Origin: Kineothrix sp. IPX-CK
Lineage (GTDB): Bacteria; Bacillota; Clostridia; Lachnospirales; Lachnospiraceae
DNA length: 64,000 nt
Direction: 5' to 3'
Assembly (NCBI RefSeq): GCF_039134705.1
Contig: NZ_CP146256.1
Coordinates: 744,001-808,000, forward strand
Shown here: positions 1 to 64,000 of the stretch, one piece after another
How positions within the stretch are numbered: the stretch's first letter is position 1
Layout: each line of letters begins with the position of its first letter
The notes under the pieces: model-generated
Seen by the model: the letters and a program-made list of their open reading frames with translations, nothing else
What the model was told of the DNA's origin: nothing
Databases searched by the model: none
Made by a program: the position numbers and the translations under genes

Positions 1-189
1 CCGGAATGTTGTGAAATTGCGGTAAGGAGCGGTGAGAAGGGATGCTGTATGTTCCTTTTGAATTACAAGAATGAGCCTATTGATATTACATTGCATAAAA
101 AAGGAAAGGACCTTTATACGGGGCAGGAGATTATCGGCAGTCAGAAGCTGGAAGGCTATGGAACGATGGTAATCGAATTGCCGGAGTAA
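1..189 (+). CDS. GH42 beta-galactosidase, C-terminal fragment (cut by window start)
   Basis: An open frame enters the window from the left and ends at a TAA at 187-189. The 62 visible residues include FLLNYKNEPIDITLH and end in YGTMVIELPE. This resembles the small beta-sandwich C-terminal domain that closes GH42 beta-galactosidases, with its typical phrase of the type 'FLLNY...' followed by 'L...G.....G......L...G..V..'. The catalytic barrel lies outside the window, so the family call rests on this tail and on the complete GH42 gene that starts only 20 bases downstream. The pair would be tandem paralogous beta-galactosidases in one operon. Confidence is moderate because no catalytic residue is visible. 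Confidence 0.6.
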   Translation, partial: PECCEIAVRSGEKGCCMFLLNYKNEPIDITLHKKGKDLYTGQEIIGSQKLEGYGTMVIELPE

Positions 190-209
190 GGTAAGGGTGT
201 TTAAGGAGC

Positions 210-2222
210 ATGGACAGATTTTTATTTGGGGCGGCCTATTATGATGAATATATGCCCGTGGAGCGGCTGGAAGAGGATATGCGCCTGATGCGCGAGGCTG
301 GCATCAATGTGATCCGGATTGCGGAATCCACTTGGGCCACGCAGGAGCCAGTTAGCGGAGAATTTGATTTCTCACACGTGGAGCGGGTACTGGAGGCGGC
401 CGGAAGATATGACATCAGTGTCATAGTAGGGACGCCTACCTATGCCATTCCGCCCTGGCTTGCGTCCCAGAATCCCGAAATACTCGCCGTGACGGAACGG
501 GGAAAGGAGAAATACGGGGCCAGACAGAATATGGACATTACAAGTCCTGCTTACCGTTATTATGCAGAGCGTATTATACGCAAGCTAATGGAATGCGTAC
601 AAAGGTACTCCAATGTTATCGGTTTTCAGCTGGATAATGAGACCAAACATTACCATACATCGGGGCCGAATGTACAACGTCTGTTCGTACGATATTTGAA
701 GAAGACCTTTGGGGATGTTGAAGAAATGAATCGAGAATTTGGCTTTTCCTACTGGAGCAACCGGGTGGATGCTTGGGAGAATGTGCCCGATCCAACAGGT
801 TCCATTAACGGGAGCTTCCGGGCGGAATTCGAAAAATTCAGAAGGCAGCTCGTTACTGAATTTCTGGAATGGCAGAGCGGAATCGTCAGGGAATATATAA
901 GACAGGGACAGTTCATCACCCATAATCTGGATTTCGAATGGCGCAATTATACTTATGGAGTGCAGGCAGAGGCAGATCATAAGAAGGCAGTGCAGTGCCT
1001 CGACATTGCAGGCTGCGATATCTATCATCTGACACAGTCGAAGCTGACCGGAAAGGAAATCGCATTCGGAGGAGACCTGGTGCGAAGCTTAAAGCGCCGG
1101 AGTTATTTTGTACTGGAAACACAGGCACAAGGGCATGTGAACTGGACGCCTTATGACGGGCAGCTCCGGCTGCATGCGTTCAGCCATATAGCGAGCGGTG
1201 CTGCAGCTCTCATGTACTGGCACTGGCATTCGATTCATAATTCCTTTGAAACGTACTGGAAAGGGATATTGAGCCATGATCTGAAACCGAACAGGATCTA
1301 CAGGGAGATATCAGGAATCGGTGCGGATATGGCAAGGATTGGTCCGTCGCTTATAAACTTGAAAAAGAAAAATCGCGCAGCGCTTTTAGTCAGCAATGAA
1401 TCGCTGACCGGCCTGCGCGAATTCCCTCTGCCGGGAGGGGAGACGACATATAATGACGTGGTAAGGCGTTACTATGACGCTTTGTATGAGCTGAATGTGG
1501 AATGTGATATTTTATTCCCGGAGGATGCAGAGTATTTCGAACAGTATGAGCTGCTGGTAGTTCCTGTACTTTATAGCGCGCCCACCAAGCTGCTAACGGC
1601 TTTGTCTGATTTTGCGGAGAGGGGCGGACATCTTGTGGCGGCCTTCCGCAGCGGCTTTGCCAACGAGTTCTTAACAGTAAGACATGAGGGGCAGCCCGCT
1701 GTCCTGCAGAAATGTCTGGGTATCCGGTATGACGAGTTTACACAGCCGGACGATGTATGGCTGGCGGATCAGGTCTATGCGGCAGCGGCAAAAGAATGCA
1801 GTGCCACGGTTTTTATGGAGCTTGTGGAAACGGAAGGCGCAGATGTACTGGCACACTATGACCATCCGTTCTGGGGCAGATATGCGGCTGTGACAGAGCA
1901 TGCTTTTGGAAAAGGCATGGCAACTTATGTGGCATGTCTGACTACGCCTGCTTACACAAAGGAAATTTTAAAAAGAGTACTGGAACAGACCGGAATATGG
2001 GGAATAGAGCAACAAGCAGCTTTTCCGGTCATCATACGAAACGGTGTGAATGAAACCGGCAGAAAGGTGCACTTTTACCTGAATTATTCAGAAAAAGAGA
2101 TCAGGCAGCCTTATCTGCATGGAGATGGAAAGGAGCTTTTGAAAGAGGAAAGTGTGAAAAACGGACAGACTCTTGTATTGGAGGCGTGGGGAATTCGGAT
2201 CGTTGTGGAATCCGAAGCCTGA
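210..2222 (+). CDS. Beta-galactosidase, glycoside hydrolase family 42
   Basis: A 670-residue cytoplasmic enzyme (no signal peptide) expected to release terminal beta-D-galactose from short oligosaccharides. Residues 5-360 form the GH42 TIM barrel: the opening FGAAYYDEYMP, the acid/base N143-E144 in GFQLDNETKHY, and the likely nucleophile E303 in YFVLETQAQ followed by the conserved QGHVNW and YWHWHS stretches. A trimerisation-like domain covers about 380-600, and a short beta domain ends the protein. Length is typical of the family (650-700). The ATG follows an AGGAG-like sequence (199-206). It follows another GH42 gene with a 20-base gap. The GH51 arabinofuranosidase at 6504 and the sugar importer suggest work on arabinogalactan or galacto-oligosaccharides; the natural substrate is inferred. 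Confidence 0.93.
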   Translation: MDRFLFGAAYYDEYMPVERLEEDMRLMREAGINVIRIAESTWATQEPVSGEFDFSHVERVLEAAGRYDISVIVGTPTYAIPPWLASQNPEILAVTERGKEKYGARQNMDITSPAYRYYAERIIRKLMECVQRYSNVIGFQLDNETKHYHTSGPNVQRLFVRYLKKTFGDVEEMNREFGFSYWSNRVDAWENVPDPTGSINGSFRAEFEKFRRQLVTEFLEWQSGIVREYIRQGQFITHNLDFEWRNYTYGVQAEADHKKAVQCLDIAGCDIYHLTQSKLTGKEIAFGGDLVRSLKRRSYFVLETQAQGHVNWTPYDGQLRLHAFSHIASGAAALMYWHWHSIHNSFETYWKGILSHDLKPNRIYREISGIGADMARIGPSLINLKKKNRAALLVSNESLTGLREFPLPGGETTYNDVVRRYYDALYELNVECDILFPEDAEYFEQYELLVVPVLYSAPTKLLTALSDFAERGGHLVAAFRSGFANEFLTVRHEGQPAVLQKCLGIRYDEFTQPDDVWLADQVYAAAAKECSATVFMELVETEGADVLAHYDHPFWGRYAAVTEHAFGKGMATYVACLTTPAYTKEILKRVLEQTGIWGIEQQAAFPVIIRNGVNETGRKVHFYLNYSEKEIRQPYLHGDGKELLKEESVKNGQTLVLEAWGIRIVVESEA

Positions 2223-2246
2223 ATGCAGTAATAAAAATTAAAAATG

Positions 2247-2284
2247 AGTCGTCCGGAACAGATTTCCGGCCGGCTTATTTTTTT
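2247..2284 (+). terminator. Rho-independent terminator after the GH42 genes
   Basis: AGTCGTCCGGA (2247-2257) pairs with TCCGGCCGGCT (2265-2275), with one mismatch and one G-U pair, and is followed by TTATTTTTTT. It separates the galactosidase unit from the PAP2 gene. Confidence 0.75.
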
Positions 2285-2444
2285 ATCTTTCCTTTTGTGC
2301 GGTCCATAGTAAATAATCCATTGCAAAATCTAAAATATGAGTCTGCCCGGTGAGTGCAATACCGTTTTCCGTACTCTCATCTTTTTCGTATGCGGCACAT
2401 ATATTTTTCTAAGATGAAGAGAAAATGGAAAAGAGGCAAATGGT

Positions 2445-3005
2445 ATGATTGAAGCTTTCATTCGTTTAGACAGCAGCATCCTATTATTTATACAAGACTT
2501 TCTGAGAAATAATACTTTAACATCAATTTTTATCTTTATCACCAACTTAGGAAACAGGGGATTTATATGGACGTTGATTTCTATCCTCCTTTTCGTTTTC
2601 CCCAAAACGAGAAAAATAGGCTGTATGGGAATGTGTGCCCTAATTTTGTCAATGATTATCAATAATATGGTGCTGAAAAATCTGGTGGAAAGAAGCAGAC
2701 CGTTTGATACAATAACGACCCTTGTACCGCTTATCCATAAACCGGCAGATTTTTCCTTTCCATCCGGCCATACGGCCAGTGCATTTGCGGCAGGATACAT
2801 ATTTTACAGAAAGCTGCCTAAAAAAATAGGGATACCGATTCTTATACTGGCGTTTTTGATTGGTATATCGCGATTGTATTTAGGCGTTCATTATCCCAGC
2901 GATGTTATTGCGGGAATGCTTTGCGGGATAACGATTAGTTATATGGCAGAGGTGATAATTAATGCATTGTTTAAAGGCATGCACCGTTCTGAACATCCGA
3001 AGTAA
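2445..3005 (+). CDS. PAP2 superfamily membrane phosphatase
   Basis: A 186-residue integral membrane protein with about five or six hydrophobic segments. It carries all three parts of the PAP2 phosphatase signature: KNLVERSRP (78-86, the K-X6-RP motif), PSGH (106-109) and SR-X5-H-X3-D (142-153, in SRLYLGVHYPSD). The family removes phosphate from lipid phosphates such as phosphatidic acid or undecaprenyl pyrophosphate (BacA-like/YbjG-like activity), with the active site facing outward. Substrate cannot be told from sequence. The ATG follows a run of AAAAGAGG. It stands alone between two sugar operons and is probably not functionally tied to them. Confidence 0.9.
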   Translation: MIEAFIRLDSSILLFIQDFLRNNTLTSIFIFITNLGNRGFIWTLISILLFVFPKTRKIGCMGMCALILSMIINNMVLKNLVERSRPFDTITTLVPLIHKPADFSFPSGHTASAFAAGYIFYRKLPKKIGIPILILAFLIGISRLYLGVHYPSDVIAGMLCGITISYMAEVIINALFKGMHRSEHPK

Positions 3006-3029
3006 TTTTTTTGTTTTATGATATTATTG

Positions 3030-3057
3030 TTGACATTTACTGTAAAATGTGCATAAT
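3030..3057 (+). promoter_or_regulatory. Sigma-A type promoter for the CUT1 sugar importer operon
   Basis: TTGACA at 3030-3035 and CATAAT at 3052-3057 are separated by 16 bases. The predicted start near 3064-3066 falls just ahead of a 10-bp palindrome at 3071, so a bound repressor would block initiation. Confidence 0.7.
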
Positions 3058-3070
3058 AATATTTATAGAG

Positions 3071-3080
3071 TACACGTGTA
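3071..3080. promoter_or_regulatory. Palindromic operator 1, LacI type
   Basis: TACACGTGTA is a perfect palindrome centred on CG, immediately downstream of the predicted transcription start. Its core recurs in a longer palindrome at 3155-3174. LacI-family operators typically have this CG-centred form, and a LacI regulator closes the same locus at 8160. Confidence 0.6.
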
Positions 3081-3154
3081 CGCATGAAAAAATACATAAG
3101 TGCAGAGGCAAATTCAAGATATAAATGTTAATTAAGAATTTGCCATAAACCGCG

Positions 3155-3174
3155 GGTGCGTACACGTGGACGCA
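3155..3174. promoter_or_regulatory. Palindromic operator 2, LacI type
   Basis: GTGCGTACACGTGGACGCAC is a 20-base palindrome with a single mismatched pair, sharing the TACACGTG core with the site at 3071-3080. The centres are about 89 bases apart, a spacing that would allow a dimer-of-dimers loop. It ends 29 bases before the start codon of the binding-protein gene. Confidence 0.6.
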
Positions 3175-3203
3175 CACGACACTATTATTCAGGAGGTATA
3201 GAA

Positions 3204-4526
3204 ATGAAAAAGCTATTAAGTATCGTATTGGCTGTGACTATGGTATCTTCCCTGTTAGCAGGATGCGGAAGTAATAGTACGGCGGAGACAACCACCGGAG
3301 AGAAAGCGGAGACAACGCAGACAGAAACCGCGGCCGGTGATGAGGCAAAGGCCGGGACAGGGGATAAGGTTACGCTTAAGTTCTGGAATGTGTTTACGGG
3401 TTCGGACGGAGACATTCTCCGCGAGATCGTAGATAACTACAATAAGACGAATACAGATAACATCAAGATCGAGATGGATATCATGCCCAATGATGTTTTG
3501 CAGCAAAAACTTCCGGCATCGATAGCAACTGGAACCGCACCGGATATTGTCCTGTTCGGCGTGGAAAATATCGCTCCTTATGTAAGCAACGATTCGTTGG
3601 AGGATATCAGCGATTTCTGGGAGAAGGAAGGCGTGGACAAAAGCAACTTTCTGGAAAATGTAACCGAGCTGTCCTACGTGGAGGGTAAGCTTTACGGAAC
3701 ACCTATGCAGTATAATGTTTCTTATCTGTATTGGAATAAGGACTTATTTGAGGCAGCAGGCCTGGACCCCGATACGCCTCCGGCAACAATGGATGAGCTT
3801 GCGGAATATGCACAAAAGCTTACGGATACTTCCAAAAATCAATATGGCCTTGCATTGCCGACAAACACAACGTATATGCAGTTCCTTTGGGCAAACGGCG
3901 GAGATGCCAATGACCCTTCGGAGAATAAGAATTTATTAGATTCTCAGGAAAACCTAAAGACCTTGGAATATCTGCAGGATCTGGCATTCAATAAGAAGGT
4001 AACTCCGGAGAACATAACTGGTTCCGATGCGGACGTTATGCTTCAGGCCGGTCAGATTGCCATGTACATGAGCGGGCCGTGGCAGATCAACGGACTGAGA
4101 GCACAGGGAATTAATTTCGGTATTGCACCATGTGTGTCAGGTACCGCAGGCGCCTTTTCACCCGCAGGAGGATGCAGCTATGTAATTCCGAAAGGAACCG
4201 GCGAGGCAGAAAAGGAAGCGGCATATAAATTCATGAAGTATTGGCTGAGCGATGAAATTTTAAAGGAATGGTCACAGAGAAACGGATTCCCGGTATGGTC
4301 GAAAACTTTGGCAGAGGATCCTGAGATTCAAAGCGATGAGGTGTTGAATTCGATTTCCAAAGCAACGGAAATAGGACGTTCCTATAATCTGGGATATTCT
4401 CTTGCAAGCCAGATAGATAACGATGTCATGATCCCAATGTTTGAAAAGATAATTACGGGTGCAGGAACGCCGGAAGCTGTTCTTAAGGAAGCATCTTCCG
4501 CCATGGATACGGTGCTCGCGCAGTAG
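3204..4526 (+). CDS. Extracellular sugar-binding lipoprotein of a CUT1-type ABC importer
   Basis: A 440-residue substrate-binding protein (family 1, MalE/UgpB-like). The start is set at the ATG at 3204 because AGGAGG sits at 3191-3196; an upstream in-frame extension has no such site and crosses the operator. The N terminus is a lipoprotein signal with lipobox LAGC (Cys about residue 20), then a low-complexity Thr/Glu/Ala linker, then the bilobed domain opening with VTLKFWNVFTGSDG and including GTAPDIVLFG and QAGQIAMYMSGPWQ. It captures oligosaccharides outside the cell for the permeases at 4684 and 5579. No ATPase is encoded here, so a shared MsmK-type ATPase elsewhere is likely. Ligand unknown; arabino- or galacto-oligosaccharide is inferred from the neighbouring hydrolases. 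Confidence 0.92.
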   Translation: MKKLLSIVLAVTMVSSLLAGCGSNSTAETTTGEKAETTQTETAAGDEAKAGTGDKVTLKFWNVFTGSDGDILREIVDNYNKTNTDNIKIEMDIMPNDVLQQKLPASIATGTAPDIVLFGVENIAPYVSNDSLEDISDFWEKEGVDKSNFLENVTELSYVEGKLYGTPMQYNVSYLYWNKDLFEAAGLDPDTPPATMDELAEYAQKLTDTSKNQYGLALPTNTTYMQFLWANGGDANDPSENKNLLDSQENLKTLEYLQDLAFNKKVTPENITGSDADVMLQAGQIAMYMSGPWQINGLRAQGINFGIAPCVSGTAGAFSPAGGCSYVIPKGTGEAEKEAAYKFMKYWLSDEILKEWSQRNGFPVWSKTLAEDPEIQSDEVLNSISKATEIGRSYNLGYSLASQIDNDVMIPMFEKIITGAGTPEAVLKEASSAMDTVLAQ

Positions 4527-4550
4527 AGGTCGAGTAGTATATTGATTCCC

Positions 4551-4580
4551 AAGAATCCTGACAGACTTGTCAGGATTCTT
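4551..4580 (+). other. Stem-loop between binding-protein and permease genes
   Basis: AAGAATCCTGACA (4551-4563) pairs perfectly with TGTCAGGATTCTT (4568-4580) around a 4-base loop. What follows is CTCCTCAAGG rather than a U-tract, so this is more likely an mRNA-stabilising or partial-processing hairpin than a full terminator. Such elements raise the amount of binding protein over permeases. A similar hairpin sits after the binding-protein gene at 17270. Confidence 0.75.
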
Positions 4581-4683
4581 CTCCTCAAGGCTGTGAGCGG
4601 TAAAGTATGTATTATTTCAGTTCTGTTCCGGCCCTTAAGAAGTCAGAGACCGGAAAGCTGCAATTTATAAAGGAGTATAAGTG

Positions 4684-5577
4684 ATGAATAAAAAGAAAAA
4701 AAGCAGACTTCAATATCAGAGAAGTGCCTACCTCTTTATCCTGCCATCCATGCTGATTCTCACAGTATTTGTCTTTGTTCCCCTTGGTGCTTCATTGATC
4801 ATCAGTTTGTTGAATATGAATATTTTTATGAATGATATTTCTTTCGCAGGAATGAAAAACTTTGTCAGGCTATTTAAGGATAGCAGAGTAAATAGTGCTA
4901 CCTTTAACAGCCTTTACTTTGCCCTGTTCGAAGTGCCTCTGCAGATAGGACTCGCCCTTTTGTTCAGCTTGTTTGTTGCGAAGAATAACCGGTATACAAG
5001 AGCGCTGAGAACTATTTATTATTTGCCTTTTGTCTGTTCCATGACTGCCATAGGTATTGTATGGTCAATGCTCCTGGATCCGAATATGGGACTGGTTCCC
5101 TATCTGCTCAGGCTGACAGGGGCAGGAAGCGTTTCCTTTTTGAAAGATCCGGCGCTTGCGATGCCCACTATTATTGCGGTCAGCGCATGGAAAGGCTTTG
5201 GATATACATTGACGCTGATAACGGCAGCCGTGCTTAACGTATCGGCATCCCTTTATGAGGCGGCGGAGATAGACGGCGCTAATTTATTCCGGAAATTCAT
5301 ACATATTACTATTCCCGGCATATGGCCTACCGTCAGTTTCTGTATTGTAACTACGATGATCAGCGCATTGCAGATGTTTGATCAGGCTTATGTAATGACT
5401 CAGGGAGGTCCGTTAAATAAGACGGAAACCGTGGTGCAGTATATTTACGACAGAGGATTTCAGACGGCACCCTATGATTTGGGATATGCGTCCGCCATTT
5501 CCGTGTATCTGTTTATAATTATAGCTGTCATAACCTTTGTACTTAGAAGATTTGTATTGGAGAGGGGAGGCGAATAG
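4684..5577 (+). CDS. Sugar ABC transporter permease (MalF/UgpA type)
   Basis: A 297-residue inner-membrane subunit with six predicted transmembrane segments, the first at about residues 18-42 (LFILPSMLILTVFVFVPLG). The cytoplasmic EAA loop, which docks on the ATPase, is EAAEIDGANLFRKFIHITIPGIWP near residue 200. It forms a heterodimer channel with the product of 5579. ATG 4684 is preferred over GTG 4681 because AGGAG at 4671-4675 is 8 bases away. Length and motifs are ordinary for the family. Confidence 0.92.
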   Translation: MNKKKKSRLQYQRSAYLFILPSMLILTVFVFVPLGASLIISLLNMNIFMNDISFAGMKNFVRLFKDSRVNSATFNSLYFALFEVPLQIGLALLFSLFVAKNNRYTRALRTIYYLPFVCSMTAIGIVWSMLLDPNMGLVPYLLRLTGAGSVSFLKDPALAMPTIIAVSAWKGFGYTLTLITAAVLNVSASLYEAAEIDGANLFRKFIHITIPGIWPTVSFCIVTTMISALQMFDQAYVMTQGGPLNKTETVVQYIYDRGFQTAPYDLGYASAISVYLFIIIAVITFVLRRFVLERGGE

Positions 5578-5578
5578 G

Positions 5579-6430
5579 TTGAAGAAACAAGCTTTTTATG
5601 CAAATAAGAAAAAATGGAACTTGGGAAAGCTGATGGGATTCCTTCTCACCTTTGGCATGGTTATTTTAGTATTGGTGCCTATTATATGGCTGTTTGTATC
5701 CTCCTTTAAGACAGACAGCGGAGTGATAGCCTATCCGCCTCACTTTTTTCCTACGGAGTGGACCTTTTCCCAATATCGATATGTGACTGAGAGCATTCCC
5801 ATCTTTTCAATGACCAAAACGACCATATTTTTTGCAGGAGGCGTGACCATATTGAGTGTCTTATTCGATTCGATGGCCGGTTATGCTTTTGCAAGATTAA
5901 ATTTTAGAGGCTCTAAGCTGCTTTTTTCCATTATATTGCTTACCATGATGGTTCCGTTCCAGATCATTATGACACCTCTCTATATTGAAATTTTTAAATT
6001 AAAGCTTTTGGATACTTATTTAGGACTGATTCTGCCCAGAGCTACCAGCGCTTTTGGTATTTATATGATGCGTTCGTTTTTTGCAGGTCTTCCGAAATCA
6101 CTTGAAGAATCCGGAAGAATAGAAGGAATGGGAGAATTCCGGATATTTCGCTCGCTGATGCTGCCGTTATGCAAGCCGGCGCTTATAAGTCTGGGTATCT
6201 TCCACTTTATGAATAATTGGAACGATTTACTTTATCCGCTGATGCTGACCAGTTCATCCGATAAAAGGACTTTATCGGCTGGCCTTGCGGTACTTGTAGG
6301 TAATAAAGTGATCAAATACGGGCCTACGCTTGCGGCGACCATGATATCCCTGATTCCTCTTCTGATTCTCTATCTGTTCTGCCAGAGATATTTTGTGGAG
6401 GGAATTGCCACGGCAGGGACAAAGGAATAA
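5579..6430 (+). CDS. Carbohydrate ABC transporter permease (MalG/UgpE type)
   Basis: A 283-residue partner permease with six membrane segments and the EAA motif EESGRIEGMGEFRIFRSLML. The start is taken as TTG 5579, one base after the stop of the upstream permease, because GAGGGGAGG lies at 5561-5570. A more upstream TTG in the same frame would overlap the previous gene by 41 bases without a ribosome site. Close coupling to the previous gene fits equal production of the two channel halves. Confidence 0.9.
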   Translation: MKKQAFYANKKKWNLGKLMGFLLTFGMVILVLVPIIWLFVSSFKTDSGVIAYPPHFFPTEWTFSQYRYVTESIPIFSMTKTTIFFAGGVTILSVLFDSMAGYAFARLNFRGSKLLFSIILLTMMVPFQIIMTPLYIEIFKLKLLDTYLGLILPRATSAFGIYMMRSFFAGLPKSLEESGRIEGMGEFRIFRSLMLPLCKPALISLGIFHFMNNWNDLLYPLMLTSSSDKRTLSAGLAVLVGNKVIKYGPTLAATMISLIPLLILYLFCQRYFVEGIATAGTKE

Positions 6431-6503
6431 AATGCGAAATCATGCTTACATAAAAGGCTGTGTCGCAAAAGTAAAAGATACTGAAAGGAGTATAGTTTTA
6501 AAC

Positions 6504-8012
6504 ATGAAAGCAACAGTAATCGTTAACAAAGATTTTAGTAAGGGGAAAATAGATAAGAGAATCTACAGCTCCTTTGTAGAACATATGGGTAGGGTGGTCT
6601 ATTCGGGAATCTATGAGCCGGGGCATAAAAGCGCAGACGAGGATGGCTTCCGGCAGGATGTACTTGAGAAGGTAAAAGAACTGGGAGTGACCGGAATTCG
6701 TTATCCGGGAGGTAATTTTGTATCCTGTTATGACTGGAGAGACGGAGTGGGTCCTGTAGAGAAACGTCCAAGGCGTCTGGAAATAGCCTGGAGAGCGATA
6801 GAGACTAATGAATTCGGCACCAACGAGTTCATGAAGTGGGCAAAAAAGGCGGGAATAGAGCCTATATTTGCCGTAAATCTCGGAACCAAGGGAATCGAAA
6901 ATGCAGTTTCCTTAGTGGAATACTGCAATATAAAAGGGGGAACCTTGTACAGCGATATGCGAAAAGGGCATGGCGTGGAAGAACCTTATGGAATAGGACT
7001 CTGGTGTCTGGGAAATGAAATGGACGGAGACTGGCAGATAGGACATAAGCAGGCAGAGGAATATGGACGTTTGGCGCAGGAAACGGCAAAGGCGATGAAG
7101 CAGGTGGACAGCAGCATTCAATTGGTATCCTGCGGAAGTTCCAAATCCGACATGCAGACATATCCCGACTGGGAAGCGACAACCTTAAACTATACCTATG
7201 ATTATGTAGATTACGTTTCGCTTCATCAATACTACGGAAATCAGGAAAAGGGGACGCCGTTTTTCCTGGCGCAGTCACTGGATATGGAGAACTATATTAA
7301 GACTGTGATTGGGACCTGTGATTTTGTAAAAGCGAAAAAGCGCTCGGAAAAGGAGTTGTATATCAGTTTCGACGAATGGGGAGTATGGTCCATTCCGGAT
7401 ACAGAGGTGGCATCGCAGGTGCATGAGGAGGCTTGGGAAGTGGCGCCCCACCTTAGTGAGCAGATTTATTCGCTGGAAGATTCCCTGCTTTTTGCAAGTA
7501 TGATGATGAACTTTCTGAAATATGCAGACCGTATTAAGGTTGCCTGTCAGTCATTGCTCACGAATATCAGTGCGGCAATCATGACAGAGCGTGGAGGAGA
7601 TGTATGGGTGCAGCCGGTTTTCTATCCTTTTTCATGGATGGCCGGATACGGACATGGAGAAGTGCTGCGGGATGTCCTGCACTGTCCGGCATATTTTTGT
7701 GACGGATTTGGTGAGGTTCCATATGTAGATGAGGTAACTGTTTATAATGAAGAAAAGAGAGAGGCCGTATTGTTTGCGGTAAATCGCGGCGAAGAGGAAG
7801 CGGTCTCGCTTACGGTCTGTCTTCAGGGGTTTGAACCGCAGAGAGTGACAGAACATCTGGCGCTAAGTCACCGGAACAAAAAGGCCACGAATCTTGTAAA
7901 TCATGAAGAAGTAAAGCCGTATCATGTAACGGATAACATACTGGAACGGGATGAGGTGATCTTAACTATGGAGCCGCTTTCCTTCCATATGATAAGGATA
8001 GAAGTGAAATAA
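6504..8012 (+). CDS. Alpha-L-arabinofuranosidase, glycoside hydrolase family 51
   Basis: A 502-residue intracellular enzyme that removes alpha-L-arabinofuranosyl residues from arabino-oligosaccharides. The ATG at 6504 follows AAAGGAG (6484-6490); the open frame extends further up but only through the previous gene's tail. Visible landmarks: GIRYPGGNFVSCYDWRDGVGP (about 64-84), the acid/base E172 in LWCLGNEMDGDWQIG, and the nucleophile E291 in ISFDEWGVW. A C-terminal beta-sandwich ends at LSFHMIRIE. Its placement after the importer genes suggests the imported substrate carries arabinose. Confidence 0.95.
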   Translation: MKATVIVNKDFSKGKIDKRIYSSFVEHMGRVVYSGIYEPGHKSADEDGFRQDVLEKVKELGVTGIRYPGGNFVSCYDWRDGVGPVEKRPRRLEIAWRAIETNEFGTNEFMKWAKKAGIEPIFAVNLGTKGIENAVSLVEYCNIKGGTLYSDMRKGHGVEEPYGIGLWCLGNEMDGDWQIGHKQAEEYGRLAQETAKAMKQVDSSIQLVSCGSSKSDMQTYPDWEATTLNYTYDYVDYVSLHQYYGNQEKGTPFFLAQSLDMENYIKTVIGTCDFVKAKKRSEKELYISFDEWGVWSIPDTEVASQVHEEAWEVAPHLSEQIYSLEDSLLFASMMMNFLKYADRIKVACQSLLTNISAAIMTERGGDVWVQPVFYPFSWMAGYGHGEVLRDVLHCPAYFCDGFGEVPYVDEVTVYNEEKREAVLFAVNRGEEEAVSLTVCLQGFEPQRVTEHLALSHRNKKATNLVNHEEVKPYHVTDNILERDEVILTMEPLSFHMIRIEVK

Positions 8013-8026
8013 AAGCAAAAGCATGA

Positions 8027-8053
8027 GTTACTGTGAAGGTCGTGAACAGTAAC
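8027..8053. repeat. Dispersed hairpin repeat, copy 1
   Basis: GTTACTGT and ACAGTAAC form a perfect 8-bp stem, with the text GTGAACAGTAAC on the right side. A near-identical element with GTTGCTGT...GTGAACAGTAAC occurs at 22064-22088. Both are intergenic. Confidence 0.6.
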
Positions 8054-8063
8054 CTTAAAGCCT

Positions 8064-8112
8064 GAGGCCGTAGTAAGATTCTCTAAAAGAATTTTTGCAA
8101 CGGCCTCTTTTT
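8064..8112 (+). terminator. Rho-independent terminator after the GH51 gene
   Basis: GAGGCCGT (8064-8071) pairs with ACGGCCTC (8100-8107), with an inner AGATTCT / AGAAT stem, and is followed by TTTTT. It ends the importer-arabinofuranosidase transcript. Confidence 0.85.
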
Positions 8113-8122
8113 ATGCTATACT
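8095..8122 (+). promoter_or_regulatory. Promoter for the LacI regulator gene
   Basis: TTGCAA at 8095-8100 and an extended -10, TGCTATACT (hexamer 8117-8122), are separated by 16 bases. The -35 overlaps the right arm of the preceding terminator. Confidence 0.6.
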
Positions 8123-8159
8123 CTAAGAAAGAATGAGCGTAATGGAGGTTCTGCCAAAG

Positions 8160-9161
8160 ATGGGAATTACAACGAAAGAACTTGCAAAAATATGCGGTGT
8201 TTCAAGAACCACAGTCCATCGGGCATTGACGGATACGGGAAGAATTAATCCGCAGACGAAGGACGCGATATTAAAGGCCGCCAAGGACTATGATTACAGA
8301 CCGGACCTTTTGGCGAGAGGGCTTGTAAAGGGACAGACCTTTTACATAGGAGTTATCGTGCTCGATGTGAATAACCGGTACTTTGCGCAAATGCTCAATG
8401 CTATTGAAATGGAAGCCAGAAAACACGGCTATTTTATTAATATCGCTCTGCATGAGAACAATAAAGCGATGGAAAAGGAACAGATAATAAGGCTGGCGGA
8501 TTACCGTGTGGATGGTATGATTCTTTCTTCTGTTAATCAGGGACAAGAGTATAAGGATTTTTTAAATAGCTTTGACATTCCTATTGTAACAATAGACAAT
8601 AAGGTTGCTGAGGGAATTCCCTTCGTTGGGATCAAGGAGAGGGAAGCCGCCAGAGAAGCAGTACGGCGGATATTGGAAAAAGGATATGAGAAGATGGTAT
8701 TCGTCTGCCCACCTCTTTCTGACCGCTATAAGGAAAATATTTATGTACATGAGCAGCGGCTTGAAGGCTTTAACGAGGCCATGCGTCAATATCCGGACAG
8801 GGAGGCAGTTGTTATTGATAAGAAAGATAACCTTAAGCTGTGTGCCGGCCAGCTGGAGGACTCGAAACGTACCGCCTTTTTCTGCTCCGGAGATATCTTC
8901 GCCCTTGAATTAATGAAATATTTGAAATCAAAAGGACTGGCCTCACCTGCGGATTATGGAATCATGGGTTTCGACAATATCGATACTCTGGAATACGTTA
9001 CCCCAAGGCTTTCAACTATTGATAATTCGGCAGAGCAGGTAGCCACCACTGCCGTGAATCTCCTTTTTGAATTAATTAATAAAGAAAAAACCGAGACGAA
9101 AAGGATATTGGATTTTGCTATAGTAGAGGGAGAAACCATAACTGCGCAGGCAGAGACATGA
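8160..9161 (+). CDS. LacI family transcriptional regulator
   Basis: A 333-residue regulator. Residues 1-55 are the LacI helix-turn-helix (TTKELAKICGVSRTTVHRAL) with hinge helix PDLLARGLVKG; the rest is a periplasmic-binding-protein-like effector domain (FYIGVIVLDVNNRYFAQML...). Of three in-frame ATGs (8133, 8142, 8160) the last fits GGAGG at 8144-8148 and the usual N terminus. It most likely represses the importer-GH51 operon through the palindromes at 3071 and 3155 and is released by an imported sugar. Target and effector are inferred from position. Confidence 0.9.
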   Translation: MGITTKELAKICGVSRTTVHRALTDTGRINPQTKDAILKAAKDYDYRPDLLARGLVKGQTFYIGVIVLDVNNRYFAQMLNAIEMEARKHGYFINIALHENNKAMEKEQIIRLADYRVDGMILSSVNQGQEYKDFLNSFDIPIVTIDNKVAEGIPFVGIKEREAAREAVRRILEKGYEKMVFVCPPLSDRYKENIYVHEQRLEGFNEAMRQYPDREAVVIDKKDNLKLCAGQLEDSKRTAFFCSGDIFALELMKYLKSKGLASPADYGIMGFDNIDTLEYVTPRLSTIDNSAEQVATTAVNLLFELINKEKTETKRILDFAIVEGETITAQAET

Positions 9162-9179
9162 TAAATGGGAGGAATGCAT

Positions 9180-9638
9180 ATGGATGAAGTTGACAGAAAA
9201 ATATTAATCGCGCTTAGGGAGAATTCCCGCCGATCGGCTACGGATATCAGTAAAAGGGTCAATCTTTCAGTTGCCGCTGTAATCGAACGGATTAATAAAA
9301 TGGAAAATATCGGGATTATTCAGCAGTATACGCTTGTTGTGAATCAGCATAAGATAGGAAACGATGTTATGGCGCTTATGGAGGTCAGTCTGGAACATCC
9401 CAAATATTATGACGAATTTACGGATAAAATGAAAAGCATGGAGGATATAGAAGCATGCCATTACGTTACGGGAGATTATGATTTTATGATTAAAATCAAT
9501 ACCCGCTCTTCGGAAGAACTGGAATTGCTGCACAGGAAAATAAAAAGTATTAGGGGAGTGTCTGGTACAAAAACATTTTTTGTATTGAAGGAGATAAAAA
9601 ACACTTTGGCTCCGGTTCCCGAAGTGAAAAAAATTTAG
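9180..9638 (+). CDS. Lrp/AsnC family transcriptional regulator
   Basis: A 152-residue protein with an N-terminal winged helix-turn-helix (VDRKILIALRENSRRSATDISKRVNLS) and a C-terminal RAM/Lrp ligand domain (QYTLVVNQHKIGNDVMALMEV, then HYVTGDYDFMIKI). Lrp proteins assemble as octamers and sense amino acids. ATG 9180 is 7 bases after GGGAGG (9167-9172). It starts 18 bases after the LacI gene and may share its transcript, but functionally it faces the amino acid operon that begins at 9894. A long AT-rich inverted repeat at 9686-9730 lies in that promoter. Control of the D-glutamate/5-oxoproline operon is therefore the best inference. Confidence 0.9.
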   Translation: MDEVDRKILIALRENSRRSATDISKRVNLSVAAVIERINKMENIGIIQQYTLVVNQHKIGNDVMALMEVSLEHPKYYDEFTDKMKSMEDIEACHYVTGDYDFMIKINTRSSEELELLHRKIKSIRGVSGTKTFFVLKEIKNTLAPVPEVKKI

Positions 9639-9685
9639 CCGAATGCATATTTTTAGCATATACACAATAAAAATTAAAATGAAAA

Positions 9686-9730
9686 GTAAATATTTAAATA
9701 AATATTATCGTAATTTTTATAAATATTTAC
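9686..9730. promoter_or_regulatory. AT-rich inverted repeat, candidate Lrp operator
   Basis: GTAAATATTTA (9686-9696) and TAAATATTTAC (9720-9730) are perfect reverse complements, with centres 34 bases apart, about three helical turns. The pair lies just upstream of a -35 box at 9739 and downstream of an Lrp gene. Lrp proteins favour AT-rich, helically phased sites. Confidence 0.5.
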
Positions 9731-9738
9731 AAAAATTA

Positions 9739-9766
9739 TTGTCAGGGATATAATTACAATCATAAT
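9739..9766 (+). promoter_or_regulatory. Promoter for the D-glutamate/5-oxoproline operon
   Basis: TTGTCA at 9739-9744 and CATAAT at 9761-9766 have a 16-base spacer. The predicted start is near 9773, some 120 bases before the first gene. Other AT-rich hexamers nearby leave the exact position open. Confidence 0.5.
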
Positions 9767-9784
9767 AATATAAGCTTTACAACA

Positions 9785-9829
9785 ACGCATTTGAGGACAG
9801 AGAGGTCTTTTCTCACATGCGTTTTTTTT
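9785..9829 (+). terminator. Terminator-like hairpin in the operon leader (possible attenuator)
   Basis: ACGCAT (9785-9790) pairs with ATGCGT (9817-9822), with inner TGAG/CTCA and GAC/GTC pairing, followed by eight T. It begins only about 12 bases after the predicted start at 9773 and 65 bases before the first gene. It is therefore either an attenuator of this operon or the terminator of the Lrp transcript. No T-box or known riboswitch consensus was recognised around it. Confidence 0.65.
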
Positions 9830-9893
9830 GAAAAAATAATTTTGCAAATAGAACAATGAGGGCGGATGGCATATTTGCGGAAAGAAGGTCAGG

Positions 9894-10736
9894 ATGGAAA
9901 ATCTGGGATATTATAATGGAATATTTGGATTGATTGAAGAAATGGTGATCCCAATGAATGACAGAGTTCATTTTTTTGGTGATGGGGTATATGATGCAAC
10001 TTTCAGCGCAAATCATGTGGTTTATTTGATAGAAGAGCATATTGACCGTTTTTTTAACAGTGCGGAACAGATCAAAATCACTATTCCACATACAAAAGCA
10101 GAGGTAAAAGCTATTTTAGAGGAAATGGCAGCTATGGTGGAGGCGGAGGAATCGTTTGTCTATTGGCAGGTGACAAGAGGTACTGCGCCCAGGAATCATG
10201 CATTTCCGGACACAAAGGCAAATTTCTGGATCACAGTAACGCCCTTTGAACTGCGCAATATAAAGGAACGTATGGCATTGACGGCAATGGAAGATACAAG
10301 GCATCTTCATTGCAATATAAAGACACTGAATCTGCTGCCCAGTGTAATGGCTTCTCAGAAGGCATCTGAGGAGGAGTGTCAGGAAACAGTATTTTACAGG
10401 GGAGATATTGTGACTGAGTGTGCACACAGCAATGTATCTATATTAAAAGACGGGATGTTAAAAACGCATCCTAATGATCGATATATTTTACCGGGTATTG
10501 CGAAGTCGCATTTAATCATGGCCTGCAAGGCACTAAAGATACCGGTGGACGAAACAGCCTTTACGATGAGCGAAATGGAAGCGGCCGATGAAATTATTGT
10601 TACAAGCTCAAGCAATTTCTGCTCTGCGGTAAAAACGCTGAAGGGGAGACCGGTGGGCGGAAAAGCACCAAAGTTAATTGAGGTGATTCAGGATTATCTC
10701 GTTGCAGAATTCCGTGTTTACTGCGGGTTAGAGTGA
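9894..10736 (+). CDS. D-amino acid aminotransferase (class IV, PLP)
   Basis: A 280-residue fold-type IV PLP enzyme. The N terminus GYYNGIFGLIEEMVIPMNDRVHFFGDGVYDATF and the lysine motif CNIKTLNLLPSV (Schiff-base K143) follow the D-alanine aminotransferase pattern (CDIKSLNLL), not the branched-chain type; the cofactor-phosphate region ITVTSSSNF is near residue 240. The family exchanges the amino group between D-alanine or other D-amino acids and 2-oxoglutarate, making or using D-glutamate. It heads the operon with the two D-glutamate-cyclase-like proteins and PxpABC, so a link to the D-glutamate pool is plausible. Direction in the cell is unknown. Its stop overlaps an alternative GTG start of the next gene. 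Confidence 0.88.
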   Translation: MENLGYYNGIFGLIEEMVIPMNDRVHFFGDGVYDATFSANHVVYLIEEHIDRFFNSAEQIKITIPHTKAEVKAILEEMAAMVEAEESFVYWQVTRGTAPRNHAFPDTKANFWITVTPFELRNIKERMALTAMEDTRHLHCNIKTLNLLPSVMASQKASEEECQETVFYRGDIVTECAHSNVSILKDGMLKTHPNDRYILPGIAKSHLIMACKALKIPVDETAFTMSEMEAADEIIVTSSSNFCSAVKTLKGRPVGGKAPKLIEVIQDYLVAEFRVYCGLE

Positions 10737-10744
10737 GGTTGGCT

Positions 10745-11812
10745 ATGATTGCAGAAGAAGTGGCAGAATTAAACATCGGAGAAGACTTGGACCAGTTAAT
10801 CAATTTAGATCCCAGAGGCTACGGCGTTTGCAGAATCCTCTATAAAGGTACACGGGAATATATGGGAGAGCCTGCTGTCATGAAGTGTGCAAAAAAATTA
10901 CAAAATGTACTCAGACAGGAGGATATAGTGTACATTATTACCGGATTTGTTCTTTTGCCCCACAGGCATGCGGAGACAGACGGGATTATCGGAGCTATGC
11001 TGTTAGCGAGGATGCTTGTGAGGGCATATGGTGCAAAGCCTGTGATTATCTGCCCTGAGGAATGTAAGAATGCCGTGCAGAGTCTTTCCAGTGTTGTGGG
11101 TCTTCATCTGTATGATGGATACATGGAAATCAAAAGCATGCCGATTGCCGTAGGGCGTATTATCTTTACGAAGGAGGAAGAAAAAGCAGAAGAACAGGCA
11201 GCAGAAATTCTGCATGAGCTTCCTCCCAAAGCGGTAATTGCCATTGAGGCACCGGGGGCCAATTCAAAAGGAGTATACCATACGGCGAAGGGACTCGATG
11301 TGACGGAGCTGGAGGCAAAGACCGATGTTTTGTTCCGCAGGTGCAAGGAAGCGGGTGTTTTAAATATTGCAATAGGAGATCTGGGAAACGAATTGGGGAT
11401 GGGCACGCTGAAAAAGCATTTGCAAAAATATGTGCCTTACATGGAAGAAAACGGATGCGTTTGCGGATGCCAAGGCGGGTGTAGCGCTTCGGAGGCAGCA
11501 GATTACATAATAACCACGACCATATCCCATTGGGGCGCAGAGGCTCTTATCGCGGCTACCGCATGGCTGTTTAAACAGCCGGAGCTTATTCATGCCGGAG
11601 ATTTGGAAAAAGAGGCTATAAAGACAGCGTCTAACTGCGGCATGGTAGATATGTACGGCTGGGTGGATTATGCGATTGACGGAATAGGAATGGAGTTCCA
11701 TTTGTATCTGCTGGAGATTATGCGCCAATGTGTGGTGAATTCACTGCGTCATTTTACGATGTGCGGGGAATGGTTTGAAAAAGTTATCGATAAAAAATTC
11801 TTTGAGATATAA
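10745..11812 (+). CDS. DUF4392 protein, C-terminal half of D-glutamate cyclase (DGLUCY-like)
   Basis: A 355-residue cytoplasmic protein matching the DUF4392 domain, which forms the C-terminal half of the mitochondrial D-glutamate cyclase DGLUCY (C14orf159). Family landmarks are ITGFVLLPHRHAETDGIIGA (about residues 60-80), AIEAPGANSKGVYH, IGDLGNELGMGTLKK (about 215) and the SHWGAEALIAA stretch near 260. A Cys-rich CGCVCGCQGGC run before that could bind a metal; this is an observation, not a known site. DGLUCY converts D-glutamate to 5-oxo-D-proline. The other half (DUF1445) is encoded four genes away at 13569. ATG 10745 is preferred because GAGGT is just upstream; a GTG at 10733 overlapping the previous stop is the alternative. 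Confidence 0.82.
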   Translation: MIAEEVAELNIGEDLDQLINLDPRGYGVCRILYKGTREYMGEPAVMKCAKKLQNVLRQEDIVYIITGFVLLPHRHAETDGIIGAMLLARMLVRAYGAKPVIICPEECKNAVQSLSSVVGLHLYDGYMEIKSMPIAVGRIIFTKEEEKAEEQAAEILHELPPKAVIAIEAPGANSKGVYHTAKGLDVTELEAKTDVLFRRCKEAGVLNIAIGDLGNELGMGTLKKHLQKYVPYMEENGCVCGCQGGCSASEAADYIITTTISHWGAEALIAATAWLFKQPELIHAGDLEKEAIKTASNCGMVDMYGWVDYAIDGIGMEFHLYLLEIMRQCVVNSLRHFTMCGEWFEKVIDKKFFEI

Positions 11813-11840
11813 AGACTATGAAAAAAGCATGGGTATAAAT

Positions 11841-12557
11841 ATGGATGAAATAATTTTTTCGGCGGTAGGAGAACAGGGAATTGCCGTTTTGTTTGAACAG
11901 AAAATCAGTGAAGAGACAAACGGCAAGATCCGTTTTCTGATGGAGAAGCTGCGAAAAAGAAAAGAAATCCGGGAAATGATTCCGGCATTCTGCTCCCTGC
12001 TGGTATTCTATGATTGCCGGAAAATCAGCTATAGCAGAATGAAAAGAATCCTGGAAAAAGAAGCTGCCGGTCTTTTGGCGGTAAAGTCCGGTCAAAAGAA
12101 AATTCATATTATTCCGGTGTGCTACGGCGACACTTTTGGAGAGGATATTGGTTATGTTTCGGAATATACCGGGCTGAAAGAAGAGGAAATTATACGGCTT
12201 CACTGTGGACGGGATTATCTGATCTATATGTTAGGATTTCTTCCTGGATTTGCTTATCTGGGGGGACTGGATGAACGTATTTTCTGTCCCAGGCTGGAAA
12301 GTCCGAGAACGCGTATTATGGCAGGCAGTATTGGTATAGGGGGAGAGCAGACGGGAATTTATCCTCTGGACTCTCCGGGAGGATGGCGGTTGATTGGAAA
12401 AACGCCCCTGCGGCCCTATGATGTACACCGCAATCCACCTATTTTGTATAAAATGGGGGATTATATCCGTTTTCAGTCTGTTACAAGGGATGAGTATGAT
12501 GAGATTTCGGCAAAAGTGGAACAGGGGATATATAGGCACCGTTATATAACGCAATGA
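11841..12557 (+). CDS. pxpB: 5-oxoprolinase subunit PxpB (KipI family)
   Basis: A 238-residue protein of the allophanate-hydrolase-subunit-1/KipI family. The conserved block YMLGFLPGFAYLGGLDERI, then GSIGIGGEQTGIYPL and SPGGWRLIGKTP, lies in the C-terminal two thirds. With PxpA and PxpC it forms the ATP-dependent 5-oxoprolinase that opens 5-oxo-L-proline to L-glutamate; PxpB and PxpC together probably carry the ATP-dependent activation. The frame runs back to a TTG at 11775 inside the previous gene. ATG 11841 gives the usual family N terminus, and ATG 11829 is an alternative; neither has a strong ribosome site, suggesting translational coupling to the gene before. Confidence 0.9.
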   Translation: MDEIIFSAVGEQGIAVLFEQKISEETNGKIRFLMEKLRKRKEIREMIPAFCSLLVFYDCRKISYSRMKRILEKEAAGLLAVKSGQKKIHIIPVCYGDTFGEDIGYVSEYTGLKEEEIIRLHCGRDYLIYMLGFLPGFAYLGGLDERIFCPRLESPRTRIMAGSIGIGGEQTGIYPLDSPGGWRLIGKTPLRPYDVHRNPPILYKMGDYIRFQSVTRDEYDEISAKVEQGIYRHRYITQ

Positions 12558-12570
12558 AGAGGAGGCTCGT

Positions 12571-13572
12571 ATGGACAAACGGATACAGTTGGATGTTTTG
12601 GAACCGGGACTGATGACAACAGTACAGGATGCGGGCAGATACGGCTATCAGGCAAGTGGTTTTTCCGTCTCCGGATGCATGGACCTAAATGCTATGCAGG
12701 AAGCTAATTTCCTGTTGAATAATCCGGTGGGAGAAGCTGTTTTGGAAATGATTTACATGGGCGGCACTTTCCGCTTTTCTTGTGATACTTTTTTTTCTCT
12801 TACGGGAGCCGATATGTCTCCGCTTTTGAATGAAAAGGAAATCCCTTGTTATCAGGCAATACAAGCAAAGGCCGGAGATCTGTTAAGATGTCGTACAGCC
12901 CGAAACGGCAGGTATGGATATCTTTCCGTGGCAGGAGGATTTCTGATTTCCGAGGTACTTGGAAGCAAGTCGACTCATCTAAAATGTGCAGTAGGAGGCT
13001 TTCGGGGCAGAAAGCTGGAGAAGGGGGATATTCTTCTTCTGTGTACAGAGACAAAGCGTCTGTTAAATCTAGAACAAAAGGAAATCTTTCACGGTGATTA
13101 TCTTCCGGAAATAAACGTCCGTGTGGTTCCCGGTCCGCAGTATGGCCATTTTACTGAGGAAGGGATACGGACATTCGGGAACGAAAAATATGTTGTTTCG
13201 GGGGAATCTGACCGAATGGGATATCGGCTGGAAGGACCAGCCGTCAGTTGCCGTGATAAAGCCGATATCATATCTGACGGAATCGCAGAGGGCTCTGTTC
13301 AGGTTCCTTCCGGTGGAAAGCCAATGGTTTTGCTGGCCGACCGTCAGACCACTGGAGGGTATGCCAAAATAGGAACGGTGATTGCGGTTGATCTGCCTCA
13401 GCTCGTGCAGTGTATGCCGGGCACCGCCGTGCGTTTTTCCTGGGTGACGGTAGAAGAAGCACAAGTCTTATACCGGAAAGATAAGAGAGAGAAGAGACGT
13501 ATGATGAGACGGACAGGGTACTGTCCTCAAAATATGGGTTATTTAGAAAGAATACGCAGGGGGAGCTTATGA
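12571..13572 (+). CDS. pxpC: 5-oxoprolinase subunit PxpC (KipA / biotin-dependent carboxyltransferase family)
   Basis: A 333-residue protein. It opens with [36 protein letters not shown], the characteristic start of the allophanate-hydrolase-subunit-2/KipA family, and includes [11 protein letters not shown] and [46 protein letters not shown]. It has no biotin attachment domain, as expected for PxpC. It follows pxpB by 13 bases after GAAGAGGAGG and overlaps the next gene by 4 bases (ATGA). A basic tail ([14 protein letters not shown]) near residue 310 extends beyond the usual core. Confidence 0.93.
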
Positions 13573-14354
13573 AGAATAGTTTGATATCGCCGGCGAGTGT
13601 GCGTTTGCAAATTAGGGAGGGAAAGCTGAAAGAACCTACTTCCGGACTTTGCCCGGGCTATGCGCAAGCAAATCTGGTAGTGCTGCCTCAAAAGTATGCA
13701 TATGACTTTTTGTTATTCGCACAGAGGAATCCAAAGCCCTGTCCACTTTTGGAGGTTAGCGATACCGGGAGCAGATTTTTGAAAAAAATTGCATACAATG
13801 CGGATATAGCAACGGATATTCCGAAATACCGTGTTTATGAAAATGGCAAATTAACAGGTGAATATTTGGACATAGTTCCGTTCTGGCGTGATGATCTTGT
13901 AAGCTTCCTGATTGGCTGCAGCTTTTCTTTTGAATCGGAGCTGACAGGGGCGGGAATTGAGATGCGTCATAACACGGAACATTGCAATGTGCCAATGTAC
14001 CTGACAAATATCCCTTGTGTTCCGGCGGGATCGTTTCACGGTAATATGGTCGTGAGTATGAGACCTATTCCCTATGAGCAGGTAGTGAAGGCGGTAACTG
14101 TGACATCTGCAATACCCAGAGTGCATGGAGCGCCGGTACATATAGGCTGTCCGGAAGCAATTGGAATTGGCAGTTTGGATCAGCCTGATTTCGGGGATGC
14201 GGTAACGGTGAAAGAAGGAGAAGTTCCTGCATTCTGGGCATGCGGCGTAACACCCCAGGCTGCGGTTATGGCTTCCGGGACAGAGTTTTGTATTACGCAT
14301 GCACCGGGACATATGCTGATTACGGATATGAAAAATATTTGTTTAAAAGAATAG
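13569..14354 (+). CDS. DUF1445 protein, N-terminal half of D-glutamate cyclase (DGLUCY-like)
   Basis: A 261-residue protein of the 'putative hydro-lyase' DUF1445 family. It has the typical phrases [38 protein letters not shown] (about 52-70), [18 protein letters not shown] (about 137-154), [13 protein letters not shown] and [16 protein letters not shown]. The same phrases occur in the N-terminal half of animal DGLUCY, whose C-terminal half is DUF4392, encoded here at 10745. It overlaps pxpC by 4 bases and precedes pxpA by 10, so it is embedded among the oxoprolinase subunits. The likely role is in D-glutamate cyclisation to 5-oxoproline, alone or with DUF4392; bacterial function is inferred. 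Confidence 0.87.
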
Positions 14355-14364
14355 GTGGAATATT

Positions 14365-15129
14365 ATGAACAGGATTGATTTGAATTGTGACTTGGGAGAG
14401 AGCTTCGGCACCTACATAATAGGAATGGATGAACGCGTGATTCCGCTCATTTCATCTGCTAACATTGCTTGCGGCTTTCATGCCTCAGACCCTCTCGTGA
14501 TGTCAAATACGGTGGTTTTGTGTAAAAAATACGGTGTCGCTGTTGGTGCGCATCCCGGATTTCCGGATTTGTCCGGTTTCGGCCGGCGCAATATGAACGT
14601 TTCTTTGGCGGAGGCAAAAACAATGGTACAGTATCAAATCGGAGCCTTAGATGCATTCTGCCAATCCGAGAAGATAACGCTGCAGCATGTAAAGCTCCAC
14701 GGGGCTTTGTACAATATGGCCGGCAAAGACTATGAGCTGGCGAGAGCTGTCTGCGAAGGCGTCCGTGCGGTGAACAGGGATTTGGTCATGCTTGTATTGG
14801 CGGGAAGCCAGATGAAGAAGGCGGCAGACGATCTTGGTATGAAGGCAGCGGAAGAAGTTTTCGCTGACAGAGCCTATGAGGAGGATGGATCTCTGGTGGC
14901 AAGAGCAAAGCCCGGAGCAATGATCACAGATGAGAAGTTTGCAATTGAAAGAGTGCTTACAATGGTGCTGGAACATAGGGTGACATCGGCAAGTGGCAGG
15001 AAAATACCGATCAATGCAGATAGTGTGTGTGTCCACGGAGACGGAGAGAAGGCATTTGTCTTTGCTAAGAGTCTTAGGAAGGCACTTGAAGAGAGTGGGA
15101 TTAACGTATGTGCTTTTGGTACACCCTAA
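14365..15129 (+). CDS. pxpA: 5-oxoprolinase subunit PxpA (LamB/YcsF family)
   Basis: A 254-residue protein of the LamB/YcsF family: IDLNCDLGESFGTYIIGMD at the start, then SSANIACGFHASDP, VGAHPGFPDLSGFGRRNM, LQHVKLHGALYNMA and, near the end, ADSVCVHGDGEKA. PxpA contributes the deacetylase-like barrel of the 5-oxoprolinase and carries the metal-site histidines and acids in these motifs. Length is standard (about 250). It closes the operon begun at 9894; a promoter and a leader hairpin for the next unit follow within 120 bases. Confidence 0.95.
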   Translation: MNRIDLNCDLGESFGTYIIGMDERVIPLISSANIACGFHASDPLVMSNTVVLCKKYGVAVGAHPGFPDLSGFGRRNMNVSLAEAKTMVQYQIGALDAFCQSEKITLQHVKLHGALYNMAGKDYELARAVCEGVRAVNRDLVMLVLAGSQMKKAADDLGMKAAEEVFADRAYEEDGSLVARAKPGAMITDEKFAIERVLTMVLEHRVTSASGRKIPINADSVCVHGDGEKAFVFAKSLRKALEESGINVCAFGTP

Positions 15130-15169
15130 TCGCATTCATGCAAAAAATATGGCAAATTAAATTAAAGTA

Positions 15170-15197
15170 TTGCTTTTTTAAAAGCATGTGTTATAAT
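15170..15197 (+). promoter_or_regulatory. Promoter for the cytidylate-kinase-like / Liv importer unit
   Basis: TTGCTT at 15170-15175, a 16-base spacer, and a consensus TATAAT at 15192-15197 preceded by TGT (extended -10). The predicted start is about 15204. Confidence 0.7.
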
Positions 15198-15208
15198 GTG
15201 CGTTATAC

Positions 15209-15245
15209 AAAGGTGTTAACCATATATTTGGTTGCACCTTTTTTT
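15209..15245 (+). terminator. Terminator-like hairpin at the transcript's 5' end (attenuator candidate)
   Basis: AAAGGTG (15209-15215) pairs with CACCTTT (15235-15241), with an inner AACCA/TGGTT stem, and runs into a T tract. It starts about 5 bases after the predicted transcription start, 53 bases before the next gene. It may also simply terminate the pxp operon. Confidence 0.7.
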
Positions 15246-15297
15246 GTGTAATTAAGAAAGTGCGCCTATCATGAAAAGTTCAGCGGGGGAACAAAAT

Positions 15298-15927
15298 ATG
15301 GAAAGATTTGTGATTGCGATTACGAGAACGTGCGGGAGCGGAGGAACTACGATCAGCAAGCAGCTGGCGGCGCATTATGGTATTGATATGTATGACAGAA
15401 ATTTGCTTCGTCTTGCTTCGGAGGACAGCGGAATCAATGAGGAACTGTTCGCGAGAGTGGAGGAGAGTACCAGAAACAAGTTGCTGTATAAGGTGTCAAG
15501 AAAAGTATATAACGGGGAACTGATATCCCCGGAGAGCAATGACTTTGTGTCTGATCAGAACTTGTTCAATTACCAGGCAAAGGTCTTAAAGGAACTTGCC
15601 GAGAGAGAATCCTATGTCTGTGTAGGAAGGGCTTGTGATTATGTTTTGAAGGATTTTTCCAATGTTCTTAAAGTATTTATCTGTGCTTCGGATGATGTCT
15701 GTATTAGCCGGGAAATGGAACGGCAGGGAATATCCCGGAAAGAAGCGGAAAAATATGTTTCAAAAAATAACAAATACCGCAAGGAGTATTATAAGTATCA
15801 CACCGGGCGGATATGGGAGAGTCCCTGCAATTATGACTTATGTATTAATACTGGTGAGCTGACTTATGAGCAGAGTGCCGACACCATTAAAGAAATTATA
15901 CGAATGAAGTATCATGTCATGCGGTAG
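15298..15927 (+). CDS. Cytidylate kinase-like family protein
   Basis: A 209-residue protein of the AAK_13/cytidylate-kinase-like family, common in Clostridia. The P-loop-like start FVIAITRTCGSGGTTISKQLA lacks the usual GK(S/T) lysine, as in other members, and is followed by GIDMYDRNLLRLAS and YVCVGRACDYVL. True cytidylate kinase activity is therefore doubtful. ATG 15298 is set by GGGGGA at 15284-15289; an upstream ATG at 15271 has no ribosome site. It precedes livK by 84 bases with no terminator between, so it may be the first gene of the importer transcript. The function of this family in transport operons is not known. Confidence 0.82.
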   Translation: MERFVIAITRTCGSGGTTISKQLAAHYGIDMYDRNLLRLASEDSGINEELFARVEESTRNKLLYKVSRKVYNGELISPESNDFVSDQNLFNYQAKVLKELAERESYVCVGRACDYVLKDFSNVLKVFICASDDVCISREMERQGISRKEAEKYVSKNNKYRKEYYKYHTGRIWESPCNYDLCINTGELTYEQSADTIKEIIRMKYHVMR

Positions 15928-16011
15928 TCGCGGGAGCGGCCATGGTACCATAAAAAGATAAATCCGCTAATAGGAGCGATTTATATAAAATAATTGAGGA
16001 GGATTCAGTAT

Positions 16012-17238
16012 ATGAAGAAAAAAGTGTTAAGCTTACTGCTTTGCGCAACAATAGCCGGAACACTGCTGAGCGGCTGCGGTTCTGAAGCTTCAAGCGTGTC
16101 CGGTACCGGAGAAGTGGCAGAGTCGGGAACAAAAGAAGAGGACGCTGAAAAAAGCGCTCCCGCAGGAGAAGAAGATAAAGTGATAAGAATCGGCGTAATT
16201 TGTTCTATGACAGGCGGTTCGGCTATTTATGGCGAAGGTGCTCAGAATGCTGTTACAATGGCTGCAGAGGAGATCAACAGCAGCGACAGTGAGATTAAGG
16301 TGGAGATACTAAACGGCGGCAAGGTTGTCGATGATGCCAGTGATTCCAAGCAGGCAGTCAACGCCTATAACAGTCTTGAGCCCGAGGCGCCCGAAGCTGT
16401 AGTTGGTGCATTTTTCTCTTCCGTTACACTTCCGATGGCAGAACTGGCAAACGAGCAGGGAATGCTTCTGATGGCGACTGGAGCGACGAACTATAAGGTC
16501 ACTCAAGTTGGTCCTACAATATTCAGAGACTGTTTTATAGATCCGTATCAGGGTAAAATGGCGGCAGCGTTTGCCAAAGAGCAGGGGGTCAGCAAAGCAG
16601 CGATTATTTATGCGAAGGATGACGACTATTCCAACGGATTGAAGGATGCATTTGTAGAAAATGCGGAAGCTGCGGGCATTGAAATTGCATACACCGGAGA
16701 ATGCACCACAAAGGATACCGATTTTACTGCTCAGGTTTCCCAGGCAGTAGCCTCCGGGGCAGATTACCTGTTTTACCCATGCTTTCTGGATACTGTTCCT
16801 CTTCTGGTTCAACAGGCAAGGGATGCAGGCTTTGAAGGTATCATTATGGGTGGAGACGGATGGGATGGTTCCGATACGACTGGACTGGAAACCTATTTTG
16901 ACAATTGCTATTTTACGAACCATTATTCTTCTGAGGATACCTCGGAAGCAGTTCAGTCCTTTGTTACAAAATATACCGATACATATGGCGTTGAAAGCTT
17001 AAACGCATGTGCTGCACTTTACTACGATGCCATTTATATGCTGGTACAGGCGGCTGAACAGGGCGGAGGAACTGACACTGCTTCCCTCGTCAGCGGAATG
17101 ACAGGTATTACCTTTACCGGAGTAGGTGGAACCTTCACGCTTGATGAAAACGGCGATCCCGCTAAGAGCGTTGCAATTAATACATATGAAAATGGTGCTG
17201 TTAAGTGGTATAAGACACTTTCTCCTGAAGGAAATTAA
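16012..17238 (+). CDS. livK: Branched-chain-type amino acid ABC transporter binding lipoprotein
   Basis: A 408-residue lipoprotein with lipobox LSGC (Cys near residue 22), an acidic linker, and a type I periplasmic-binding fold opening with VIRIGVICSMTGGSAIYGEGAQNAVTMAAEEIN. AGGAGG (15997-16002) fixes the ATG at 16012. It feeds LivH-LivM-LivG-LivF encoded directly downstream. Liv-type binding proteins take leucine/isoleucine/valine but also many other amino acids, amides and short peptides. Given the neighbouring 5-oxoproline and D-glutamate operon, a glutamate-related ligand is possible but only inferred. A strong stem-loop follows the stop. Confidence 0.93.
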   Translation: MKKKVLSLLLCATIAGTLLSGCGSEASSVSGTGEVAESGTKEEDAEKSAPAGEEDKVIRIGVICSMTGGSAIYGEGAQNAVTMAAEEINSSDSEIKVEILNGGKVVDDASDSKQAVNAYNSLEPEAPEAVVGAFFSSVTLPMAELANEQGMLLMATGATNYKVTQVGPTIFRDCFIDPYQGKMAAAFAKEQGVSKAAIIYAKDDDYSNGLKDAFVENAEAAGIEIAYTGECTTKDTDFTAQVSQAVASGADYLFYPCFLDTVPLLVQQARDAGFEGIIMGGDGWDGSDTTGLETYFDNCYFTNHYSSEDTSEAVQSFVTKYTDTYGVESLNACAALYYDAIYMLVQAAEQGGGTDTASLVSGMTGITFTGVGGTFTLDENGDPAKSVAINTYENGAVKWYKTLSPEGN

Positions 17239-17269
17239 TAATGGATAACAATATTCACAGGTAACAGGA

Positions 17270-17303
17270 AGTAAAGGCATAAGCGGAAACTTATGCCTTT
17301 ACT
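17270..17303 (+). other. Stem-loop between livK and livH
   Basis: AGTAAAGGCATAAG (17270-17283) and CTTATGCCTTTACT (17290-17303) form a perfect 14-bp stem with a 6-base loop CGGAAA. No U-tract follows (ATATCAAAC). It matches the position and style of the hairpin at 4551, suggesting stabilisation of the binding-protein mRNA. Confidence 0.8.
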
Positions 17304-17357
17304 ATATCAAACAACCCTCAGACTGCGGGAATATAGAACGAAAGGAAGTGCAGGTAA

Positions 17358-18245
17358 GTGTCCTTATTTATACAAAGTATCATAAACGGGCTTAACCAGG
17401 GTGCCATTTACGCATTGATAGCACTGGGCTACACAATGGTATACGGTATTATCCGCATGATTAATTTTGCTCATGGAGACTTTATCATGGTCGGAGCGTA
17501 TTCGCTGTTTTATACGGTGCCCCTGATGATTAATTACGGTATGCCGGCATGGATGGCGGTCATAATTGCCATTGCGGTCTGCGTTACAGTAGGCGTTGCG
17601 GTAGAAATCATCGCATATAGGCCTGTGAGAGGAGCAGGTTCCATGTCTGCATTAATTACAGCACTGGCAATGAGCCTGTTTTTGGAGAATCTCGCCATGG
17701 TATTGTTCGGCGCTAATCCGAAATCCGTTCCGGCTATTTTTACGCTGCCTTCTATTGAGGTATTGGGAGCAAAATTGCAGTGGAAATATTTGCTGACGAT
17801 AAGTATAGGTATAATAATGATGGTGGGGCTGCAGCTGTTTGTAAAGAAAACAAAGCTTGGGAAGGCGATGCGTGCGGTGCCGCAGGATAAGGAAGCCTCG
17901 ACTCTGATGGGCATCAATGTAAATAAAATTATTACAACGACCTTCGCCATCGGTTCCGGGCTCGCAGCGGTAGCGGCACTTATGTACTGCTCAACTTATC
18001 CGAGATGTACGACGGATATGGGTTCCATGATGGGGCTTAAGGCATTTATAGCGGCTGTTTTGGGCGGTATCGGGAGCATACCGGGAGCTATGGTAGGAGG
18101 TATTATCGTGGGGCTGGTTGAGATTTTTGTAAAAGTCTATATCGCTCCGGGCTGGTATGAGGCAATCACATACAGTCTTTTAATTTTTGTTTTATTGATT
18201 AAGCCGACCGGCATTATGGGTAAGAATGCCGGAGAGAAAGTGTAG
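17358..18245 (+). CDS. livH: Amino acid ABC transporter permease LivH
   Basis: A 295-residue membrane protein with about eight hydrophobic segments. The start FIQSIINGLNQGAIYALIALGYTMVYGIIRMINFAHGDFIMVGAY is the LivH signature, and the ATPase-docking loop includes GKAMRAVPQDKEASTLMGINVNKII (about 170-195). GTG 17358 is used as start; AAGGAAG is upstream and no better ATG exists before the first membrane segment. It pairs with LivM to form the channel. Confidence 0.93.
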   Translation: MSLFIQSIINGLNQGAIYALIALGYTMVYGIIRMINFAHGDFIMVGAYSLFYTVPLMINYGMPAWMAVIIAIAVCVTVGVAVEIIAYRPVRGAGSMSALITALAMSLFLENLAMVLFGANPKSVPAIFTLPSIEVLGAKLQWKYLLTISIGIIMMVGLQLFVKKTKLGKAMRAVPQDKEASTLMGINVNKIITTTFAIGSGLAAVAALMYCSTYPRCTTDMGSMMGLKAFIAAVLGGIGSIPGAMVGGIIVGLVEIFVKVYIAPGWYEAITYSLLIFVLLIKPTGIMGKNAGEKV

Positions 18246-19268
18246 GTGAGCTGGATGCCAAAAAGCAAAAAATTATCTTATATTATAAATGTGATCGGTA
18301 TTCTGGTGTTGTTCATAGGTCTGTACGGCTTGTTCCAGTCGAATGTATTAGGCACCAGGACATCTTACATTAAAGGTATTTTTACTACGGCCTGTTATAC
18401 GATTATTCTGGTGACTTCCTTAAACCTCCTGGTGGGATTTATGGGTGAATTTTCTCTTGGTCATGCGGGATTTATGTCGGTGGGCGCCTATGCTTCTGCT
18501 ATTTTGACCAATTCGCTTTATGACTACGGGATGCCGAAGCTTTTGCTGTTTATCATTGCGCTTCTTGTCGGAGGAGCCGCAGCCGCATGTATGGGTGTCC
18601 TTGTGGGCATACCGGCGCTCAGACTGAGAGGCGACTATCTCGCTATTGTAACAGTAGCCTTTGCGGAAATTATCCGGGTTGCATTTTGTAATTTTGCAGT
18701 TACCGGTTCCGGGCGTACTATGAGCGGTATTGCCAAGCTTTCGGATTTTTACTGGTGCTACTGGGCTATGGTGATCTGTGTTGCAGTGATGTATATGTAT
18801 ACCCGCTCCCGCTTCGGCAGGACAGTCATTGCCATAAGGGAAGATTATATTGCAGCCAGTGCAAGCGGAATTAATGTTACATATTATAAGGTGCTGAACT
18901 TTACGATTTCAGCTTTTTTTGCGGGAATCGGGGGAGCGATGTACGCGCATTATATGACGGCGATGATCCCCACTAATTTTAACTTCATGTATTCTGCGGA
19001 AATGCTGACGGAGGTTATAATCGGCGGCACCGGCTCTCTAACCGGTTCGATTATCGGAGCGGCTTTTCTATCGGCACTGCCCGAGGCCATGCGTCAGTTT
19101 TCTATTTACCGGATACTGGCTTATTCCGTTGTCCTTGTATTAGTCATGATTTTCAAGCCGGGAGGAATCTTCGGCACATGGGAGTTCTCCCTTACCAGAC
19201 TGATTGGAAAGGTTGCAGCCTTTATAAAAGCCCCTCATGCCAGAAAAGGAGGAAATGCCTATGAGTAA
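18246..19268 (+). CDS. livM: Amino acid ABC transporter permease LivM
   Basis: A 340-residue membrane protein of the LivM family: NLLVGFMGEFSLGHAGFMSVGAYASAIL (about 62-90) and the docking loop GRTVIAIREDYIAASASGINVTYYKVL (about 192-218). The GTG at 18246 directly abuts the livH stop; ATG 18255 in frame, just after AGGTGAG, is an equally good start. The 3' end overlaps livG by 8 bases, indicating translational coupling. Confidence 0.92.
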   Translation: MSWMPKSKKLSYIINVIGILVLFIGLYGLFQSNVLGTRTSYIKGIFTTACYTIILVTSLNLLVGFMGEFSLGHAGFMSVGAYASAILTNSLYDYGMPKLLLFIIALLVGGAAAACMGVLVGIPALRLRGDYLAIVTVAFAEIIRVAFCNFAVTGSGRTMSGIAKLSDFYWCYWAMVICVAVMYMYTRSRFGRTVIAIREDYIAASASGINVTYYKVLNFTISAFFAGIGGAMYAHYMTAMIPTNFNFMYSAEMLTEVIIGGTGSLTGSIIGAAFLSALPEAMRQFSIYRILAYSVVLVLVMIFKPGGIFGTWEFSLTRLIGKVAAFIKAPHARKGGNAYE

Positions 19269-20067
19269 GGAAATAAAAGAGGTACCGGTCTTAAGAGTAC
19301 AGAATCTGGGAATTACCTTTGGCGGCCTGAAAGCGGTCGATTCATTTAGCATTGACATTGGGAAAAGTGAGTTTGTTGGATTGATCGGTCCCAATGGTGC
19401 CGGAAAAACTACGGTGTTTAATCTTCTTACGGGTGTGTATATGCCGACAGAAGGATCTTTTTATCTCGAAGGTCAGAAGATGAATGGGAAGAAAACACAT
19501 CAGGTAGTGGCAGCCGGAATATCCAGAACCTTTCAGAATATCCGTTTGTTTAAAAAAATGACGGTAATTGAAAATGTAATGGTCACAATGAATATGCATA
19601 TGTCTTATTCGCTTGTCTCATCAATCTTCAGGCTTCCCAAGTATTGGAAACAAGAAGAAGAAGCAAGGAAGAAGGCATTAGAGTTATTGGATATTGTCAA
19701 TTTAAAGGATAAAGCGGATATTACAGCCGAAAATCTTCCGTATGGGCAGCAGAGGAGATTGGAAATTGCCAGAGCATTGGGAACGGGAATGAAGCTTCTT
19801 CTTTTAGACGAACCGGCTGCGGGAATGAATCCTACCGAGACCTCGGAGCTGTTAGATATCATCAATGTTATCCGTACAAAATTTAATATTTCCATTCTTT
19901 TGATCGAGCATGATATGAGCCTTGTCATGAAGGTATGTGAGAGGATACAGGTCATTGATTATGGAGTAACGATCGCTTCCGGCACACCGGAGGAGATTGC
20001 GAATAATCCGAAAGTGATTGAGGCATATCTTGGGAAGGATGAAGAGGAAGGGGTGGCACTATGTTAG
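19261..20067 (+). CDS. livG: Amino acid ABC transporter ATPase LivG
   Basis: A 268-residue ATP-binding subunit: Walker A GPNGAGKT, Q-loop in ISRTFQNIRLF, signature PYGQQRRLEIARAL, Walker B LLLLDEPAAGMNPTE, and switch His in LLIEHDMSLV. The LivG-specific insertion after the Q loop (MTVIENVMVTMNMHMSYS...) is present. ATG 19261 lies 8 bases after AAAGGAGG. The gene overlaps livM and livF at its two ends, so the five genes form one transcript. Confidence 0.95.
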   Translation: MSKEIKEVPVLRVQNLGITFGGLKAVDSFSIDIGKSEFVGLIGPNGAGKTTVFNLLTGVYMPTEGSFYLEGQKMNGKKTHQVVAAGISRTFQNIRLFKKMTVIENVMVTMNMHMSYSLVSSIFRLPKYWKQEEEARKKALELLDIVNLKDKADITAENLPYGQQRRLEIARALGTGMKLLLLDEPAAGMNPTETSELLDIINVIRTKFNISILLIEHDMSLVMKVCERIQVIDYGVTIASGTPEEIANNPKVIEAYLGKDEEEGVALC

Positions 20068-20765
20068 AGTTAAAGGATTTGAACGTAAGCTATGGCGCTA
20101 TCCATGCTATCTATGATGTCAGCCTGACTGTGAATGACGGAGAGATTGTTTCGTTGATTGGAGCGAACGGTGCGGGAAAAACAACAATCCTTCATACGAT
20201 TACCGGGTTAAAGAAATCCATGAATGGCAGCATCGTATATAACGGAAACGACCTGACTAAAATAGAGCCCAGTAAAATTATTACGCTGGGCATGGCCCAT
20301 GTCCCCGAGGGACGCCATATCTTTCCGGCAATGACGGTAGGAGAAAATCTGGAGATGGGAGCTTATATCAGAAATGATAAGGACGGTATTCAAACGTCAG
20401 TGAAAGAAGTATTTGAAAGGTTTCCGAGATTAAAGGAGAGAAGAAAGCAGCTTGCGGGAACGCTGTCAGGAGGCGAACAGCAGATGCTTGCTGTAGGACG
20501 CGCGCTGATGAGCAGACCGAATATCATTTTAATGGATGAGCCGTCCATGGGACTTTCTCCTCTTCTTGTAAAAGAAATATTTAATATCATTAAGGAAGTG
20601 CATAAGCAGGGAATCACGGTTCTGCTTGTGGAACAGAATGCTAAAATGGCATTATCCATAGCAGATAGGGCATACGTTTTGGAAACAGGGCATATTTCCA
20701 TGAGCGGGGAAGCAAAAGAACTGCTTAACGATGAAAAAGTCAAAAAGGCATATCTTGGATTATGA
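20061..20765 (+). CDS. livF: Amino acid ABC transporter ATPase LivF
   Basis: A 234-residue ATPase with Walker A GANGAGKT, the LivF phrase MAHVPEGRHIFPAMTVGENLEMGAY, signature LSGGEQQMLAVGRAL, Walker B IILMDEPSMGLSP and LLVEQNAKMAL. It starts within the last codons of livG (7-base overlap). Its 3' end overlaps the convergent yeiH-like gene by 26 bases, so no terminator can lie between them. Confidence 0.95.
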   Translation: MLELKDLNVSYGAIHAIYDVSLTVNDGEIVSLIGANGAGKTTILHTITGLKKSMNGSIVYNGNDLTKIEPSKIITLGMAHVPEGRHIFPAMTVGENLEMGAYIRNDKDGIQTSVKEVFERFPRLKERRKQLAGTLSGGEQQMLAVGRALMSRPNIILMDEPSMGLSPLLVKEIFNIIKEVHKQGITVLLVEQNAKMALSIADRAYVLETGHISMSGEAKELLNDEKVKKAYLGL

Positions 20766-21741
20766 TTAACTGTGCAAGCAGAGACGTTACAGCCAGTACG
20801 GCCCAACAGCTTAATCCCAGTACGATTGGCTTCCAGCCGTTTTTTACAAGTGATATCAGGTTTGTATTAAGGCCAATTGCTGCCATAGCCATAACGATAA
20901 CGTATTTCCCTGCTCTTGCCAAGAATGTGCCTGCAACTGCAGGCAGTGGCAAAAATGTACTGATTACAGAGGCGGCGACAAATCCTAATACAAACCATGG
21001 GAATATTTCTGCTATCTGATACTTCGCTCCGTCTGTATGCGAATCCCGCTTTGCGGTATGCAGTGCCAGTACAAGAGTGACGGGTATGATCATCAGGGTT
21101 CGGGTCAGCTTCACAATTACAGCGAGGTTTCCCGCCTCATTGCTGAAGGAATAGCCGGCAGCGACCACAGAAGATGTGTCATTGATGGCAGTGCCCGCCC
21201 ATAAGCCAAAATGATAATCGGTCATATGAAGAACATGTCCCAGGAAGGGAAAGAGGAATGCGGCTATAACGTTAAAGAAAAATATTGTTGAGATGGAGCG
21301 CGCCACATCCTCCTCCTTGGCACGAATGACCGGTGAGGCAGCAGCAATAGCGGAACCTCCGCAAATCGCAGTGCCTACCCCGATTAAAATATTCGTATCC
21401 CTGTCGATCTTTAACAGCCTTCCAAAGTAAAAAGCAGCGAGGAAGGTTGCAGTCAAAGTAAAGACCATTAATAGAAGCGTCTCCCGGCCCGTCTGAAAAA
21501 CCTGAAATAAATTCATGTCAAATCCCAGCAGAATAATAGAATATTGCAGCAGTTTTTTAGAGGTATATTTCACTCCCTCTGAAAGTACTGCCGGTCTTTT
21601 CCATAGGGACAGCATCATACCAAACAGAATGCCCAGTACAGGGCTTCCGATAATGGGAAACCGATTGCCGATTATCCAGGCAGGAAAAGCAATTACAGCA
21701 GAAAGTGCTATTCCGGGTAACTTATCTTTTATTGCATTCAT
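20740..21741 (-). CDS. YeiH/YeeL family membrane protein, putative sulfate/anion exporter
   Basis: A 333-residue protein with about nine to ten hydrophobic segments of the UPF0324/YeiH family. Typical phrases are FGRLLKIDRDTNILIGVGTAICGGSAIAAASPVI and WAGTAINDTSSVVAAGYSFS, and the end is near TNLISLVKNGWKPIVLGLSCW. The start at 21741 follows AAAGGAGT on the minus strand; the frame runs further upstream without a site. Family members are annotated as putative sulfate exporters, with limited direct proof. A LysR-family regulator is transcribed divergently 477 bases away, the same layout as yeiH-yeiE in enterobacteria. Confidence 0.88.
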   Translation of the reverse strand: MNAIKDKLPGIALSAVIAFPAWIIGNRFPIIGSPVLGILFGMMLSLWKRPAVLSEGVKYTSKKLLQYSIILLGFDMNLFQVFQTGRETLLLMVFTLTATFLAAFYFGRLLKIDRDTNILIGVGTAICGGSAIAAASPVIRAKEEDVARSISTIFFFNVIAAFLFPFLGHVLHMTDYHFGLWAGTAINDTSSVVAAGYSFSNEAGNLAVIVKLTRTLMIIPVTLVLALHTAKRDSHTDGAKYQIAEIFPWFVLGFVAASVISTFLPLPAVAGTFLARAGKYVIVMAMAAIGLNTNLISLVKNGWKPIVLGLSCWAVLAVTSLLAQLIIIQDMPF

Positions 21742-21792
21742 TTTAATACTCCTTTTTGGGTTATCGTTCACTCCGTTCTCAGTAATGTCCGG

Positions 21793-22056
21793 CAAATGGA
21801 CTTTTTACAAACTTTTACGGGCAATCGAATCCGAAGCAAAAGAACGACTGTGCCTATGAAAATATTTAGAAGTTCTTTCTTTGAATAGTCAGGCCATAAC
21901 AGAAAACAAAACTGTTTGAGCGCAGCGAGTTTTTTGTTTTCTGTTATGCTTGGCTTGACTATTCAGAGAATTAGAACTTCTTATATATTTGAATTCGAAG
22001 CGGGAGTCTTTTGCTTCGGATTCGATTGCCTTTGATATCTGAAAGAAGTCCATTTG
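21793..22056. repeat. 264-bp nested imperfect palindrome (MITE/REP-like element)
   Basis: The left half 21793-21915 and the right half to 22056 are collinear reverse complements. Matching blocks in order from outside in are CAAATGGACTT (21793), GGCAATCGAATCCGAAGC plus AAAAGA (21820-21843; right copy 22008-22030), AGAAGTTCT (21869; right 21974-21982), TGAATAGTCA (21882; right 21955-21964), and CATAACAGAAAACAAAA (21895-21911; right 21932-21947). The centre contains TTTGAGCGCAGCGAG. No open frame is present, so it is non-coding. It lies between yeiH and the LysR gene and would form one very long RNA or DNA hairpin. Confidence 0.75.
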
Positions 22057-22063
22057 TAGGCCA

Positions 22064-22094
22064 GTTGCTGTGAGGAGTGAACAGTAACTTTTTT
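22064..22094 (+). repeat. Dispersed hairpin repeat, copy 2, with U-tract
   Basis: GTTGCTGT (22064-22071) and ACAGTAAC (22081-22088) form a stem, followed by six T. It shares the GTGAACAGTAAC text with the element at 8027-8053. Next to the palindrome at 21793, it could terminate transcripts crossing that element. Confidence 0.55.
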
Positions 22095-22127
22095 AGTTAG
22101 AAATTATTACGAGGTTTACTATATACC

Positions 22128-22156
22128 TTGACTTGGCATTAGTAAAACAATATAAT
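22128..22156 (+). promoter_or_regulatory. Promoter for the LysR family gene
   Basis: TTGACT at 22128-22133 and TATAAT at 22151-22156 with a 17-base spacer. A CATTAG (22137) / CTAATG (22182) inverted pair brackets the start region and may be an autoregulatory LysR site. Confidence 0.7.
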
Positions 22157-22217
22157 TTTATTATAGTAATAAGTAAATGCTAATGGTTTATTAACAGATA
22201 GTCAGGAGGCGGATGAA

Positions 22218-23114
22218 ATGACGTTTCGCCATTTTCAGATTTTTATTGCAGTTTGCGACACGATGAACATGACTGCTGCGGCCCGCAAACTGTACATGTC
22301 ACAATCCGCAGTCAGCCAGGCTGTTGGGGAAATGGAACGGCATTATGATGTGCGTTTGTTTGAACGTTTGTCCAAAAAGCTGTATCTTACACAGGCGGGG
22401 GAACAGCTTATAGGCTATGCCCGCCATATTATCCGGGTGAATTTGGACGCAGAGCAGAATATGCGCGACTTGAGTGAGAACGAGGTTGTGCGTATCGGAG
22501 CGAGCGTAACGATTGGGACATGTGTGCTGCCGGGGCTCACATCAGAGATTATGCGGACATATCCTCAGCTTACATTGAAGGTCGAGATAGGGAATACGGA
22601 GCAGGTGAAGAAATTGCTTTTCCAAGATAAGCTGGACATAGGCCTTGTGGAAGGCGACGTAGATTCGGAGGATCTGATAAATTCCCCTTTTATGCGGGAT
22701 ACCTTAGTGTTGATCTGCGCGAAAAGCCATCCTTTTGCCATGCGCAGCAGTATCAACTCACGGGAGATGGAGCAGGAAAATTTTATTCTGCGGGAAGTCG
22801 GAAGCGGAACGCGTAAGATTTTTGAAGATAAGATGAAAGAAAAGCAGCTTCATTGGAATTGCACATGGACATGCAGCAATGCGGACTCTATCAAAGCAGC
22901 AGTTGCTGAAGGGATCGGCATTTCTGTCATATCAAAACGCTATGTCACAGCAGAAGCGGAGGCGGGGATACTCTGCATGGTCGATATTGACGATCTCGTC
23001 TTTGAGCGCGATTTTAAAGTGATTTACCATAAAAACAAGTATTTGACCCATTCCATGAATTGTTTTATAAATGTCTGCAACCATCGCTTGGCAAGGTCAC
23101 ACACGGTCGGATAA
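22218..23114 (+). CDS. LysR family transcriptional regulator (YeiE/CysB-like)
   Basis: A 298-residue regulator. Residues 1-60 are the LysR helix-turn-helix (FQIFIAVCDTMNMTAAARKLYMSQSAVSQAVGEMERHY); residues about 90-290 form the type 2 periplasmic-binding effector domain. ATG 22218 follows AGGAGG. The divergent yeiH-type exporter gene is its likely target, by analogy with the yeiE-yeiH pair. Effector unknown. Confidence 0.9.
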   Translation: MTFRHFQIFIAVCDTMNMTAAARKLYMSQSAVSQAVGEMERHYDVRLFERLSKKLYLTQAGEQLIGYARHIIRVNLDAEQNMRDLSENEVVRIGASVTIGTCVLPGLTSEIMRTYPQLTLKVEIGNTEQVKKLLFQDKLDIGLVEGDVDSEDLINSPFMRDTLVLICAKSHPFAMRSSINSREMEQENFILREVGSGTRKIFEDKMKEKQLHWNCTWTCSNADSIKAAVAEGIGISVISKRYVTAEAEAGILCMVDIDDLVFERDFKVIYHKNKYLTHSMNCFINVCNHRLARSHTVG

Positions 23115-23220
23115 GGTCACATTAAATAACAGTTTTGTTCCTATTGCTTGTGAAAACTGGTAAAAAGGACATTTGACACCCTAATTCTATTTAAGCCAGG
23201 GTAAAAAGGAGTGAAGAGGC

Positions 23221-23586
23221 ATGGAGAATAAAAAAATCTTTGTATATCCGCATATCGATATGAAGAAAACCGGCAGCTGGCTGCGTTGTATATGCAAGCA
23301 GCGGCGGGTTTCTGTGAGAGATTTGCAGGAGGCACTCCACATTTCTTCTAATCAGGCGATCTACGATTGGTTTAACGGGAAGACTCTGCCGTCATTGGAC
23401 AACTTTTATGCTTTGAGCAAGCTGCTGAAGATTTCCATGGAGAAACTGATTATTGCCGACCGGTTCACACAGGTGTGCTATCTTCTGGATTCTGTGAAAG
23501 AAGATAAACAAAGTTATAGATTAATAACCTATTATTTCCTTGTCTCCAAGACATACTTGGATGACATGCATCGTCATTCTCTGTAA
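23221..23586 (+). CDS. XRE-type helix-turn-helix protein
   Basis: A 121-residue protein. Residues about 15-75 contain an XRE-like helix-turn-helix: MKKTGSWLRCICKQRRVSVRDLQEALHISSNQAIYDWFNGKTLPSLDNFYALSKLL, the usual 'stay/act on schedule' pattern of Cro/CI proteins. The C-terminal 45 residues are short and not recognisable as a sensor domain. It is followed 34 bases later by the unknown protein at 23621. Targets unknown. Confidence 0.78.
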   Translation: MENKKIFVYPHIDMKKTGSWLRCICKQRRVSVRDLQEALHISSNQAIYDWFNGKTLPSLDNFYALSKLLKISMEKLIIADRFTQVCYLLDSVKEDKQSYRLITYYFLVSKTYLDDMHRHSL

Positions 23587-23620
23587 AATCATTTTATCGA
23601 ACAAATAGGAGGTAAATGTG

Positions 23621-24277
23621 ATGGCGGAGAGAATGTTGGTGACGCAAGCTCTTGATGAGAGGGATTTGCTGGTAAAGAAGATTGGGGATAGGATTCGGAA
23701 TGCGAGTTTTGTCGATACGGTAAAACACAACGAGCGAATGGTGTATGACAGCCGTTTGACACGGGAAGATTTTGCAAAGCAGGCTGAGTCTGCTTATCAG
23801 CAGATTATTGATTTGATTGACCGGTATCAAAAAATTGATGCGGCAATTGTCAATTCCAATGCAAATACATGGATCGATACTCCTTACGGCAGGTATACGA
23901 TACAGAGCTCTTTAGCGCTCCGCAGTCGTCTGAGGGATACAGGAATATACGAAGAGGCGGATTTTGAGGGACACTTGTGTGAGAAGATGCTTGAGGAATA
24001 CCAATTGAGAATTCAGTTTATTGAAAATAAGAATGAGAAATTACAGGATGCGGCGGAAGAAATGCGATTAAGTATTCTTGGAAGGGAAAGTAAGGAGAAA
24101 GATGAAAGGCCGCTGGAGGTGGTAGAAGTCTATGTAAAGGAAAACACCACGGAACTGGTGGACCCCCTGGGAATCCAAAAGAAGATTGCCGATATTTCGG
24201 AGAAGAAAGATGTCCTGCTAAAAGAATTGGATACTAAAATTAAAGTTTCAAATGCTACTACGTTTATTGAAATATAG
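23621..24277 (+). CDS. Coiled-coil protein of unknown function (DIP1984/DUF6847-like layout)
   Basis: A 218-residue soluble protein with no signal peptide or membrane segment. It is mostly helical: LVTQALDERDLLVKKIGDRIRNASFVDTV at the start, an 'AIVNSNANTWI' central phrase, and the closing LGIQKKIADISEKKDVLLKELDTKIKVSNATTFIEI. This order (start 'aL.eR..L.kkI..', middle 'd..Ivn.N..T', end 'ld.~i...N..t') resembles the DIP1984 and DUF6847 hypothetical families, but I cannot confirm the membership by search. ATG 23621 is 8 bases after AGGAGGT. It is probably co-transcribed with the XRE gene before it. Function unknown. Confidence 0.65.
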   Translation: MAERMLVTQALDERDLLVKKIGDRIRNASFVDTVKHNERMVYDSRLTREDFAKQAESAYQQIIDLIDRYQKIDAAIVNSNANTWIDTPYGRYTIQSSLALRSRLRDTGIYEEADFEGHLCEKMLEEYQLRIQFIENKNEKLQDAAEEMRLSILGRESKEKDERPLEVVEVYVKENTTELVDPLGIQKKIADISEKKDVLLKELDTKIKVSNATTFIEI

Positions 24278-24330
24278 TATGACAGAGATTTATGGCAAAA
24301 TTTTGATGATAAAAATCTTATAGTGATTCA

Positions 24331-24372
24331 AGTCTATGAATATATCGGCCTGATATTTTCATAGGCTTTTTT
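24331..24372 (+). terminator. Rho-independent terminator
   Basis: AGTCTATGAA (24331-24340) pairs with TTCATAGGCT (24358-24367), one G-U pair, followed by TTTTT. It ends the XRE/unknown-protein transcript. Confidence 0.75.
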
Positions 24373-24449
24373 AATTGTTCCATTCTAATCTCCGTACTTT
24401 TCGCACTAATCTCCGGTTGCGGAAGGGCGTGGCTTCAAGATCATTTTAA

Positions 24450-24478
24450 TTGACAGCGGAAAAAGTATATTATATACT
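24450..24478 (+). promoter_or_regulatory. Promoter of the methyltransferase-TetR-MutS-like operon
   Basis: Consensus TTGACA at 24450-24455, a 17-base spacer, and TATACT at 24473-24478. The start would be near 24485, giving a leader of about 120 bases that contains a CTTGCT...AGCAAG inverted repeat (24547-24574). Confidence 0.75.
24464..24478. promoter_or_regulatory. Palindromic operator on the -10 box (TetR candidate)
   Basis: AGTATAT-T-ATATACT is a perfect 7-1-7 palindrome covering the end of the spacer and the whole -10 element. A repressor bound here would exclude RNA polymerase. The TetR regulator encoded second in the operon is the obvious candidate. Confidence 0.55.
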
Positions 24479-24606
24479 ATAAATACTAAAATGATTATTT
24501 GGTTCATATAAAAAATGACATGAAGAAAATTAACTCAAAGGGGGACGCTTGCTGTTGATCGGATTCAAGCAAGTCAGATTTAGATTTAATGAAAGCGGTG
24601 GTTTAA

Positions 24607-25401
24607 ATGCAGAATGAAAAACTAAAAATACCTGAAATTTCAGAGACATTATTTATACCATTGGCGGCTCGGGCTGACGAAACATTGCGAGTGGACGGTG
24701 TGATTCGTGATGATAAGGCGGTGGAATTCCTGAAGAGAGCGGATACGGCGAATCTCATAGTGAGCGGCGGAAGTATATCCACTCTGGGGATTTTAGCCCG
24801 TACAAAGACTATAGATGAGGAAACCTCTAAAATATTGTCCTGTGCTTCAAAAGCTGTTATCGTAAATTTAGGGGCAGGACTGGATACAAGATATGATAGA
24901 ATTTCCCGTAAAGGGGTGGAATGGTACGACTTGGACTTGCCGGAGACGATAGAACTTAGGAAGCAGTTTACCGGTGAAAGTCATCTTCATTTTATTGCGA
25001 AGTCTGTTTTGGATGAAAGCTGGACTGATGAGATTAAAATAGAGGAAGACGATGCGGTAATAGTCATAGCGGAAGGTCTGCTCATGTATTTTGAGGAAAA
25101 AGATGTACAAAAAATTCTCCGGAAGATAGCGGAGGCCTTTCCCGGGGCAGATATATTTTTTGATGTAGTGCACCCCTTTTTCATAAATAAGGGAATCAGC
25201 AGCAAGTTCCTATGGGGGATAGACAAGGCAAAAGATTTAGAAAAGCTGGACTCTCATATCGAATTAGTAAAGTCGTGGAGCATTGGGAGCTTGCTAAAGA
25301 AACGCCAGCCATGGATTTTGCGGATGTTAAACATCCTGCCTTCTACGAGAAAACGTAGCCAGATTATTCACCTTAAAATAAAAGAAAGCGATTTCAAATA
25401 A
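24607..25401 (+). CDS. SAM-dependent O-methyltransferase, leucine carboxyl methyltransferase family
   Basis: A 264-residue class I methyltransferase of the LCM/TcmP-PpmA family. Landmarks are VSGGSISTLGILARTKTID, the SAM-binding AVIVNLGAGLDTRYDRI (about 88-104), the acidic ribose-binding VEWYDLDLPETIELR (about 109-123), and IAEGLLMYF (about 155-163). The family methylates carboxyl or hydroxyl groups of proteins and polyketide-like small molecules; the substrate here is unknown. It is first in an operon with TetR and a MutS-like ATPase. The ribosome site is weak (GGTGG). Confidence 0.82.
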   Translation: MQNEKLKIPEISETLFIPLAARADETLRVDGVIRDDKAVEFLKRADTANLIVSGGSISTLGILARTKTIDEETSKILSCASKAVIVNLGAGLDTRYDRISRKGVEWYDLDLPETIELRKQFTGESHLHFIAKSVLDESWTDEIKIEEDDAVIVIAEGLLMYFEEKDVQKILRKIAEAFPGADIFFDVVHPFFINKGISSKFLWGIDKAKDLEKLDSHIELVKSWSIGSLLKKRQPWILRMLNILPSTRKRSQIIHLKIKESDFK

Positions 25402-25419
25402 TACAAGGGAGGACGATAA

Positions 25420-26022
25420 ATGCCGCGCTTTAGCGATACCGAAAGAGAGAAGATCAAGCAAAAGCTTTTAACGGAAGGGGAACGTTTATTTACAGCATAC
25501 GGGTTAAAGAAAGTGACCATCGATGATTTGGCGGCGGCGGCTAATATTGCCAAGGCTTCCTTCTATAAATTTTATGAGGGGAAGGAATACCTTTATCTGG
25601 ACATCGTTCAAAAGGCTCAAGCGGATGTCTTTACTAACCTGGAAAAGATGCTGGATGAAAATAAAGCGTATTCTGCCAGAGAACGGGTAAAGCAGGTTTT
25701 TTTAAAAATGTATGAGCTTATGCTGGAATATCCAATCTTATGTCAGATAAATTCTGCAAATATTGAAATGATATCGAGAAAGGTATCTGCACAGAGATTA
25801 GCAGAGTTCACAGCACAGAATATGGATGCTGTTTATGTCCTTGTACGGCGTGGAATTCCATTTGCATATAGTACAAAGATAGTTTCGACAGTATTTAGTG
25901 CGTTATATGGTGTATGGACCGGCTTACAGGGTGAAGACGATGAAATGAAACAACAAGTAATAAATATAATTCTGAATGGAGTTATTGAGCAGATGGTAGA
26001 GGAGAATAAAGATGCAGAGTAA
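25420..26022 (+). CDS. TetR family transcriptional regulator
   Basis: A 200-residue regulator. The N-terminal helix-turn-helix is TAYGLKKVTIDDLAAAANIAKASFYKFYEGKEYLYLDI (about residues 22-60); the helical C-terminal ligand domain has no clear subfamily. GGGAGGA precedes the ATG. It lies 18 bases after the methyltransferase and overlaps the MutS-like gene by 11 bases. Probable autorepressor acting on the palindrome at 24464; the inducer is unknown. Confidence 0.9.
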   Translation: MPRFSDTEREKIKQKLLTEGERLFTAYGLKKVTIDDLAAAANIAKASFYKFYEGKEYLYLDIVQKAQADVFTNLEKMLDENKAYSARERVKQVFLKMYELMLEYPILCQINSANIEMISRKVSAQRLAEFTAQNMDAVYVLVRRGIPFAYSTKIVSTVFSALYGVWTGLQGEDDEMKQQVINIILNGVIEQMVEENKDAE

Positions 26023-27637
26023 TTTTCGTTTGCTATATCCCCCGGGTTATGAGAAAAACTCCCATAACACCATGAAAAACTTTGATTTTATCCACACTCT
26101 TCAAATCGATACGATGATCGTTTTGATCAATGAAAGTTATCTGGGGCTGCAGAAGCTTTCATTGGAAGATTACTTTACGACGGACACGGAAGTATTATTC
26201 TATCGCCTTGCCATTGTGAACGACATAATCGGCAATCCCTATTTATATGAGGTCTTTTGCAGGGCGATCAATTTAATCCGTAATATCCACGACGTGTCAT
26301 GTACTATGAGCAGTGACTTTACGGTGGAAGCGTCACTGGGTGTTATCCGGTATCTGGAGATGTATGAAGAAATCGTGGAATTATTCGCCGGCGGGCTAAA
26401 GGGTCTGTCGCCGGAATCCGAAGGAATGCGGTTTTTCAAGGAACAGATAGAAAGCATTAAGGAAAGCGATGACTATAAAAGCCTGTGCGCTGAGCTTTCC
26501 GGGATGGAAGTAAGGCTCGGAACGATTAAAAGCATTTCAGTTGGAATAAATCTGGATGAGACTCTTCGGGTAAAGGATGCCGGGTTGCTTTCTGTGGAAA
26601 GTACGCTCTATCACGAAGGAACCATTATAGAAAAGCTGCTTAAGAAAAATCCGCAGGACAGCTTCTCCTTGATGGCACCTTTATATCCGTTGCCGAAAGG
26701 TCTGACAAAGGAAGAACTGAAATCGATTAACTATGGGGTAAAGTCCGCGTTGAACACAATTTTCTACAAATCCTTACATAGCTTTGAGCCGCTTATTCAA
26801 AAGTATTACAGGAGCAGCACTTCCTTTTTCGTTTCGCTTTTGGACGATATACGGTTTCTGACGGCGGGTGTGGGATTTATCCTTTCTATGAAAGAATTGG
26901 GTCTGCCTATGTGTCGGCCGCAAATTGCTCCTATGCAGGCTAAAAAATGTGATCTGGAAAATGTGTACAACCCGGCTCTGGCGAGAAAATCCATCGAGCA
27001 AAGAATCGTTTCCAATTCCTTTGCGTTTGATGAAAAGGGACGCTTTTATTTGGTGACGGGGCCCAATCACGGCGGCAAATCTATTTTTGCCTATTCAATC
27101 GGCATGGCACAGGCACTGTTTCAGCTGGGGCTGTTTGTTCCGTCAGAAAGTGCGCTCATGAGTCCTGTCTCAGGGATATACACGCACTTTCCATCCTCCG
27201 ACGAGAACAATTATGGGAAGGGAAGGCTGGAGAGCGAGTGCTCCCGATTGGGAGCTATTATGGAAGAATTGACGGACACAGATATGCTGCTCATGGATGA
27301 AACCTTTTCCAGCACCAGCGGCTTGGAGGCCGGATACATCGCCTCCGAGGTGCTTACCGGAATCGGAGCCATCGGCTGCGGCGGTATGTTTGTTACACAT
27401 ATTCATGATTTGACTCAGCAAATTGATATTTATAACGGTCATCCTCAAAATAAAGGAAAGATAGATAATCTCGTTAAAGGAAAGATAGATAATCTCGTGG
27501 CACAGATGGACAGCGAAAGGGATGGAAGCAGAAGCTATAAAATTTCCCGAACTACACCGGATGGTCTGAGCTATGCCAAGGATATTGCCGGCCGCTATGG
27601 GCTTCATCTGGAAAATATTATAAAAAATTTAGAATAA
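26012..27637 (+). CDS. MutS-like ATPase domain protein
   Basis: A 541-residue protein with a MutS-family ATPase at its C-terminal end: Walker A GPNHGGKS at 350-357, MSPVSGIYTHFPSSDENNYGKGRLESEC (the MutS 'fTRIGa.D...G.STF' region in altered form), Walker B MLLMDETFSSTSGLEAGYIASEVL, and GMFVTHIHDL. Residues 1-330 are helical like the MutS lever/core domains; the mismatch-recognition domain I is absent and the length is well short of MutS (about 850). Canonical mismatch repair is therefore unlikely. Such small MutS-like proteins are scattered in Clostridia with unknown roles. A 24-bp tandem duplication at 27452 doubles KGKIDNLV. Confidence 0.85.
   Translation: MQSNFRLLYPPGYEKNSHNTMKNFDFIHTLQIDTMIVLINESYLGLQKLSLEDYFTTDTEVLFYRLAIVNDIIGNPYLYEVFCRAINLIRNIHDVSCTMSSDFTVEASLGVIRYLEMYEEIVELFAGGLKGLSPESEGMRFFKEQIESIKESDDYKSLCAELSGMEVRLGTIKSISVGINLDETLRVKDAGLLSVESTLYHEGTIIEKLLKKNPQDSFSLMAPLYPLPKGLTKEELKSINYGVKSALNTIFYKSLHSFEPLIQKYYRSSTSFFVSLLDDIRFLTAGVGFILSMKELGLPMCRPQIAPMQAKKCDLENVYNPALARKSIEQRIVSNSFAFDEKGRFYLVTGPNHGGKSIFAYSIGMAQALFQLGLFVPSESALMSPVSGIYTHFPSSDENNYGKGRLESECSRLGAIMEELTDTDMLLMDETFSSTSGLEAGYIASEVLTGIGAIGCGGMFVTHIHDLTQQIDIYNGHPQNKGKIDNLVKGKIDNLVAQMDSERDGSRSYKISRTTPDGLSYAKDIAGRYGLHLENIIKNLE
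27452..27499 (+). repeat. 24-bp in-frame tandem duplication inside the MutS-like gene
   Basis: AAAGGAAAGATAGATAATCT plus CGTT (27452-27475) is repeated at 27476-27499 with one difference in the last base. It encodes KGKIDNLV twice (residues 481-488 and 489-496). Perfect identity of the copies suggests a recent slippage event. Confidence 0.9.
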
Positions 27638-27639
27638 AA

Positions 27640-27670
27640 AACTGCCCGGATATTTAAAATCCGGGCAGTT
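27640..27670. terminator. Bidirectional terminator between convergent genes
   Basis: AACTGCCCGGAT (27640-27651) and ATCCGGGCAGTT (27659-27670) form a perfect 12-bp stem, preceded by A5 and followed by T-rich sequence. It serves both the MutS-like gene and the convergent LacI gene. Confidence 0.9.
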
Positions 27671-27676
27671 TTCCAA

Positions 27677-28702
27677 TTACAAAGAATCCTGCGTTGAAAT
27701 AGTGATAGGAACCTCTATATATGTAGCAGATGGCCGTACTTTTTTGATTAAATAGTCGAAGAGGAGTTTAACCAGCTGGTACCCTTGAAATTCCGGACTC
27801 TGCCCCAATGCAAAATCTACGGTACCATCTTCCAGCAATTTTAAGGTTTCCGGCACAAGGTCATGGCATATTAGCGCTACTTGATCTGTTTTTTCCAAAA
27901 TACGAAGAGCATTTCCGACTCCGGACACACCACCGCCTGTAATATATATACCTTTAAGATCGGGCACTTTTTTAAAGTATTCGAGTGTAATTTTGAATGC
28001 CTCATCCTTACGATCTTGGTTTTCCCGAATATCTAATATGTGAATCGGAAACGAATTGAGATTTATTTTGTCCATAAACCCTTGCAGGCGGTCTTTGTGG
28101 CAAGAAAGATTATAAGAACTGATAATAATGCCGACTTCACCACCCTCGGGCAATAACTTGCTCATAAGACCGGCAACCGTACGTCCCCCCTTTTTGTGGT
28201 CCTGTCCGATAAAGCACATATCGTTAGTTCCCTGAAGCTTTGAATTAAAGGTTATTACTGCGATACCGCTGTCAATCAACTGATTGATTTTCGTGCGAAC
28301 CCTGTCATCGTCTATTGGAAATACGGCAATACCTGAAACACGATCATTTTCTAATTCGGTCAGTATACTTATCTGCTCGGCGGGTTCCAGGGAAATGGGC
28401 ATTTTTATATTCACTTCGATTCCAAAAGCTTTATATTCTTCCTGAGCATTTTTTACGCCCAGCAGCATTTCCTGAATGAAGGGATTGTATTCTGGTGTAA
28501 GGATAATTCCTATCTTTATAGGATCTTTACTTTGCACAAGTGCTTTGCCGATAAAGTTAGGCTGGTAATTTAATCCTTCTGCTATTTCCAGAACCTTCTT
28601 TCTGGTTTCATTTTTTACTCCCGGTCTATCATTAAGAACCTTATCAACAGTACCTCTGGATACATTTGCCAACTCTGCTATTTGCTTTATAGTAACAGGC
28701 AT
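27677..28702 (-). CDS. LacI family regulator with ribose-binding-like domain
   Basis: A 341-residue regulator. The helix-turn-helix TIKQIAELANVSRGTVDKVLNDRPGV is followed by hinge NFIGKALVQSK and an RbsB-like effector domain (IKIGIILTPEYNPFIQEMLLGVKNAQ). The start at 28702 follows GGAGGGGAG on the minus strand; an upstream ATG in frame lacks a site. It is divergent from the ketose operon at 28947 and should repress it, and perhaps itself, through the GTGCTCG operators between them. The effector is probably the imported ketose or a derivative. Confidence 0.92.
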   Translation of the reverse strand: MPVTIKQIAELANVSRGTVDKVLNDRPGVKNETRKKVLEIAEGLNYQPNFIGKALVQSKDPIKIGIILTPEYNPFIQEMLLGVKNAQEEYKAFGIEVNIKMPISLEPAEQISILTELENDRVSGIAVFPIDDDRVRTKINQLIDSGIAVITFNSKLQGTNDMCFIGQDHKKGGRTVAGLMSKLLPEGGEVGIIISSYNLSCHKDRLQGFMDKINLNSFPIHILDIRENQDRKDEAFKITLEYFKKVPDLKGIYITGGGVSGVGNALRILEKTDQVALICHDLVPETLKLLEDGTVDFALGQSPEFQGYQLVKLLFDYLIKKVRPSATYIEVPITISTQDSL

Positions 28703-28744
28703 AATAATACTCCCCTCCAGTAAAATCATATTTATTATTGTTTT

Positions 28745-28773
28745 ATATTATCATGATAACAAAAGAATGTCCA
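28745..28773 (-). promoter_or_regulatory. Promoter of the LacI gene (minus strand)
   Basis: Read on the minus strand, TGGACA (28773-28768), a 17-base spacer, and TAATAT (28750-28745). Confidence 0.55.
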
Positions 28774-28780
28774 GATAAAA

Positions 28781-28793
28781 GAGCACGAGCACA
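28781..28793. promoter_or_regulatory. Secondary LacI operator (imperfect)
   Basis: On the minus strand this reads TGTGCTCGTGCTC; its left half TGTGCTCG is identical to the perfect operator at 28911. It sits 8 bases upstream of the regulator's own -35 box, consistent with autoregulation or looping. Confidence 0.5.
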
Positions 28794-28868
28794 AAAAGAT
28801 AAAAAGCAACAAAAATTCATTATGCAATATAAACAAAAAAAATATAAAAATATGTTATATATTAATAA

Positions 28869-28897
28869 TTGATACATTTTAAATTTAGTGTTACAAT
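28869..28897 (+). promoter_or_regulatory. Promoter of the ketose operon
   Basis: TTGATA at 28869-28874 and TACAAT at 28892-28897 with a 17-base spacer; the start near 28904 is directly followed by the operator. Confidence 0.75.
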
Positions 28898-28910
28898 GCA
28901 AATACAAAAA

Positions 28911-28924
28911 TGTGCTCGAGCACA
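28911..28924. promoter_or_regulatory. Perfect palindromic LacI operator
   Basis: TGTGCTCGAGCACA, 14 bases, perfect palindrome with central CG, just downstream of the predicted start and 22 bases before the first start codon. A partial copy is at 28781. Confidence 0.75.
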
Positions 28925-28946
28925 AAGTGTAAGGAGAAAAATAATT

Positions 28947-29816
28947 ATGAAAATTGGAACAGGTTATGCATATTGGGGAAATGATTGGAATTGCGATTAT
29001 ATACAGGTCACAAATAAAGTGGCGGATATTGGTTTTGATATTTTAGAAATAGGAGCAGATCATTTATACCATATGTCCGATGAGGAAATCGAACGGCTCA
29101 AAGAAACAGGAAGACAAAGAAATATAGAATTTACTACAAACAGCGGACCATCAAGAGAAAATGATTTAGCGTCACCTAATAAAGCAGTCAGAGAGCATGG
29201 TATTGATTATTTTATAAAAGTAATGCAAAACATGAAAAAATTAGGCTCTAAAATATTGGTAGGAGCTATATATTCTTTTTGGCCGTCCGATTTCGCTTAC
29301 ACAGATAAAGCGGCAGCATGGAAACACAGTATTGAAGCTTTAAAAGTACTGAGTAAAACGGCAGAGGAATTAGATATTGAAATTGCGTTAGAGGTTCTTA
29401 ACAGAAATGAAAGCTATATATTGAATGAATGTAAAGAGGCTATTGAATATGTTGAAAAAATTGGGAGCAGAAGTATTACGATTTTGTTAGATACTTACCA
29501 TATGAATATTGAAGAAGATGATATGTACGAGGCACTCCGTAAAGCAGGAAAATTACTTGGACATGTTCATGTAGGAGAAAATAACAGGAAGCTTCCGGGA
29601 ATGAATAACAGTATTGACTGGAAGAAAATCGGTAGAGCTTTAAAAGATATTAATTATGAAAAAGCAGTAGTAATGGAACCGTTTCTTTTGACTGGCGGAG
29701 AAGTAGGCCGCGATATTCGTGTATGGCGCGACTTGAGCAATGGCGCTGACAGTGAACAAATGGATAAATACATTAGTGATTCCTTGAAGTTTTTAAAAGG
29801 CTGTTTTGCGGAATAA
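28947..29816 (+). CDS. Ketose 3-epimerase (D-tagatose/D-psicose 3-epimerase family)
   Basis: A 289-residue TIM barrel of the sugar phosphate isomerase/epimerase family. The DTE/DPE metal-site motifs are all visible: IALEVLNRNESYI (catalytic Glu about residue 150), ILLDTYHMNIEEDD (metal Asp/His about 183-186), GHVHVGENNRKLPG (His/Arg about 209-215) and VVMEPFL (Glu about 244). These enzymes interconvert free ketohexoses at C3 (fructose/psicose, tagatose/sorbose) or the matching pentuloses. ATG 28947 follows AAGGAG; the frame upstream crosses the operator. First gene of the operon with a kinase and tagatose-bisphosphate aldolase subunits, so D-sorbose to D-tagatose is a reasonable guess. Confidence 0.87.
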   Translation: MKIGTGYAYWGNDWNCDYIQVTNKVADIGFDILEIGADHLYHMSDEEIERLKETGRQRNIEFTTNSGPSRENDLASPNKAVREHGIDYFIKVMQNMKKLGSKILVGAIYSFWPSDFAYTDKAAAWKHSIEALKVLSKTAEELDIEIALEVLNRNESYILNECKEAIEYVEKIGSRSITILLDTYHMNIEEDDMYEALRKAGKLLGHVHVGENNRKLPGMNNSIDWKKIGRALKDINYEKAVVMEPFLLTGGEVGRDIRVWRDLSNGADSEQMDKYISDSLKFLKGCFAE

Positions 29817-29825
29817 GGAGATAAT

Positions 29826-30761
29826 ATGATAGAAGTATTGATAATGGGCGAAATGCTCGTAGAAATAATGAGAACAGAAGAAGATGTTCAATTATATACG
29901 ACAGATATATTTAAAGGACCATATCCAAGCGGCGCTCCTGCAATTTTTATAGATACTGTTGCAAGGCTGGGGCACAAAACGGCCATTATAGGCGGTGTCG
30001 GAAAAGATGATTTTGGAAAGAATATCTTAGACCGGTTAAAAAATGACGGAGTGGACTGCAGTTATGTGCTGGAAAGCGAAGAAAGAGCAACAGGAGTGGC
30101 GTTTGTGACCTATTTTAATGATGGTTCCAGGAAGTTTATATTCCATATGGGCAATACTCCGGCAGTGGAAGCAAAATCTCCGGATGTAGGCGATTTTAAA
30201 GATGTGAAATATATGCATATTATGGGATGCTCCCTTATGGCAAACAAAAGCTTTGCACAGGAAATACTAAAGACTATGAGGATGCTGGTGGCAAACGGAA
30301 CCAAAATTTCCTTTGATCCAAATATTAGAAAAGAATTGTTTTCTGATGATTCTGTTTATGAAGTGGTAAATGAAGTTATAAAAAATACAAATGTATTTAT
30401 GCCTGGAGTTGAGGAGCTGTTGTCTATAACTGGTGAGGCCAGTGTGGAATCGGCCGTTAGAATGTGCTTTGAAAATCCAAAGCTGGAGATTTTGGCACTG
30501 AAAAATGGCTCTAAGGGAAGTGTTATTTATACAAGAGATCAAGTGGTCGAAATGGGTGTTTATAAAATTGAACAGAAAGATGCCACAGGAGCGGGTGACT
30601 GCTTTGACGGAGGATTTATTGCAGGATTGATAGAAGGAAGAGATATATCGGAGGCTGCGAAGATGGGAGCTGCTGCCGGAGCATTAAATGCCGCCGCATT
30701 TGGACCTATGGAAGGAAATATTAGTCAGGAAACAGTTTGGAAAATGATTAATGAAAATTAG
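29826..30761 (+). CDS. PfkB family sugar kinase
   Basis: A 311-residue ribokinase-fold kinase. The N-terminal sugar-binding region includes GPYPSGAPAIFIDTVARLGHKTAIIGGVGKDDFG; the C-terminal PfkB signature DATGAGDCFDGGF (about 258-270) carries the catalytic Asp and anion hole. Family members phosphorylate fructose, tagatose, ribose, 2-keto-3-deoxygluconate or their phosphates. Between a 3-epimerase and GatZ it probably phosphorylates the tagatose-type ketose. Only one kinase is encoded here, so the second phosphorylation needed for a bisphosphate must come from elsewhere or from the same enzyme. Confidence 0.88.
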   Translation: MIEVLIMGEMLVEIMRTEEDVQLYTTDIFKGPYPSGAPAIFIDTVARLGHKTAIIGGVGKDDFGKNILDRLKNDGVDCSYVLESEERATGVAFVTYFNDGSRKFIFHMGNTPAVEAKSPDVGDFKDVKYMHIMGCSLMANKSFAQEILKTMRMLVANGTKISFDPNIRKELFSDDSVYEVVNEVIKNTNVFMPGVEELLSITGEASVESAVRMCFENPKLEILALKNGSKGSVIYTRDQVVEMGVYKIEQKDATGAGDCFDGGFIAGLIEGRDISEAAKMGAAAGALNAAAFGPMEGNISQETVWKMINEN

Positions 30762-30771
30762 GAGAGCAGCC

Positions 30772-32097
30772 ATGAAAGACTCAATAAGATATATGATAGA
30801 AAGGCGCAGCGCAGGAGTGCCGTGTGGAATTGCTTCTTTTTGTACGGCCAATGAATTAGTGATCGAAGCTGTTTTGGAGCAGGCAAAAAAGAACGGTGAT
30901 GTGGCATTGATTGAAGCCACTGCTAATCAGGTGAATCAATTTGGAGGATATACAGGAATGAAACCAATTGATTTCAAAAGATTTGTTTATCAAATAGCAG
31001 ATAAAATATATTTTCCCAAAGAAAATATTATTTTAGGCGGTGATCATCTTGGTCCCCTTATATGGACCGGCGAAAATGAAGGCGTCGCTATGGAAAAATC
31101 AAAAGAGCTTGTCAGACAGTTTGTGAAAGCGGGTTATAAAAAAATACATTTGGATACAAGTATGCGTCTTGCCAGTGATTCTATTGATGAGAAGCTATCC
31201 GATGAAGTAATCGCCCGCAGAGGCGCTGAACTATATAAGGTATGCGAAGAAGCATATCAGGAGTTGTTGAAAGAAAATCCTTCGGAGGCCAGACCTGTTT
31301 ATATCATTGGCAGTGAGGTTCCAATACCGGGAGGCGCACAGGAAGAGGAAGAAAGTATCACTGTCACCAAGCCTCAGGACGTGGAAAATACTCTGGAAGT
31401 TTATAGGAAAGAGTTTGAAAAAGCCGGGATTGACAAAGCGTTTGAAAATGTGATTGGAATTGTTGTCCAGCCGGGTGTGGAATTCGGAGATGCGGAAATC
31501 TTTCACTATGACAGGTACAATGCCAAAGAACTCTGTGATTCTGTTAAAAAATACGAAGGTATCGTATTGGAAGGACATTCTACTGATTATCAGTCTCCTC
31601 AGAACCTGCGAATGATGGTAGAAGACGGTATCGCTATATTAAAAGTTGGACCGGCACTTACTTTTGCACTCAGAGAAGGGCTATTTGCTTTAAGCCGTAT
31701 AGAAGAAGAATTAATAACGAGAGAAAAACGGGCCAATTTTATTGATGTATTGGAAGATGTTATGGTGAGTAATCCGGAAAATTGGAAGAAGCACTATCAT
31801 GGATCTGAGAAGGAACTGCAAATAAAAAGAAAGTATAGTTTTTCTGATAGATGCCGCTACTATTTTGCTCAGCCTGAAATTATAAAAAGTATGGAAAAGT
31901 TATTTGATAACCTTGATAGCGTCGAGATACCTCTTAGTTTATTGCAGCAGTATATGCCGCTGCAATATATAAAGGTTAGAGATAAAAAACTCAATATGAA
32001 GGCACGTGAACTGGCAAAGGATAATATAAAGATGTTGATTGAGGATTATAACTATGCAGTGAGACCAGGTCATATTATCGGCGGCATATTTGTATAG
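30772..32097 (+). CDS. gatZ: Tagatose-bisphosphate aldolase accessory subunit (GatZ/KbaZ)
   Basis: A 441-residue barrel protein of the GatZ/KbaZ family: GIASFCTANELVIEAVLEQ, LIEATANQVNQFGGYTGM, ILGGDHLGPLIWTGE, and KIHLDTSMRLASD. GatZ has no aldolase activity by itself but stabilises and activates GatY, encoded at 35739. The start at 30772 follows TAGGAGAG; an ATG at 30751 overlaps the kinase gene and is less likely. The gatZ and gatY genes are separated by the importer genes, which is less usual than adjacent placement. Confidence 0.9.
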   Translation: MKDSIRYMIERRSAGVPCGIASFCTANELVIEAVLEQAKKNGDVALIEATANQVNQFGGYTGMKPIDFKRFVYQIADKIYFPKENIILGGDHLGPLIWTGENEGVAMEKSKELVRQFVKAGYKKIHLDTSMRLASDSIDEKLSDEVIARRGAELYKVCEEAYQELLKENPSEARPVYIIGSEVPIPGGAQEEEESITVTKPQDVENTLEVYRKEFEKAGIDKAFENVIGIVVQPGVEFGDAEIFHYDRYNAKELCDSVKKYEGIVLEGHSTDYQSPQNLRMMVEDGIAILKVGPALTFALREGLFALSRIEEELITREKRANFIDVLEDVMVSNPENWKKHYHGSEKELQIKRKYSFSDRCRYYFAQPEIIKSMEKLFDNLDSVEIPLSLLQQYMPLQYIKVRDKKLNMKARELAKDNIKMLIEDYNYAVRPGHIIGGIFV

Positions 32098-32112
32098 GGA
32101 AGGAGAAAAAAG

Positions 32113-33615
32113 ATGGAGCAATATCGTTTGGAAGTGAAAAATTTACACAAAAGATTTCCAGGAGTATACGCGGTAAAAGGTGTAAGCTTTCAAATAAAGC
32201 CCGGCGAAGTACATGCTCTTGTCGGTGAAAATGGAGCCGGGAAATCCACGCTCATGAAAATGATAACTGGAGAATATATTCCGGATGAAGGAGAAGTCTA
32301 TCATAATGGGAAACTATTGAAAAATAGATCTATGTCAGACTCTCAAAAAGAAGGAATTGCGATGATTCATCAGGAACTCGCTCCGTTGCCGGATATGAGT
32401 ATAGCACAAAACATTTTTTTGGGACAGGAAAAAATGAAAGGCCGGTTTTTAAATGACAAATTAATGAATAAAGAAGCCGCAGAAATATTAAAAGAATATG
32501 GTATGCTTTATGATCCTAAAACGAAGGTCGGCAAATTGAGCGTAGCTCAAATTCAAATGCTGGAGATTATAAAATCTGTCAGGAAGAATGCGGATATCAT
32601 AATCATGGATGAACCTACATCGTCGTTATCTGATGAAGAATCCCTAAAATTGTTTCAGATTATCGAAGATTTGAAAAAGAAAAATGTTGCTATTATTTAT
32701 ATTTCTCACCGCTTGGATGAGATATTAAGGCTTTCGGATCAAATTACGGTCCTTCGCGATGGAGAATATATCAAAACAGTGTCCGCAGAAGGTGTAACCA
32801 AAGATGAATTAGTGGAAATGATGGTCGGCAGGACACTGGATAAGATTTATCCCAAGGAAGATGTAAAAATGGGAGATGTGTTGTTTCAAGTAAAAAATCT
32901 TACATCAAAAGGCGTATTTGAAAACGTTAGTTTTGAGGTGCGTTCCGGAGAAATTTTAGGGATATCGGGATTAATGGGTGCGGGACGCAGTGAAATTATG
33001 AATGCCATATTCGGTATTGACAGATATGACAGCGGAGAAATCATTTTAGAAGGCAAAAGTTTGAAGATCAAATCTCCTAAGGATGCCATCAATAATAAAA
33101 TAGCTATGGTCAGTGAAGATAGAAAACTTTATGGATTAGTATTATGCCGTTCCATAAAGGAAAATGTTTCCCTTCCAAATCTGGATACCCAATATAAAGC
33201 TCCTTTTATTAATGAAAAAAAAGAAAAGGATACGGTGAAGGAATACGAACAGTCGCTTGCCATAAAATGTGCGGACATCAACGTTAATGTAGGAACACTG
33301 AGCGGAGGCAATCAACAAAAGGTAGTTCTGGCGAAGTGGCTGCTATCAGATCCTAAGGTATTAATCTTAGACGAACCCACAAGGGGCATTGATGTAGGAG
33401 CCAAATTTGAAATATATAAAATAATGGTAGAATTGGCGAAAAGAGGAATTGCTATTATTATGATCTCTTCGGAATTGCCGGAGGTAATGGGAATGAGTGA
33501 CCGTATACTGGTAGTTTCTAACGGTAAAGTTACCGGCTGTTTTTCAAAAGAAGACGTTGATTCGGGGAAAATCACACAGAAAAACTTGTTAAGCAGCGCA
33601 TTACAGGAAGTATAG
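32113..33615 (+). CDS. Ribose/galactose-type sugar ABC importer ATPase (RbsA/MglA)
   Basis: A 500-residue fused double ATPase. Domain 1 has Walker A GENGAGKS, signature KLSVAQIQMLEI and Walker B IIIMDEPTSSLSDEE; domain 2 has the usual degenerate Walker A GLMGAGRS, signature LSGGNQQKVVLAKWLL and LILDEPTRGIDVGAK. This two-domain layout is diagnostic of the CUT2 family, which imports monosaccharides. It is followed by one permease and one binding protein. Confidence 0.95.
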   Translation: MEQYRLEVKNLHKRFPGVYAVKGVSFQIKPGEVHALVGENGAGKSTLMKMITGEYIPDEGEVYHNGKLLKNRSMSDSQKEGIAMIHQELAPLPDMSIAQNIFLGQEKMKGRFLNDKLMNKEAAEILKEYGMLYDPKTKVGKLSVAQIQMLEIIKSVRKNADIIIMDEPTSSLSDEESLKLFQIIEDLKKKNVAIIYISHRLDEILRLSDQITVLRDGEYIKTVSAEGVTKDELVEMMVGRTLDKIYPKEDVKMGDVLFQVKNLTSKGVFENVSFEVRSGEILGISGLMGAGRSEIMNAIFGIDRYDSGEIILEGKSLKIKSPKDAINNKIAMVSEDRKLYGLVLCRSIKENVSLPNLDTQYKAPFINEKKEKDTVKEYEQSLAIKCADINVNVGTLSGGNQQKVVLAKWLLSDPKVLILDEPTRGIDVGAKFEIYKIMVELAKRGIAIIMISSELPEVMGMSDRILVVSNGKVTGCFSKEDVDSGKITQKNLLSSALQEV

Positions 33616-33627
33616 GAGGATGGAAAA

Positions 33628-34569
33628 TTGAAAAAGGAACAGAAATTATCTAACATAGATTTTGCTCAAAAATATGGGATTCTGTTGGTGCTGCTAATCA
33701 TGTGGTTGATTTTACTGTGTGTTTCTCCAACATTTAGAACAATGGATAATGCAGTAAATATTCTGAGGCAGGTATCTGTAAACGGTATAATAGCTATCGG
33801 TATGACCTTTGTGATTATGACCGGAGGTATTGACTTGACAGTAGGGTCTTTAATTGCCGTATCCGGTGTTGTGGCAGGAAGTATTCTGGTCGCTAATCCT
33901 AATGGGGTGATAGTGGCCATACTCGCAGCGTTGCTGGCATGCGGTCTATTTGGTGCCATGAATGGATTCTTTGTAGCACATATGAAAGTCCCTGCCTTTG
34001 TTGCAACATTAGCAGGAATGACGATAGCCAGAGGATTTGCATATGTATATTCGGACGGTAAGCCTTACACATTGGCCTCGGAAGGATTCAGCTATATTGG
34101 GAAAGGCAGTGTACCGATTATTATCTTTCTGATCATTGCATTTTTGTCTCACATTTTGTTAAGCAAGATGAAATTCGGCAGATACATTTATGCCACCGGA
34201 GGCAATATCAAAGCAGCTGGCGCCTCGGGTGTTAATGTAAAGAAAGTATTGCTCAAAGTATATATATTAGGTGGTGTTTTAGCAGGTATTGCAGGAATCG
34301 TATTAGCATCCAGAACGAACTCCGGGCAGCCGGCAGTGGGTGTCGCTTACGAAACGGATGCAATTGCTGCCGCGGTAATCGGGGGAACTAGCATGACAGG
34401 AGGCGTTGGCACTATTGGAGGCACATTAATTGGTATCTTGATTATCGGGACGTTAAATAATGGCTTAAATCTCCTGGATGTATCCTCTTACTACCAACAG
34501 ATCATCAAAGGGTTGATTATTCTTGGGGCTGTATGCTTTGATATCCGTTCCAAGGATTCATCAAAATAA
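33628..34569 (+). CDS. Ribose-type sugar ABC importer permease (RbsC)
   Basis: A 313-residue membrane protein with eight to nine hydrophobic segments. It shows the RbsC phrases NILRQVSVNGIIAIGMTFVIMTGGIDLTVGSLIAVSG (about 48-84) and FGRYIYATGGNIKAAGASGVNVKKV. It forms a homodimeric channel. It starts 12 bases after the ATPase gene; TTG 33628 after TAGGAGG is the start. Confidence 0.95.
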   Translation: MKKEQKLSNIDFAQKYGILLVLLIMWLILLCVSPTFRTMDNAVNILRQVSVNGIIAIGMTFVIMTGGIDLTVGSLIAVSGVVAGSILVANPNGVIVAILAALLACGLFGAMNGFFVAHMKVPAFVATLAGMTIARGFAYVYSDGKPYTLASEGFSYIGKGSVPIIIFLIIAFLSHILLSKMKFGRYIYATGGNIKAAGASGVNVKKVLLKVYILGGVLAGIAGIVLASRTNSGQPAVGVAYETDAIAAAVIGGTSMTGGVGTIGGTLIGILIIGTLNNGLNLLDVSSYYQQIIKGLIILGAVCFDIRSKDSSK

Positions 34570-34602
34570 ATTATAGTAAGTACAAAAAGAAAGGGAAGAA
34601 CT

Positions 34603-35640
34603 ATGAAAATGAAAAAGGTATTGGCAGTGGTAATGGCGGGCATGATGGTATTGGGACTCGCAGCCTGCGGAGGAAGCAGCGCGGGAACAGAACAGCAGAA
34701 TATTCAGGAAAGTGCTGGAGAGGTAACAGAAGAAGTAACAGAAGAATTAACAGAAGAAGCAACGGAAGAGGCATCGCAGGAAGCAGGAGGAATAGCGCTG
34801 AAAGTCGGAGTATTGATGAAAACGATGTCCGATACTTATTCTAATAAACTTGGGACTACAATTGAAAGCTACATGGAATCTGACTACCCGGATTCAACTT
34901 TGTACTTAATGGATGGACAGGCTGATATTGCGAAGCAGATTTCTCAGGCAGAAGATTTAATTGCAAAACAGGTCGACGTTATTGTTCTGAATCCTCAAGA
35001 TGCGGATGGTTCCGCACAGGTATTGGATCTGGCAGCTGCAGCAGGCATCCCTGTTGTGGAAGTGAATACGGAAACGACAAGAACGGATTATGCGGCATTT
35101 GTAGGCTCTGAAGACATTGAAGCCGGTGAAATAATGGGCAGATTTGTTTCCAAACAATTAGGCGGCGAAGGAAAGATTGCCATCTTGGAAGGCGAAATGG
35201 GACAAAGCGCTCAGATTAAGAGATATGAAGGCCTTCAAAATACAATACTTAGTGAAGAGGGAATTGAATGTGTGGCAACTCTCTCTGCCAATTGGTCAAG
35301 AAGTACAGCAATGTCTACCACGGAAGACTGGTTAGGAAAATATCAGGATTTAAAAGCGATTATATGTGAAAATGATGACATGGCTATGGGTGCATTGCAG
35401 GCATGTGAATCACAGGGCAGGGAAATGATCATCATTGGAACAGACGGAATTCCGGATGCGCTTCAGGCGGTAAAAGACGGACGTTTAAGTGCTTCGGTTC
35501 TTCAGGATGCAAAGGGACAGGCGACAGCGGCTATAGACGTGGCGGTTAAAGTTGCCAGCGGAGAAGAAGTGGAAAGCAGATATAAAGTTGATTTTCAGCT
35601 TATTACAATCGATAACGTCGATGATTTTCTTACAGAATAA
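34603..35640 (+). CDS. Ribose-type sugar-binding lipoprotein (RbsB family)
   Basis: A 345-residue lipoprotein with lipobox LAAC (Cys about 24). A repetitive acidic linker follows (EEVTEELTEEATEEASQEA, about 43-61), then a type I binding fold: VGVLMKTMSDTYSNKLGTTIE, ISQAEDLIAKQVDVIVLNPQD and GTDGIPDALQAVKDGRLSASVLQDA. It captures a monosaccharide for the RbsA/RbsC-type pair. The ligand is probably a ketohexose, inferred from the enzymes around it. Unlike the other two importers here, it follows the permease and ATPase genes. Confidence 0.93.
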   Translation: MKMKKVLAVVMAGMMVLGLAACGGSSAGTEQQNIQESAGEVTEEVTEELTEEATEEASQEAGGIALKVGVLMKTMSDTYSNKLGTTIESYMESDYPDSTLYLMDGQADIAKQISQAEDLIAKQVDVIVLNPQDADGSAQVLDLAAAAGIPVVEVNTETTRTDYAAFVGSEDIEAGEIMGRFVSKQLGGEGKIAILEGEMGQSAQIKRYEGLQNTILSEEGIECVATLSANWSRSTAMSTTEDWLGKYQDLKAIICENDDMAMGALQACESQGREMIIIGTDGIPDALQAVKDGRLSASVLQDAKGQATAAIDVAVKVASGEEVESRYKVDFQLITIDNVDDFLTE

Positions 35641-35648
35641 CTTTGTAG

Positions 35649-36593
<945 letters not shown>

Positions 36594-36628
36594 TTGAGTA
36601 AAAATATCGGACTTGAGTTGTAATACAC

Positions 36629-36642
36629 GGAAATCGATTTCC
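36629..36642. promoter_or_regulatory. Perfect 14-bp palindrome, operator-like
   Basis: GGAAATCGATTTCC has the CG-centred form of a LacI-type operator but lies after the aldolase gene and before its terminator, 149 bases upstream of the next promoter. No matching copy was noticed elsewhere in the window. Confidence 0.35.
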
Positions 36643-36655
36643 AAATTCCATAAGA

Positions 36656-36701
36656 AGCGGCGCCGCTTATCCTTGCAGATGAGCCGGTTGCCGCTGTTTT
36701 T
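36656..36701 (+). terminator. Terminator of the ketose operon
   Basis: AGCGGC (36656-36661) pairs with GCCGCT (36690-36695), with partial inner pairing, then GTTTTT. Confidence 0.65.
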
Positions 36702-36777
36702 GCAGTGACTTGATTTTTTTGATATTATTCTTTTGAAGAAAATTATTATCCATAAATTTGCATAAAAATTAATTTAT

Positions 36778-36806
36778 TTGCAAATAAGGTACAAATGAGG
36801 TATAAA
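36778..36806 (+). promoter_or_regulatory. Promoter ahead of the GGDEF-EAL gene
   Basis: TTGCAA at 36778-36783, 17-base spacer, TATAAA at 36801-36806. The gene-free stretch 36702-36872 is otherwise AT-rich; no c-di-GMP riboswitch consensus was recognised. Confidence 0.55.
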
Positions 36807-36872
36807 TATGATAGGAATATGATAAAAATATGAAAATTATTATACTTTTACTTTCTTATTGGGAGGAGTATA

Positions 36873-36941
36873 ATGGAAAATAGAATAGCAATAAAAAAAG
36901 AACGAAATGATATGCTTTTATGTGGAAGCCACTTCTATTAA
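36873..36941 (+). CDS. Possible 22-residue small protein or leader peptide
   Basis: An ATG 6 bases after GGGAGGAG (36861-36868) opens MENRIAIKKERNDMLLCGSHFY and ends at TAA 36939-36941, 30 bases before the start of the GGDEF-EAL gene. The ribosome site is stronger than that of most genes in this region. It has no membrane segment and matches no family I know. It could be a translated leader that couples translation to the next gene, or a chance frame. Confidence 0.35.
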   Translation: MENRIAIKKERNDMLLCGSHFY

Positions 36942-36971
36942 AAAGAGTATATGGATATAGAGGAGTTTCTT

Positions 36972-39551
36972 ATGACAAAAGAGGAAAAAAAGCTGGCGCC
37001 AAGATATGTGATTGGAGTCCTTTTATTAGCGGCGGCTCTGGCAATATTGATTTATTATTTGTTCTTTTATAGGGAGGATAGTTCCTTTGCTGTTAAGGAC
37101 TATCCTTCTGTTAAGCATGTGCTCTTTATCAGCTCCTACAGCGAGAGCTTCGAGACTCTGGACTCGCAGAAGGCGGGGATCGGGAAGGCGTTTTCAGGCA
37201 GCAATATTCAGCTCGATATCGAATATATGGATATGAAGAGATTTAATAATAAGGAGAATGAGGATTTATTTTATCAAAGCCTTAAGTACAAGCTGAATAA
37301 TTTTGAGAGATACGATGTGATCCTGCTTGGAGATGATGCCGCTTTAGAATTTGCGGAGACCTATCAGCAGGAGCTGTTCGCGGGAATCCCTATGGTATTC
37401 TTTTGTATCAACAATGCGGAGAATGCGATAAGGGCAGGGGAGAATCCTTATATTACCGGCGCAGTGGAAGAACTGTATCTGAAAGATACCCTCGATCTGG
37501 CGATTAAGTTCCAGCCTGAGGCGACGAAGATGGTCGCTATTTACGACAGCACGCTGACAGGGCAAGGGGATGAAAAACGGTTTTACTCTGTGAAAGATGA
37601 TTTTCCCGGATATGAATTTTCGGGAATTAATTCCTCCGAATATACGCTGGAGGGATTCGGAGAAGAACTGGATAAGATTTCTGAGGACAGTATTGTTATA
37701 TATATGAGCCGTTTTGAAGACGTGAACGGTAACCTATATACCATACCGGAAAGTGTGCAGTATATTGTGGAGCATACCAGGGTGCCCATATATCGGGTTT
37801 CCGTTGCCGGAGTCGGAGAGGGACTGATTGGCGGTAAGATGGTTTCTTATGAGAAGTCGGGTTATTTAGCCGGCTCCATAGTGCTGGATATTCTGAACGG
37901 GGCGGACGTTGCTGATATTCCTGTGGTAACCAAAGGCGAGGGCCAGTATTGTTTCGACTATCAGGTTTTGAAAAAGTATGACATCGATTTTTCTCTTATA
38001 CCTAAGGATGCCGTTGTTGTGAACAAGTCCCAGACAGTTTTTGAAAAGTATAAAGAGATACTTGTTCCCGTGCTTCTACTTCTTGCGGTTTGCCTGTGCA
38101 TATTGTTTATTTTGATCGTGGATAATATAAAGCGCCGCCGCCTGATGAGGGAAATACAGAAATCTCACGGAGAATTACAGGAGACCTACGATAAATTAAT
38201 TATTACCGAAGAGAAGCTAAAGCAACAATATGAAGAAAATAAGAACTACATAAAATACCTCGAGACGAAGGAGGAATACATCCTCTATCAGGCAGAACAC
38301 GATTATCTGACGGATCTTCCCAACAGACGTGCCGCAATGGAAATGCTGAATAGGCTGATTGCGGCAAAGGAGGAATGCACAGTCATCGTCATGGATATCG
38401 ACGATTTCAAGGAGACTAACGATGCTTATGGACACGCCTGCGGCGATGAGATTTTAAGGGAGACCGCCAGACGCCTGCTTAAACTTACGGACGATAGACT
38501 TTTTTATGCCTCGCGGCTGGGCGGAGATGAATTCATGCTGATCATAAAGGCGGATCAGATGAAGCAGGACAAAGAATTAATATGTCAGATCAAGCAGGAT
38601 TTTGCAATGCCTATTGTTTTCGATGAAAAGAAGCATTATATAAGGATAAGCGTTGGAATCGCTTGTTTTAAAGGCGATGCGGCGGATGCCAGCGAATTAG
38701 TCTCCAATGCCGACTACGCGATGTATGCCTCTAAGAAACTGGGAACGAATGAATGGATTTATTATGATGCCGGCATGAAGGATGAAGCGCTCAAGCGAAA
38801 GAATATTAAGAATATCCTAAGTGAAGCTTGCAGAAACGACGGCTTCTATGTTCTGTATCAGCCTCAGGTCGATGCGGTCACCGGTATGCTGGATGGCTAT
38901 GAGGCCCTGGCGAGACTGAAGGATCATGCGATTTCTCCCGCTCAGTTTATCGCGATAGCCGAGGAGTCGGAAATTATCATACTGCTGGGGCGCATCGTGA
39001 CGAAGAAGGTAATCGAGCAGATGGTGACGTGGAGAGAGCACGGCATGGAGCTAAGGCCGGTGGCAATTAACTTTTCCAGCAAACAGCTTCAGGACAGAGG
39101 TTACGTCAGTTATTTGAAAGACTTGCTGGAAGAGAACAATATCTCATCTAATTTGATAGAAATCGAGATTACAGAAAGTATTTTCCTTAATAATAACGAA
39201 AAGGCTATGAAGCTATTCGAAGATTTTTCTTCTATCGGTGTCAGACTGGCGCTGGATGATTTTGGTACGGGATATTCATCCATTAACTATTTGACATATA
39301 TACCGGTGGAAAAGATAAAGCTGGATAAGTCTCTGGTCGATATTTTCTTAACGGAGGGAAAAGACGCTTTTATTGAAAATATCATACGTCTGGCTCATTG
39401 TCTCGGTTTGAAGATCACGGTAGAAGGAATAGAAGAAAAGCATCAGAGGGATAGAGTAAGGGATCTGGAAGGGGATTATATTCAAGGCTATTATTTCAGC
39501 AAGCCGATCAGTGGGGAAGATGTGGAGCTTTTGAAAAATCCCATTAAGTAA
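36972..39551 (+). CDS. Membrane GGDEF-EAL protein with extracytoplasmic binding-protein-like sensor
   Basis: An 859-residue c-di-GMP enzyme. The order is a membrane segment (about 10-32, YVIGVLLLAAALAILIYYLFF), an outside domain of about 300 residues opening with KHVLFISSYSESFETLD that resembles ABC-type substrate-binding domains, a second membrane segment (about 357-378), a coiled coil, a GGDEF domain with intact GGDEF at 517-521 (SRLGGDEFMLI), and an EAL domain with intact EAL at 644-646 plus ITES, DDFGTGYSS and KLDKSLV. Both active sites look complete, so it could make and break c-di-GMP. ATG 36972 follows GAGGAG. It precedes a chemoreceptor and motAB, fitting control of motility. Confidence 0.9.
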   Translation: MTKEEKKLAPRYVIGVLLLAAALAILIYYLFFYREDSSFAVKDYPSVKHVLFISSYSESFETLDSQKAGIGKAFSGSNIQLDIEYMDMKRFNNKENEDLFYQSLKYKLNNFERYDVILLGDDAALEFAETYQQELFAGIPMVFFCINNAENAIRAGENPYITGAVEELYLKDTLDLAIKFQPEATKMVAIYDSTLTGQGDEKRFYSVKDDFPGYEFSGINSSEYTLEGFGEELDKISEDSIVIYMSRFEDVNGNLYTIPESVQYIVEHTRVPIYRVSVAGVGEGLIGGKMVSYEKSGYLAGSIVLDILNGADVADIPVVTKGEGQYCFDYQVLKKYDIDFSLIPKDAVVVNKSQTVFEKYKEILVPVLLLLAVCLCILFILIVDNIKRRRLMREIQKSHGELQETYDKLIITEEKLKQQYEENKNYIKYLETKEEYILYQAEHDYLTDLPNRRAAMEMLNRLIAAKEECTVIVMDIDDFKETNDAYGHACGDEILRETARRLLKLTDDRLFYASRLGGDEFMLIIKADQMKQDKELICQIKQDFAMPIVFDEKKHYIRISVGIACFKGDAADASELVSNADYAMYASKKLGTNEWIYYDAGMKDEALKRKNIKNILSEACRNDGFYVLYQPQVDAVTGMLDGYEALARLKDHAISPAQFIAIAEESEIIILLGRIVTKKVIEQMVTWREHGMELRPVAINFSSKQLQDRGYVSYLKDLLEENNISSNLIEIEITESIFLNNNEKAMKLFEDFSSIGVRLALDDFGTGYSSINYLTYIPVEKIKLDKSLVDIFLTEGKDAFIENIIRLAHCLGLKITVEGIEEKHQRDRVRDLEGDYIQGYYFSKPISGEDVELLKNPIK

Positions 39552-39729
39552 GAAGCATGTAAAAATTGAGAAAAAATATCATAGACTACTCTTAACCGAT
39601 ATTGATTATTGTTTAGAAATGTGTTATTACATTAAATAACAAAGAAATGTCTGACAATATCAAATCGGAAGAGAGAGGCTTTTGCGGTCATTGTACTTTC
39701 TTTGCATACAAAAGAAAGAGAGAAAGTCT

Positions 39730-41589
39730 ATGAAATTCTTTAAAATCGATACCATAAATAAAAAAATCTGTATTTTTATCATTGCCATTGTTCTCGTCGC
39801 GTTGGCAGGTGTCTCCTCCATCAATTATGTCATTGCCAAGGGAGAACTCACCCGCTCCAATCAGATTATTCTGAAAAATGTGATAGAGTCTTGCTTGTTT
39901 GAAATCAACAAAAATTACCATTATTCTACGGAAGAAAGCGGCTGGATGACACAGGAGGAGGCTCAGGCAACTTCCATAGATGCTATTAGTGAGATGCACG
40001 GCGGCACTTCGGATACGTTATCCTCCGGGACGACTGCAGATTCTGATGCGGTATCCGGCGCAACCACGGCCTCGGATGCAGACGGAGAAGTAGATGCGGT
40101 ATCCTCAGCTACTGAAAATACACAATATAAATATCATACCTTGGATTTAGGGGAGGGAGGATATTTCTTCGTAGTCAATTCTGCCGGAGACGTAATTTTC
40201 CATCCTTTTTTAAGCGGTAATATCATGGATTTAACGTCAAAGGACGGAAGGGCTATTATACAGGAGATAATTCAGACGGCAAAAAGCGGCGGCGGAATGC
40301 TGGAATATGAGCTGAGTGGAGACGTAAGCAGCATCTCCGGGGAAAAAACGGTGTATACGCAGTACTTTCCATACTGGGACTGGACGATTACGGCAGTAAT
40401 CTATAACGGCGACTTATTCAGAGGTACGCAGATTATCCGGGACTACAATATGGCGGCTCTGGCGATTATACTGGTGCTGTCTCTGAGCGCAGGAATACTC
40501 CTTACCCGAAAAATAACCCGGCCTATTAAAGTGATTTCCGGAATTCTGCATAAAGTATCTCAAGGCGATCTGACTGTAGAGAAAATCAACATAAGGAGGA
40601 AGGACGAAACCAAGCTCCTCGCAGATTCCGTTAATGTTCTGATCGATAAGCTGAACCTTATTGTGAAATCTATCATTTCTTCTGCAGAAGTGATGAATCA
40701 GTTTTCCGGTGAGCTGAAAGAATCTGCGGATAGTGTGGTGCATATGACGGAGGAGGTTTCCAAGTCCATAAACCAGATGACTGAACTTAGTGAGGTCCAG
40801 ACGCAAAATACCGTAAAGAGCGTGGAAAATGTCAATCTGCTGGGGGATGACATCAAAGAGACGGCTGCTGCCAGTGAGAAGATGGAGAAAGCAACTGAAG
40901 AGACGATGAAGCTAAAGGAGCATGGACTTGCTTCTGTAAAGGAGTTGAAGCAAGCCAGTGATGAGAATAATGCCAACTCTAAGAAAATGGAACAGGTCAT
41001 CGGACAAATATACGAGCATTCCGAGAGAATAGGAGAAATCGTAAACATTATTTCCAGTGTGGCAGACCAAACTAATCTTCTGGCTTTAAATGCGAATATA
41101 GAGGCAGCGAGAGCGGGAGAAGCGGGGAAAGGTTTTGCCGTGGTCGCAGGAGAGGTCCGTATCCTCGCCACGGAGACGGCTAAGGCTGCGGAGAGTATCA
41201 AGGCCAAGGTGGATGAAATGATGCAGCAGTCCGGTAAGGCGGTGAATTTTGTCGAAATAAACAGGCAGGGTGTCGAAAATATTAACGGCACGGTGTCCAC
41301 GGCGGAAGATGTCTTCAATAAGATATCCGAAGAATTGCAGGATTTGATGGGAGATATCGGGAGAATCGCGCGGCGCAGCTATGAGACGAACCAGAAAAAG
41401 GATTATATACTGGATATGCTAGGCAGCATTGCCCAGACTGCTGAGGAAAATGTCTCCGCCATGGAGGAAATCTCTTCCTCTGCAGAAGAGCAGACGATGA
41501 CGGTGAATGAAATAACCAATAACATTTCAAGACTGAATGAAATGGCGGAAGAATTGAACGAGTTAATTAATACTTTCCAAACGAAATAA
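39730..41589 (+). CDS. Methyl-accepting chemotaxis protein
   Basis: A 619-residue chemoreceptor. A membrane segment (about 14-36) is followed by an outside domain of the Cache type ([27 protein letters not shown]), interrupted by a low-complexity Ser/Thr/Asp/Ala stretch of about 40 residues ([17 protein letters not shown]...). A second segment (about 244-264), a HAMP domain ([24 protein letters not shown]) and a signalling domain follow, with hairpin tip [22 protein letters not shown] 39730 is set by family layout; the ribosome site is weak. A CCGATAT at 39596 resembles a sigma-28 -10 element but lacks a matching -35. Confidence 0.92.
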
Positions 41590-41602
41590 AATCACACAAA
41601 AA

Positions 41603-41634
41603 CGGGGAAGGAATTCATTAGGATTCCTTCCCCG
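41603..41634. terminator. Bidirectional terminator between chemoreceptor and motB
   Basis: CGGGGAAGGAAT (41603-41614) and ATTCCTTCCCCG (41623-41634) form a perfect 12-bp stem; A-rich and T-rich flanks serve the two convergent genes. Confidence 0.85.
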
Positions 41635-41647
41635 AAGTCATATTATC

Positions 41648-42523
41648 TTAATTTGTATTGTCGATCGACTGAATATCACCGACCTGTTCTTCCAGACTAT
41701 CATACCTCTGGCTCAGAATGATAATATCGATACGCCTGTTCTTCGCCCGGCCTTCTGCTGTAGAATTATCTGCCACCGGCTTGAATTCCGCATATCCTAC
41801 GGCAACCATCTTCTCCGGCAATATGCCTCCGCGGTCGCGGAAAAGCTTCACGACACTGGTCGCTCTGGCTGCAGACAATTCCCAGTTGGAAGGATAAACG
41901 GTCGTATTGATAGGGCGGTTGTCCGTATGCCCTTCGATACGGATATAATTATCAAGCGTATTGATAGTGCTCGCTATTTTAAGCAAAGTATCTTCATTCT
42001 CCTTCTTGATTTGCGCGCTTCCGGAATCGAAGAGAATCGCATTATCTAGGCTGATGACAAGTCCTCTCTCGTCGATACGTGAGGAAATTGAAGTATCGAT
42101 ATTCTCCTGCTGGAACAGATCTTCAAGCTCTGCCTGAACCTCCTCCAGATTATTGACTTCCTGCTGTCCGAGTAGCTCATACAGAGCTTCTCTTGCATCT
42201 TCGCTGTTCGAAATCCCATCCGTAGTGCCTTCGCCGACACTTTCACTGTCGGCGTCTCCGGTAGAAGGTTCCGTAATGGGAGCGCCGGGATAAAGATTGA
42301 TAATAGATTTGCCGTCATTGGATAGTATACCGTCTCCGCCGCTCTCCACAATGTTCTGACGAAAGGCTTCTGCCAGCGCTTCCGATTTTCCCTGATCCAT
42401 CTTACTTGCAGCAAACAAAACTATGAAAATGGCCAATAACAAAGTCATCAAGTCGGAATAAGGGAGGAGCCATGCTTCTCCGGCTTCTTCCTCATGATGT
42501 TTTTTCTTTCCTTTTCTTGCCAT
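41648..42523 (-). CDS. motB: Flagellar motor stator protein MotB
   Basis: A 291-residue protein with one membrane segment. The segment starts with WLLPYSDLMTLLLAIFIVLFA and contains the ion-carrying Asp24. The C-terminal OmpA-like peptidoglycan-binding domain includes IRIEGHTDNRPINTTVYPSNWELSAARATSVV and GRAKNRRIDIIIL. With MotA it forms the ion channel that drives the flagellum. It is translated 46 bases after motA. Confidence 0.94.
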   Translation of the reverse strand: MARKGKKKHHEEEAGEAWLLPYSDLMTLLLAIFIVLFAASKMDQGKSEALAEAFRQNIVESGGDGILSNDGKSIINLYPGAPITEPSTGDADSESVGEGTTDGISNSEDAREALYELLGQQEVNNLEEVQAELEDLFQQENIDTSISSRIDERGLVISLDNAILFDSGSAQIKKENEDTLLKIASTINTLDNYIRIEGHTDNRPINTTVYPSNWELSAARATSVVKLFRDRGGILPEKMVAVGYAEFKPVADNSTAEGRAKNRRIDIIILSQRYDSLEEQVGDIQSIDNTN

Positions 42524-42569
42524 ATGAATAACCCTTTCTTATGATCTGCGTACTTCCTGCCGCAGGACA

Positions 42570-43355
42570 TTAATATTGTTTCAGACTTTCAAGAACCTCG
42601 TTTTGCTTTGACTCAGGAAGTGTGGAAAGAAGTTTCTCCTGAACCATCAAAGGAGAATCACCCTTCTGAATAGATAATAACCCTTCGATAACCATGCTTT
42701 TTAACAGCACCTCTTCCTGACTCTTGATCTTCAGCTTCTTAGCGAAGGGATGCCATAAAACATAACCGGTAAAAATACCGAGGATTGTCGCGATAAATGC
42801 TGCTGCGATAGCTTCAGCCACGGCGCCTGTATCGTCGATGTTGGCCATAGCGGCAATCAGTCCGAACACGGCACCTAAAACTCCCAGAGTAGGAGCATAT
42901 GTACCGGCAGATGTAAAGATACCGGCATTTGTCTCATGCCTTGCCTCCATCGCTTCGATCTCGGTACCAAGAACATCCATAATATATTCGTCGCCCATGC
43001 CGTCAATAACCATACGAAGCCCTTTTCGCAAGAAGGGATCTTCGATCTCACCGGCCCTGTTTTCCAGAGATAATAAACCTTCCTTTCTTGCTTCGTTGGC
43101 CAGAGCAACCATTTGCTTAATTAATTCAGCAATATCAGTACTTTGTTGATTCGTAAAAATGATTTTAAAAAGTGAACCTATAGATTTCAAATTTTTTGCT
43201 GGATAAGAGTTTAGTATGGTAGCTACCGTACCAACGATTATAACAAAAAATGCGGCGGGATTAAGAAAGATAGTAGGGCTGAGGTGCTTGAAGTACATGG
43301 CGCCTATGATTGCTGTGAGTCCTACAATTACCCCCAAAATTGTTGTAATATCCAT
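42570..43355 (-). CDS. motA: Flagellar motor stator protein MotA
   Basis: A 261-residue membrane protein with four segments, two near the N terminus and two near residues 150-200 (APTLGVLGAVFGLIAAMANI, AAAFIATILGIFTGYVLWHPFAKKLK). The family feature PTLGVLGAVFGLI with the conserved Pro residues is present. It is first in the motA-motB unit, read away from asnB. No sigma-28 promoter was seen upstream on the minus strand; a TATAAT-like box lies near 43425. Confidence 0.94.
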   Translation of the reverse strand: MDITTILGVIVGLTAIIGAMYFKHLSPTIFLNPAAFFVIIVGTVATILNSYPAKNLKSIGSLFKIIFTNQQSTDIAELIKQMVALANEARKEGLLSLENRAGEIEDPFLRKGLRMVIDGMGDEYIMDVLGTEIEAMEARHETNAGIFTSAGTYAPTLGVLGAVFGLIAAMANIDDTGAVAEAIAAAFIATILGIFTGYVLWHPFAKKLKIKSQEEVLLKSMVIEGLLSIQKGDSPLMVQEKLLSTLPESKQNEVLESLKQY

Positions 43356-43592
43356 AATCTTTTCTCCTTACGTGTTGTCCTTAATTAATTATGTAATTAT
43401 ACTCATTCATTCCACATTATATCATGTACTTTTAAAAAAAATAGTAAATTTTATTTGAAATTTGAATTTTTTTATTTTTTTAATTTATATAGCGTGGATA
43501 AGTGTCGAAAAAGGCAACAGACGGTGGCATTTCTCCTTTGGGAACATATGATAATGAAGAATAGTGTCGCATTGTTGGAAGGAGAAATGAGG

Positions 43593-45446
43593 ATGTGTGG
43601 TATCGGAGGATTTTTTGATTCTAAAAATGATTATACGCTTCGTCGGGAATATTACAGGAAGGTTCTGGAGGGAATGAACTACATACAAAAACACCGAGGA
43701 CCCGACGAGGAGGGAATTTTTCTGGATTCCCACATAGGAATGGCCCATGTGCGTCTTTCCATCATAGACCTTGAAGGAGGAAAACAGCCCCTTCATTATA
43801 CAGTAGACGGGTATACATGGACAATTGTATATAACGGAGAGCTTTATAATACCGGGGAGCTTAGGAGCGACCTGACCGCAAAGGGCTGGGTGTTTCAATC
43901 AAAAAGTGACACGGAGGTCATTCTTGTCAGCTACTTGGAATATGGACCGGAATTTGTAAAAAAGCTAAACGGTATATTTGCCTTTGCTATATGGGAGCCC
44001 GTCGCCGGACAGCTCTATTTATATAGAGACAGAAGCGGAGTAAAACCGCTTTTTTATAAAAAGGAAGAAACAGGAATTATTTTCTCCTCTGAGATAAAAG
44101 GAATCTTATCCTATCCGGGGGTAAAACCGGTCATAGACAAAAATGGAATGAACGAAATCTTTGGCATAGGTCCTGCCAAAACCTATGGTGTCGGGGTCTT
44201 CGCGGGAATCGACGAGGTGCTTCCCGGACACTACATCCGCGTTGATAAGGACGGCCTGACGCAAAAATGCTATTGGTCCTTAGTTAGCTTGCCCCACGAG
44301 GACAGCTATGAGAGGACGGTAGAAAAGACAGCGGAGCTGGTAACTGACGCTATAAGACGGCAAATGGTTTCGGATGTTCCGATCTGTACCTTTCTTTCGG
44401 GGGGATTAGACAGCAGCCTGGTGTCGGCGGTGTGTGCGGGTGAGTTGAAGAAAAATGGAAAGCAGTTGAACACCTTTTCCTTTGATTTCGTAGGTAACGG
44501 AGAGAATTTTGAGGCTTCTTCTTTTCAGCCCACACAAGACCGCCCCTATGCGGAGCGCATGGTAAGATATCTGGATACAAAACATAGGTTTTTGGAATGC
44601 ACCACCCTGGGTCAAACGGAGCTTTTGAAGCAGTCCGTGGATGCCAGAGATCTTCCCGCCATGGCGGACGTGGATTCCTCTCTGCATTATTTCTGCTCAC
44701 AGGTGAGCAAATACAATAAGGTAGCACTTACCGGAGAATGTGCGGATGAAATCTTCGGCGGCTACCCATGGTTTCATAAGGAGGAATGCTTCAAGGCTCA
44801 TACCTTTCCATGGACGATGAATCTGGAGGCGAGAAAGGTCCTCCTTAAAGATGAATTTATTGAATATTTAAATATGGATGAATACGTGTCTGAGACTTAC
44901 GAAAAATCTGTGGCCGAAACGCCCAGGCTTATGGAGGACTCGGAGGAAGAAGCAAGGCGGCGTGAAATTGCTTATCTCAATCAGAAGTGGTTCATGCAGA
45001 CCCTTCTCGACCGCATGGATCGTTCCAGCATGTATTCCGGTCTCGAGGCAAGAGTTCCCTTTGCGGATCATCGGATAATAGAATATGTATGGAATATTCC
45101 TTGGGGCATGAAATCCCGCGGCAAAGTAGTGAAAAGCCTTCTGCGAGAGTGCGGAAGGGGATATTTGCCGGATGAGATATTATACCGCAGGAAATCGCCC
45201 TATCCCAAGACCTATGACAAACAATACGAGCGGCTGCTAGAGGAAGAGTTGACAAAAATCGTACAGGACAGTTCCTCGCCGGTATTAGAGTTCATCGATC
45301 CTGAGAAGCTTAAGAAGTTTCTCCTGGCCCCTTCGGATTACGGGAAGCCATGGTACGGGCAATTGATGGCAGGGCCGCAGATGCTGGCATATATGTATCA
45401 GATTAATTATTGGATGGAGAAATACCACGTTATATTAAGTTGGTAA
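43593..45446 (+). CDS. asnB: Asparagine synthetase, glutamine-hydrolysing
   Basis: A 617-residue enzyme that makes asparagine from aspartate, glutamine and ATP. Cys2 of the start MCGIGGFFD is the glutaminase nucleophile; KHRGPDEEG and VYNGELYN follow in the class II amidotransferase domain. The ATP-pyrophosphatase loop is FLSGGLDSSLVSAV (about 268-281) in the synthase domain, and GLEARVPFADHRIIEY comes near 495. The start must be at MCGIG, since the Cys has to be N-terminal after Met removal; the upstream frame is not used. It ends 19 bases before dpaA and probably shares its transcript, which recalls the sporulation asparagine synthetase AsnO of Bacillus. Confidence 0.94.
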   Translation: MCGIGGFFDSKNDYTLRREYYRKVLEGMNYIQKHRGPDEEGIFLDSHIGMAHVRLSIIDLEGGKQPLHYTVDGYTWTIVYNGELYNTGELRSDLTAKGWVFQSKSDTEVILVSYLEYGPEFVKKLNGIFAFAIWEPVAGQLYLYRDRSGVKPLFYKKEETGIIFSSEIKGILSYPGVKPVIDKNGMNEIFGIGPAKTYGVGVFAGIDEVLPGHYIRVDKDGLTQKCYWSLVSLPHEDSYERTVEKTAELVTDAIRRQMVSDVPICTFLSGGLDSSLVSAVCAGELKKNGKQLNTFSFDFVGNGENFEASSFQPTQDRPYAERMVRYLDTKHRFLECTTLGQTELLKQSVDARDLPAMADVDSSLHYFCSQVSKYNKVALTGECADEIFGGYPWFHKEECFKAHTFPWTMNLEARKVLLKDEFIEYLNMDEYVSETYEKSVAETPRLMEDSEEEARRREIAYLNQKWFMQTLLDRMDRSSMYSGLEARVPFADHRIIEYVWNIPWGMKSRGKVVKSLLRECGRGYLPDEILYRRKSPYPKTYDKQYERLLEEELTKIVQDSSSPVLEFIDPEKLKKFLLAPSDYGKPWYGQLMAGPQMLAYMYQINYWMEKYHVILSW

Positions 45447-45465
45447 GGAAAGGAGAGGAAGTCTG

Positions 45466-46359
45466 ATGGGAACGACAGTAGTCATCGGTGGAGACAGGCG
45501 GCTTTCGTTTTTGGCGGAGGGACTGACCGGGTATTTTGAAAAGGTCATTCTGTATGCGGGAACGGAAGATGAAGGCGAGAAGAGTGGTGTGAATAAATAT
45601 ATTAATATAGAAGCTTGCGGTGCGGATTCTGTTGCGGAGGTGATGAGGACGGCGGATATAATCATCGGACCGGTACCTTTTTCCAAAGACGGAGTGCATG
45701 TTTTTTCAGAAGGGAAGGAGAAGGTCCGGATAGAGGATTTCTACAGAGGACTTCGGGAAAAGCAAGTTTTGTTCGGCGGAAATATTCCGGTTGAAGTTAT
45801 AAGCGAGGCAGAAAAAAAAGGTGTATTTTGCAGGGATTTCTTACAGATAGAAGAAGTGGAGACAGAGAACGCCCTGACTACCGCGGAGGGAGCGGTGGCA
45901 GAGGCCATCGGGCTTAGCCTGAATAATATCCATTCCGGTAAGTGTATGGTGTTGGGATACGGGAAATGCGGGAAAGCAATTGCAAGACTTCTAAAGGCGT
46001 GGGGAATCGATACGACAATTGCGGCGAGGAGTGAAACCGCATTAGCGCAGGCGGGAGAGGAAGGGTACGGTACCGTACTTCTAAAGGATATGTCAGATGT
46101 GATCTCCGGCATGTTATTTATCTTCAACACGATACCGGCTATGGTACTTAAGGAGAAGGAAATCGCCGTTCTTAAAGAGGATGCGGTTATTGTCGATATC
46201 GCATCGTCCCCTGGAGGGACGGATTTTGCAGCTTGCGGGCGCGCTGGAATAAAGACAGTGCTGTCGCTTGGCATTCCAGGAAGATATTCTCCGAAGACCA
46301 GCGCGGAAATCTTGTTAAGAGCAATTCTTAAGGAAAGGGAAAAGATGGTGGAACTATGA
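45466..46359 (+). CDS. dpaA: Dipicolinate synthase subunit A
   Basis: A 297-residue protein with an N-terminal dipicolinate synthase domain (GTTVVIGGDRRLSFLAEGL) and a Rossmann NAD(P)-binding part, CMVLGYGKCGKAIARLLKAWG (about 163-183), then VDIASSPGGTDF and LSLGIPGRYSPKTSAEI. With DpaB it converts 2,3-dihydrodipicolinate-type intermediate into dipicolinic acid, the Ca chelator of the spore core, in the mother cell. Sporulation-specific expression is expected; no clear sigma-K box was identified by eye. Confidence 0.94.
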   Translation: MGTTVVIGGDRRLSFLAEGLTGYFEKVILYAGTEDEGEKSGVNKYINIEACGADSVAEVMRTADIIIGPVPFSKDGVHVFSEGKEKVRIEDFYRGLREKQVLFGGNIPVEVISEAEKKGVFCRDFLQIEEVETENALTTAEGAVAEAIGLSLNNIHSGKCMVLGYGKCGKAIARLLKAWGIDTTIAARSETALAQAGEEGYGTVLLKDMSDVISGMLFIFNTIPAMVLKEKEIAVLKEDAVIVDIASSPGGTDFAACGRAGIKTVLSLGIPGRYSPKTSAEILLRAILKEREKMVEL

Positions 46360-46937
46360 AATTAAAGGAAAAAAATATCGGATTTGCTATTACAGGATCC
46401 TTTTGTACATTCGATAAAATATTAAAGGAAGTGGAAAATGTAAAAAAAGAAGGCGCGAATGTCGTCCCGATACTTTCCTTTCATGCCGCTTCCATGGATA
46501 CCCGTTTCGGCAAGGCGTCGGATTTTAAGGAAAAGCTTAGGAACATTACCGGAAATGAGCCTATTGTTACCATTGAGAAAGCGGAGCCCTTGGGGCCCGG
46601 AAACCTTCTGGATATCCTTATTGTGGCACCGTGTACCGGTAATACTCTCGCCAAGCTGGCAGGAGGAATCACGGATACGCCGGTTCTGATGGCGGCCAAA
46701 TCCCATATGAGAAATAATAAGCCCCTGGTAATCTCTATCTCCACCAACGATGCGCTGGGTCTGAATTTTTCCAATATCGGAGTGCTGATGAATGCGAAAG
46801 GAATTTATTTCGTACCTTTTGGGCAGGATAATCCCGAACAAAAGCCTAAGTCTATGATCGCGCAGACGGAGCTGATCGTCCCCACGCTGGAAGATGCAAT
46901 GGAGGGAAAACAAATTCAAATGAATTTTGGCAAATAA
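46356..46937 (+). CDS. dpaB: Dipicolinate synthase subunit B (flavoprotein)
   Basis: A 193-residue flavoprotein of the SpoVFB family. It has NIGFAITGSFCTFDKIL at the start, ILIVAPCTGNTLAKLAGGITDTPVLMAAKSHMRNNKPLVISISTNDALG in the middle, and IGVLMNAKGIYFVPFGQDNPEQKPKS near the end. It overlaps dpaA by 4 bases (ATGA) and acts with it. Its presence marks the organism as spore-forming. Confidence 0.94.
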   Translation: MKLKEKNIGFAITGSFCTFDKILKEVENVKKEGANVVPILSFHAASMDTRFGKASDFKEKLRNITGNEPIVTIEKAEPLGPGNLLDILIVAPCTGNTLAKLAGGITDTPVLMAAKSHMRNNKPLVISISTNDALGLNFSNIGVLMNAKGIYFVPFGQDNPEQKPKSMIAQTELIVPTLEDAMEGKQIQMNFGK

Positions 46938-46951
46938 AATTTGTTTTCCTC

Positions 46952-46978
46952 TAAAGTTATTAAAAAAAAAACCGATAC
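46952..46978 (+). promoter_or_regulatory. Sigma-28 (SigD/FliA) type promoter of the flgM operon
   Basis: TAAA at 46952-46955, a 15-base spacer, and ACCGATAC at 46971-46978, matching TAAA-N15-GCCGATAT at 6 of 8 in the second box. It sits 46 bases before flgM. Confidence 0.7.
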
Positions 46979-47023
46979 TAATAATAAGAAAACAGTAAAA
47001 TAACACGAAAGGAGGAGTGAGCA

Positions 47024-47299
47024 ATGCGTATAGAAGCTTATTCACAGGTTCAGCAGATATATAAGAAGGAAAAAGTTGATAAAAGCCAGAAGACAGTGAG
47101 TGCAAGCGTATCCGATCAGCTTTCTATTTCTAGCGTTGGAAAAGAATATCATACTGCGAAACAAGCGATAGCGGGCATTGCAGATGTCAGAGAAGAATTA
47201 ACTGCTCCTCTCAAAAAGAGTATTCAAGCAGGTACTTACGAGGTGAGCACGGAGAAATTTGCTGATAAGCTGTTGCAGAAATGTGAAGAAATGAGGTAG
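47024..47299 (+). CDS. flgM: Anti-sigma-28 factor FlgM
   Basis: A 91-residue protein with the FlgM C-terminal sigma-binding helices: SDQLSISSVGKEYHTAKQAIAGIADVREELTAPLKKSIQAGTYEVSTEKFADKLLQKC (ISxxak..a...i.dVR.ekV..lK..I..G.Y.vd). It holds sigma-28 inactive until the hook is complete and FlgM is exported. It begins the flgM-flgN-flgK-flgK-flgL-fliW-csrA unit after AAAGGAGGAG. Confidence 0.93.
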   Translation: MRIEAYSQVQQIYKKEKVDKSQKTVSASVSDQLSISSVGKEYHTAKQAIAGIADVREELTAPLKKSIQAGTYEVSTEKFADKLLQKCEEMR

Positions 47300-47303
47300 T
47301 CCT

Positions 47304-47822
47304 GTGGCAAGTTTAATGGAGAACCTGATAGATATATTAGGTAAATTGTGCGATGAGTATGAAAACTTGCTGGGGCTATCCCAAAATAAGACTCCGGTTA
47401 TCATAGCCGGTGATTTGAAAGAGCTATCAAAAATCACGGATGAAGAACAAATCGTTGTAAGCAGAATTAATCATTTGGATCATGACAGACAAGAAGTGGT
47501 CCGTGATATTGCCAACGTAGTAAACAGGGATGTTGAAGATTTGAAGCTTGCTAACATTATTCAAATGCTTGAACCGAGACCGGTGGAGAGCCAGAAACTG
47601 GCGGAAGTCTATGACAGGCTGAAGGACATCGTACACAAGGTGCAGAGGGTGAATTCCCAAAATAGAGAATTGCTGTCCAGCGCATTGGAGATGGTAGAGT
47701 TTGAGATAAATATGGTCCAGGCAATGAAGGCAGCTCCTGCAACTGCCAATTACAACAAAGGTGCATATAATGCCGGAAGTGTAATCGGGGTAGACAGAAG
47801 CGGATTCGATACAAAACAATAA
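47304..47822 (+). CDS. flgN: Flagellar export chaperone FlgN
   Basis: A 172-residue helical protein of the FlgN family (YENLLGLSQNKTPVIIAGDLKELSKITDEEQIVVSRINHLDHDRQEVVRDIANV and QRVNSQNRELLSSALEMVEFEINMVQAM). FlgN guards FlgK and FlgL before export. The GTG start follows GAGGTAG 4 bases after the flgM stop. Position between flgM and flgK is the standard one. Confidence 0.9.
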   Translation: MASLMENLIDILGKLCDEYENLLGLSQNKTPVIIAGDLKELSKITDEEQIVVSRINHLDHDRQEVVRDIANVVNRDVEDLKLANIIQMLEPRPVESQKLAEVYDRLKDIVHKVQRVNSQNRELLSSALEMVEFEINMVQAMKAAPATANYNKGAYNAGSVIGVDRSGFDTKQ

Positions 47823-47844
47823 TCCCTTAGAGAGGTAATATCAT

Positions 47845-49446
47845 ATGTCATTATTTGGAAGCTTATACGTCGGTGCATCCGGATTACAAACAAGTCAAAA
47901 CGCGCTCAATACGACGGCGCATAATATGGCTAACGTTGATACCACAGGATATACGAGACAACAGATCCTGCTCGGTACGAGAAGCTATAATATTCTCTCG
48001 GTCAACGCCTCCTCTGTTGCATACCAGCAGACCGGTCTGGGCGTATTTTATTCCCAAACAAGACAAGTAAGAGATGAATTTTTGGATAAAACATATCGTA
48101 AGGAATCCGGGCGGAGTGCGTTCTATGAGACGAACACTCAGGTCATCGAAGAAGTGGAGGACTTATTTGGTGAATTTCAGGGAGTAGAATTTTCGGAGGC
48201 TCTGGAGAACCTTTGGACGGCTATCGAAGAGTTGTCGAAGGATCCCTGTAAGCTTACCAATCAGAACTTGTTCGTGACTCGCTCCAAAGAATTCATTCAA
48301 AGGGCGCAGCTCGTTTATAATGGACTCAGTGAGCAGCAGGACAACCTGAATACACAGGTGAAGACTAACGTAAATACTATTAATGATTACGGGCAGCAGT
48401 TGGTTGATATCAACAAACAAATATTGAAAATAGAGACCGGAGGCACTGAGAATGCCAACGATTTAAGAGATAAAAGAAACCAGATACTGGACGAGCTGGC
48501 AAAGCTTGGAAACATCAGTTATTCGGAGGATTTATACGGTGTAGTGACCGTGAAGTTCGAAGGCATCGATTTCGTGAGGTCGGATTCGGTGAATAAAATT
48601 GAGCTGTATCAGGATAATACTACAGGATTCTATACCCCTTACTGGTCACAGCTTGCCAACTATAAAACTGTAAATGGAGAAAAGGTTCTGGATCTCGACG
48701 CGGCCAGAGTATATGACCCGACTCAGACGATATCTTCTGATTTGAATACGGATATAGGCTCCACGAGAGCGTTGCTGCTGGCAAGGGGCGAAAAACGTGC
48801 CACTTACCACGATATGGAAGACGAAGAATATTACAATACCAATATATCCCAGTCTTTGCTCATGAATATACAGGCTGAGTTCGACCAGCTGATAAATAAG
48901 ATTACTACTGTAATCAATAATGTACTCAAAGAGGCAGCAGAAAGCGAGCCTGACACCGATTATTTGAAGGATGAAAACGGCAAGCCCTATCAGATGTTTG
49001 AGATGATTGCGGATGATGACAATGTAGGCTTTACTATTGGCAATATTGTAATAAATGAGGATCTCGTTGCAGAACCGGCTCTGCTTTCCCTCCGTCTGCA
49101 GAATGGAGAAGAAGATACGGATACCACCCAGAAGCTTTTGGATGTGCTTTCCGAGGAGTCATATACGCTCAATCCAAACCTGAAGACAAAGACTAACCTC
49201 ATAAAATACTATTCCAGTTTGATTTCTCAGGTAAGCAACACGGGTGAAGCGAACAAGGAAATAGCAGCGGCACAGGCGGGTGCGGTAAATGAAACGTTTA
49301 ACTCGAGAGAACAGGTTTTAGGGGTATCCTCCGACGAAGAGATGGAATTCATGATTAAATTCCAGAATGCGTATAATGCATCCAGCAGATACATAAACGT
49401 TATTGATGAAATGATGGAACATATTTTGAATACACTGGGAAGGTAA
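47845..49446 (+). CDS. flgK: Flagellar hook-associated protein FlgK, copy 1
   Basis: A 533-residue hook-filament junction protein. The N terminus FGSLYVGASGLQTSQNALNTTAHNMANVDTTGYTRQQILL and the C terminus FMIKFQNAYNASSRYINVIDEMMEHILNTLGR are the coiled-coil ends common to axial proteins. Middle part: NTINDYGQQLVDINKQI, then NDLRDKRNQILDELAKL. It is the smaller of two adjacent FlgK homologues, which differ clearly in the centre. Confidence 0.92.
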   Translation: MSLFGSLYVGASGLQTSQNALNTTAHNMANVDTTGYTRQQILLGTRSYNILSVNASSVAYQQTGLGVFYSQTRQVRDEFLDKTYRKESGRSAFYETNTQVIEEVEDLFGEFQGVEFSEALENLWTAIEELSKDPCKLTNQNLFVTRSKEFIQRAQLVYNGLSEQQDNLNTQVKTNVNTINDYGQQLVDINKQILKIETGGTENANDLRDKRNQILDELAKLGNISYSEDLYGVVTVKFEGIDFVRSDSVNKIELYQDNTTGFYTPYWSQLANYKTVNGEKVLDLDAARVYDPTQTISSDLNTDIGSTRALLLARGEKRATYHDMEDEEYYNTNISQSLLMNIQAEFDQLINKITTVINNVLKEAAESEPDTDYLKDENGKPYQMFEMIADDDNVGFTIGNIVINEDLVAEPALLSLRLQNGEEDTDTTQKLLDVLSEESYTLNPNLKTKTNLIKYYSSLISQVSNTGEANKEIAAAQAGAVNETFNSREQVLGVSSDEEMEFMIKFQNAYNASSRYINVIDEMMEHILNTLGR

Positions 49447-49457
49447 GGTGAGCTAAG

Positions 49458-51302
49458 ATGCCATCACAATTTTTTGGACTGACAATCGCATCCTCGGGAT
49501 TACGGGCAGCAAATGCAGCTCTTAATACAGCGGCAAATAACGTTTCCAACGTAAATACAGAAGGCTACAGCAGACAGACTGTGACGCAGGAGGCTGCCAA
49601 CGCCCTTCGTGTGTTCGCAACATACGGCTGTGCCGGAGCGGGTGTAGATACGGTAGCTATAGAGCGTATGAGGGACAGCTATTACGATATGAGATTTCGC
49701 AGTAATAACTCTACGCTGGGCGAGTATGATATAAAGAAATACTACACGGATACTCTGCAGCAATATTTGGACGATGACGGGACCTCGGGTTTTGGTACGA
49801 TTTATGATTCTTTCTGGGCGGCATTACAGTCTGTTTCTACCAATTCCAGCAGCACGGACAGTAAAGCTCAATTCATTGCAGCGGCGGAAAGTATGGCCGA
49901 TTATTTTAATAATACGGCGGGCAACTTAAAGGAACTGCAAAAGGATATTAATTCCGAAATCAAGATCAGAGTTGATAGAATCAATGCTATTGCCACAGAG
50001 ATCGCTACGTTGAATAAGCAGATTAATGTTATAGAGATGACAGGTGCGGCAGCCAATGAGCTAAGGGATAAAAGGGATCTGATGCTGGACGAGCTGGCGG
50101 AAATCGTTGATATTGAGACGAAAGAGATTGCTGTTACTGATGCGAATAACCCCGACAGAGAGACCGGTGGAACGCGTTTTATGGTGTATATAGCAGGAGG
50201 GCAGACGTTAGTAGACGGCAATGAATACCATACGCTCGAATGTGTTTCCAGAGCGGAAAATGAGAAAATAAATATGACGGATGCGGATGGATTGTATGAC
50301 ATTTACTGGGATAACGGCAATGAATTCAATCTAAATAACGCATCTATGGGCGGAGCTTTAAAGGGCCTTGTGGCGATGCGTGACGGCAATAATAGTCAGG
50401 CGTTTTCCGGCACGGTTACCAATGTGGGAAGAACTGCTGACGGTTCTAATGCACAAGTGCAGATTAAGGTGACACAAGAATATCTGACGGATATGAATAA
50501 GTGCAATCTTTCCGATACAGGAGGAAGCATTGTTATCGGAAATACTGTTTATTACTATAAATCATGGACCTTCGATGCGGCTACTTCTACCTATACGTTA
50601 GAGATGGATGACGCGAAGTGCGATACGATAATCGACGCTTCCAAAATTGCCAAGGAAGCAGAAATAGGCGCCGATATCAGTTATCAGGGAATTCCTTATT
50701 ATCTGTCCCAATTGAACGAATTCGTCCGCGCGTTTGCCGCCAAGGTAAACGAAGTTTTTACCAGTGGCTATGATTCAAACGGCAATGAGGGTGTAATGCT
50801 TTTCACAGCAGCGAAAGCGGTAACGGGAAGCAATAAGAACGACACTCAATACGGAGAAAGCGATTTTGAAGATGCCAATGGTTACTATGAATTGACGGCA
50901 TTTAACTTTCAAGTAAACAAAGCGCTGTCGGCGGACGCTGATTTGCTTGGAACGAGGTCCAGTGCAGAAGTGGGAGTGGAGGAATGCGGCAAGATTGACG
51001 AGCTGATTTCGATTCTGAAGGATAAGACCAAGTTCAGCTTCCGTAATTCTACAGCGAGTGAATTCCTGCAATGTCTGCTTTCTGACGTAGCTTTGAATGC
51101 CGGCAATGCGAAGACCTTTTACGATACATATTATGGGATCGCAGTAACTATCGATAATCAGAGAACCTCTATCTCAGGTGTGGATGAGGATGAAGAAGCG
51201 ACGAACATGGTAAGATTCCAGAACGCATATACGCTTTCTTCCAAGATGATGCAGGTATTGACGGAAATATACGACCGCTTGATTCTTGAGACTGGCGTGT
51301 GA
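49458..51302 (+). CDS. flgK: Flagellar hook-associated protein FlgK, copy 2
   Basis: A 614-residue second FlgK homologue. N terminus FFGLTIASSGLRAANAALNTAANNVSNVNTEGYSRQTVTQ; a RINAIATEIATLNKQINV and NELRDKRDLMLDELAEIVDI block shared with copy 1; C terminus EATNMVRFQNAYTLSSKMMQVLTEIYDRLI. It has about 80 more residues in the variable centre than copy 1. Since a junction normally needs one FlgK ring, the two proteins may form consecutive rings, or one may replace another adaptor. It starts 11 bases after copy 1. Confidence 0.92.
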   Translation: MPSQFFGLTIASSGLRAANAALNTAANNVSNVNTEGYSRQTVTQEAANALRVFATYGCAGAGVDTVAIERMRDSYYDMRFRSNNSTLGEYDIKKYYTDTLQQYLDDDGTSGFGTIYDSFWAALQSVSTNSSSTDSKAQFIAAAESMADYFNNTAGNLKELQKDINSEIKIRVDRINAIATEIATLNKQINVIEMTGAAANELRDKRDLMLDELAEIVDIETKEIAVTDANNPDRETGGTRFMVYIAGGQTLVDGNEYHTLECVSRAENEKINMTDADGLYDIYWDNGNEFNLNNASMGGALKGLVAMRDGNNSQAFSGTVTNVGRTADGSNAQVQIKVTQEYLTDMNKCNLSDTGGSIVIGNTVYYYKSWTFDAATSTYTLEMDDAKCDTIIDASKIAKEAEIGADISYQGIPYYLSQLNEFVRAFAAKVNEVFTSGYDSNGNEGVMLFTAAKAVTGSNKNDTQYGESDFEDANGYYELTAFNFQVNKALSADADLLGTRSSAEVGVEECGKIDELISILKDKTKFSFRNSTASEFLQCLLSDVALNAGNAKTFYDTYYGIAVTIDNQRTSISGVDEDEEATNMVRFQNAYTLSSKMMQVLTEIYDRLILETGV

Positions 51303-51324
51303 TGAAGGGAGGATTGAATCCGAT

Positions 51325-52863
51325 ATGAGAATGACAAACAAAATTATGCAGAATAATTCGCTGTATAATATCAATAATAATAAGGTGCTTCAGGACAAGC
51401 TGAGCACGCAGATGTCCACCCAGAAGAAAATAACTCGGCCCTCCGACGATCCGGTTATCGCTATCCGTGCTCTGAGACTTCGGAGTGACGTATCTCAGAT
51501 CAAACAGTATTATGAAAAAAATGCGCCGGATGCGGAAAGCTGGCTGAAGGTCACTGCGGATGCGCTGAATACGACGACTTCTGTTATTGAAGATATGTTA
51601 GAACAATGTACCAAGGGAAGCAATAAGGATCTGGGTGTAGAGCAGTTGGATATTATAGTTACCCAGTTGAAATCCTTAAAGAGCGAGTTCTATGCGACAG
51701 GAAATGTGGATTATGCAGGGCGTTATGTATTTGCCGGGTACCGTACGGATACGACCTTGACTTATACGGAGAATAAGACGGAGAATTTCGAGATTACCGA
51801 ACAGCTCGATATTTCTGCACTCGATACGATTAATTATACGAGCATCGGTGACTTAAAGGGAATATCTTCAGCGAATTATGATCCGGAGACCGATGGTGCC
51901 ATTGCGGATACAACAATAAAAAATAACGATATTTATAGGATAAGACTATCTTATGATAGTTTGAAGGACGGGGTGCCTTCTGTAACGAAATATGATGCGG
52001 GAACAGACGCGTATGTGGATGTATTTCCTTCTGTCACAACGATGTCATCAACAGCAAACCCTAATCCATATGATTATATTGTTCAAAATCCTGATGCGGT
52101 GGTATTGGTGCCGGAAACCGGCGAACTCCTTATCGGAGCGGATGCGTATGACGACTATATTACAGGCGCAGTAGATTCCGGTCAGGAAATTCGGGTGACC
52201 TATGAGAAGGATTCCTGGAAGGATGGCGATTTGCGCCCTCAGCATTACTTTGCCTGTACATATACGGACTCGGCGACTGGGAAAACCATAGACTACAACG
52301 AAGGCTATCTGACTGATGAAGGAGCGTCGCAGATTATTCAGTACGATGTAGGATATAACCAGAAGATTCGTATCAATACTACAGCCGATGAAGTATTTAC
52401 CTTGGATGTAGACAGAAATATCGACGATTTGGAAAGTGCGTTAGCTGCTTTGAAGGAGATTGGTGAGGCTAAGACGAATCTCGATAATATGCTGGATGGT
52501 ATGACCGAAGGAGAAGCCGGCTACGATGAGTTAAAGGCTACTGCAGATGCGGCGGATAAGGCCTATACATATATCCGCGAAAATATACAGAAAATGTTTG
52601 AGGGTCTGATTACCAAAGTAAACGGAACACTGGATAATACCAGCGTTGCCATTACGGATAATGGTACGAGAGGAAGCCGCCTCGATTTAATAACGAATCG
52701 TCTGATGACTCAGAAGACCACATTCCAGACGCTTCAGTCCGCCAATGAAGACGTAGATATTACCGAGGTGACGATACAGCTTACGAGCATGAACTATTCT
52801 TATCAGTCGGCGCTTCTTGCAACCAGTAAGATTATGCAGAATTCATTGATGAATTATATTTAA
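51325..52863 (+). CDS. flgL: Flagellar hook-associated protein FlgL
   Basis: A 512-residue junction protein. N terminus MRMTNKIMQNNSLYNINNNKVLQDKLSTQMSTQKKITRPSDDPVIAIRALRLRSDVSQIKQY (flagellin-like D0/D1), with NVDYAGRYVFAGYRTDTT typical of FlgL, and C terminus RLMTQKTTFQTLQSANEDVDITEVTIQLTSMNYSYQSALLATSKIMQNSLMNYI. It is longer than enteric FlgL (about 310) because of a central insertion. ATG 51325 follows AAGGGAGGA; the longer frame starts at a TTG inside copy 2 of flgK. Confidence 0.92.
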   Translation: MRMTNKIMQNNSLYNINNNKVLQDKLSTQMSTQKKITRPSDDPVIAIRALRLRSDVSQIKQYYEKNAPDAESWLKVTADALNTTTSVIEDMLEQCTKGSNKDLGVEQLDIIVTQLKSLKSEFYATGNVDYAGRYVFAGYRTDTTLTYTENKTENFEITEQLDISALDTINYTSIGDLKGISSANYDPETDGAIADTTIKNNDIYRIRLSYDSLKDGVPSVTKYDAGTDAYVDVFPSVTTMSSTANPNPYDYIVQNPDAVVLVPETGELLIGADAYDDYITGAVDSGQEIRVTYEKDSWKDGDLRPQHYFACTYTDSATGKTIDYNEGYLTDEGASQIIQYDVGYNQKIRINTTADEVFTLDVDRNIDDLESALAALKEIGEAKTNLDNMLDGMTEGEAGYDELKATADAADKAYTYIRENIQKMFEGLITKVNGTLDNTSVAITDNGTRGSRLDLITNRLMTQKTTFQTLQSANEDVDITEVTIQLTSMNYSYQSALLATSKIMQNSLMNYI

Positions 52864-52872
52864 GGAGAAGGT

Positions 52873-53328
52873 ATGATAATAGAAACTAAAGTATTTGGTG
52901 AGATTACGATCGATGCTGAGAAGATTATTACGTTCCCGAAAGGAATTGTGGGTTTTTCCGAGTTGACAGAATTTACGATGATTCATGATAAAGAGACTGG
53001 AGCGGGATCGATTCATTGGCTGCAGTCTTTGCAGGAGCCCGCATTCGCAATGCCGGTCATGGATCCGCTGATTATAAAACCGGATTATAACCCGGAAGTG
53101 GAGGAGGAATGGATCAAACCCCTCGGCGACCTCAATCCAGAAGAGTTATTGGTGCTCGTAACCGTAACTGTGCCTCAGGATTTAACCCAAATGACTGTGA
53201 ATCTGAAAGGCCCTATCGTTGTTAATGCGAGAGAAAGAAAAGCATGTCAGGTAATTATAGAGGGAGATGAATATAAGGTTAAATATCCTATTTACGACAT
53301 CCTTCAGGCAAAGAAAGCGGGTGAATAG
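52873..53328 (+). CDS. fliW: Flagellar assembly factor FliW
   Basis: A 151-residue FliW protein: FGEITIDAEKIITFPKGIVGFSELTEFTMI at the start, AFAMPVMDPLIIKPDYNPEV in the middle, NLKGPIVVNARERKACQVI near the end. FliW binds either CsrA, blocking RNA repression, or flagellin, so it couples flagellin secretion to flagellin translation. Its stop codon TAG is directly followed by the csrA ATG, giving equal and coupled expression. Confidence 0.95.
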   Translation: MIIETKVFGEITIDAEKIITFPKGIVGFSELTEFTMIHDKETGAGSIHWLQSLQEPAFAMPVMDPLIIKPDYNPEVEEEWIKPLGDLNPEELLVLVTVTVPQDLTQMTVNLKGPIVVNARERKACQVIIEGDEYKVKYPIYDILQAKKAGE

Positions 53329-53547
53329 ATGCTAGCCTTATCCAGAAAGAAAAATGAAGCTTTAATTATTAACAATAATATCGAAATTACTATTCTAGAA
53401 ATCAAGGGCGAGCAGGTAAAGATAGGAATCACAGCGCCTAAGGAGGTACCTATATACCGTAAAGAAGTATATGTGCAGATACAAGAGGAAAATAAAGCGT
53501 CCGTTGATGTGGAGAGCATGGATGCATTAAAGAAATTTCTGGTCTAA
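53329..53547 (+). CDS. csrA: Carbon storage regulator CsrA, translational repressor of flagellin
   Basis: A 72-residue CsrA: MLALSRKKNEALIINNNIEITILEIKGEQVKIGITAPKEVPIYRKEVYVQIQ. The N-terminal L4-R6 and the VPIYRKEVY RNA-binding strand are intact. As a dimer it binds GGA in hairpin loops near ribosome sites. Candidate targets in this window are the leaders of flaG (54751) and flagellin (58196 and 58216). It ends the flgM operon. Confidence 0.96.
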   Translation: MLALSRKKNEALIINNNIEITILEIKGEQVKIGITAPKEVPIYRKEVYVQIQEENKASVDVESMDALKKFLV

Positions 53548-53592
53548 TTGTATGAAATCGGAAAGGTACGCTTTGTCTTCTCCGGTTTTGAT

Positions 53593-53633
53593 AAAAGGGA
53601 GTTACTTCAGTACTTTGGAGTACCCCCTTTTTT
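53593..53633 (+). terminator. Terminator of the flgM-csrA operon
   Basis: AAAAGGG (53593-53599) pairs with CCCTTTT (about 53624-53632), with inner GTTACT/AGTAC pairing, ending in a T run before ATACG. Confidence 0.7.
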
Positions 53634-53666
53634 ATACGCAGTCAGTTTCCAAAGTGACGGAAAAAA

Positions 53667-54545
53667 TTACCTGGGAGGTTCCATGCAGAACTTTAACCGT
53701 TTATTAAGCAGTGCGGCAAGATAACAGAATGCACTGTTAGACATGAGCATCCCATCGCACATACTCATCAGTTCCAAGTCGATATAGCTGCTGTCTTGGG
53801 TATTGCCCTCTATAAATACTATATTTGGGGAAAGCGTTAATCCCATAGAGTCTGAATTTGAACGGCACCATGATATATCATCGGAAAAAACAAAAAAAGT
53901 GGCACCCGGGTAGTTCTTTGTTAAAGTTCTCATTGATTGAAGATAATAGGTATCCGACAGTGCCCAGCCGATATCCACATAATCGCCACGGCGTATATGA
54001 ACGCCAATTGACAGTGTAGATAAGATGTGGGATGCATAGGCTTTATTTTTTTCATCGGTTATGTCCGGCATGGCTAATTCCCTCTCCAGTATATTACGGT
54101 AGGTTCGAAACCATTTTGTGTTAATCCAATAGCCATGATAATAAATCACCTCACCTGGGAGCTTTGTTATTTCCGGGTGGAATTCATTAGCAGATATTTG
54201 GAATATTTTTCCGTCGAAAGGATTGTGCTCTTTATAATTAGTTGTTTCTGCAACCATTTGTACGTCGAATCCCAGATTTTTAAAAGATTGGGCGATACTG
54301 CTTCCCTCTTTTTTATTCTTGATAAATTCATTCCAGACATCGGAATCGAAATTCCTACTTAAAAGATTAGCCTGTATGTTAAATACTTTTTCCAGTTCGT
54401 ATCCGTTATGAACATTATTAACAAAAAAGAAAGAATCGTCAATTAACCACGGTTCTTCCGAAGGATTATATAATTCTGCAAAGCGTACAAATATATATTG
54501 AAATACCTGATTGGCCAGACCGCCGTTTAAATATTGTATTTTCAT
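53667..54545 (-). CDS. Alpha-1,2-fucosyltransferase (GT11 family)
   Basis: A 292-residue enzyme with no membrane anchor. It shows the GT11 signature: opening QYLNGGLANQVFQYIF, motif I HIRRGDY (183-189) with the GDP-fucose-binding Arg, motif II TFFVFSDDISWC, and motif III near MLMSNSAFCYLAALLN. It transfers fucose from GDP-fucose to galactose or a related sugar. The gene is inverted between csrA and flaG, where flagellar or surface glycan enzymes often settle; involvement in filament or surface glycosylation is inferred. AAAGGAG precedes the start on the minus strand. Confidence 0.88.
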   Translation of the reverse strand: MKIQYLNGGLANQVFQYIFVRFAELYNPSEEPWLIDDSFFFVNNVHNGYELEKVFNIQANLLSRNFDSDVWNEFIKNKKEGSSIAQSFKNLGFDVQMVAETTNYKEHNPFDGKIFQISANEFHPEITKLPGEVIYYHGYWINTKWFRTYRNILERELAMPDITDEKNKAYASHILSTLSIGVHIRRGDYVDIGWALSDTYYLQSMRTLTKNYPGATFFVFSDDISWCRSNSDSMGLTLSPNIVFIEGNTQDSSYIDLELMSMCDGMLMSNSAFCYLAALLNKRLKFCMEPPR

Positions 54546-54662
54546 GGAATCTCCTTTGGTTCATAACAAGATATGATTACTTTTACTATATCATAATGGC
54601 AAAACATAGGGAAATAATTATTGATTCAAAAAAGAAAATATTTGTGGTATTAGAAAAAAGGG

Positions 54663-54689
54663 TAAATTATTGCAAAATTCATCCGATAT
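54663..54689 (+). promoter_or_regulatory. Sigma-28 type promoter of the flaG-fliD-fliS operon
   Basis: TAAA at 54663-54666, 15-base spacer, TCCGATAT at 54682-54689 (7 of 8 to GCCGATAT). The leader would be about 75 bases. Confidence 0.8.
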
Positions 54690-54732
54690 AATTAATAAGT
54701 ACAAGGAATAAGCTTTCCTGGGAATTTAAAGG

Positions 54733-54746
54733 GTGTTATATAACAC
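54733..54746. other. Perfect 14-bp palindrome in the flaG leader
   Basis: GTGTTATATAACAC is a perfect palindrome transcribed in the flaG leader, 4 bases ahead of the CsrA-like hairpin. As RNA it could form a small hairpin or dimerise; as DNA it could bind a regulator. Confidence 0.4.
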
Positions 54747-54750
54747 GATT

Positions 54751-54766
54751 ATCACACGGAGGTGAT
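54751..54766 (+). promoter_or_regulatory. CsrA-type hairpin covering the flaG ribosome binding site
   Basis: ATCAC-ACGGAG-GTGAT: a perfect 5-bp stem presents GGA in a 6-base loop, and the loop with the 3' arm is the GGAGGTGAT Shine-Dalgarno of flaG (start 54771). This has the form of a high-affinity CsrA site that would block ribosome loading. Confidence 0.6.
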
Positions 54767-54770
54767 TACA

Positions 54771-55181
54771 ATGGCAATGGAACCATTAGGAAGTATCAGG
54801 AATATTCAGACACAAGTAACACAGAAGCCGGTTGTAGAAAACACGGAGGTTTCCGCTCCCGAGGCAGCAGCAAATGTAAGCATGGCTGCAGCACCCGCTG
54901 TCAAAGCAGAAAATAAAGATGCACAAAATACAAGTGCAGATAGCAGAGAAACGCGTCAGGCAGAAAACGATAAAATTAAGAAAGCTGTAGAACAGCTCAA
55001 TAAGAAGATGCCGCATTCCGAAGCTGTATTCGGTATTCATGATGAGACGAACAGAGTAATGATCAAGATCGTGGATAGGGATACGAAGGAAGTGATCAGA
55101 GAATACCCGCCGGAGGAGACTTTGGATATGATTGCGAAGGTGTGGGAATTGGCAGGCATTTTGGTGGATGAGAAGAGATAG
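54771..55181 (+). CDS. flaG: Flagellar protein FlaG
   Basis: A 136-residue protein. The N-terminal half is low-complexity (Ala/Glu/Asn/Thr); the FlaG core is KIKKAVEQLNKKMPHSEAVFGIHDETNRVMIKIVDRDTKEVIREYPPEETLDMIAKVWELAGILVDEKR. FlaG affects filament length and usually precedes fliD, as here. The start at 54771 fits GGAGGTGAT; a GTG at 54762 lies inside the ribosome site and is rejected. Confidence 0.92.
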   Translation: MAMEPLGSIRNIQTQVTQKPVVENTEVSAPEAAANVSMAAAPAVKAENKDAQNTSADSRETRQAENDKIKKAVEQLNKKMPHSEAVFGIHDETNRVMIKIVDRDTKEVIREYPPEETLDMIAKVWELAGILVDEKR

Positions 55182-55193
55182 GAGGAAGTTGAT

Positions 55194-57203
55194 ATGCCTA
55201 TAAGAATTACAGGTATGAACTCTGGGTTGGATACAGAGTCTATTATTTCAGAGTTAATGAAGGCCCAGCAGACCAAGGTCGACAACGTGAAGAAGCAGCA
55301 GACTAAGCTGCAATGGAAGCAGGATGCGTGGAAAGAGCTGAATACGAAGGTGTATTCTTTCTTTAATACCACCCTTAGCAATATGCGTTTTTCGACAGAT
55401 TACAGCAAGAAGACGACGGATGTGTCCAATTCGTCTTATGTCAGTGTTGTAACGGGCAACAGTGCTATGAATGCAACGCAGAAGATGACCATCGATCAGT
55501 CGGCGGCATCAGGCTATCTGACAGGCGGAAAGCTGGATGGAAGCTATACGAGTAAAAGCAAGCTGGCGGACCTGGGCATTGAGGTGGGAAGTTCTTTCAA
55601 CGTTACGACGAATGGAAAAACCACGAATATAGAAGTGACCGAAGGTATGACGATAAACGGCCTTTTGACAAAACTGCAGAGTGCAGGAGTGGATGCGAAC
55701 TTCGATGAAAAGAACCAGAGGTTTTATATAAGCGCTAAGAAAAGCGGTGCGGATAATGATTTTACTATTACCGCCTCAAATACGGCAGGGGTAGATGCCC
55801 TGACCAAACTGAAGCTCCTTTCCGGGGATGAACTTAAATCGGAATATGAGAAATATGCAAATATGACGGAGGAGGAAAAGCAGTCGGCTATTGAAACCGA
55901 AGTGGCAAAACGTCTGGCTTCCTATTTAAGCCAACAGACGAGCCTGACGGAATCGATAAGTGATCAGGAAACAGCAATCGAAGCATTAAAAGTTAGTTAC
56001 AGTGCGATGTATGAAGGAGAATCGATAGACAGTATTAGTTCCAGCGACTTAGAAGATCAGATATCCGTTATAAAGGCACGTATCGAAGAAATAGGAGAAC
56101 CGGAAGAAGGCTCTGCGGATGCTGAGGAACTCCAGGAGAAGATGGCGGAACTAGCCGCACTTCAAACGAAAAAGGACTATGTGGATGAATATGAGAATGC
56201 CAAGACTAAGCTCGCATCCACGCAAGCTTCGTTGGACACGGTAAACTCCTATATTACTGATGGCGGTGACAGCGGAAAGATAACAACAGAAGTTACTGCT
56301 GATATCGAAGCGGAAATACAGACGGCTAAAGACGCATTGGCTGGTGGTATAACAGATAGCGGTATCGTACGGATAACCGGTAAGGATGCTAAGATTTCAT
56401 TGAATGGAGTGGAATATACTTCTACCAGTAATGTGTTCGAAATAAACGGGCTTACGATAACGGTAATGGGCGGAGAAGGCGAAGAAGTAACCTTAACGAC
56501 CAGACAGGATACCGAGGGTATTTATGATATGATCAAAAGCTTTATCAAAGAATATAATTCTTTGATAAATGAAATGGATAAGCTTTATAACGCAGATTCC
56601 ACAAAAGGCTATGAGCCGCTTACGGACGATGAAAAGGATGAAATGTCTGACTCCGAAATTGAAGCATGGGAAACGAAGATTAAGGATTCTATTTTGCGAG
56701 GTGATTCCAATCTCTCTTCCGTTGCGTCCAGCTTGAAGAATATCATGCTTGCAGGTGCGGAAGTAGATGGCACGAAGATGTATCTGTCGAGCTTTGGAAT
56801 ATCCACGCTGGGATATTTTAGTTCGGCTGAGAATGAGAGAAATGCTTATCATATCGATGGCGATTCGGATGACAGCAGCACCGGCACGAATGAAGATAAA
56901 CTGAAAGCGGCAATTGCGGCAGATCCGGATTCCGTTATCACGTTCTTTTCCCAGCTGTCACAGAACCTTTATTCCAACCTGAACAGCTTGACGGCACGAA
57001 CAGACTTAAGAAGCTTCGGTTCGATTTATGATGACAAAAAGATGCAGGAGGATTATAATAACTATACGACCAAGATTAGTGATTTGGAGGAAAAGCTTGA
57101 AGCTATGGAGACTAGATATTATAATCAGTTCGCAGCTATGGAGACTGCGTTGGCCAGACTTCAATCCAATCAAAGTGCCGTAACAAGCTTATTAGGAGGT
57201 TGA
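55194..57203 (+). CDS. fliD: Flagellar filament cap protein FliD
   Basis: A 669-residue cap protein: N terminus IRITGMNSGLDTESIISELMKAQQTKVDNVKKQQTKLQWKQDAWKELNTKVYSFF, middle IKSFIKEYNSLINEMDKLYNADSTKGYEPLTDDEKDEMSDSEIEAWE (typical FliD C-domain start) and C terminus ISDLEEKLEAMETRYYNQFAAMETALARLQSNQSAVTSLLGG. An inserted helical region of about 130 residues (about 215-380, many Glu/Lys) makes it longer than Bacillus FliD (about 500). It sits at the filament tip as the site of flagellin insertion. Confidence 0.94.
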   Translation: MPIRITGMNSGLDTESIISELMKAQQTKVDNVKKQQTKLQWKQDAWKELNTKVYSFFNTTLSNMRFSTDYSKKTTDVSNSSYVSVVTGNSAMNATQKMTIDQSAASGYLTGGKLDGSYTSKSKLADLGIEVGSSFNVTTNGKTTNIEVTEGMTINGLLTKLQSAGVDANFDEKNQRFYISAKKSGADNDFTITASNTAGVDALTKLKLLSGDELKSEYEKYANMTEEEKQSAIETEVAKRLASYLSQQTSLTESISDQETAIEALKVSYSAMYEGESIDSISSSDLEDQISVIKARIEEIGEPEEGSADAEELQEKMAELAALQTKKDYVDEYENAKTKLASTQASLDTVNSYITDGGDSGKITTEVTADIEAEIQTAKDALAGGITDSGIVRITGKDAKISLNGVEYTSTSNVFEINGLTITVMGGEGEEVTLTTRQDTEGIYDMIKSFIKEYNSLINEMDKLYNADSTKGYEPLTDDEKDEMSDSEIEAWETKIKDSILRGDSNLSSVASSLKNIMLAGAEVDGTKMYLSSFGISTLGYFSSAENERNAYHIDGDSDDSSTGTNEDKLKAAIAADPDSVITFFSQLSQNLYSNLNSLTARTDLRSFGSIYDDKKMQEDYNNYTTKISDLEEKLEAMETRYYNQFAAMETALARLQSNQSAVTSLLGG

Positions 57204-57209
57204 TAGGGA

Positions 57210-57596
57210 ATGGCGTTGCCCAATGGATATGCACAATACAATAATAATCAGATTCTGACTGCCTCGCCCGCAGAATTGACACTTATGCTTTATAATGGTG
57301 CAATTAAGTTCTGTAATGTCGCAATTGCGGCGATAGAGAAGAAGGATATGGAGAAGGCTCATACCAATATTGTGAAGGCGGAGAAGATAGTTGAATATCT
57401 CAGAGTCACTTTGGATATGAAATATTCAGTGGCCAAGGATTTTGATAATATATATGCTTATTTGGACAGACGTCTGGTAGAAGCGAATGTGAAAAAGGAT
57501 ACTGCGATACTTGAGGAGATATGCGAGCATCTTCGCTCGGTGCGGGATACGTGGAAAGAAGTAATGCGCCTTAATAGGGAAAAGGGAGCTGTATGA
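57210..57596 (+). CDS. fliS: Flagellin chaperone FliS
   Basis: A 128-residue four-helix protein: NGYAQYNNNQILTASPAELTLMLYNGAIKFCNVAIAAIEKKDMEKAHTNIVKAEKIVEYLRVTLDMKYSVAKDFDNIYAYLDRRLVEANVKKD. The pattern is typical of FliS, which shields the flagellin C terminus before export and also affects FliW-flagellin feedback. It follows fliD by 6 bases and overlaps the next gene by 4 bases. Confidence 0.95.
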   Translation: MALPNGYAQYNNNQILTASPAELTLMLYNGAIKFCNVAIAAIEKKDMEKAHTNIVKAEKIVEYLRVTLDMKYSVAKDFDNIYAYLDRRLVEANVKKDTAILEEICEHLRSVRDTWKEVMRLNREKGAV

Positions 57597-58066
57597 TAGA
57601 AAATTATCTTCAAGTTCTGGAGCAGAGCTTACATAAAAAAGCGGATATATTGTCCCTTATACAGGAAATCAATCAGAAGCAGGAGCAGATTCTGAAGGAA
57701 GAAGGTTCTGCGGAGGATTTTGATGTTACAATTGACAAGAAAGGTAAGCTCATTGAAGAGCTAACGAAGCTGGATGAAGGCTTTGAGACGCTGTATCAGC
57801 ATATCAAGGAGCAACTGTCTGCAGGCAAAGAGCAGTATAAGAATCAAATCATCAAATTGCAGCAGTTAATTATAAAAGTAACGGAGAAGAGCGTTGCTAT
57901 TCAGACGCAGGAAGCCAGGAATAACAAGCTTGCCAAAGATTATTTTACTTTAGGAAGAAAGAACCTGCAGAGAAATAGGACAGCTTCCAAGGCAGCATTG
58001 GATTATTATAAGAATATGAATAATTCTCAGGTTGTGCAGCCCCAGTTTATGGACAAAAAAAAATAA
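57593..58066 (+). CDS. FliT/FlgN-like flagellar export chaperone (tentative)
   Basis: A 157-residue all-helical protein after fliS, the usual place of FliT. Residues 1-110 resemble FlgN/FliT layout (LEQSLHKKADILSLIQEINQKQEQIL...LTKLDEGFETLYQHIKEQL), and the tail FTLGRKNLQRNRTASKAALDYYKNMNNSQVVQPQFMDKKK resembles the C-terminal end of clostridial FlgN-like proteins. It probably guards FliD. The exact family is uncertain. It is coupled to fliS by ATGA. Confidence 0.65.
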   Translation: MIENYLQVLEQSLHKKADILSLIQEINQKQEQILKEEGSAEDFDVTIDKKGKLIEELTKLDEGFETLYQHIKEQLSAGKEQYKNQIIKLQQLIIKVTEKSVAIQTQEARNNKLAKDYFTLGRKNLQRNRTASKAALDYYKNMNNSQVVQPQFMDKKK

Positions 58067-58085
58067 AAAAATATATAATCTGCTA

Positions 58086-58112
58086 TAAAGTATCTCAGGT
58101 TTGAGCCGATAT
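58086..58112 (+). promoter_or_regulatory. Consensus sigma-28 promoter of the flagellin gene
   Basis: TAAA at 58086-58089, 15-base spacer, and GCCGATAT at 58105-58112, an exact match to the SigD consensus in both boxes. The start would be near 58119 and the leader about 118 bases. Confidence 0.92.
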
Positions 58113-58195
58113 ATATTACAAGTAAAATAATTACTTACGAAAATTAATGTTTACAGAGGAAGCGTACGGTCCGAAGAAAACATTACAAAAAAACA

Positions 58196-58213
58196 AGTGG
58201 CAGGGAAGCCACT
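58196..58213 (+). promoter_or_regulatory. CsrA binding hairpin 1 in the flagellin leader
   Basis: AGTGGC-AGGGAA-GCCACT: a perfect 6-bp stem with GGA in the 6-base loop, 24 bases before the start codon's ribosome site hairpin ends. It matches the upstream site of the two-site arrangement known for Bacillus hag. Confidence 0.8.
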
Positions 58214-58215
58214 AC

Positions 58216-58233
58216 ATATTCAAGGAGGAATAT
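58216..58233 (+). promoter_or_regulatory. CsrA binding hairpin 2 covering the flagellin ribosome site
   Basis: ATATTC-AAGGAG-GAATAT: a perfect 6-bp stem whose 6-base loop holds the Shine-Dalgarno AAGGAG. It ends 3 bases before ATG 58237. Binding of CsrA here would block translation, as at the Bacillus hag leader. Confidence 0.8.
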
Positions 58234-58236
58234 ACT

Positions 58237-59067
58237 ATGGTAGTACAACACAATCTTACAGCGATGAACGCTAGCAGAAATTTAGGTATCACGACAAGTG
58301 CACAGGCAAAGCAGACAGAGAAATTATCTTCCGGTTATAGGATTAACCGCGCAGCGGATGATGCAGCAGGCCTTTCCATTTCCGAGAAAATGAGACGTCA
58401 GATCAGAGGTCTTACACAGGCTTCCACGAACGCTCAGGATGGTATCTCCATGGTTCAGACAGCAGAAGGTGCTTTGAACGAAGTTACCGATATGCTTCAG
58501 AGAATGAATGAGCTTACTGTAAAAGCTTCTAACGGTACTTACACAACTACTCAGAAGGCATACGTTTCTGACGAAATCAATCAGTTGACCTCTGAAATCA
58601 ACAGAGTAGCTACGACTACAAGATTTAACGATCAGGTATTGTTAACTGGCGGATTCTCTTCCACTGCAATGACTCTTCAGATTGGTAACGAGAATGGCGA
58701 AACGATGGATGTTACCATTGACGCTATGTATGCTACAGATATTGCCACAGAGCTTACCGGTTCGATTGATTGGTCGGATTCTTCCAATGATCCGACAGAT
58801 TTGATCGATGCGATTAAGTCAGGACTTGAGAATGTTGCATCCCAGCGTTCAGCACTCGGTGCTATCCAGAACCGTCTTGAGCACACGATTAACAACTTGG
58901 ATAACGTTGTTGAGAATACTACATCAGCTGAATCCCGTGTACGTGATACGGATATGGCTAAAGAGATGGTTTCTTACTCCAATAACCAGATTCTTGCACA
59001 GGCAGGCCAGGCTATGCTTGCACAGGCTAATCAGGTTAATCAGGGCGTATTATCCTTACTTCAGTAA
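58237..59067 (+). CDS. hag: Flagellin
   Basis: A 276-residue flagellin, short like other clostridial ones because the variable D2/D3 domains are nearly absent. The D0/D1 start is VVQHNLTAMNASRNLGITTSAQAKQTEKLSSGYRINRAADDAAGLSISEKMRRQIRGLTQ and the end is SRVRDTDMAKEMVSYSNNQILAQAGQAMLAQANQVNQGVLSLLQ. ATG 58237 is fixed by AAGGAGG and the family N terminus; an upstream in-frame ATG at 58147 would read through both CsrA hairpins and is rejected. Ser/Thr-rich stretches at about 110-125 and 225-235 are possible O-glycosylation sites. Confidence 0.96.
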   Translation: MVVQHNLTAMNASRNLGITTSAQAKQTEKLSSGYRINRAADDAAGLSISEKMRRQIRGLTQASTNAQDGISMVQTAEGALNEVTDMLQRMNELTVKASNGTYTTTQKAYVSDEINQLTSEINRVATTTRFNDQVLLTGGFSSTAMTLQIGNENGETMDVTIDAMYATDIATELTGSIDWSDSSNDPTDLIDAIKSGLENVASQRSALGAIQNRLEHTINNLDNVVENTTSAESRVRDTDMAKEMVSYSNNQILAQAGQAMLAQANQVNQGVLSLLQ

Positions 59068-59097
59068 GAAGTCATATCGCACTAGAACGATTTATAA

Positions 59098-59125
59098 AAG
59101 GGCTGATTCTATCAGCCCTTTTTTT
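59098..59125 (+). terminator. Flagellin gene terminator
   Basis: AAGGGCTGAT (59098-59107) and ATCAGCCCTT (59111-59120) form a perfect 10-bp stem with a 3-base loop, followed by a T run to 59125. Confidence 0.95.
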
Positions 59126-59151
59126 CTAAAAAATTTTTGGTGGAAATTGTT

Positions 59152-60327
59152 ATGAAAATTTTAATGTTAGATTGGGATAGTTTCGCCCAGGAATATATTG
59201 TTGAGGCTTTTCAAAAAGCAGGATATCAGGTGGAAGTATTTCCGTGGCCATTTGGAAGGCAGAATATGCGCAATAATAAAGCGCTTAAAATAGAATTGGA
59301 AAAGAAATTGCGGGGTGAGACTTACGCATTTATCTTTTCCTTAAATTTTTTTCCCGTGGCATCAGAGGCTTGCTTTTGCTGCGGAATAAAGTATATTTCA
59401 TGGGTATATGACTCTCCGTATTTACTGTTGTATTCTGAACATATTAAACATGAGACCACGACAGTATATGTTTTCGATAAGACGTTGTGCAGAAAGCTGA
59501 ATGATGATGGCGTTACCAATGTATATTATATGCCCATGGCGGCGCCGGTAGAACACTATGATAATATGGATAGCGGCGGGGGAAGACACTTTCAGGCGGA
59601 TGTTTCCTTTGTAGGCTCGCTGTATACGGAAGAAAATCAGAATTTTTATAAGAAATTCGAAGGGATTAATATCTATACAAGAGGATATCTGGAAGCGATT
59701 ATTCAGGCTCAAAAAAATGTTTACGGGGCATTTATGCTGGAAGATTTGCTGAACGAAGCAGTGACGAATGAGTTAAGGCGCATTTGTCCTATCATGAAAG
59801 GTGAGGATGAATGGGAATCGGATCAATGGGTATATGCCAATTACTTTTTGGCGAGAAGACTTACTGGAATACAGAGGGAAGAGATATTAAACCTTATTTC
59901 AAATGAACATGAGGTGAAGTTATATGCGCCGGTGCAGACACCTGAGCTAATGAAGGTTCAAAACTGCGGACCGGTAAATTACACAAGTCAAATGCCATAT
60001 GTTTTTAAAAACTCTAAAATTAATTTGAATATGACACTTAGGAGCATTCATTCGGGAATTCCTTTAAGGGCGATGGATATTATGGGGTGCGGAGGTTTCC
60101 TGCTTACCAATTATCAGGAGGATTTTTTGGATTTTTTTGAACCGGATGTTGACTATGTTTATTATACGGACAATGAAGACTTATTGAATAAAATAGATTA
60201 TTATCTCTCACATGATGCACAGCGCGGGCAGATAGCCAGAAACGGCCACGATAAGATGCTGCGCGGACATACTTATGACAGACGCATTGGAGAGATTCTC
60301 GATAGAATAAAAGGAGAACATATTTAG
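59152..60327 (+). CDS. CgeB-like glycosyltransferase (DUF3880 + GT-B C-terminal domain), copy 1
   Basis: A 391-residue cytoplasmic protein. The N-terminal DUF3880-like half opens with ILMLDWDSFAQEYIVEAFQKAGYQVEVFPW and includes YISWVYDSPYLLLYSEHI; the C-terminal CgeB/Glyco_trans_1_2 half has SFVGSLYTEENQNFYKK, INLNMTLRSIHSGIPLRAMDIMGCGGFLLTNYQEDFLDFF. This is a GT-B-type layout used for protein or spore-coat glycosylation. It begins just past the flagellin terminator and has a close paralogue next door. Flagellin glycosylation is inferred from position. ATG 59152 follows GGTGGA. Confidence 0.83.
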   Translation: MKILMLDWDSFAQEYIVEAFQKAGYQVEVFPWPFGRQNMRNNKALKIELEKKLRGETYAFIFSLNFFPVASEACFCCGIKYISWVYDSPYLLLYSEHIKHETTTVYVFDKTLCRKLNDDGVTNVYYMPMAAPVEHYDNMDSGGGRHFQADVSFVGSLYTEENQNFYKKFEGINIYTRGYLEAIIQAQKNVYGAFMLEDLLNEAVTNELRRICPIMKGEDEWESDQWVYANYFLARRLTGIQREEILNLISNEHEVKLYAPVQTPELMKVQNCGPVNYTSQMPYVFKNSKINLNMTLRSIHSGIPLRAMDIMGCGGFLLTNYQEDFLDFFEPDVDYVYYTDNEDLLNKIDYYLSHDAQRGQIARNGHDKMLRGHTYDRRIGEILDRIKGEHI

Positions 60328-60328
60328 C

Positions 60329-61510
60329 ATGCGTATATTGTGGATGGATTGGGATTCCCTGGGAAGAGAAGGGATCTATAATGAATTCAAGAGGCGTGGC
60401 TATGAGGTGGAACACTTTATACTAAACCGGACGGAAGATATGAGATTGAACCGGGAATATGCTGAGAAGATGATTCGCTTTATGGCAGGGAAAAATTTTG
60501 ATCTTGTATTCTCTTATAACTATTTTCCAGTGGTTTCTATAGCCTGCAATGCCTGTAGAGTGAAGTATATCTCATGGGTGTATGATAGTCCGGTAGTGGC
60601 GTTATATTCCAATACGATTGTTTTTCCTTATAATTATGTCTTTATATTCGACAAAGCTGCATATCTGGACTTGTTAAAGCTTGGCATCAATACGGTGTAT
60701 TATCTTCCGATGGCTACGGACATCAAGACATATGACGGCTACGAGATGGATCGGAGCATTTACGATGTTTATGCCGCACCTATCTCCTTTGTTGGTTCTA
60801 CCTATAGCGAGAAGAAGCACCGATTGTATAACCGGCTGCAGAATGTAGACGACTATACCAGAGGCTATCTGGAGGGGATTGTTCAAGCGCAGAAGAAGCT
60901 ATATGGAGAGTTGATACTGGAAGAGCTGTTGACGCCAGACATCATGGAGGAAATAGAAACGGTGCAGCGATGGACGATGAACGAAGACGGTTTCGAGCGT
61001 CCTGCATGGGTTTTCGCCCAGTATTATTTAGCGAGACGGGTGACCACGTTGGAACGGCGGGAGATTCTTCAAATGTTGTCGGAAAAGTACCGCATGGTTT
61101 TATATACGAATGAAAAGACGCCGCATCTGCCAAAGGTAGAGAATAGAGGACCTGCCGGAAGGCTGAGGGAATCCGTATATATTTATCGCTGTTCTGATAT
61201 CAATTTAAATATGTCGCTTCGAAGCATCGTCTCGGGAATGCCCTACAGAATATTCGAAATCATGGGAAGCGGCGGGTTTCTTTTGTCCAATTATCAGGAG
61301 GATTTTCTGGAATACTTTGTACCGGGAGAAGACTTTGATTATTATACCAGCTATGAAGACTTGATGGAAAAGGTGGAATATTATTTATCTCATAAGAAAG
61401 AGCGGAAAGAAATTGCCCGCAACGGATATGAGAAGATAAAAAAATATCATTCTTTTGAAAAGCGACTGGATTTGATTCTGGATATTATAAAAGAAGAAAG
61501 AAAATATTAA
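60329..61510 (+). CDS. CgeB-like glycosyltransferase (DUF3880 + GT-B C-terminal domain), copy 2
   Basis: A 393-residue paralogue of the gene at 59152, sharing the same ordered motifs: ILWMDWDSLGREGIYNEFKRRGYEVEHF, YISWVYDSPVVALYSNTI, ISFVGSTYSEKKHRLYNRL, GYLEGIVQAQKKLYGELILEELL and INLNMSLRSIVSGMPYRIFEIMGSGGFLLSNYQEDFLEYF. The two differ mainly in the substrate-facing centre. It starts 1 base after the copy 1 stop. A tandem duplication followed by divergence suggests the pair adds successive sugars or acts on different sites. Confidence 0.83.
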   Translation: MRILWMDWDSLGREGIYNEFKRRGYEVEHFILNRTEDMRLNREYAEKMIRFMAGKNFDLVFSYNYFPVVSIACNACRVKYISWVYDSPVVALYSNTIVFPYNYVFIFDKAAYLDLLKLGINTVYYLPMATDIKTYDGYEMDRSIYDVYAAPISFVGSTYSEKKHRLYNRLQNVDDYTRGYLEGIVQAQKKLYGELILEELLTPDIMEEIETVQRWTMNEDGFERPAWVFAQYYLARRVTTLERREILQMLSEKYRMVLYTNEKTPHLPKVENRGPAGRLRESVYIYRCSDINLNMSLRSIVSGMPYRIFEIMGSGGFLLSNYQEDFLEYFVPGEDFDYYTSYEDLMEKVEYYLSHKKERKEIARNGYEKIKKYHSFEKRLDLILDIIKEERKY

Positions 61511-61526
61511 GTAATGAGGCTGTAAA

Positions 61527-62621
61527 ATGGGTATATTAGGTGTTAATAATAAGGTACTTAGCATTATTGAAAAGACAAGAAACGCCTTGGAGACAGGGGA
61601 AATGGCTGCAGAAAATTTTCCCATGGAGGAGGTTTCGAGTTTATTGGAAAACACGTTGGGACAATCTTTTTGGTCCTGTATTACGAGTGAGAAAAAAGAC
61701 GGCTATGAAAAAATACCTGCTGTATATATGAAACTGTTTCGCTATCTGGTCGGGCAAAAGGACTTGCAAGGGTGTGCAGGCTTGCTTGAAGTGTTTGAGA
61801 TGCAATATAGAAGCATATATGATGCCTTGGGAAAATATGAAGTATATCAGGAAACGATTAGAGAGATGGGAGACGCATGGTCCAGACAGCAGTATACACT
61901 TCATGAAGAAAGACAAGGGCATTGGGAAGGGCATGAAGAACCATTACCGGGTGTGCGGGGGGTTGTTTACACCTGTCTGTTCAATAAAGAAAGACAGGTA
62001 AAGGAGCCGGTATATAAAAATGCTTTTTGGGATTATATATGCTTTACAGACCAAGAGGACAAATGGGGGAAAATGGAAGGGGTCTGGCAGTTTCGCAAGG
62101 CGGTGAATCCCCAAAATTGGAAACCTGGCTCACTTACGATTTATTATATGATAAATGCCCATAAATTGTTTCCGGATTATGATTTCAGCATATGGATATC
62201 GCCCGAAATGCACATTGTGGGTGAATTGGAGCAGTGGTATGAGGTATATGGTAAGAATTCCTCTTTTCTGGCATTCCCGGATTATAAAAATGACAATGTC
62301 TACGACCTCATTTTTACAACGATGAATAATGATGATATGAACATTGCGGGCAGACAGAAATTTTATAATTATCGAAAGGAAGGCTATCCGGAACATTACG
62401 GGATGATAGATACGCGGTGTATATTTCGAAATCACAGGGATGAATTATTATGTCAGGTGCTGGATGACTGGTGGGAAGGCACGGCAAAAGACTTAATATA
62501 CGGTAAGTATTGCTTTAACTATGCTGCATGGAAGAGAAACTTCAGATTTGCACTCTGCAATCAATTTATTGAGAAAAATTATTATATTACCAACACGGAA
62601 CTGGAACTGGGAAAAGAGTAA
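61527..62621 (+). CDS. DUF616-like glycosyltransferase domain protein
   Basis: A 364-residue protein. Residues 1-140 are helical with no family recognised; residues about 145-350 look like the DUF616/TOD1 glycosyltransferase-like domain: VVYTCLFNKERQVKEPVYKNAFWDYICFTDQED, WQFRKAVNPQNW, SLTIYYMINAHKLFPDYDFSIWISPEMHIVGELEQWYEVYG. The aspartate-X-aspartate type sugar-nucleotide motif appears as FPDYDFSIW. It is co-directional and close to its neighbours in the glycosyltransferase run. Substrate unknown. Confidence 0.7.
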   Translation: MGILGVNNKVLSIIEKTRNALETGEMAAENFPMEEVSSLLENTLGQSFWSCITSEKKDGYEKIPAVYMKLFRYLVGQKDLQGCAGLLEVFEMQYRSIYDALGKYEVYQETIREMGDAWSRQQYTLHEERQGHWEGHEEPLPGVRGVVYTCLFNKERQVKEPVYKNAFWDYICFTDQEDKWGKMEGVWQFRKAVNPQNWKPGSLTIYYMINAHKLFPDYDFSIWISPEMHIVGELEQWYEVYGKNSSFLAFPDYKNDNVYDLIFTTMNNDDMNIAGRQKFYNYRKEGYPEHYGMIDTRCIFRNHRDELLCQVLDDWWEGTAKDLIYGKYCFNYAAWKRNFRFALCNQFIEKNYYITNTELELGKE

Positions 62622-62652
62622 TATAAAGAAAATTTGAGAGGAAGCAAATGTG

Positions 62653-64000
62653 ATGGAGGTAATCTGCTACACAAAGCATTTATTAGCCGGAGAAGAATGT
62701 ACTTTGTCATTTATGGATATTTTTTTGGATGATACGTGGGCGGAAGGAGATATTCGATATCCCGAAGCCCTTTGTGCCGAAATAGGCTGTAAAAACACAG
62801 TCCTTCAGGAAAAGAAGGATTATGAATTTCTTTTGAGAATCGCTAAATGCTATCCGGTTAGAGCAATCGGGACGGGCACTGAAGAATATTCTTGCATTTT
62901 GCCGGAGGACAATTGGGAATCTTTTCGGACAGATTGCTATGTAACGGGTAAATATCAAAGGGAATTGTTGGACTCAGGATACTTTGATCCGGTAGTAGCG
63001 GCTCTTCTCGAGCGGGCGGCGGCATCGCAATATTGGGAAAGTGGTGCTGCGTGGCTTGAGAAGATGATCGGGCATGCTCCGGAATATTATGTGATAGATG
63101 ACAATACACGTCCTATATTAGTTTATAAGACAAACGGTATAGCCTATAATTTATTAAATATTTTTGCGGAAGAACTGGCGCATTCTTTGCTCTTGCTCGG
63201 ACAAAGAGTTGAAGTATTTGATGTGCAGGAGGAGGGAACGCAGGCGCTCACTCGCTTTATCGGAATGCGGTTTAAGGCGGTTATAGGGATACAGAGCTAT
63301 GTATTCATGGTCATGATGCTGGATGAGGTTACGCTGATCCATGATTTAATTACTGGTCCTAAATATAATATGATATTGGATCATCCGGCATTTTTGAAGG
63401 AAGCATTCTCCAGTGTTCCTAAGGATTATCATTTGCTCCTTCACGACAGGGATTATCTTGTGTACGTTGACCGATATTTCAAGAATATTGGCAGAAGCTA
63501 TCATTTTTCTCCTGCCGGAGTGATACCTGATAAATTGTATGACGGCAAAAAGAAGTATAATATTTCCTTTATCGGAACTTATCATGATTACAGGGAGCGT
63601 TTGAGCGTGATCAAGGGATATGGTCGTAAGAACAGATTCTTTGCAGCACGTTACATACGTATTATGAGAAGAAACCCCAATTTGACGGCAGAAAGTGCTT
63701 TTCAAAAGATGCTGGATTATTATGGGCTACAAGTGAGCGACGAAGTGTTCTGTGATTCGTTTAACGAGTTCAGACAAGTGAGCTATTGTATTATGCTGTA
63801 TTATAGGGAAAAAGTAATCAGGACCTTGCTGGATGGAGGAATTCGCATTGATGTTTTCGGAGATACATGGAAAGAATCCCCTTTTATTGAGCATGAGAAT
63901 TTCATACATCACCCGTCGGTCAATGTGGAGAAAAGCTTGGAAGTAATGCAGCGGTCTAAGCTTTCCCTTAATATTATGTCGTGGCATAAGGACGGCTTTA
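62653..64000 (+). CDS. CgeB-like glycosyltransferase, C-terminal part cut by window end
   Basis: From ATG 62653, after GAGGAAGC, a frame stays open to the last base (449 codons). It starts EVICYTKHLLAGEECTLSFMDIFLDD and later includes FIGTYHDYRERL (about 299-310) and, near the edge, IDVFGDTWKESPF and KLSLNIMSWHKDGF, the CgeB/Glyco_trans_1_2 C-terminal pattern. It belongs to the same protein class as the genes at 59152 and 60329 but is longer with a different N-terminal half. The end lies outside the window. Spacing to the previous gene is 31 bases, so it continues the operon. Confidence 0.72.
   Translation, partial: MEVICYTKHLLAGEECTLSFMDIFLDDTWAEGDIRYPEALCAEIGCKNTVLQEKKDYEFLLRIAKCYPVRAIGTGTEEYSCILPEDNWESFRTDCYVTGKYQRELLDSGYFDPVVAALLERAAASQYWESGAAWLEKMIGHAPEYYVIDDNTRPILVYKTNGIAYNLLNIFAEELAHSLLLLGQRVEVFDVQEEGTQALTRFIGMRFKAVIGIQSYVFMVMMLDEVTLIHDLITGPKYNMILDHPAFLKEAFSSVPKDYHLLLHDRDYLVYVDRYFKNIGRSYHFSPAGVIPDKLYDGKKKYNISFIGTYHDYRERLSVIKGYGRKNRFFAARYIRIMRRNPNLTAESAFQKMLDYYGLQVSDEVFCDSFNEFRQVSYCIMLYYREKVIRTLLDGGIRIDVFGDTWKESPFIEHENFIHHPSVNVEKSLEVMQRSKLSLNIMSWHKDGF

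Follow-up and report, generated by a model that had tools for sequence, protein, structure and literature searches.

The operon and its surroundings

The window, a 64,000-nt stretch of DNA from Kineothrix sp. IPX-CK, which is described as a gut-type bacterium, carries a six-gene operon at 9894..15129 with all genes on the plus strand, encoding in order a D-amino-acid aminotransferase (D-AAT), a DUF4392 protein, PxpB, PxpC, a DUF1445 protein and PxpA (Table 1). The open reading frames and their Pfam matches, all far above the cut-offs, confirm the order and position given in the original prediction. Its claim that gaps and overlaps are 30 bases or less also holds with ATG starts for DUF4392 and pxpB: relatives of the DUF4392 protein begin, by alignment, at an in-frame ATG that leaves a gap of 8 bases after the D-AAT gene, and the two ATG candidates for pxpB leave 16 or 28 bases after DUF4392; the longest pxpB reading frame, from a TTG, would give a 38-base overlap. 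The remaining junctions are a 13-base gap between pxpB and pxpC, a 4-base overlap of pxpC with DUF1445 and a 10-base gap between DUF1445 and pxpA.

Table 1. Features of the operon and its flanks, in window positions
Feature	Position	Strand	Basis
Lrp/AsnC-type regulator, candidate operon regulator, directly upstream	9165..9638	+	PF01037, PF13404
Promoter-like site TTTACA-17-TATAAT, between regulator and D-AAT gene	9726..9754	+	consensus scan, 11/12 matches
D-amino-acid aminotransferase (PLP class IV), putative, makes or uses D-glutamate	9894..10736	+	PF01063 (Aminotran_4), 125.7 bits
DUF4392 protein, proposed Mn-dependent D-glutamate cyclase	10745..11812 (ORF open from GTG 10733)	+	PF14336 (GLUCM-like_C/DUF4392), 292.4 bits
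PxpB, 5-oxoprolinase subunit	11829..12557 (start 11829 or 11841; longest ORF from TTG 11775)	+	PF02682 (CT_C_D), 229 bits; TIGR00370
PxpC, 5-oxoprolinase subunit	12571..13572	+	PF02626 (CT_A_B), 287.2 bits; TIGR00724
DUF1445 protein of the YcsI family; 5-oxoproline is its proposed substrate	13569..14354	+	PF07286 (D-Glu_cyclase/DUF1445), 226.2 bits; NF003969
PxpA, 5-oxoprolinase subunit	14365..15129	+	PF03746 (LamB_YcsF), 338.6 bits; NF003814
Cytidylate-kinase-like gene, downstream, recurrent neighbour	15271..15927	+	PF13189
Candidate importer, an ABC transporter of the Liv type with a binding protein, two permeases and two ATPases	15994..20765	+	Pfam (binding protein, first permease) and ORFs (other three components)

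Among DUF4392 loci of other species, for which we took the best 80 of 259 by DUF4392 similarity (these loci are related and some contigs are short), all six genes occur together in 57 and the gene order of the window is kept in 44, more than chance would give. Alanine racemase (Alr), which the original prediction does not mention, forms a seventh gene in 36 of the 80 loci, or in 37 under a looser search, with score limits set ad hoc (150 bits for Alr, for example); the Alr of the representative locus L096, the one scanned against profiles, scored 374.1 bits with TIGR00492 (cut-off 168), and the others were called by similarity to it. No Alr lies beside the operon of the window itself. The flanking genes, likewise absent from the original prediction, also recur: an Lrp-like gene, counted at any score, is present in 15 of the 80 loci and a cytidylate-kinase-like gene in 16, while the Liv binding protein has relatives in 16, the first Liv permease in 15 and the second in 17. 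The promoter scan of the region returned 20 sites against 14.8 expected, making it weak evidence for the site upstream of the D-AAT gene. We regard the six-gene arrangement as almost certainly a conserved functional unit, and it is likely that this unit joins D-glutamate and 5-oxoproline metabolism.

Association of DUF1445 with DUF4392

Across an even sample of 398 genomes of the phylum, in which draft assemblies split some operons, DUF1445 and DUF4392 co-occur in 29 genomes against 6.1 expected, and their association is therefore not confined to this genome. Of the 46 rows that match DUF4392, two fall below the Pfam cut-off: that of G221, which is counted among the 29 genomes and among the 39 with DUF4392, and a fragment in G033 (G033:C3), which was left out of the adjacency count. 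On that count the two genes lie within 3 kb on one strand in 16 of the 29 genomes. pxpA is present in all 29, bearing out the predicted tie of both families to 5-oxoprolinase. Natural fusions, of which alignment A3 holds 13, join DUF1445 and DUF4392 in either order, DUF1445 to PxpB or to PxpC, and both DUF1445 and DUF4392 to a truncated MurD.

The original prediction had the two proteins acting together, and this could mean that each is one half of a single D-glutamate cyclase and that they carry out one step jointly, with PxpABC or another enzyme then opening the D-lactam. Fusions in both orders and in animals would fit such an enzyme, as would the 8 sampled genomes in which the two genes are closely paired, with the domain matches separated by 57–83 bases. 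Nevertheless, 33 loci combine DUF1445 with two or more pxp genes and have no DUF4392 nearby. Of these loci, 21 belong to genomes without any DUF4392 match and 12 to genomes with DUF4392 elsewhere, so that the linkage of the two families stands but an obligate two-piece cyclase does not. Conversely, 10 of the 39 genomes with DUF4392 have no DUF1445, and a D-lactam reopened to D-glutamate would amount to a futile cycle. Genomes with DUF1445 and no DUF4392 match also number 33, with the neighborhood examined in 26, and DUF1445 is missing from 11 of the 80 DUF4392 loci, for 9 of which the genome was searched. We consider the joint cyclase unlikely. Because DUF1445 accompanies pxp genes apart from DUF4392 at these 33 loci, none of which carries the aminotransferase or the racemase, the two proteins probably act at separate steps.

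Conserved residues and family assignments

In the window DUF4392 protein, the residues that align with the six TON_0340 metal ligands are E81, D83, E172, D216, E220 and D316 (numbering of the reading frame opening at 10733), and each position is conserved at 1.00 in 121 rows, giving this protein the six acidic ligands of a TON_0340-type metalloprotein. It also contains a CxCxC motif at 242–246, at which insert position 4fc5, a close relative of TON_0340, has a gap. In a quick DUF4392 tree, for which 22 of the 80 loci were left after thinning and DGLUCY was represented by the vertebrate-type P0229 (the fish DGLUCY P0240 was lost at domain extraction), a branch with 99% SH-aLRT support separates the window protein from every one of the 17 fusion rows included. 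The protein thus falls outside the clade of DGLUCY-type fusions, and ‘split DGLUCY’, as the operon had been called, is not supported as a description; both deep clades occur in such operons. We hold it somewhat more likely than not that DUF4392 is the enzyme that cyclises D-glutamate.

The window DUF1445 protein scored 412.4 bits with NF003969 (cut-off 324). C58, C117, C225, R165, H186 and T228 are invariant in 154 of 154 rows, six rows having been set apart, and the two vertebrate-type rows carry Leu at the C58 position. For the AlphaFold2 model (pLDDT 90.9), the 50 entries that VIA-align listed include no racemase fold of the MurI, DapF or proline racemase type, a list that cannot exclude one, and a profile search of the PDB with A4, an alignment that includes fusion rows, gave strong E-values only for 3db9, 2pif and the TON_0340 entries, the last arising through the fusion rows. 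On this fold comparison, reading the invariant cysteines as a racemase signature remains a guess, and inversion of 5-oxoproline by DUF1445 seems to us rather doubtful.

The best NCBIfam model for the aminotransferase, TIGR01121 (D-amino-acid transaminase), scored 225.6 bits, below its equivalog cut-off of 277.45, and the best PDB relatives are the D-AAT entries 3daa/1daa (E 9e-52). R100 and H102 align with the R-x-H of 3daa and are conserved in 77 of 77 rows, and K143 is among the residues kept in at least 95%; we take R-x-H to be the carboxylate trap and the matching lysine to be catalytic in 3daa/1daa, so that the window protein has both D-AAT features. The exact motif RG[TS]xPRxH was rejected as common to these aminotransferases, matching 6 of 76 although R and H hold column by column. 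PxpB passed TIGR00370 (192.2 bits, cut-off 145.55); PxpC passed the domain model TIGR00724 (284.4, cut-off 230.2) and fell below the equivalog NF045499 (249.6, cut-off 500); PxpA passed the subfamily models NF003814 (361.8, cut-off 226) and NF003816 and fell below the cut-offs of the three equivalogs.

A proposed lactam route and its alternatives

Comparison of related operons suggests which protein would perform each step. We infer the reactions, directions and stereochemistry from gene content, conservation, co-occurrence, fusions and the conserved metal ligands and cysteines. D-AAT, with Alr where present, would pass amino groups of D-alanine or other D-amino acids to 2-oxoglutarate to form D-glutamate, which may also come straight from peptidoglycan; DUF4392, as a di-manganese enzyme, would close D-glutamate to 5-oxo-D-proline; DUF1445 would act on 5-oxoproline, its most economical role being inversion of the D to the L form; and PxpABC with ATP would open 5-oxo-L-proline to L-glutamate, an ATP-using step that would make the route one-way. 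As a whole, a D-amino-acid salvage unit leading from D-glutamate to L-glutamate via the lactam is a tentative reading to which we give somewhat less than even chances.

Several observations speak against it. Animal DGLUCY is reportedly stereospecific, which counts against inversion by DUF1445. The accessible part of PMC5339696 reports 5-oxo-D-proline as its product and no L-glutamate peak, and since DGLUCY has both domains this too argues against inversion; the Leu at C58 in the two vertebrate-type rows may or may not explain this. The window operon lacks Alr and its genome contains MurI, so a cheaper racemase route exists. The D-AAT and PxpC scores below equivalog cut-offs, the phosphatase report for TON_0340 and the 12 of 33 loci with DUF4392 elsewhere likewise count against salvage. 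The more specific proposal, that DUF1445 epimerises 5-oxoproline without PLP, that DUF4392 by itself is the D-glutamate cyclase, that the operon and its MurD-, PxpB- and PxpC-fused relatives constitute a previously undescribed lactam route inverting D- to L-glutamate, and that the fused animal DUF1445 half lost or changed its activity, is on balance unlikely, slightly more so than inversion by itself. Among the literature matches listed, in which subscription papers are thinly covered, neither a 5-oxoproline racemase nor a DUF4392-pxp-D-AAT operon is described.

Salvage competes with a route in the reverse direction, from 5-oxoproline through the D-lactam (DUF1445) to D-glutamate (DUF4392), for peptidoglycan or via D-AAT and Alr (2-oxoglutarate and alanine). 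Fusions with truncated MurD would suit this, as would the MurI counts: of the 29 genomes that have both proteins, 8 lack a MurI above the cut-off, compared with 26 of the remaining 369 (p 0.0015, ignoring kinship). However, these genomes are related and mostly drafts, four of the eight have a MurI-bearing congener (G360 for G246 and G326, G096 for G323, G223 for G244), MurI is present in the window's own genome, and the glutamate/lactam equilibrium favours the lactam, leaving the reverse route improbable. The operon as a MurI replacement was rejected for the window, where MurI is present, and not for a few other genomes. Equally improbable is that the same chemistry serves a substrate other than glutamate, again a five-carbon D-amino acid or a lactam. 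DUF4392 genes that stand alone, most of them from the window's clade, adjoin other genes (TRAP transporters, malic enzyme, a beta-eliminating lyase, an alanine-racemase-like gene), and the equivalog shortfalls of the aminotransferase and PxpC would agree with such a substrate, but PxpA (by subfamily model) and PxpB exceed their NCBIfam cut-offs, the D-AAT R-x-H is kept throughout, and the animal relative acts on D-glutamate according to the part of PMC5339696 available. A Mn-dependent phosphatase accessory to the ATP-using 5-oxoprolinase is very improbable for DUF4392: the Mn ligands are conserved and the accessible text of PMC5132392 describes TON_0340 as a weak (AMP) phosphatase, but its reported kcat/KM is only 1.9 × 10^2 per M per s and 33 pxp loci have no DUF4392.

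If the salvage route is correct, peptidoglycan D-glutamate gains an ATP-driven path to L-glutamate in Clostridia, and DUF1445, a ‘putative hydro-lyase’ often found beside pxpABC, gains a function.

Comparison with known systems

The DgcN-DgcA route attributed to Yu in 2023 reportedly proceeds via inversion of N-acetylglutamate, by families that we take to be unrelated to those of the operon. As a D-glutamate route (Yu 2023) it is named in the accessible passages of PMC12363236 and PMC10845958, and it resembles the proposed one as a costly, irreversible conversion of D- to L-glutamate. Where it uses the N-acetyl group, an internal lactam would here acidify the alpha carbon. The B. subtilis pxp operon is said to have been described with ycsG and ycsI by Niehaus in 2017, and it presumably lacks D-AAT. 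Like the window it combines pxpABC with DUF1445 (ycsI; PMC10448178, as far as accessible), and it differs in having no DUF4392 (0 of 14 control genomes).

TON_0340 (PDB 4dwz, 5gl2) shares DUF4392 and all six metal-binding acids with the window protein, but it is archaeal and, in the accessible part of PMC5132392, is described as a phosphatase. A survey of split human homologs in gut genomes lists 6 split and 0 full-length homologs of GLUCM_HUMAN, its available passages giving no operon, pathway or step assignment (PMC11580864); unlike there, the proteins that we searched include full-length bacterial DUF1445-DUF4392 fusions. Animal DGLUCY (9030617O03Rik/C14orf159; PMC5339696, seen in part) shares its two domains with the window, where both exceed Pfam cut-offs (226.2 and 292.4 bits), with the metal ligands (by eye) and C117 and C225 of DUF1445 kept. 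The window differs in encoding the domains by separate genes of one operon together with D-AAT and PxpABC, in a DUF4392 of the other deep clade, and in keeping the C58 that both vertebrate-type rows replace by Leu. Identification of the mammalian gene for D-glutamate cyclase dates from 2017, and the accessible literature does not settle which domain does the chemistry; in these operons each domain has its own gene, members of different deep clades replace one another, and genes for neighbouring steps are present, so that this question can be put to purified single-domain proteins.

Organization and conservation of the operon

The window comes from a single-contig genome of 4.72 Mb (positions 744001-808000), which holds one match each to DUF4392 (a proposed Mn-dependent D-glutamate cyclase), DUF1445 (YcsI family) and the glutamate racemase MurI, as well as a second class IV aminotransferase elsewhere. 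The original prediction had read a D-amino-acid-type aminotransferase (DAAT), DUF4392, PxpB, PxpC, DUF1445 and PxpA in this order, the Pxp proteins being those of 5-oxoprolinase; the order was confirmed, and the noted junctions of 30 bases or less hold throughout, given the starts used by relatives, as judged from an alignment and from the sequence. Upstream is the gene for an Lrp-type regulator, separated from the operon by 255 bases that contain a promoter-like site with an 11/12 consensus match. Up to position 16100 the only plus-strand terminator-like sites are inside pxpC, and transcription may therefore continue from the operon into the cytidylate-kinase-like gene and the Liv-type transporter genes that follow it. 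The upstream region (5537-9161 of the window) encodes a sugar-type ABC permease, an arabinofuranosidase-like protein and a LacI-type regulator, read by eye and seemingly unrelated to the operon.

Features of the operon and of related proteins and loci
Feature	Location or member	Strand	Remark
DAAT, DUF4392, PxpB, PxpC, DUF1445, PxpA (in this order)	9894-15129 of the window	+	six genes
CxCxC then GG	residues 242-246 of window ORF 10733-11812		long DUF4392 clade
Triple fusions (protein rows)	P0122, P0123, P0127, P0131, P0133, P0140		864-945 aa
pxpA apart from DUF1445-DUF4392 pair (genomes)	G022		13 kb off, one contig
pxpA apart from pair	G284		far off, one contig
pxpA apart from pair	G028, G059, G068, G096, G304, G323		on other contigs

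The six-gene arrangement is a conserved unit. Scanning a DUF4392 alignment against one genome per species gave 259 relatives, and among the best 80 of these 259 loci the partners are PxpB in 74, DAAT in 72, PxpC in 71, DUF1445 in 69 and PxpA in 65, with the full set in 57; contig ends account for several missing partner genes. DUF1445 is absent from 11 of the best 80, and five of nine such genomes searched carry it elsewhere. The window's gene order recurs in 44 of the 80, 24 with alanine racemase (Alr) next and 20 without it, and 13 have the alternative order DAAT-DUF4392-DUF1445-PxpA-(Alr)-PxpB-PxpC. Clustering of neighbors yielded one widely recurrent family, Alr, in 36 of the 80 loci (representative at 374.1 bits to TIGR00492, cut-off 168); its gene has the orientation of the operon and in most cases is only tens of bases away. 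The next clusters reach five loci. Alr is not present in the window's copy of the operon. The Liv transporter and kinase-like genes, both included in the query set, turn up again at about 16 of the 80 loci. At L062, whose DUF4392 is the one closest to that of the window among the best 80 of 259, the DUF1445 gene reads as two ORF pieces, reflecting either a genuine frameshift or a fault in the assembly.

Co-occurrence and fusion of DUF1445 and DUF4392

The proposal that the two proteins act together implied co-occurrence outside the window's genome, and this was borne out in an evenly drawn phylum sample of 398 genomes. DUF4392 is found in 39 (38 above cut-off), DUF1445 in 62 and both in 29, where 6.1 would be expected (Fisher p 1e-18, a value that ignores kinship and is too small because the genomes are related). 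In 16 of the 29 the pair is found on the same strand and no more than 3 kb apart, a count that leaves out G033, a genome whose nearby DUF4392 match is under the cut-off. Among the best 80 loci, by contrast with the phylum sample chosen by similarity to DUF4392, three with orphan close-type DUF4392 (L108, L130, L131) have no DAAT or pxp gene, and their genomes have no DUF1445 match.

Both domains share one chain in 79 of the 120 matches listed in a joined-query search, which is not a frequency because such a query favors fusions; among 24 aligned fusions DUF1445 comes first in 11 and DUF4392 in 13. Six of the 120 matches listed also contain a MurD-like Mur ligase, in the order DUF4392-Mur-DUF1445 and with the first two Mur domains only, the last being absent, in all four scanned. 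Their best Mur model is TIGR01087 murD (183-186 bits in three scanned, cut-off 212; other Mur models score lower). These triple fusions would link the DUF1445-DUF4392 pair to D-glutamate or peptidoglycan synthesis. Single rows among the 120 matches listed join PxpC to DUF1445, and DUF1445 to the later part of PxpB.

Assignment of the two proteins to steps

Of 40 loci where DUF1445 has no DUF4392 close by, 33 carry two or more pxp genes, and DAAT or Alr is found in none of these 33; 21 of the 33 lie in genomes that lack any DUF4392 match, the other 12 in genomes that carry it elsewhere. Where DUF1445, DUF4392 and two or more pxp genes share a locus (73 loci), the aminotransferase is present in 66 and Alr in 33. 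The phylum sample alone gives the aminotransferase in 4/6 loci with DUF4392 versus 0/33 without (p 0.0002, the four being two or three lineages), so that the association does not depend on the selected 80 alone. PxpA occurs in 29/29 genomes with both proteins versus 3/10 with DUF4392 only (Fisher p 8e-6), and lies apart from the pair in eight of the 29. Read most simply, these data place DUF1445 in the use of 5-oxoproline, with DUF4392 as the entry point for D-glutamate, which the aminotransferase would produce.

Two DUF4392 clades

Quick, midpoint-rooted trees were built for both families. In that of DUF4392 (80 rows), a branch with 99% SH-aLRT support splits 36 rows, comprising the 17 fusion rows that entered the tree, all eight DUF1445-DUF4392 pairs, the short DUF4392 of five operons and six solitary genes, from 44, comprising the window, 22 operons of the best 80 left after thinning, two further operons and 19 solitary genes. 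A CxCxC-GG insert, possibly a metal or redox site, is present in 76 of 101 rows assigned to the window's (long) side, including rows of the best 80 loci from outside the tree, and in 0 of 19 of the short side. The short-form operons (L183, L185-L187 and L193, with L187 cut by its contig) have the same partner genes, and the DUF1445 of L185-L187 and L193 groups with 19 window-type rows, seven fusions and a PxpC fusion, together a 31-row set with 99% support; over the whole DUF1445 tree there are eight switches in whether DUF4392 is associated. Two forms of DUF4392 from either side of this deep split thus serve a single kind of operon, which argues for a shared function.

Near solitary window-clade DUF4392 genes we also observed a gamma-glutamyltranspeptidase gene in L153 (7413-9167, the one locus checked with Pfam) and similar genes in L154, L155 and L158; genes for DctM-type transporters are also found repeatedly in these neighborhoods.

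Proposed route and relation to known systems

The literature already places ycsI (DUF1445) beside pxpABC in the B. subtilis pxp operon (PMC10448178), describes the animal DUF1445-DUF4392 fusion (PMC5132392, PMC5339696) and tabulates six split gut homologs of this fusion, DGLUCY (PMC11580864). B. subtilis is the one of 14 control genomes with DUF1445. Among the open-licence papers listed, we found no report of an operon with DUF4392, D-AAT and Alr, or of the step assignment; we regard the operon as a new combination of known families that predicts a pathway. DAAT would convert D-alanine, from Alr or peptidoglycan, and 2-oxoglutarate to D-glutamate, DUF4392 would cyclize this to 5-oxo-D-proline, DUF1445 would invert it to 5-oxo-L-proline (the least certain step), and PxpABC with ATP would yield L-glutamate. 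Acylation of the amino group in the lactam would make it easier to abstract the alpha proton; the DgcN-DgcA route reportedly follows the same logic, with an N-acetyl group where the operon would use the lactam. DgcN-DgcA is described as an irreversible, costly D-glutamate racemisation (PMC12363236) and as a D-glutamate to L-glutamate route (PMC10845958).

This route is weakened because DGLUCY is reported to yield 5-oxo-D-proline with no L-glutamate peak (PMC5339696). The presence of MurI in the window's genome also weakens the proposed route. Among the genomes with both proteins but no MurI above cut-off, four (G022, G028, G068, G033) also had no MurI-bearing congener that was noticed in the genome table.
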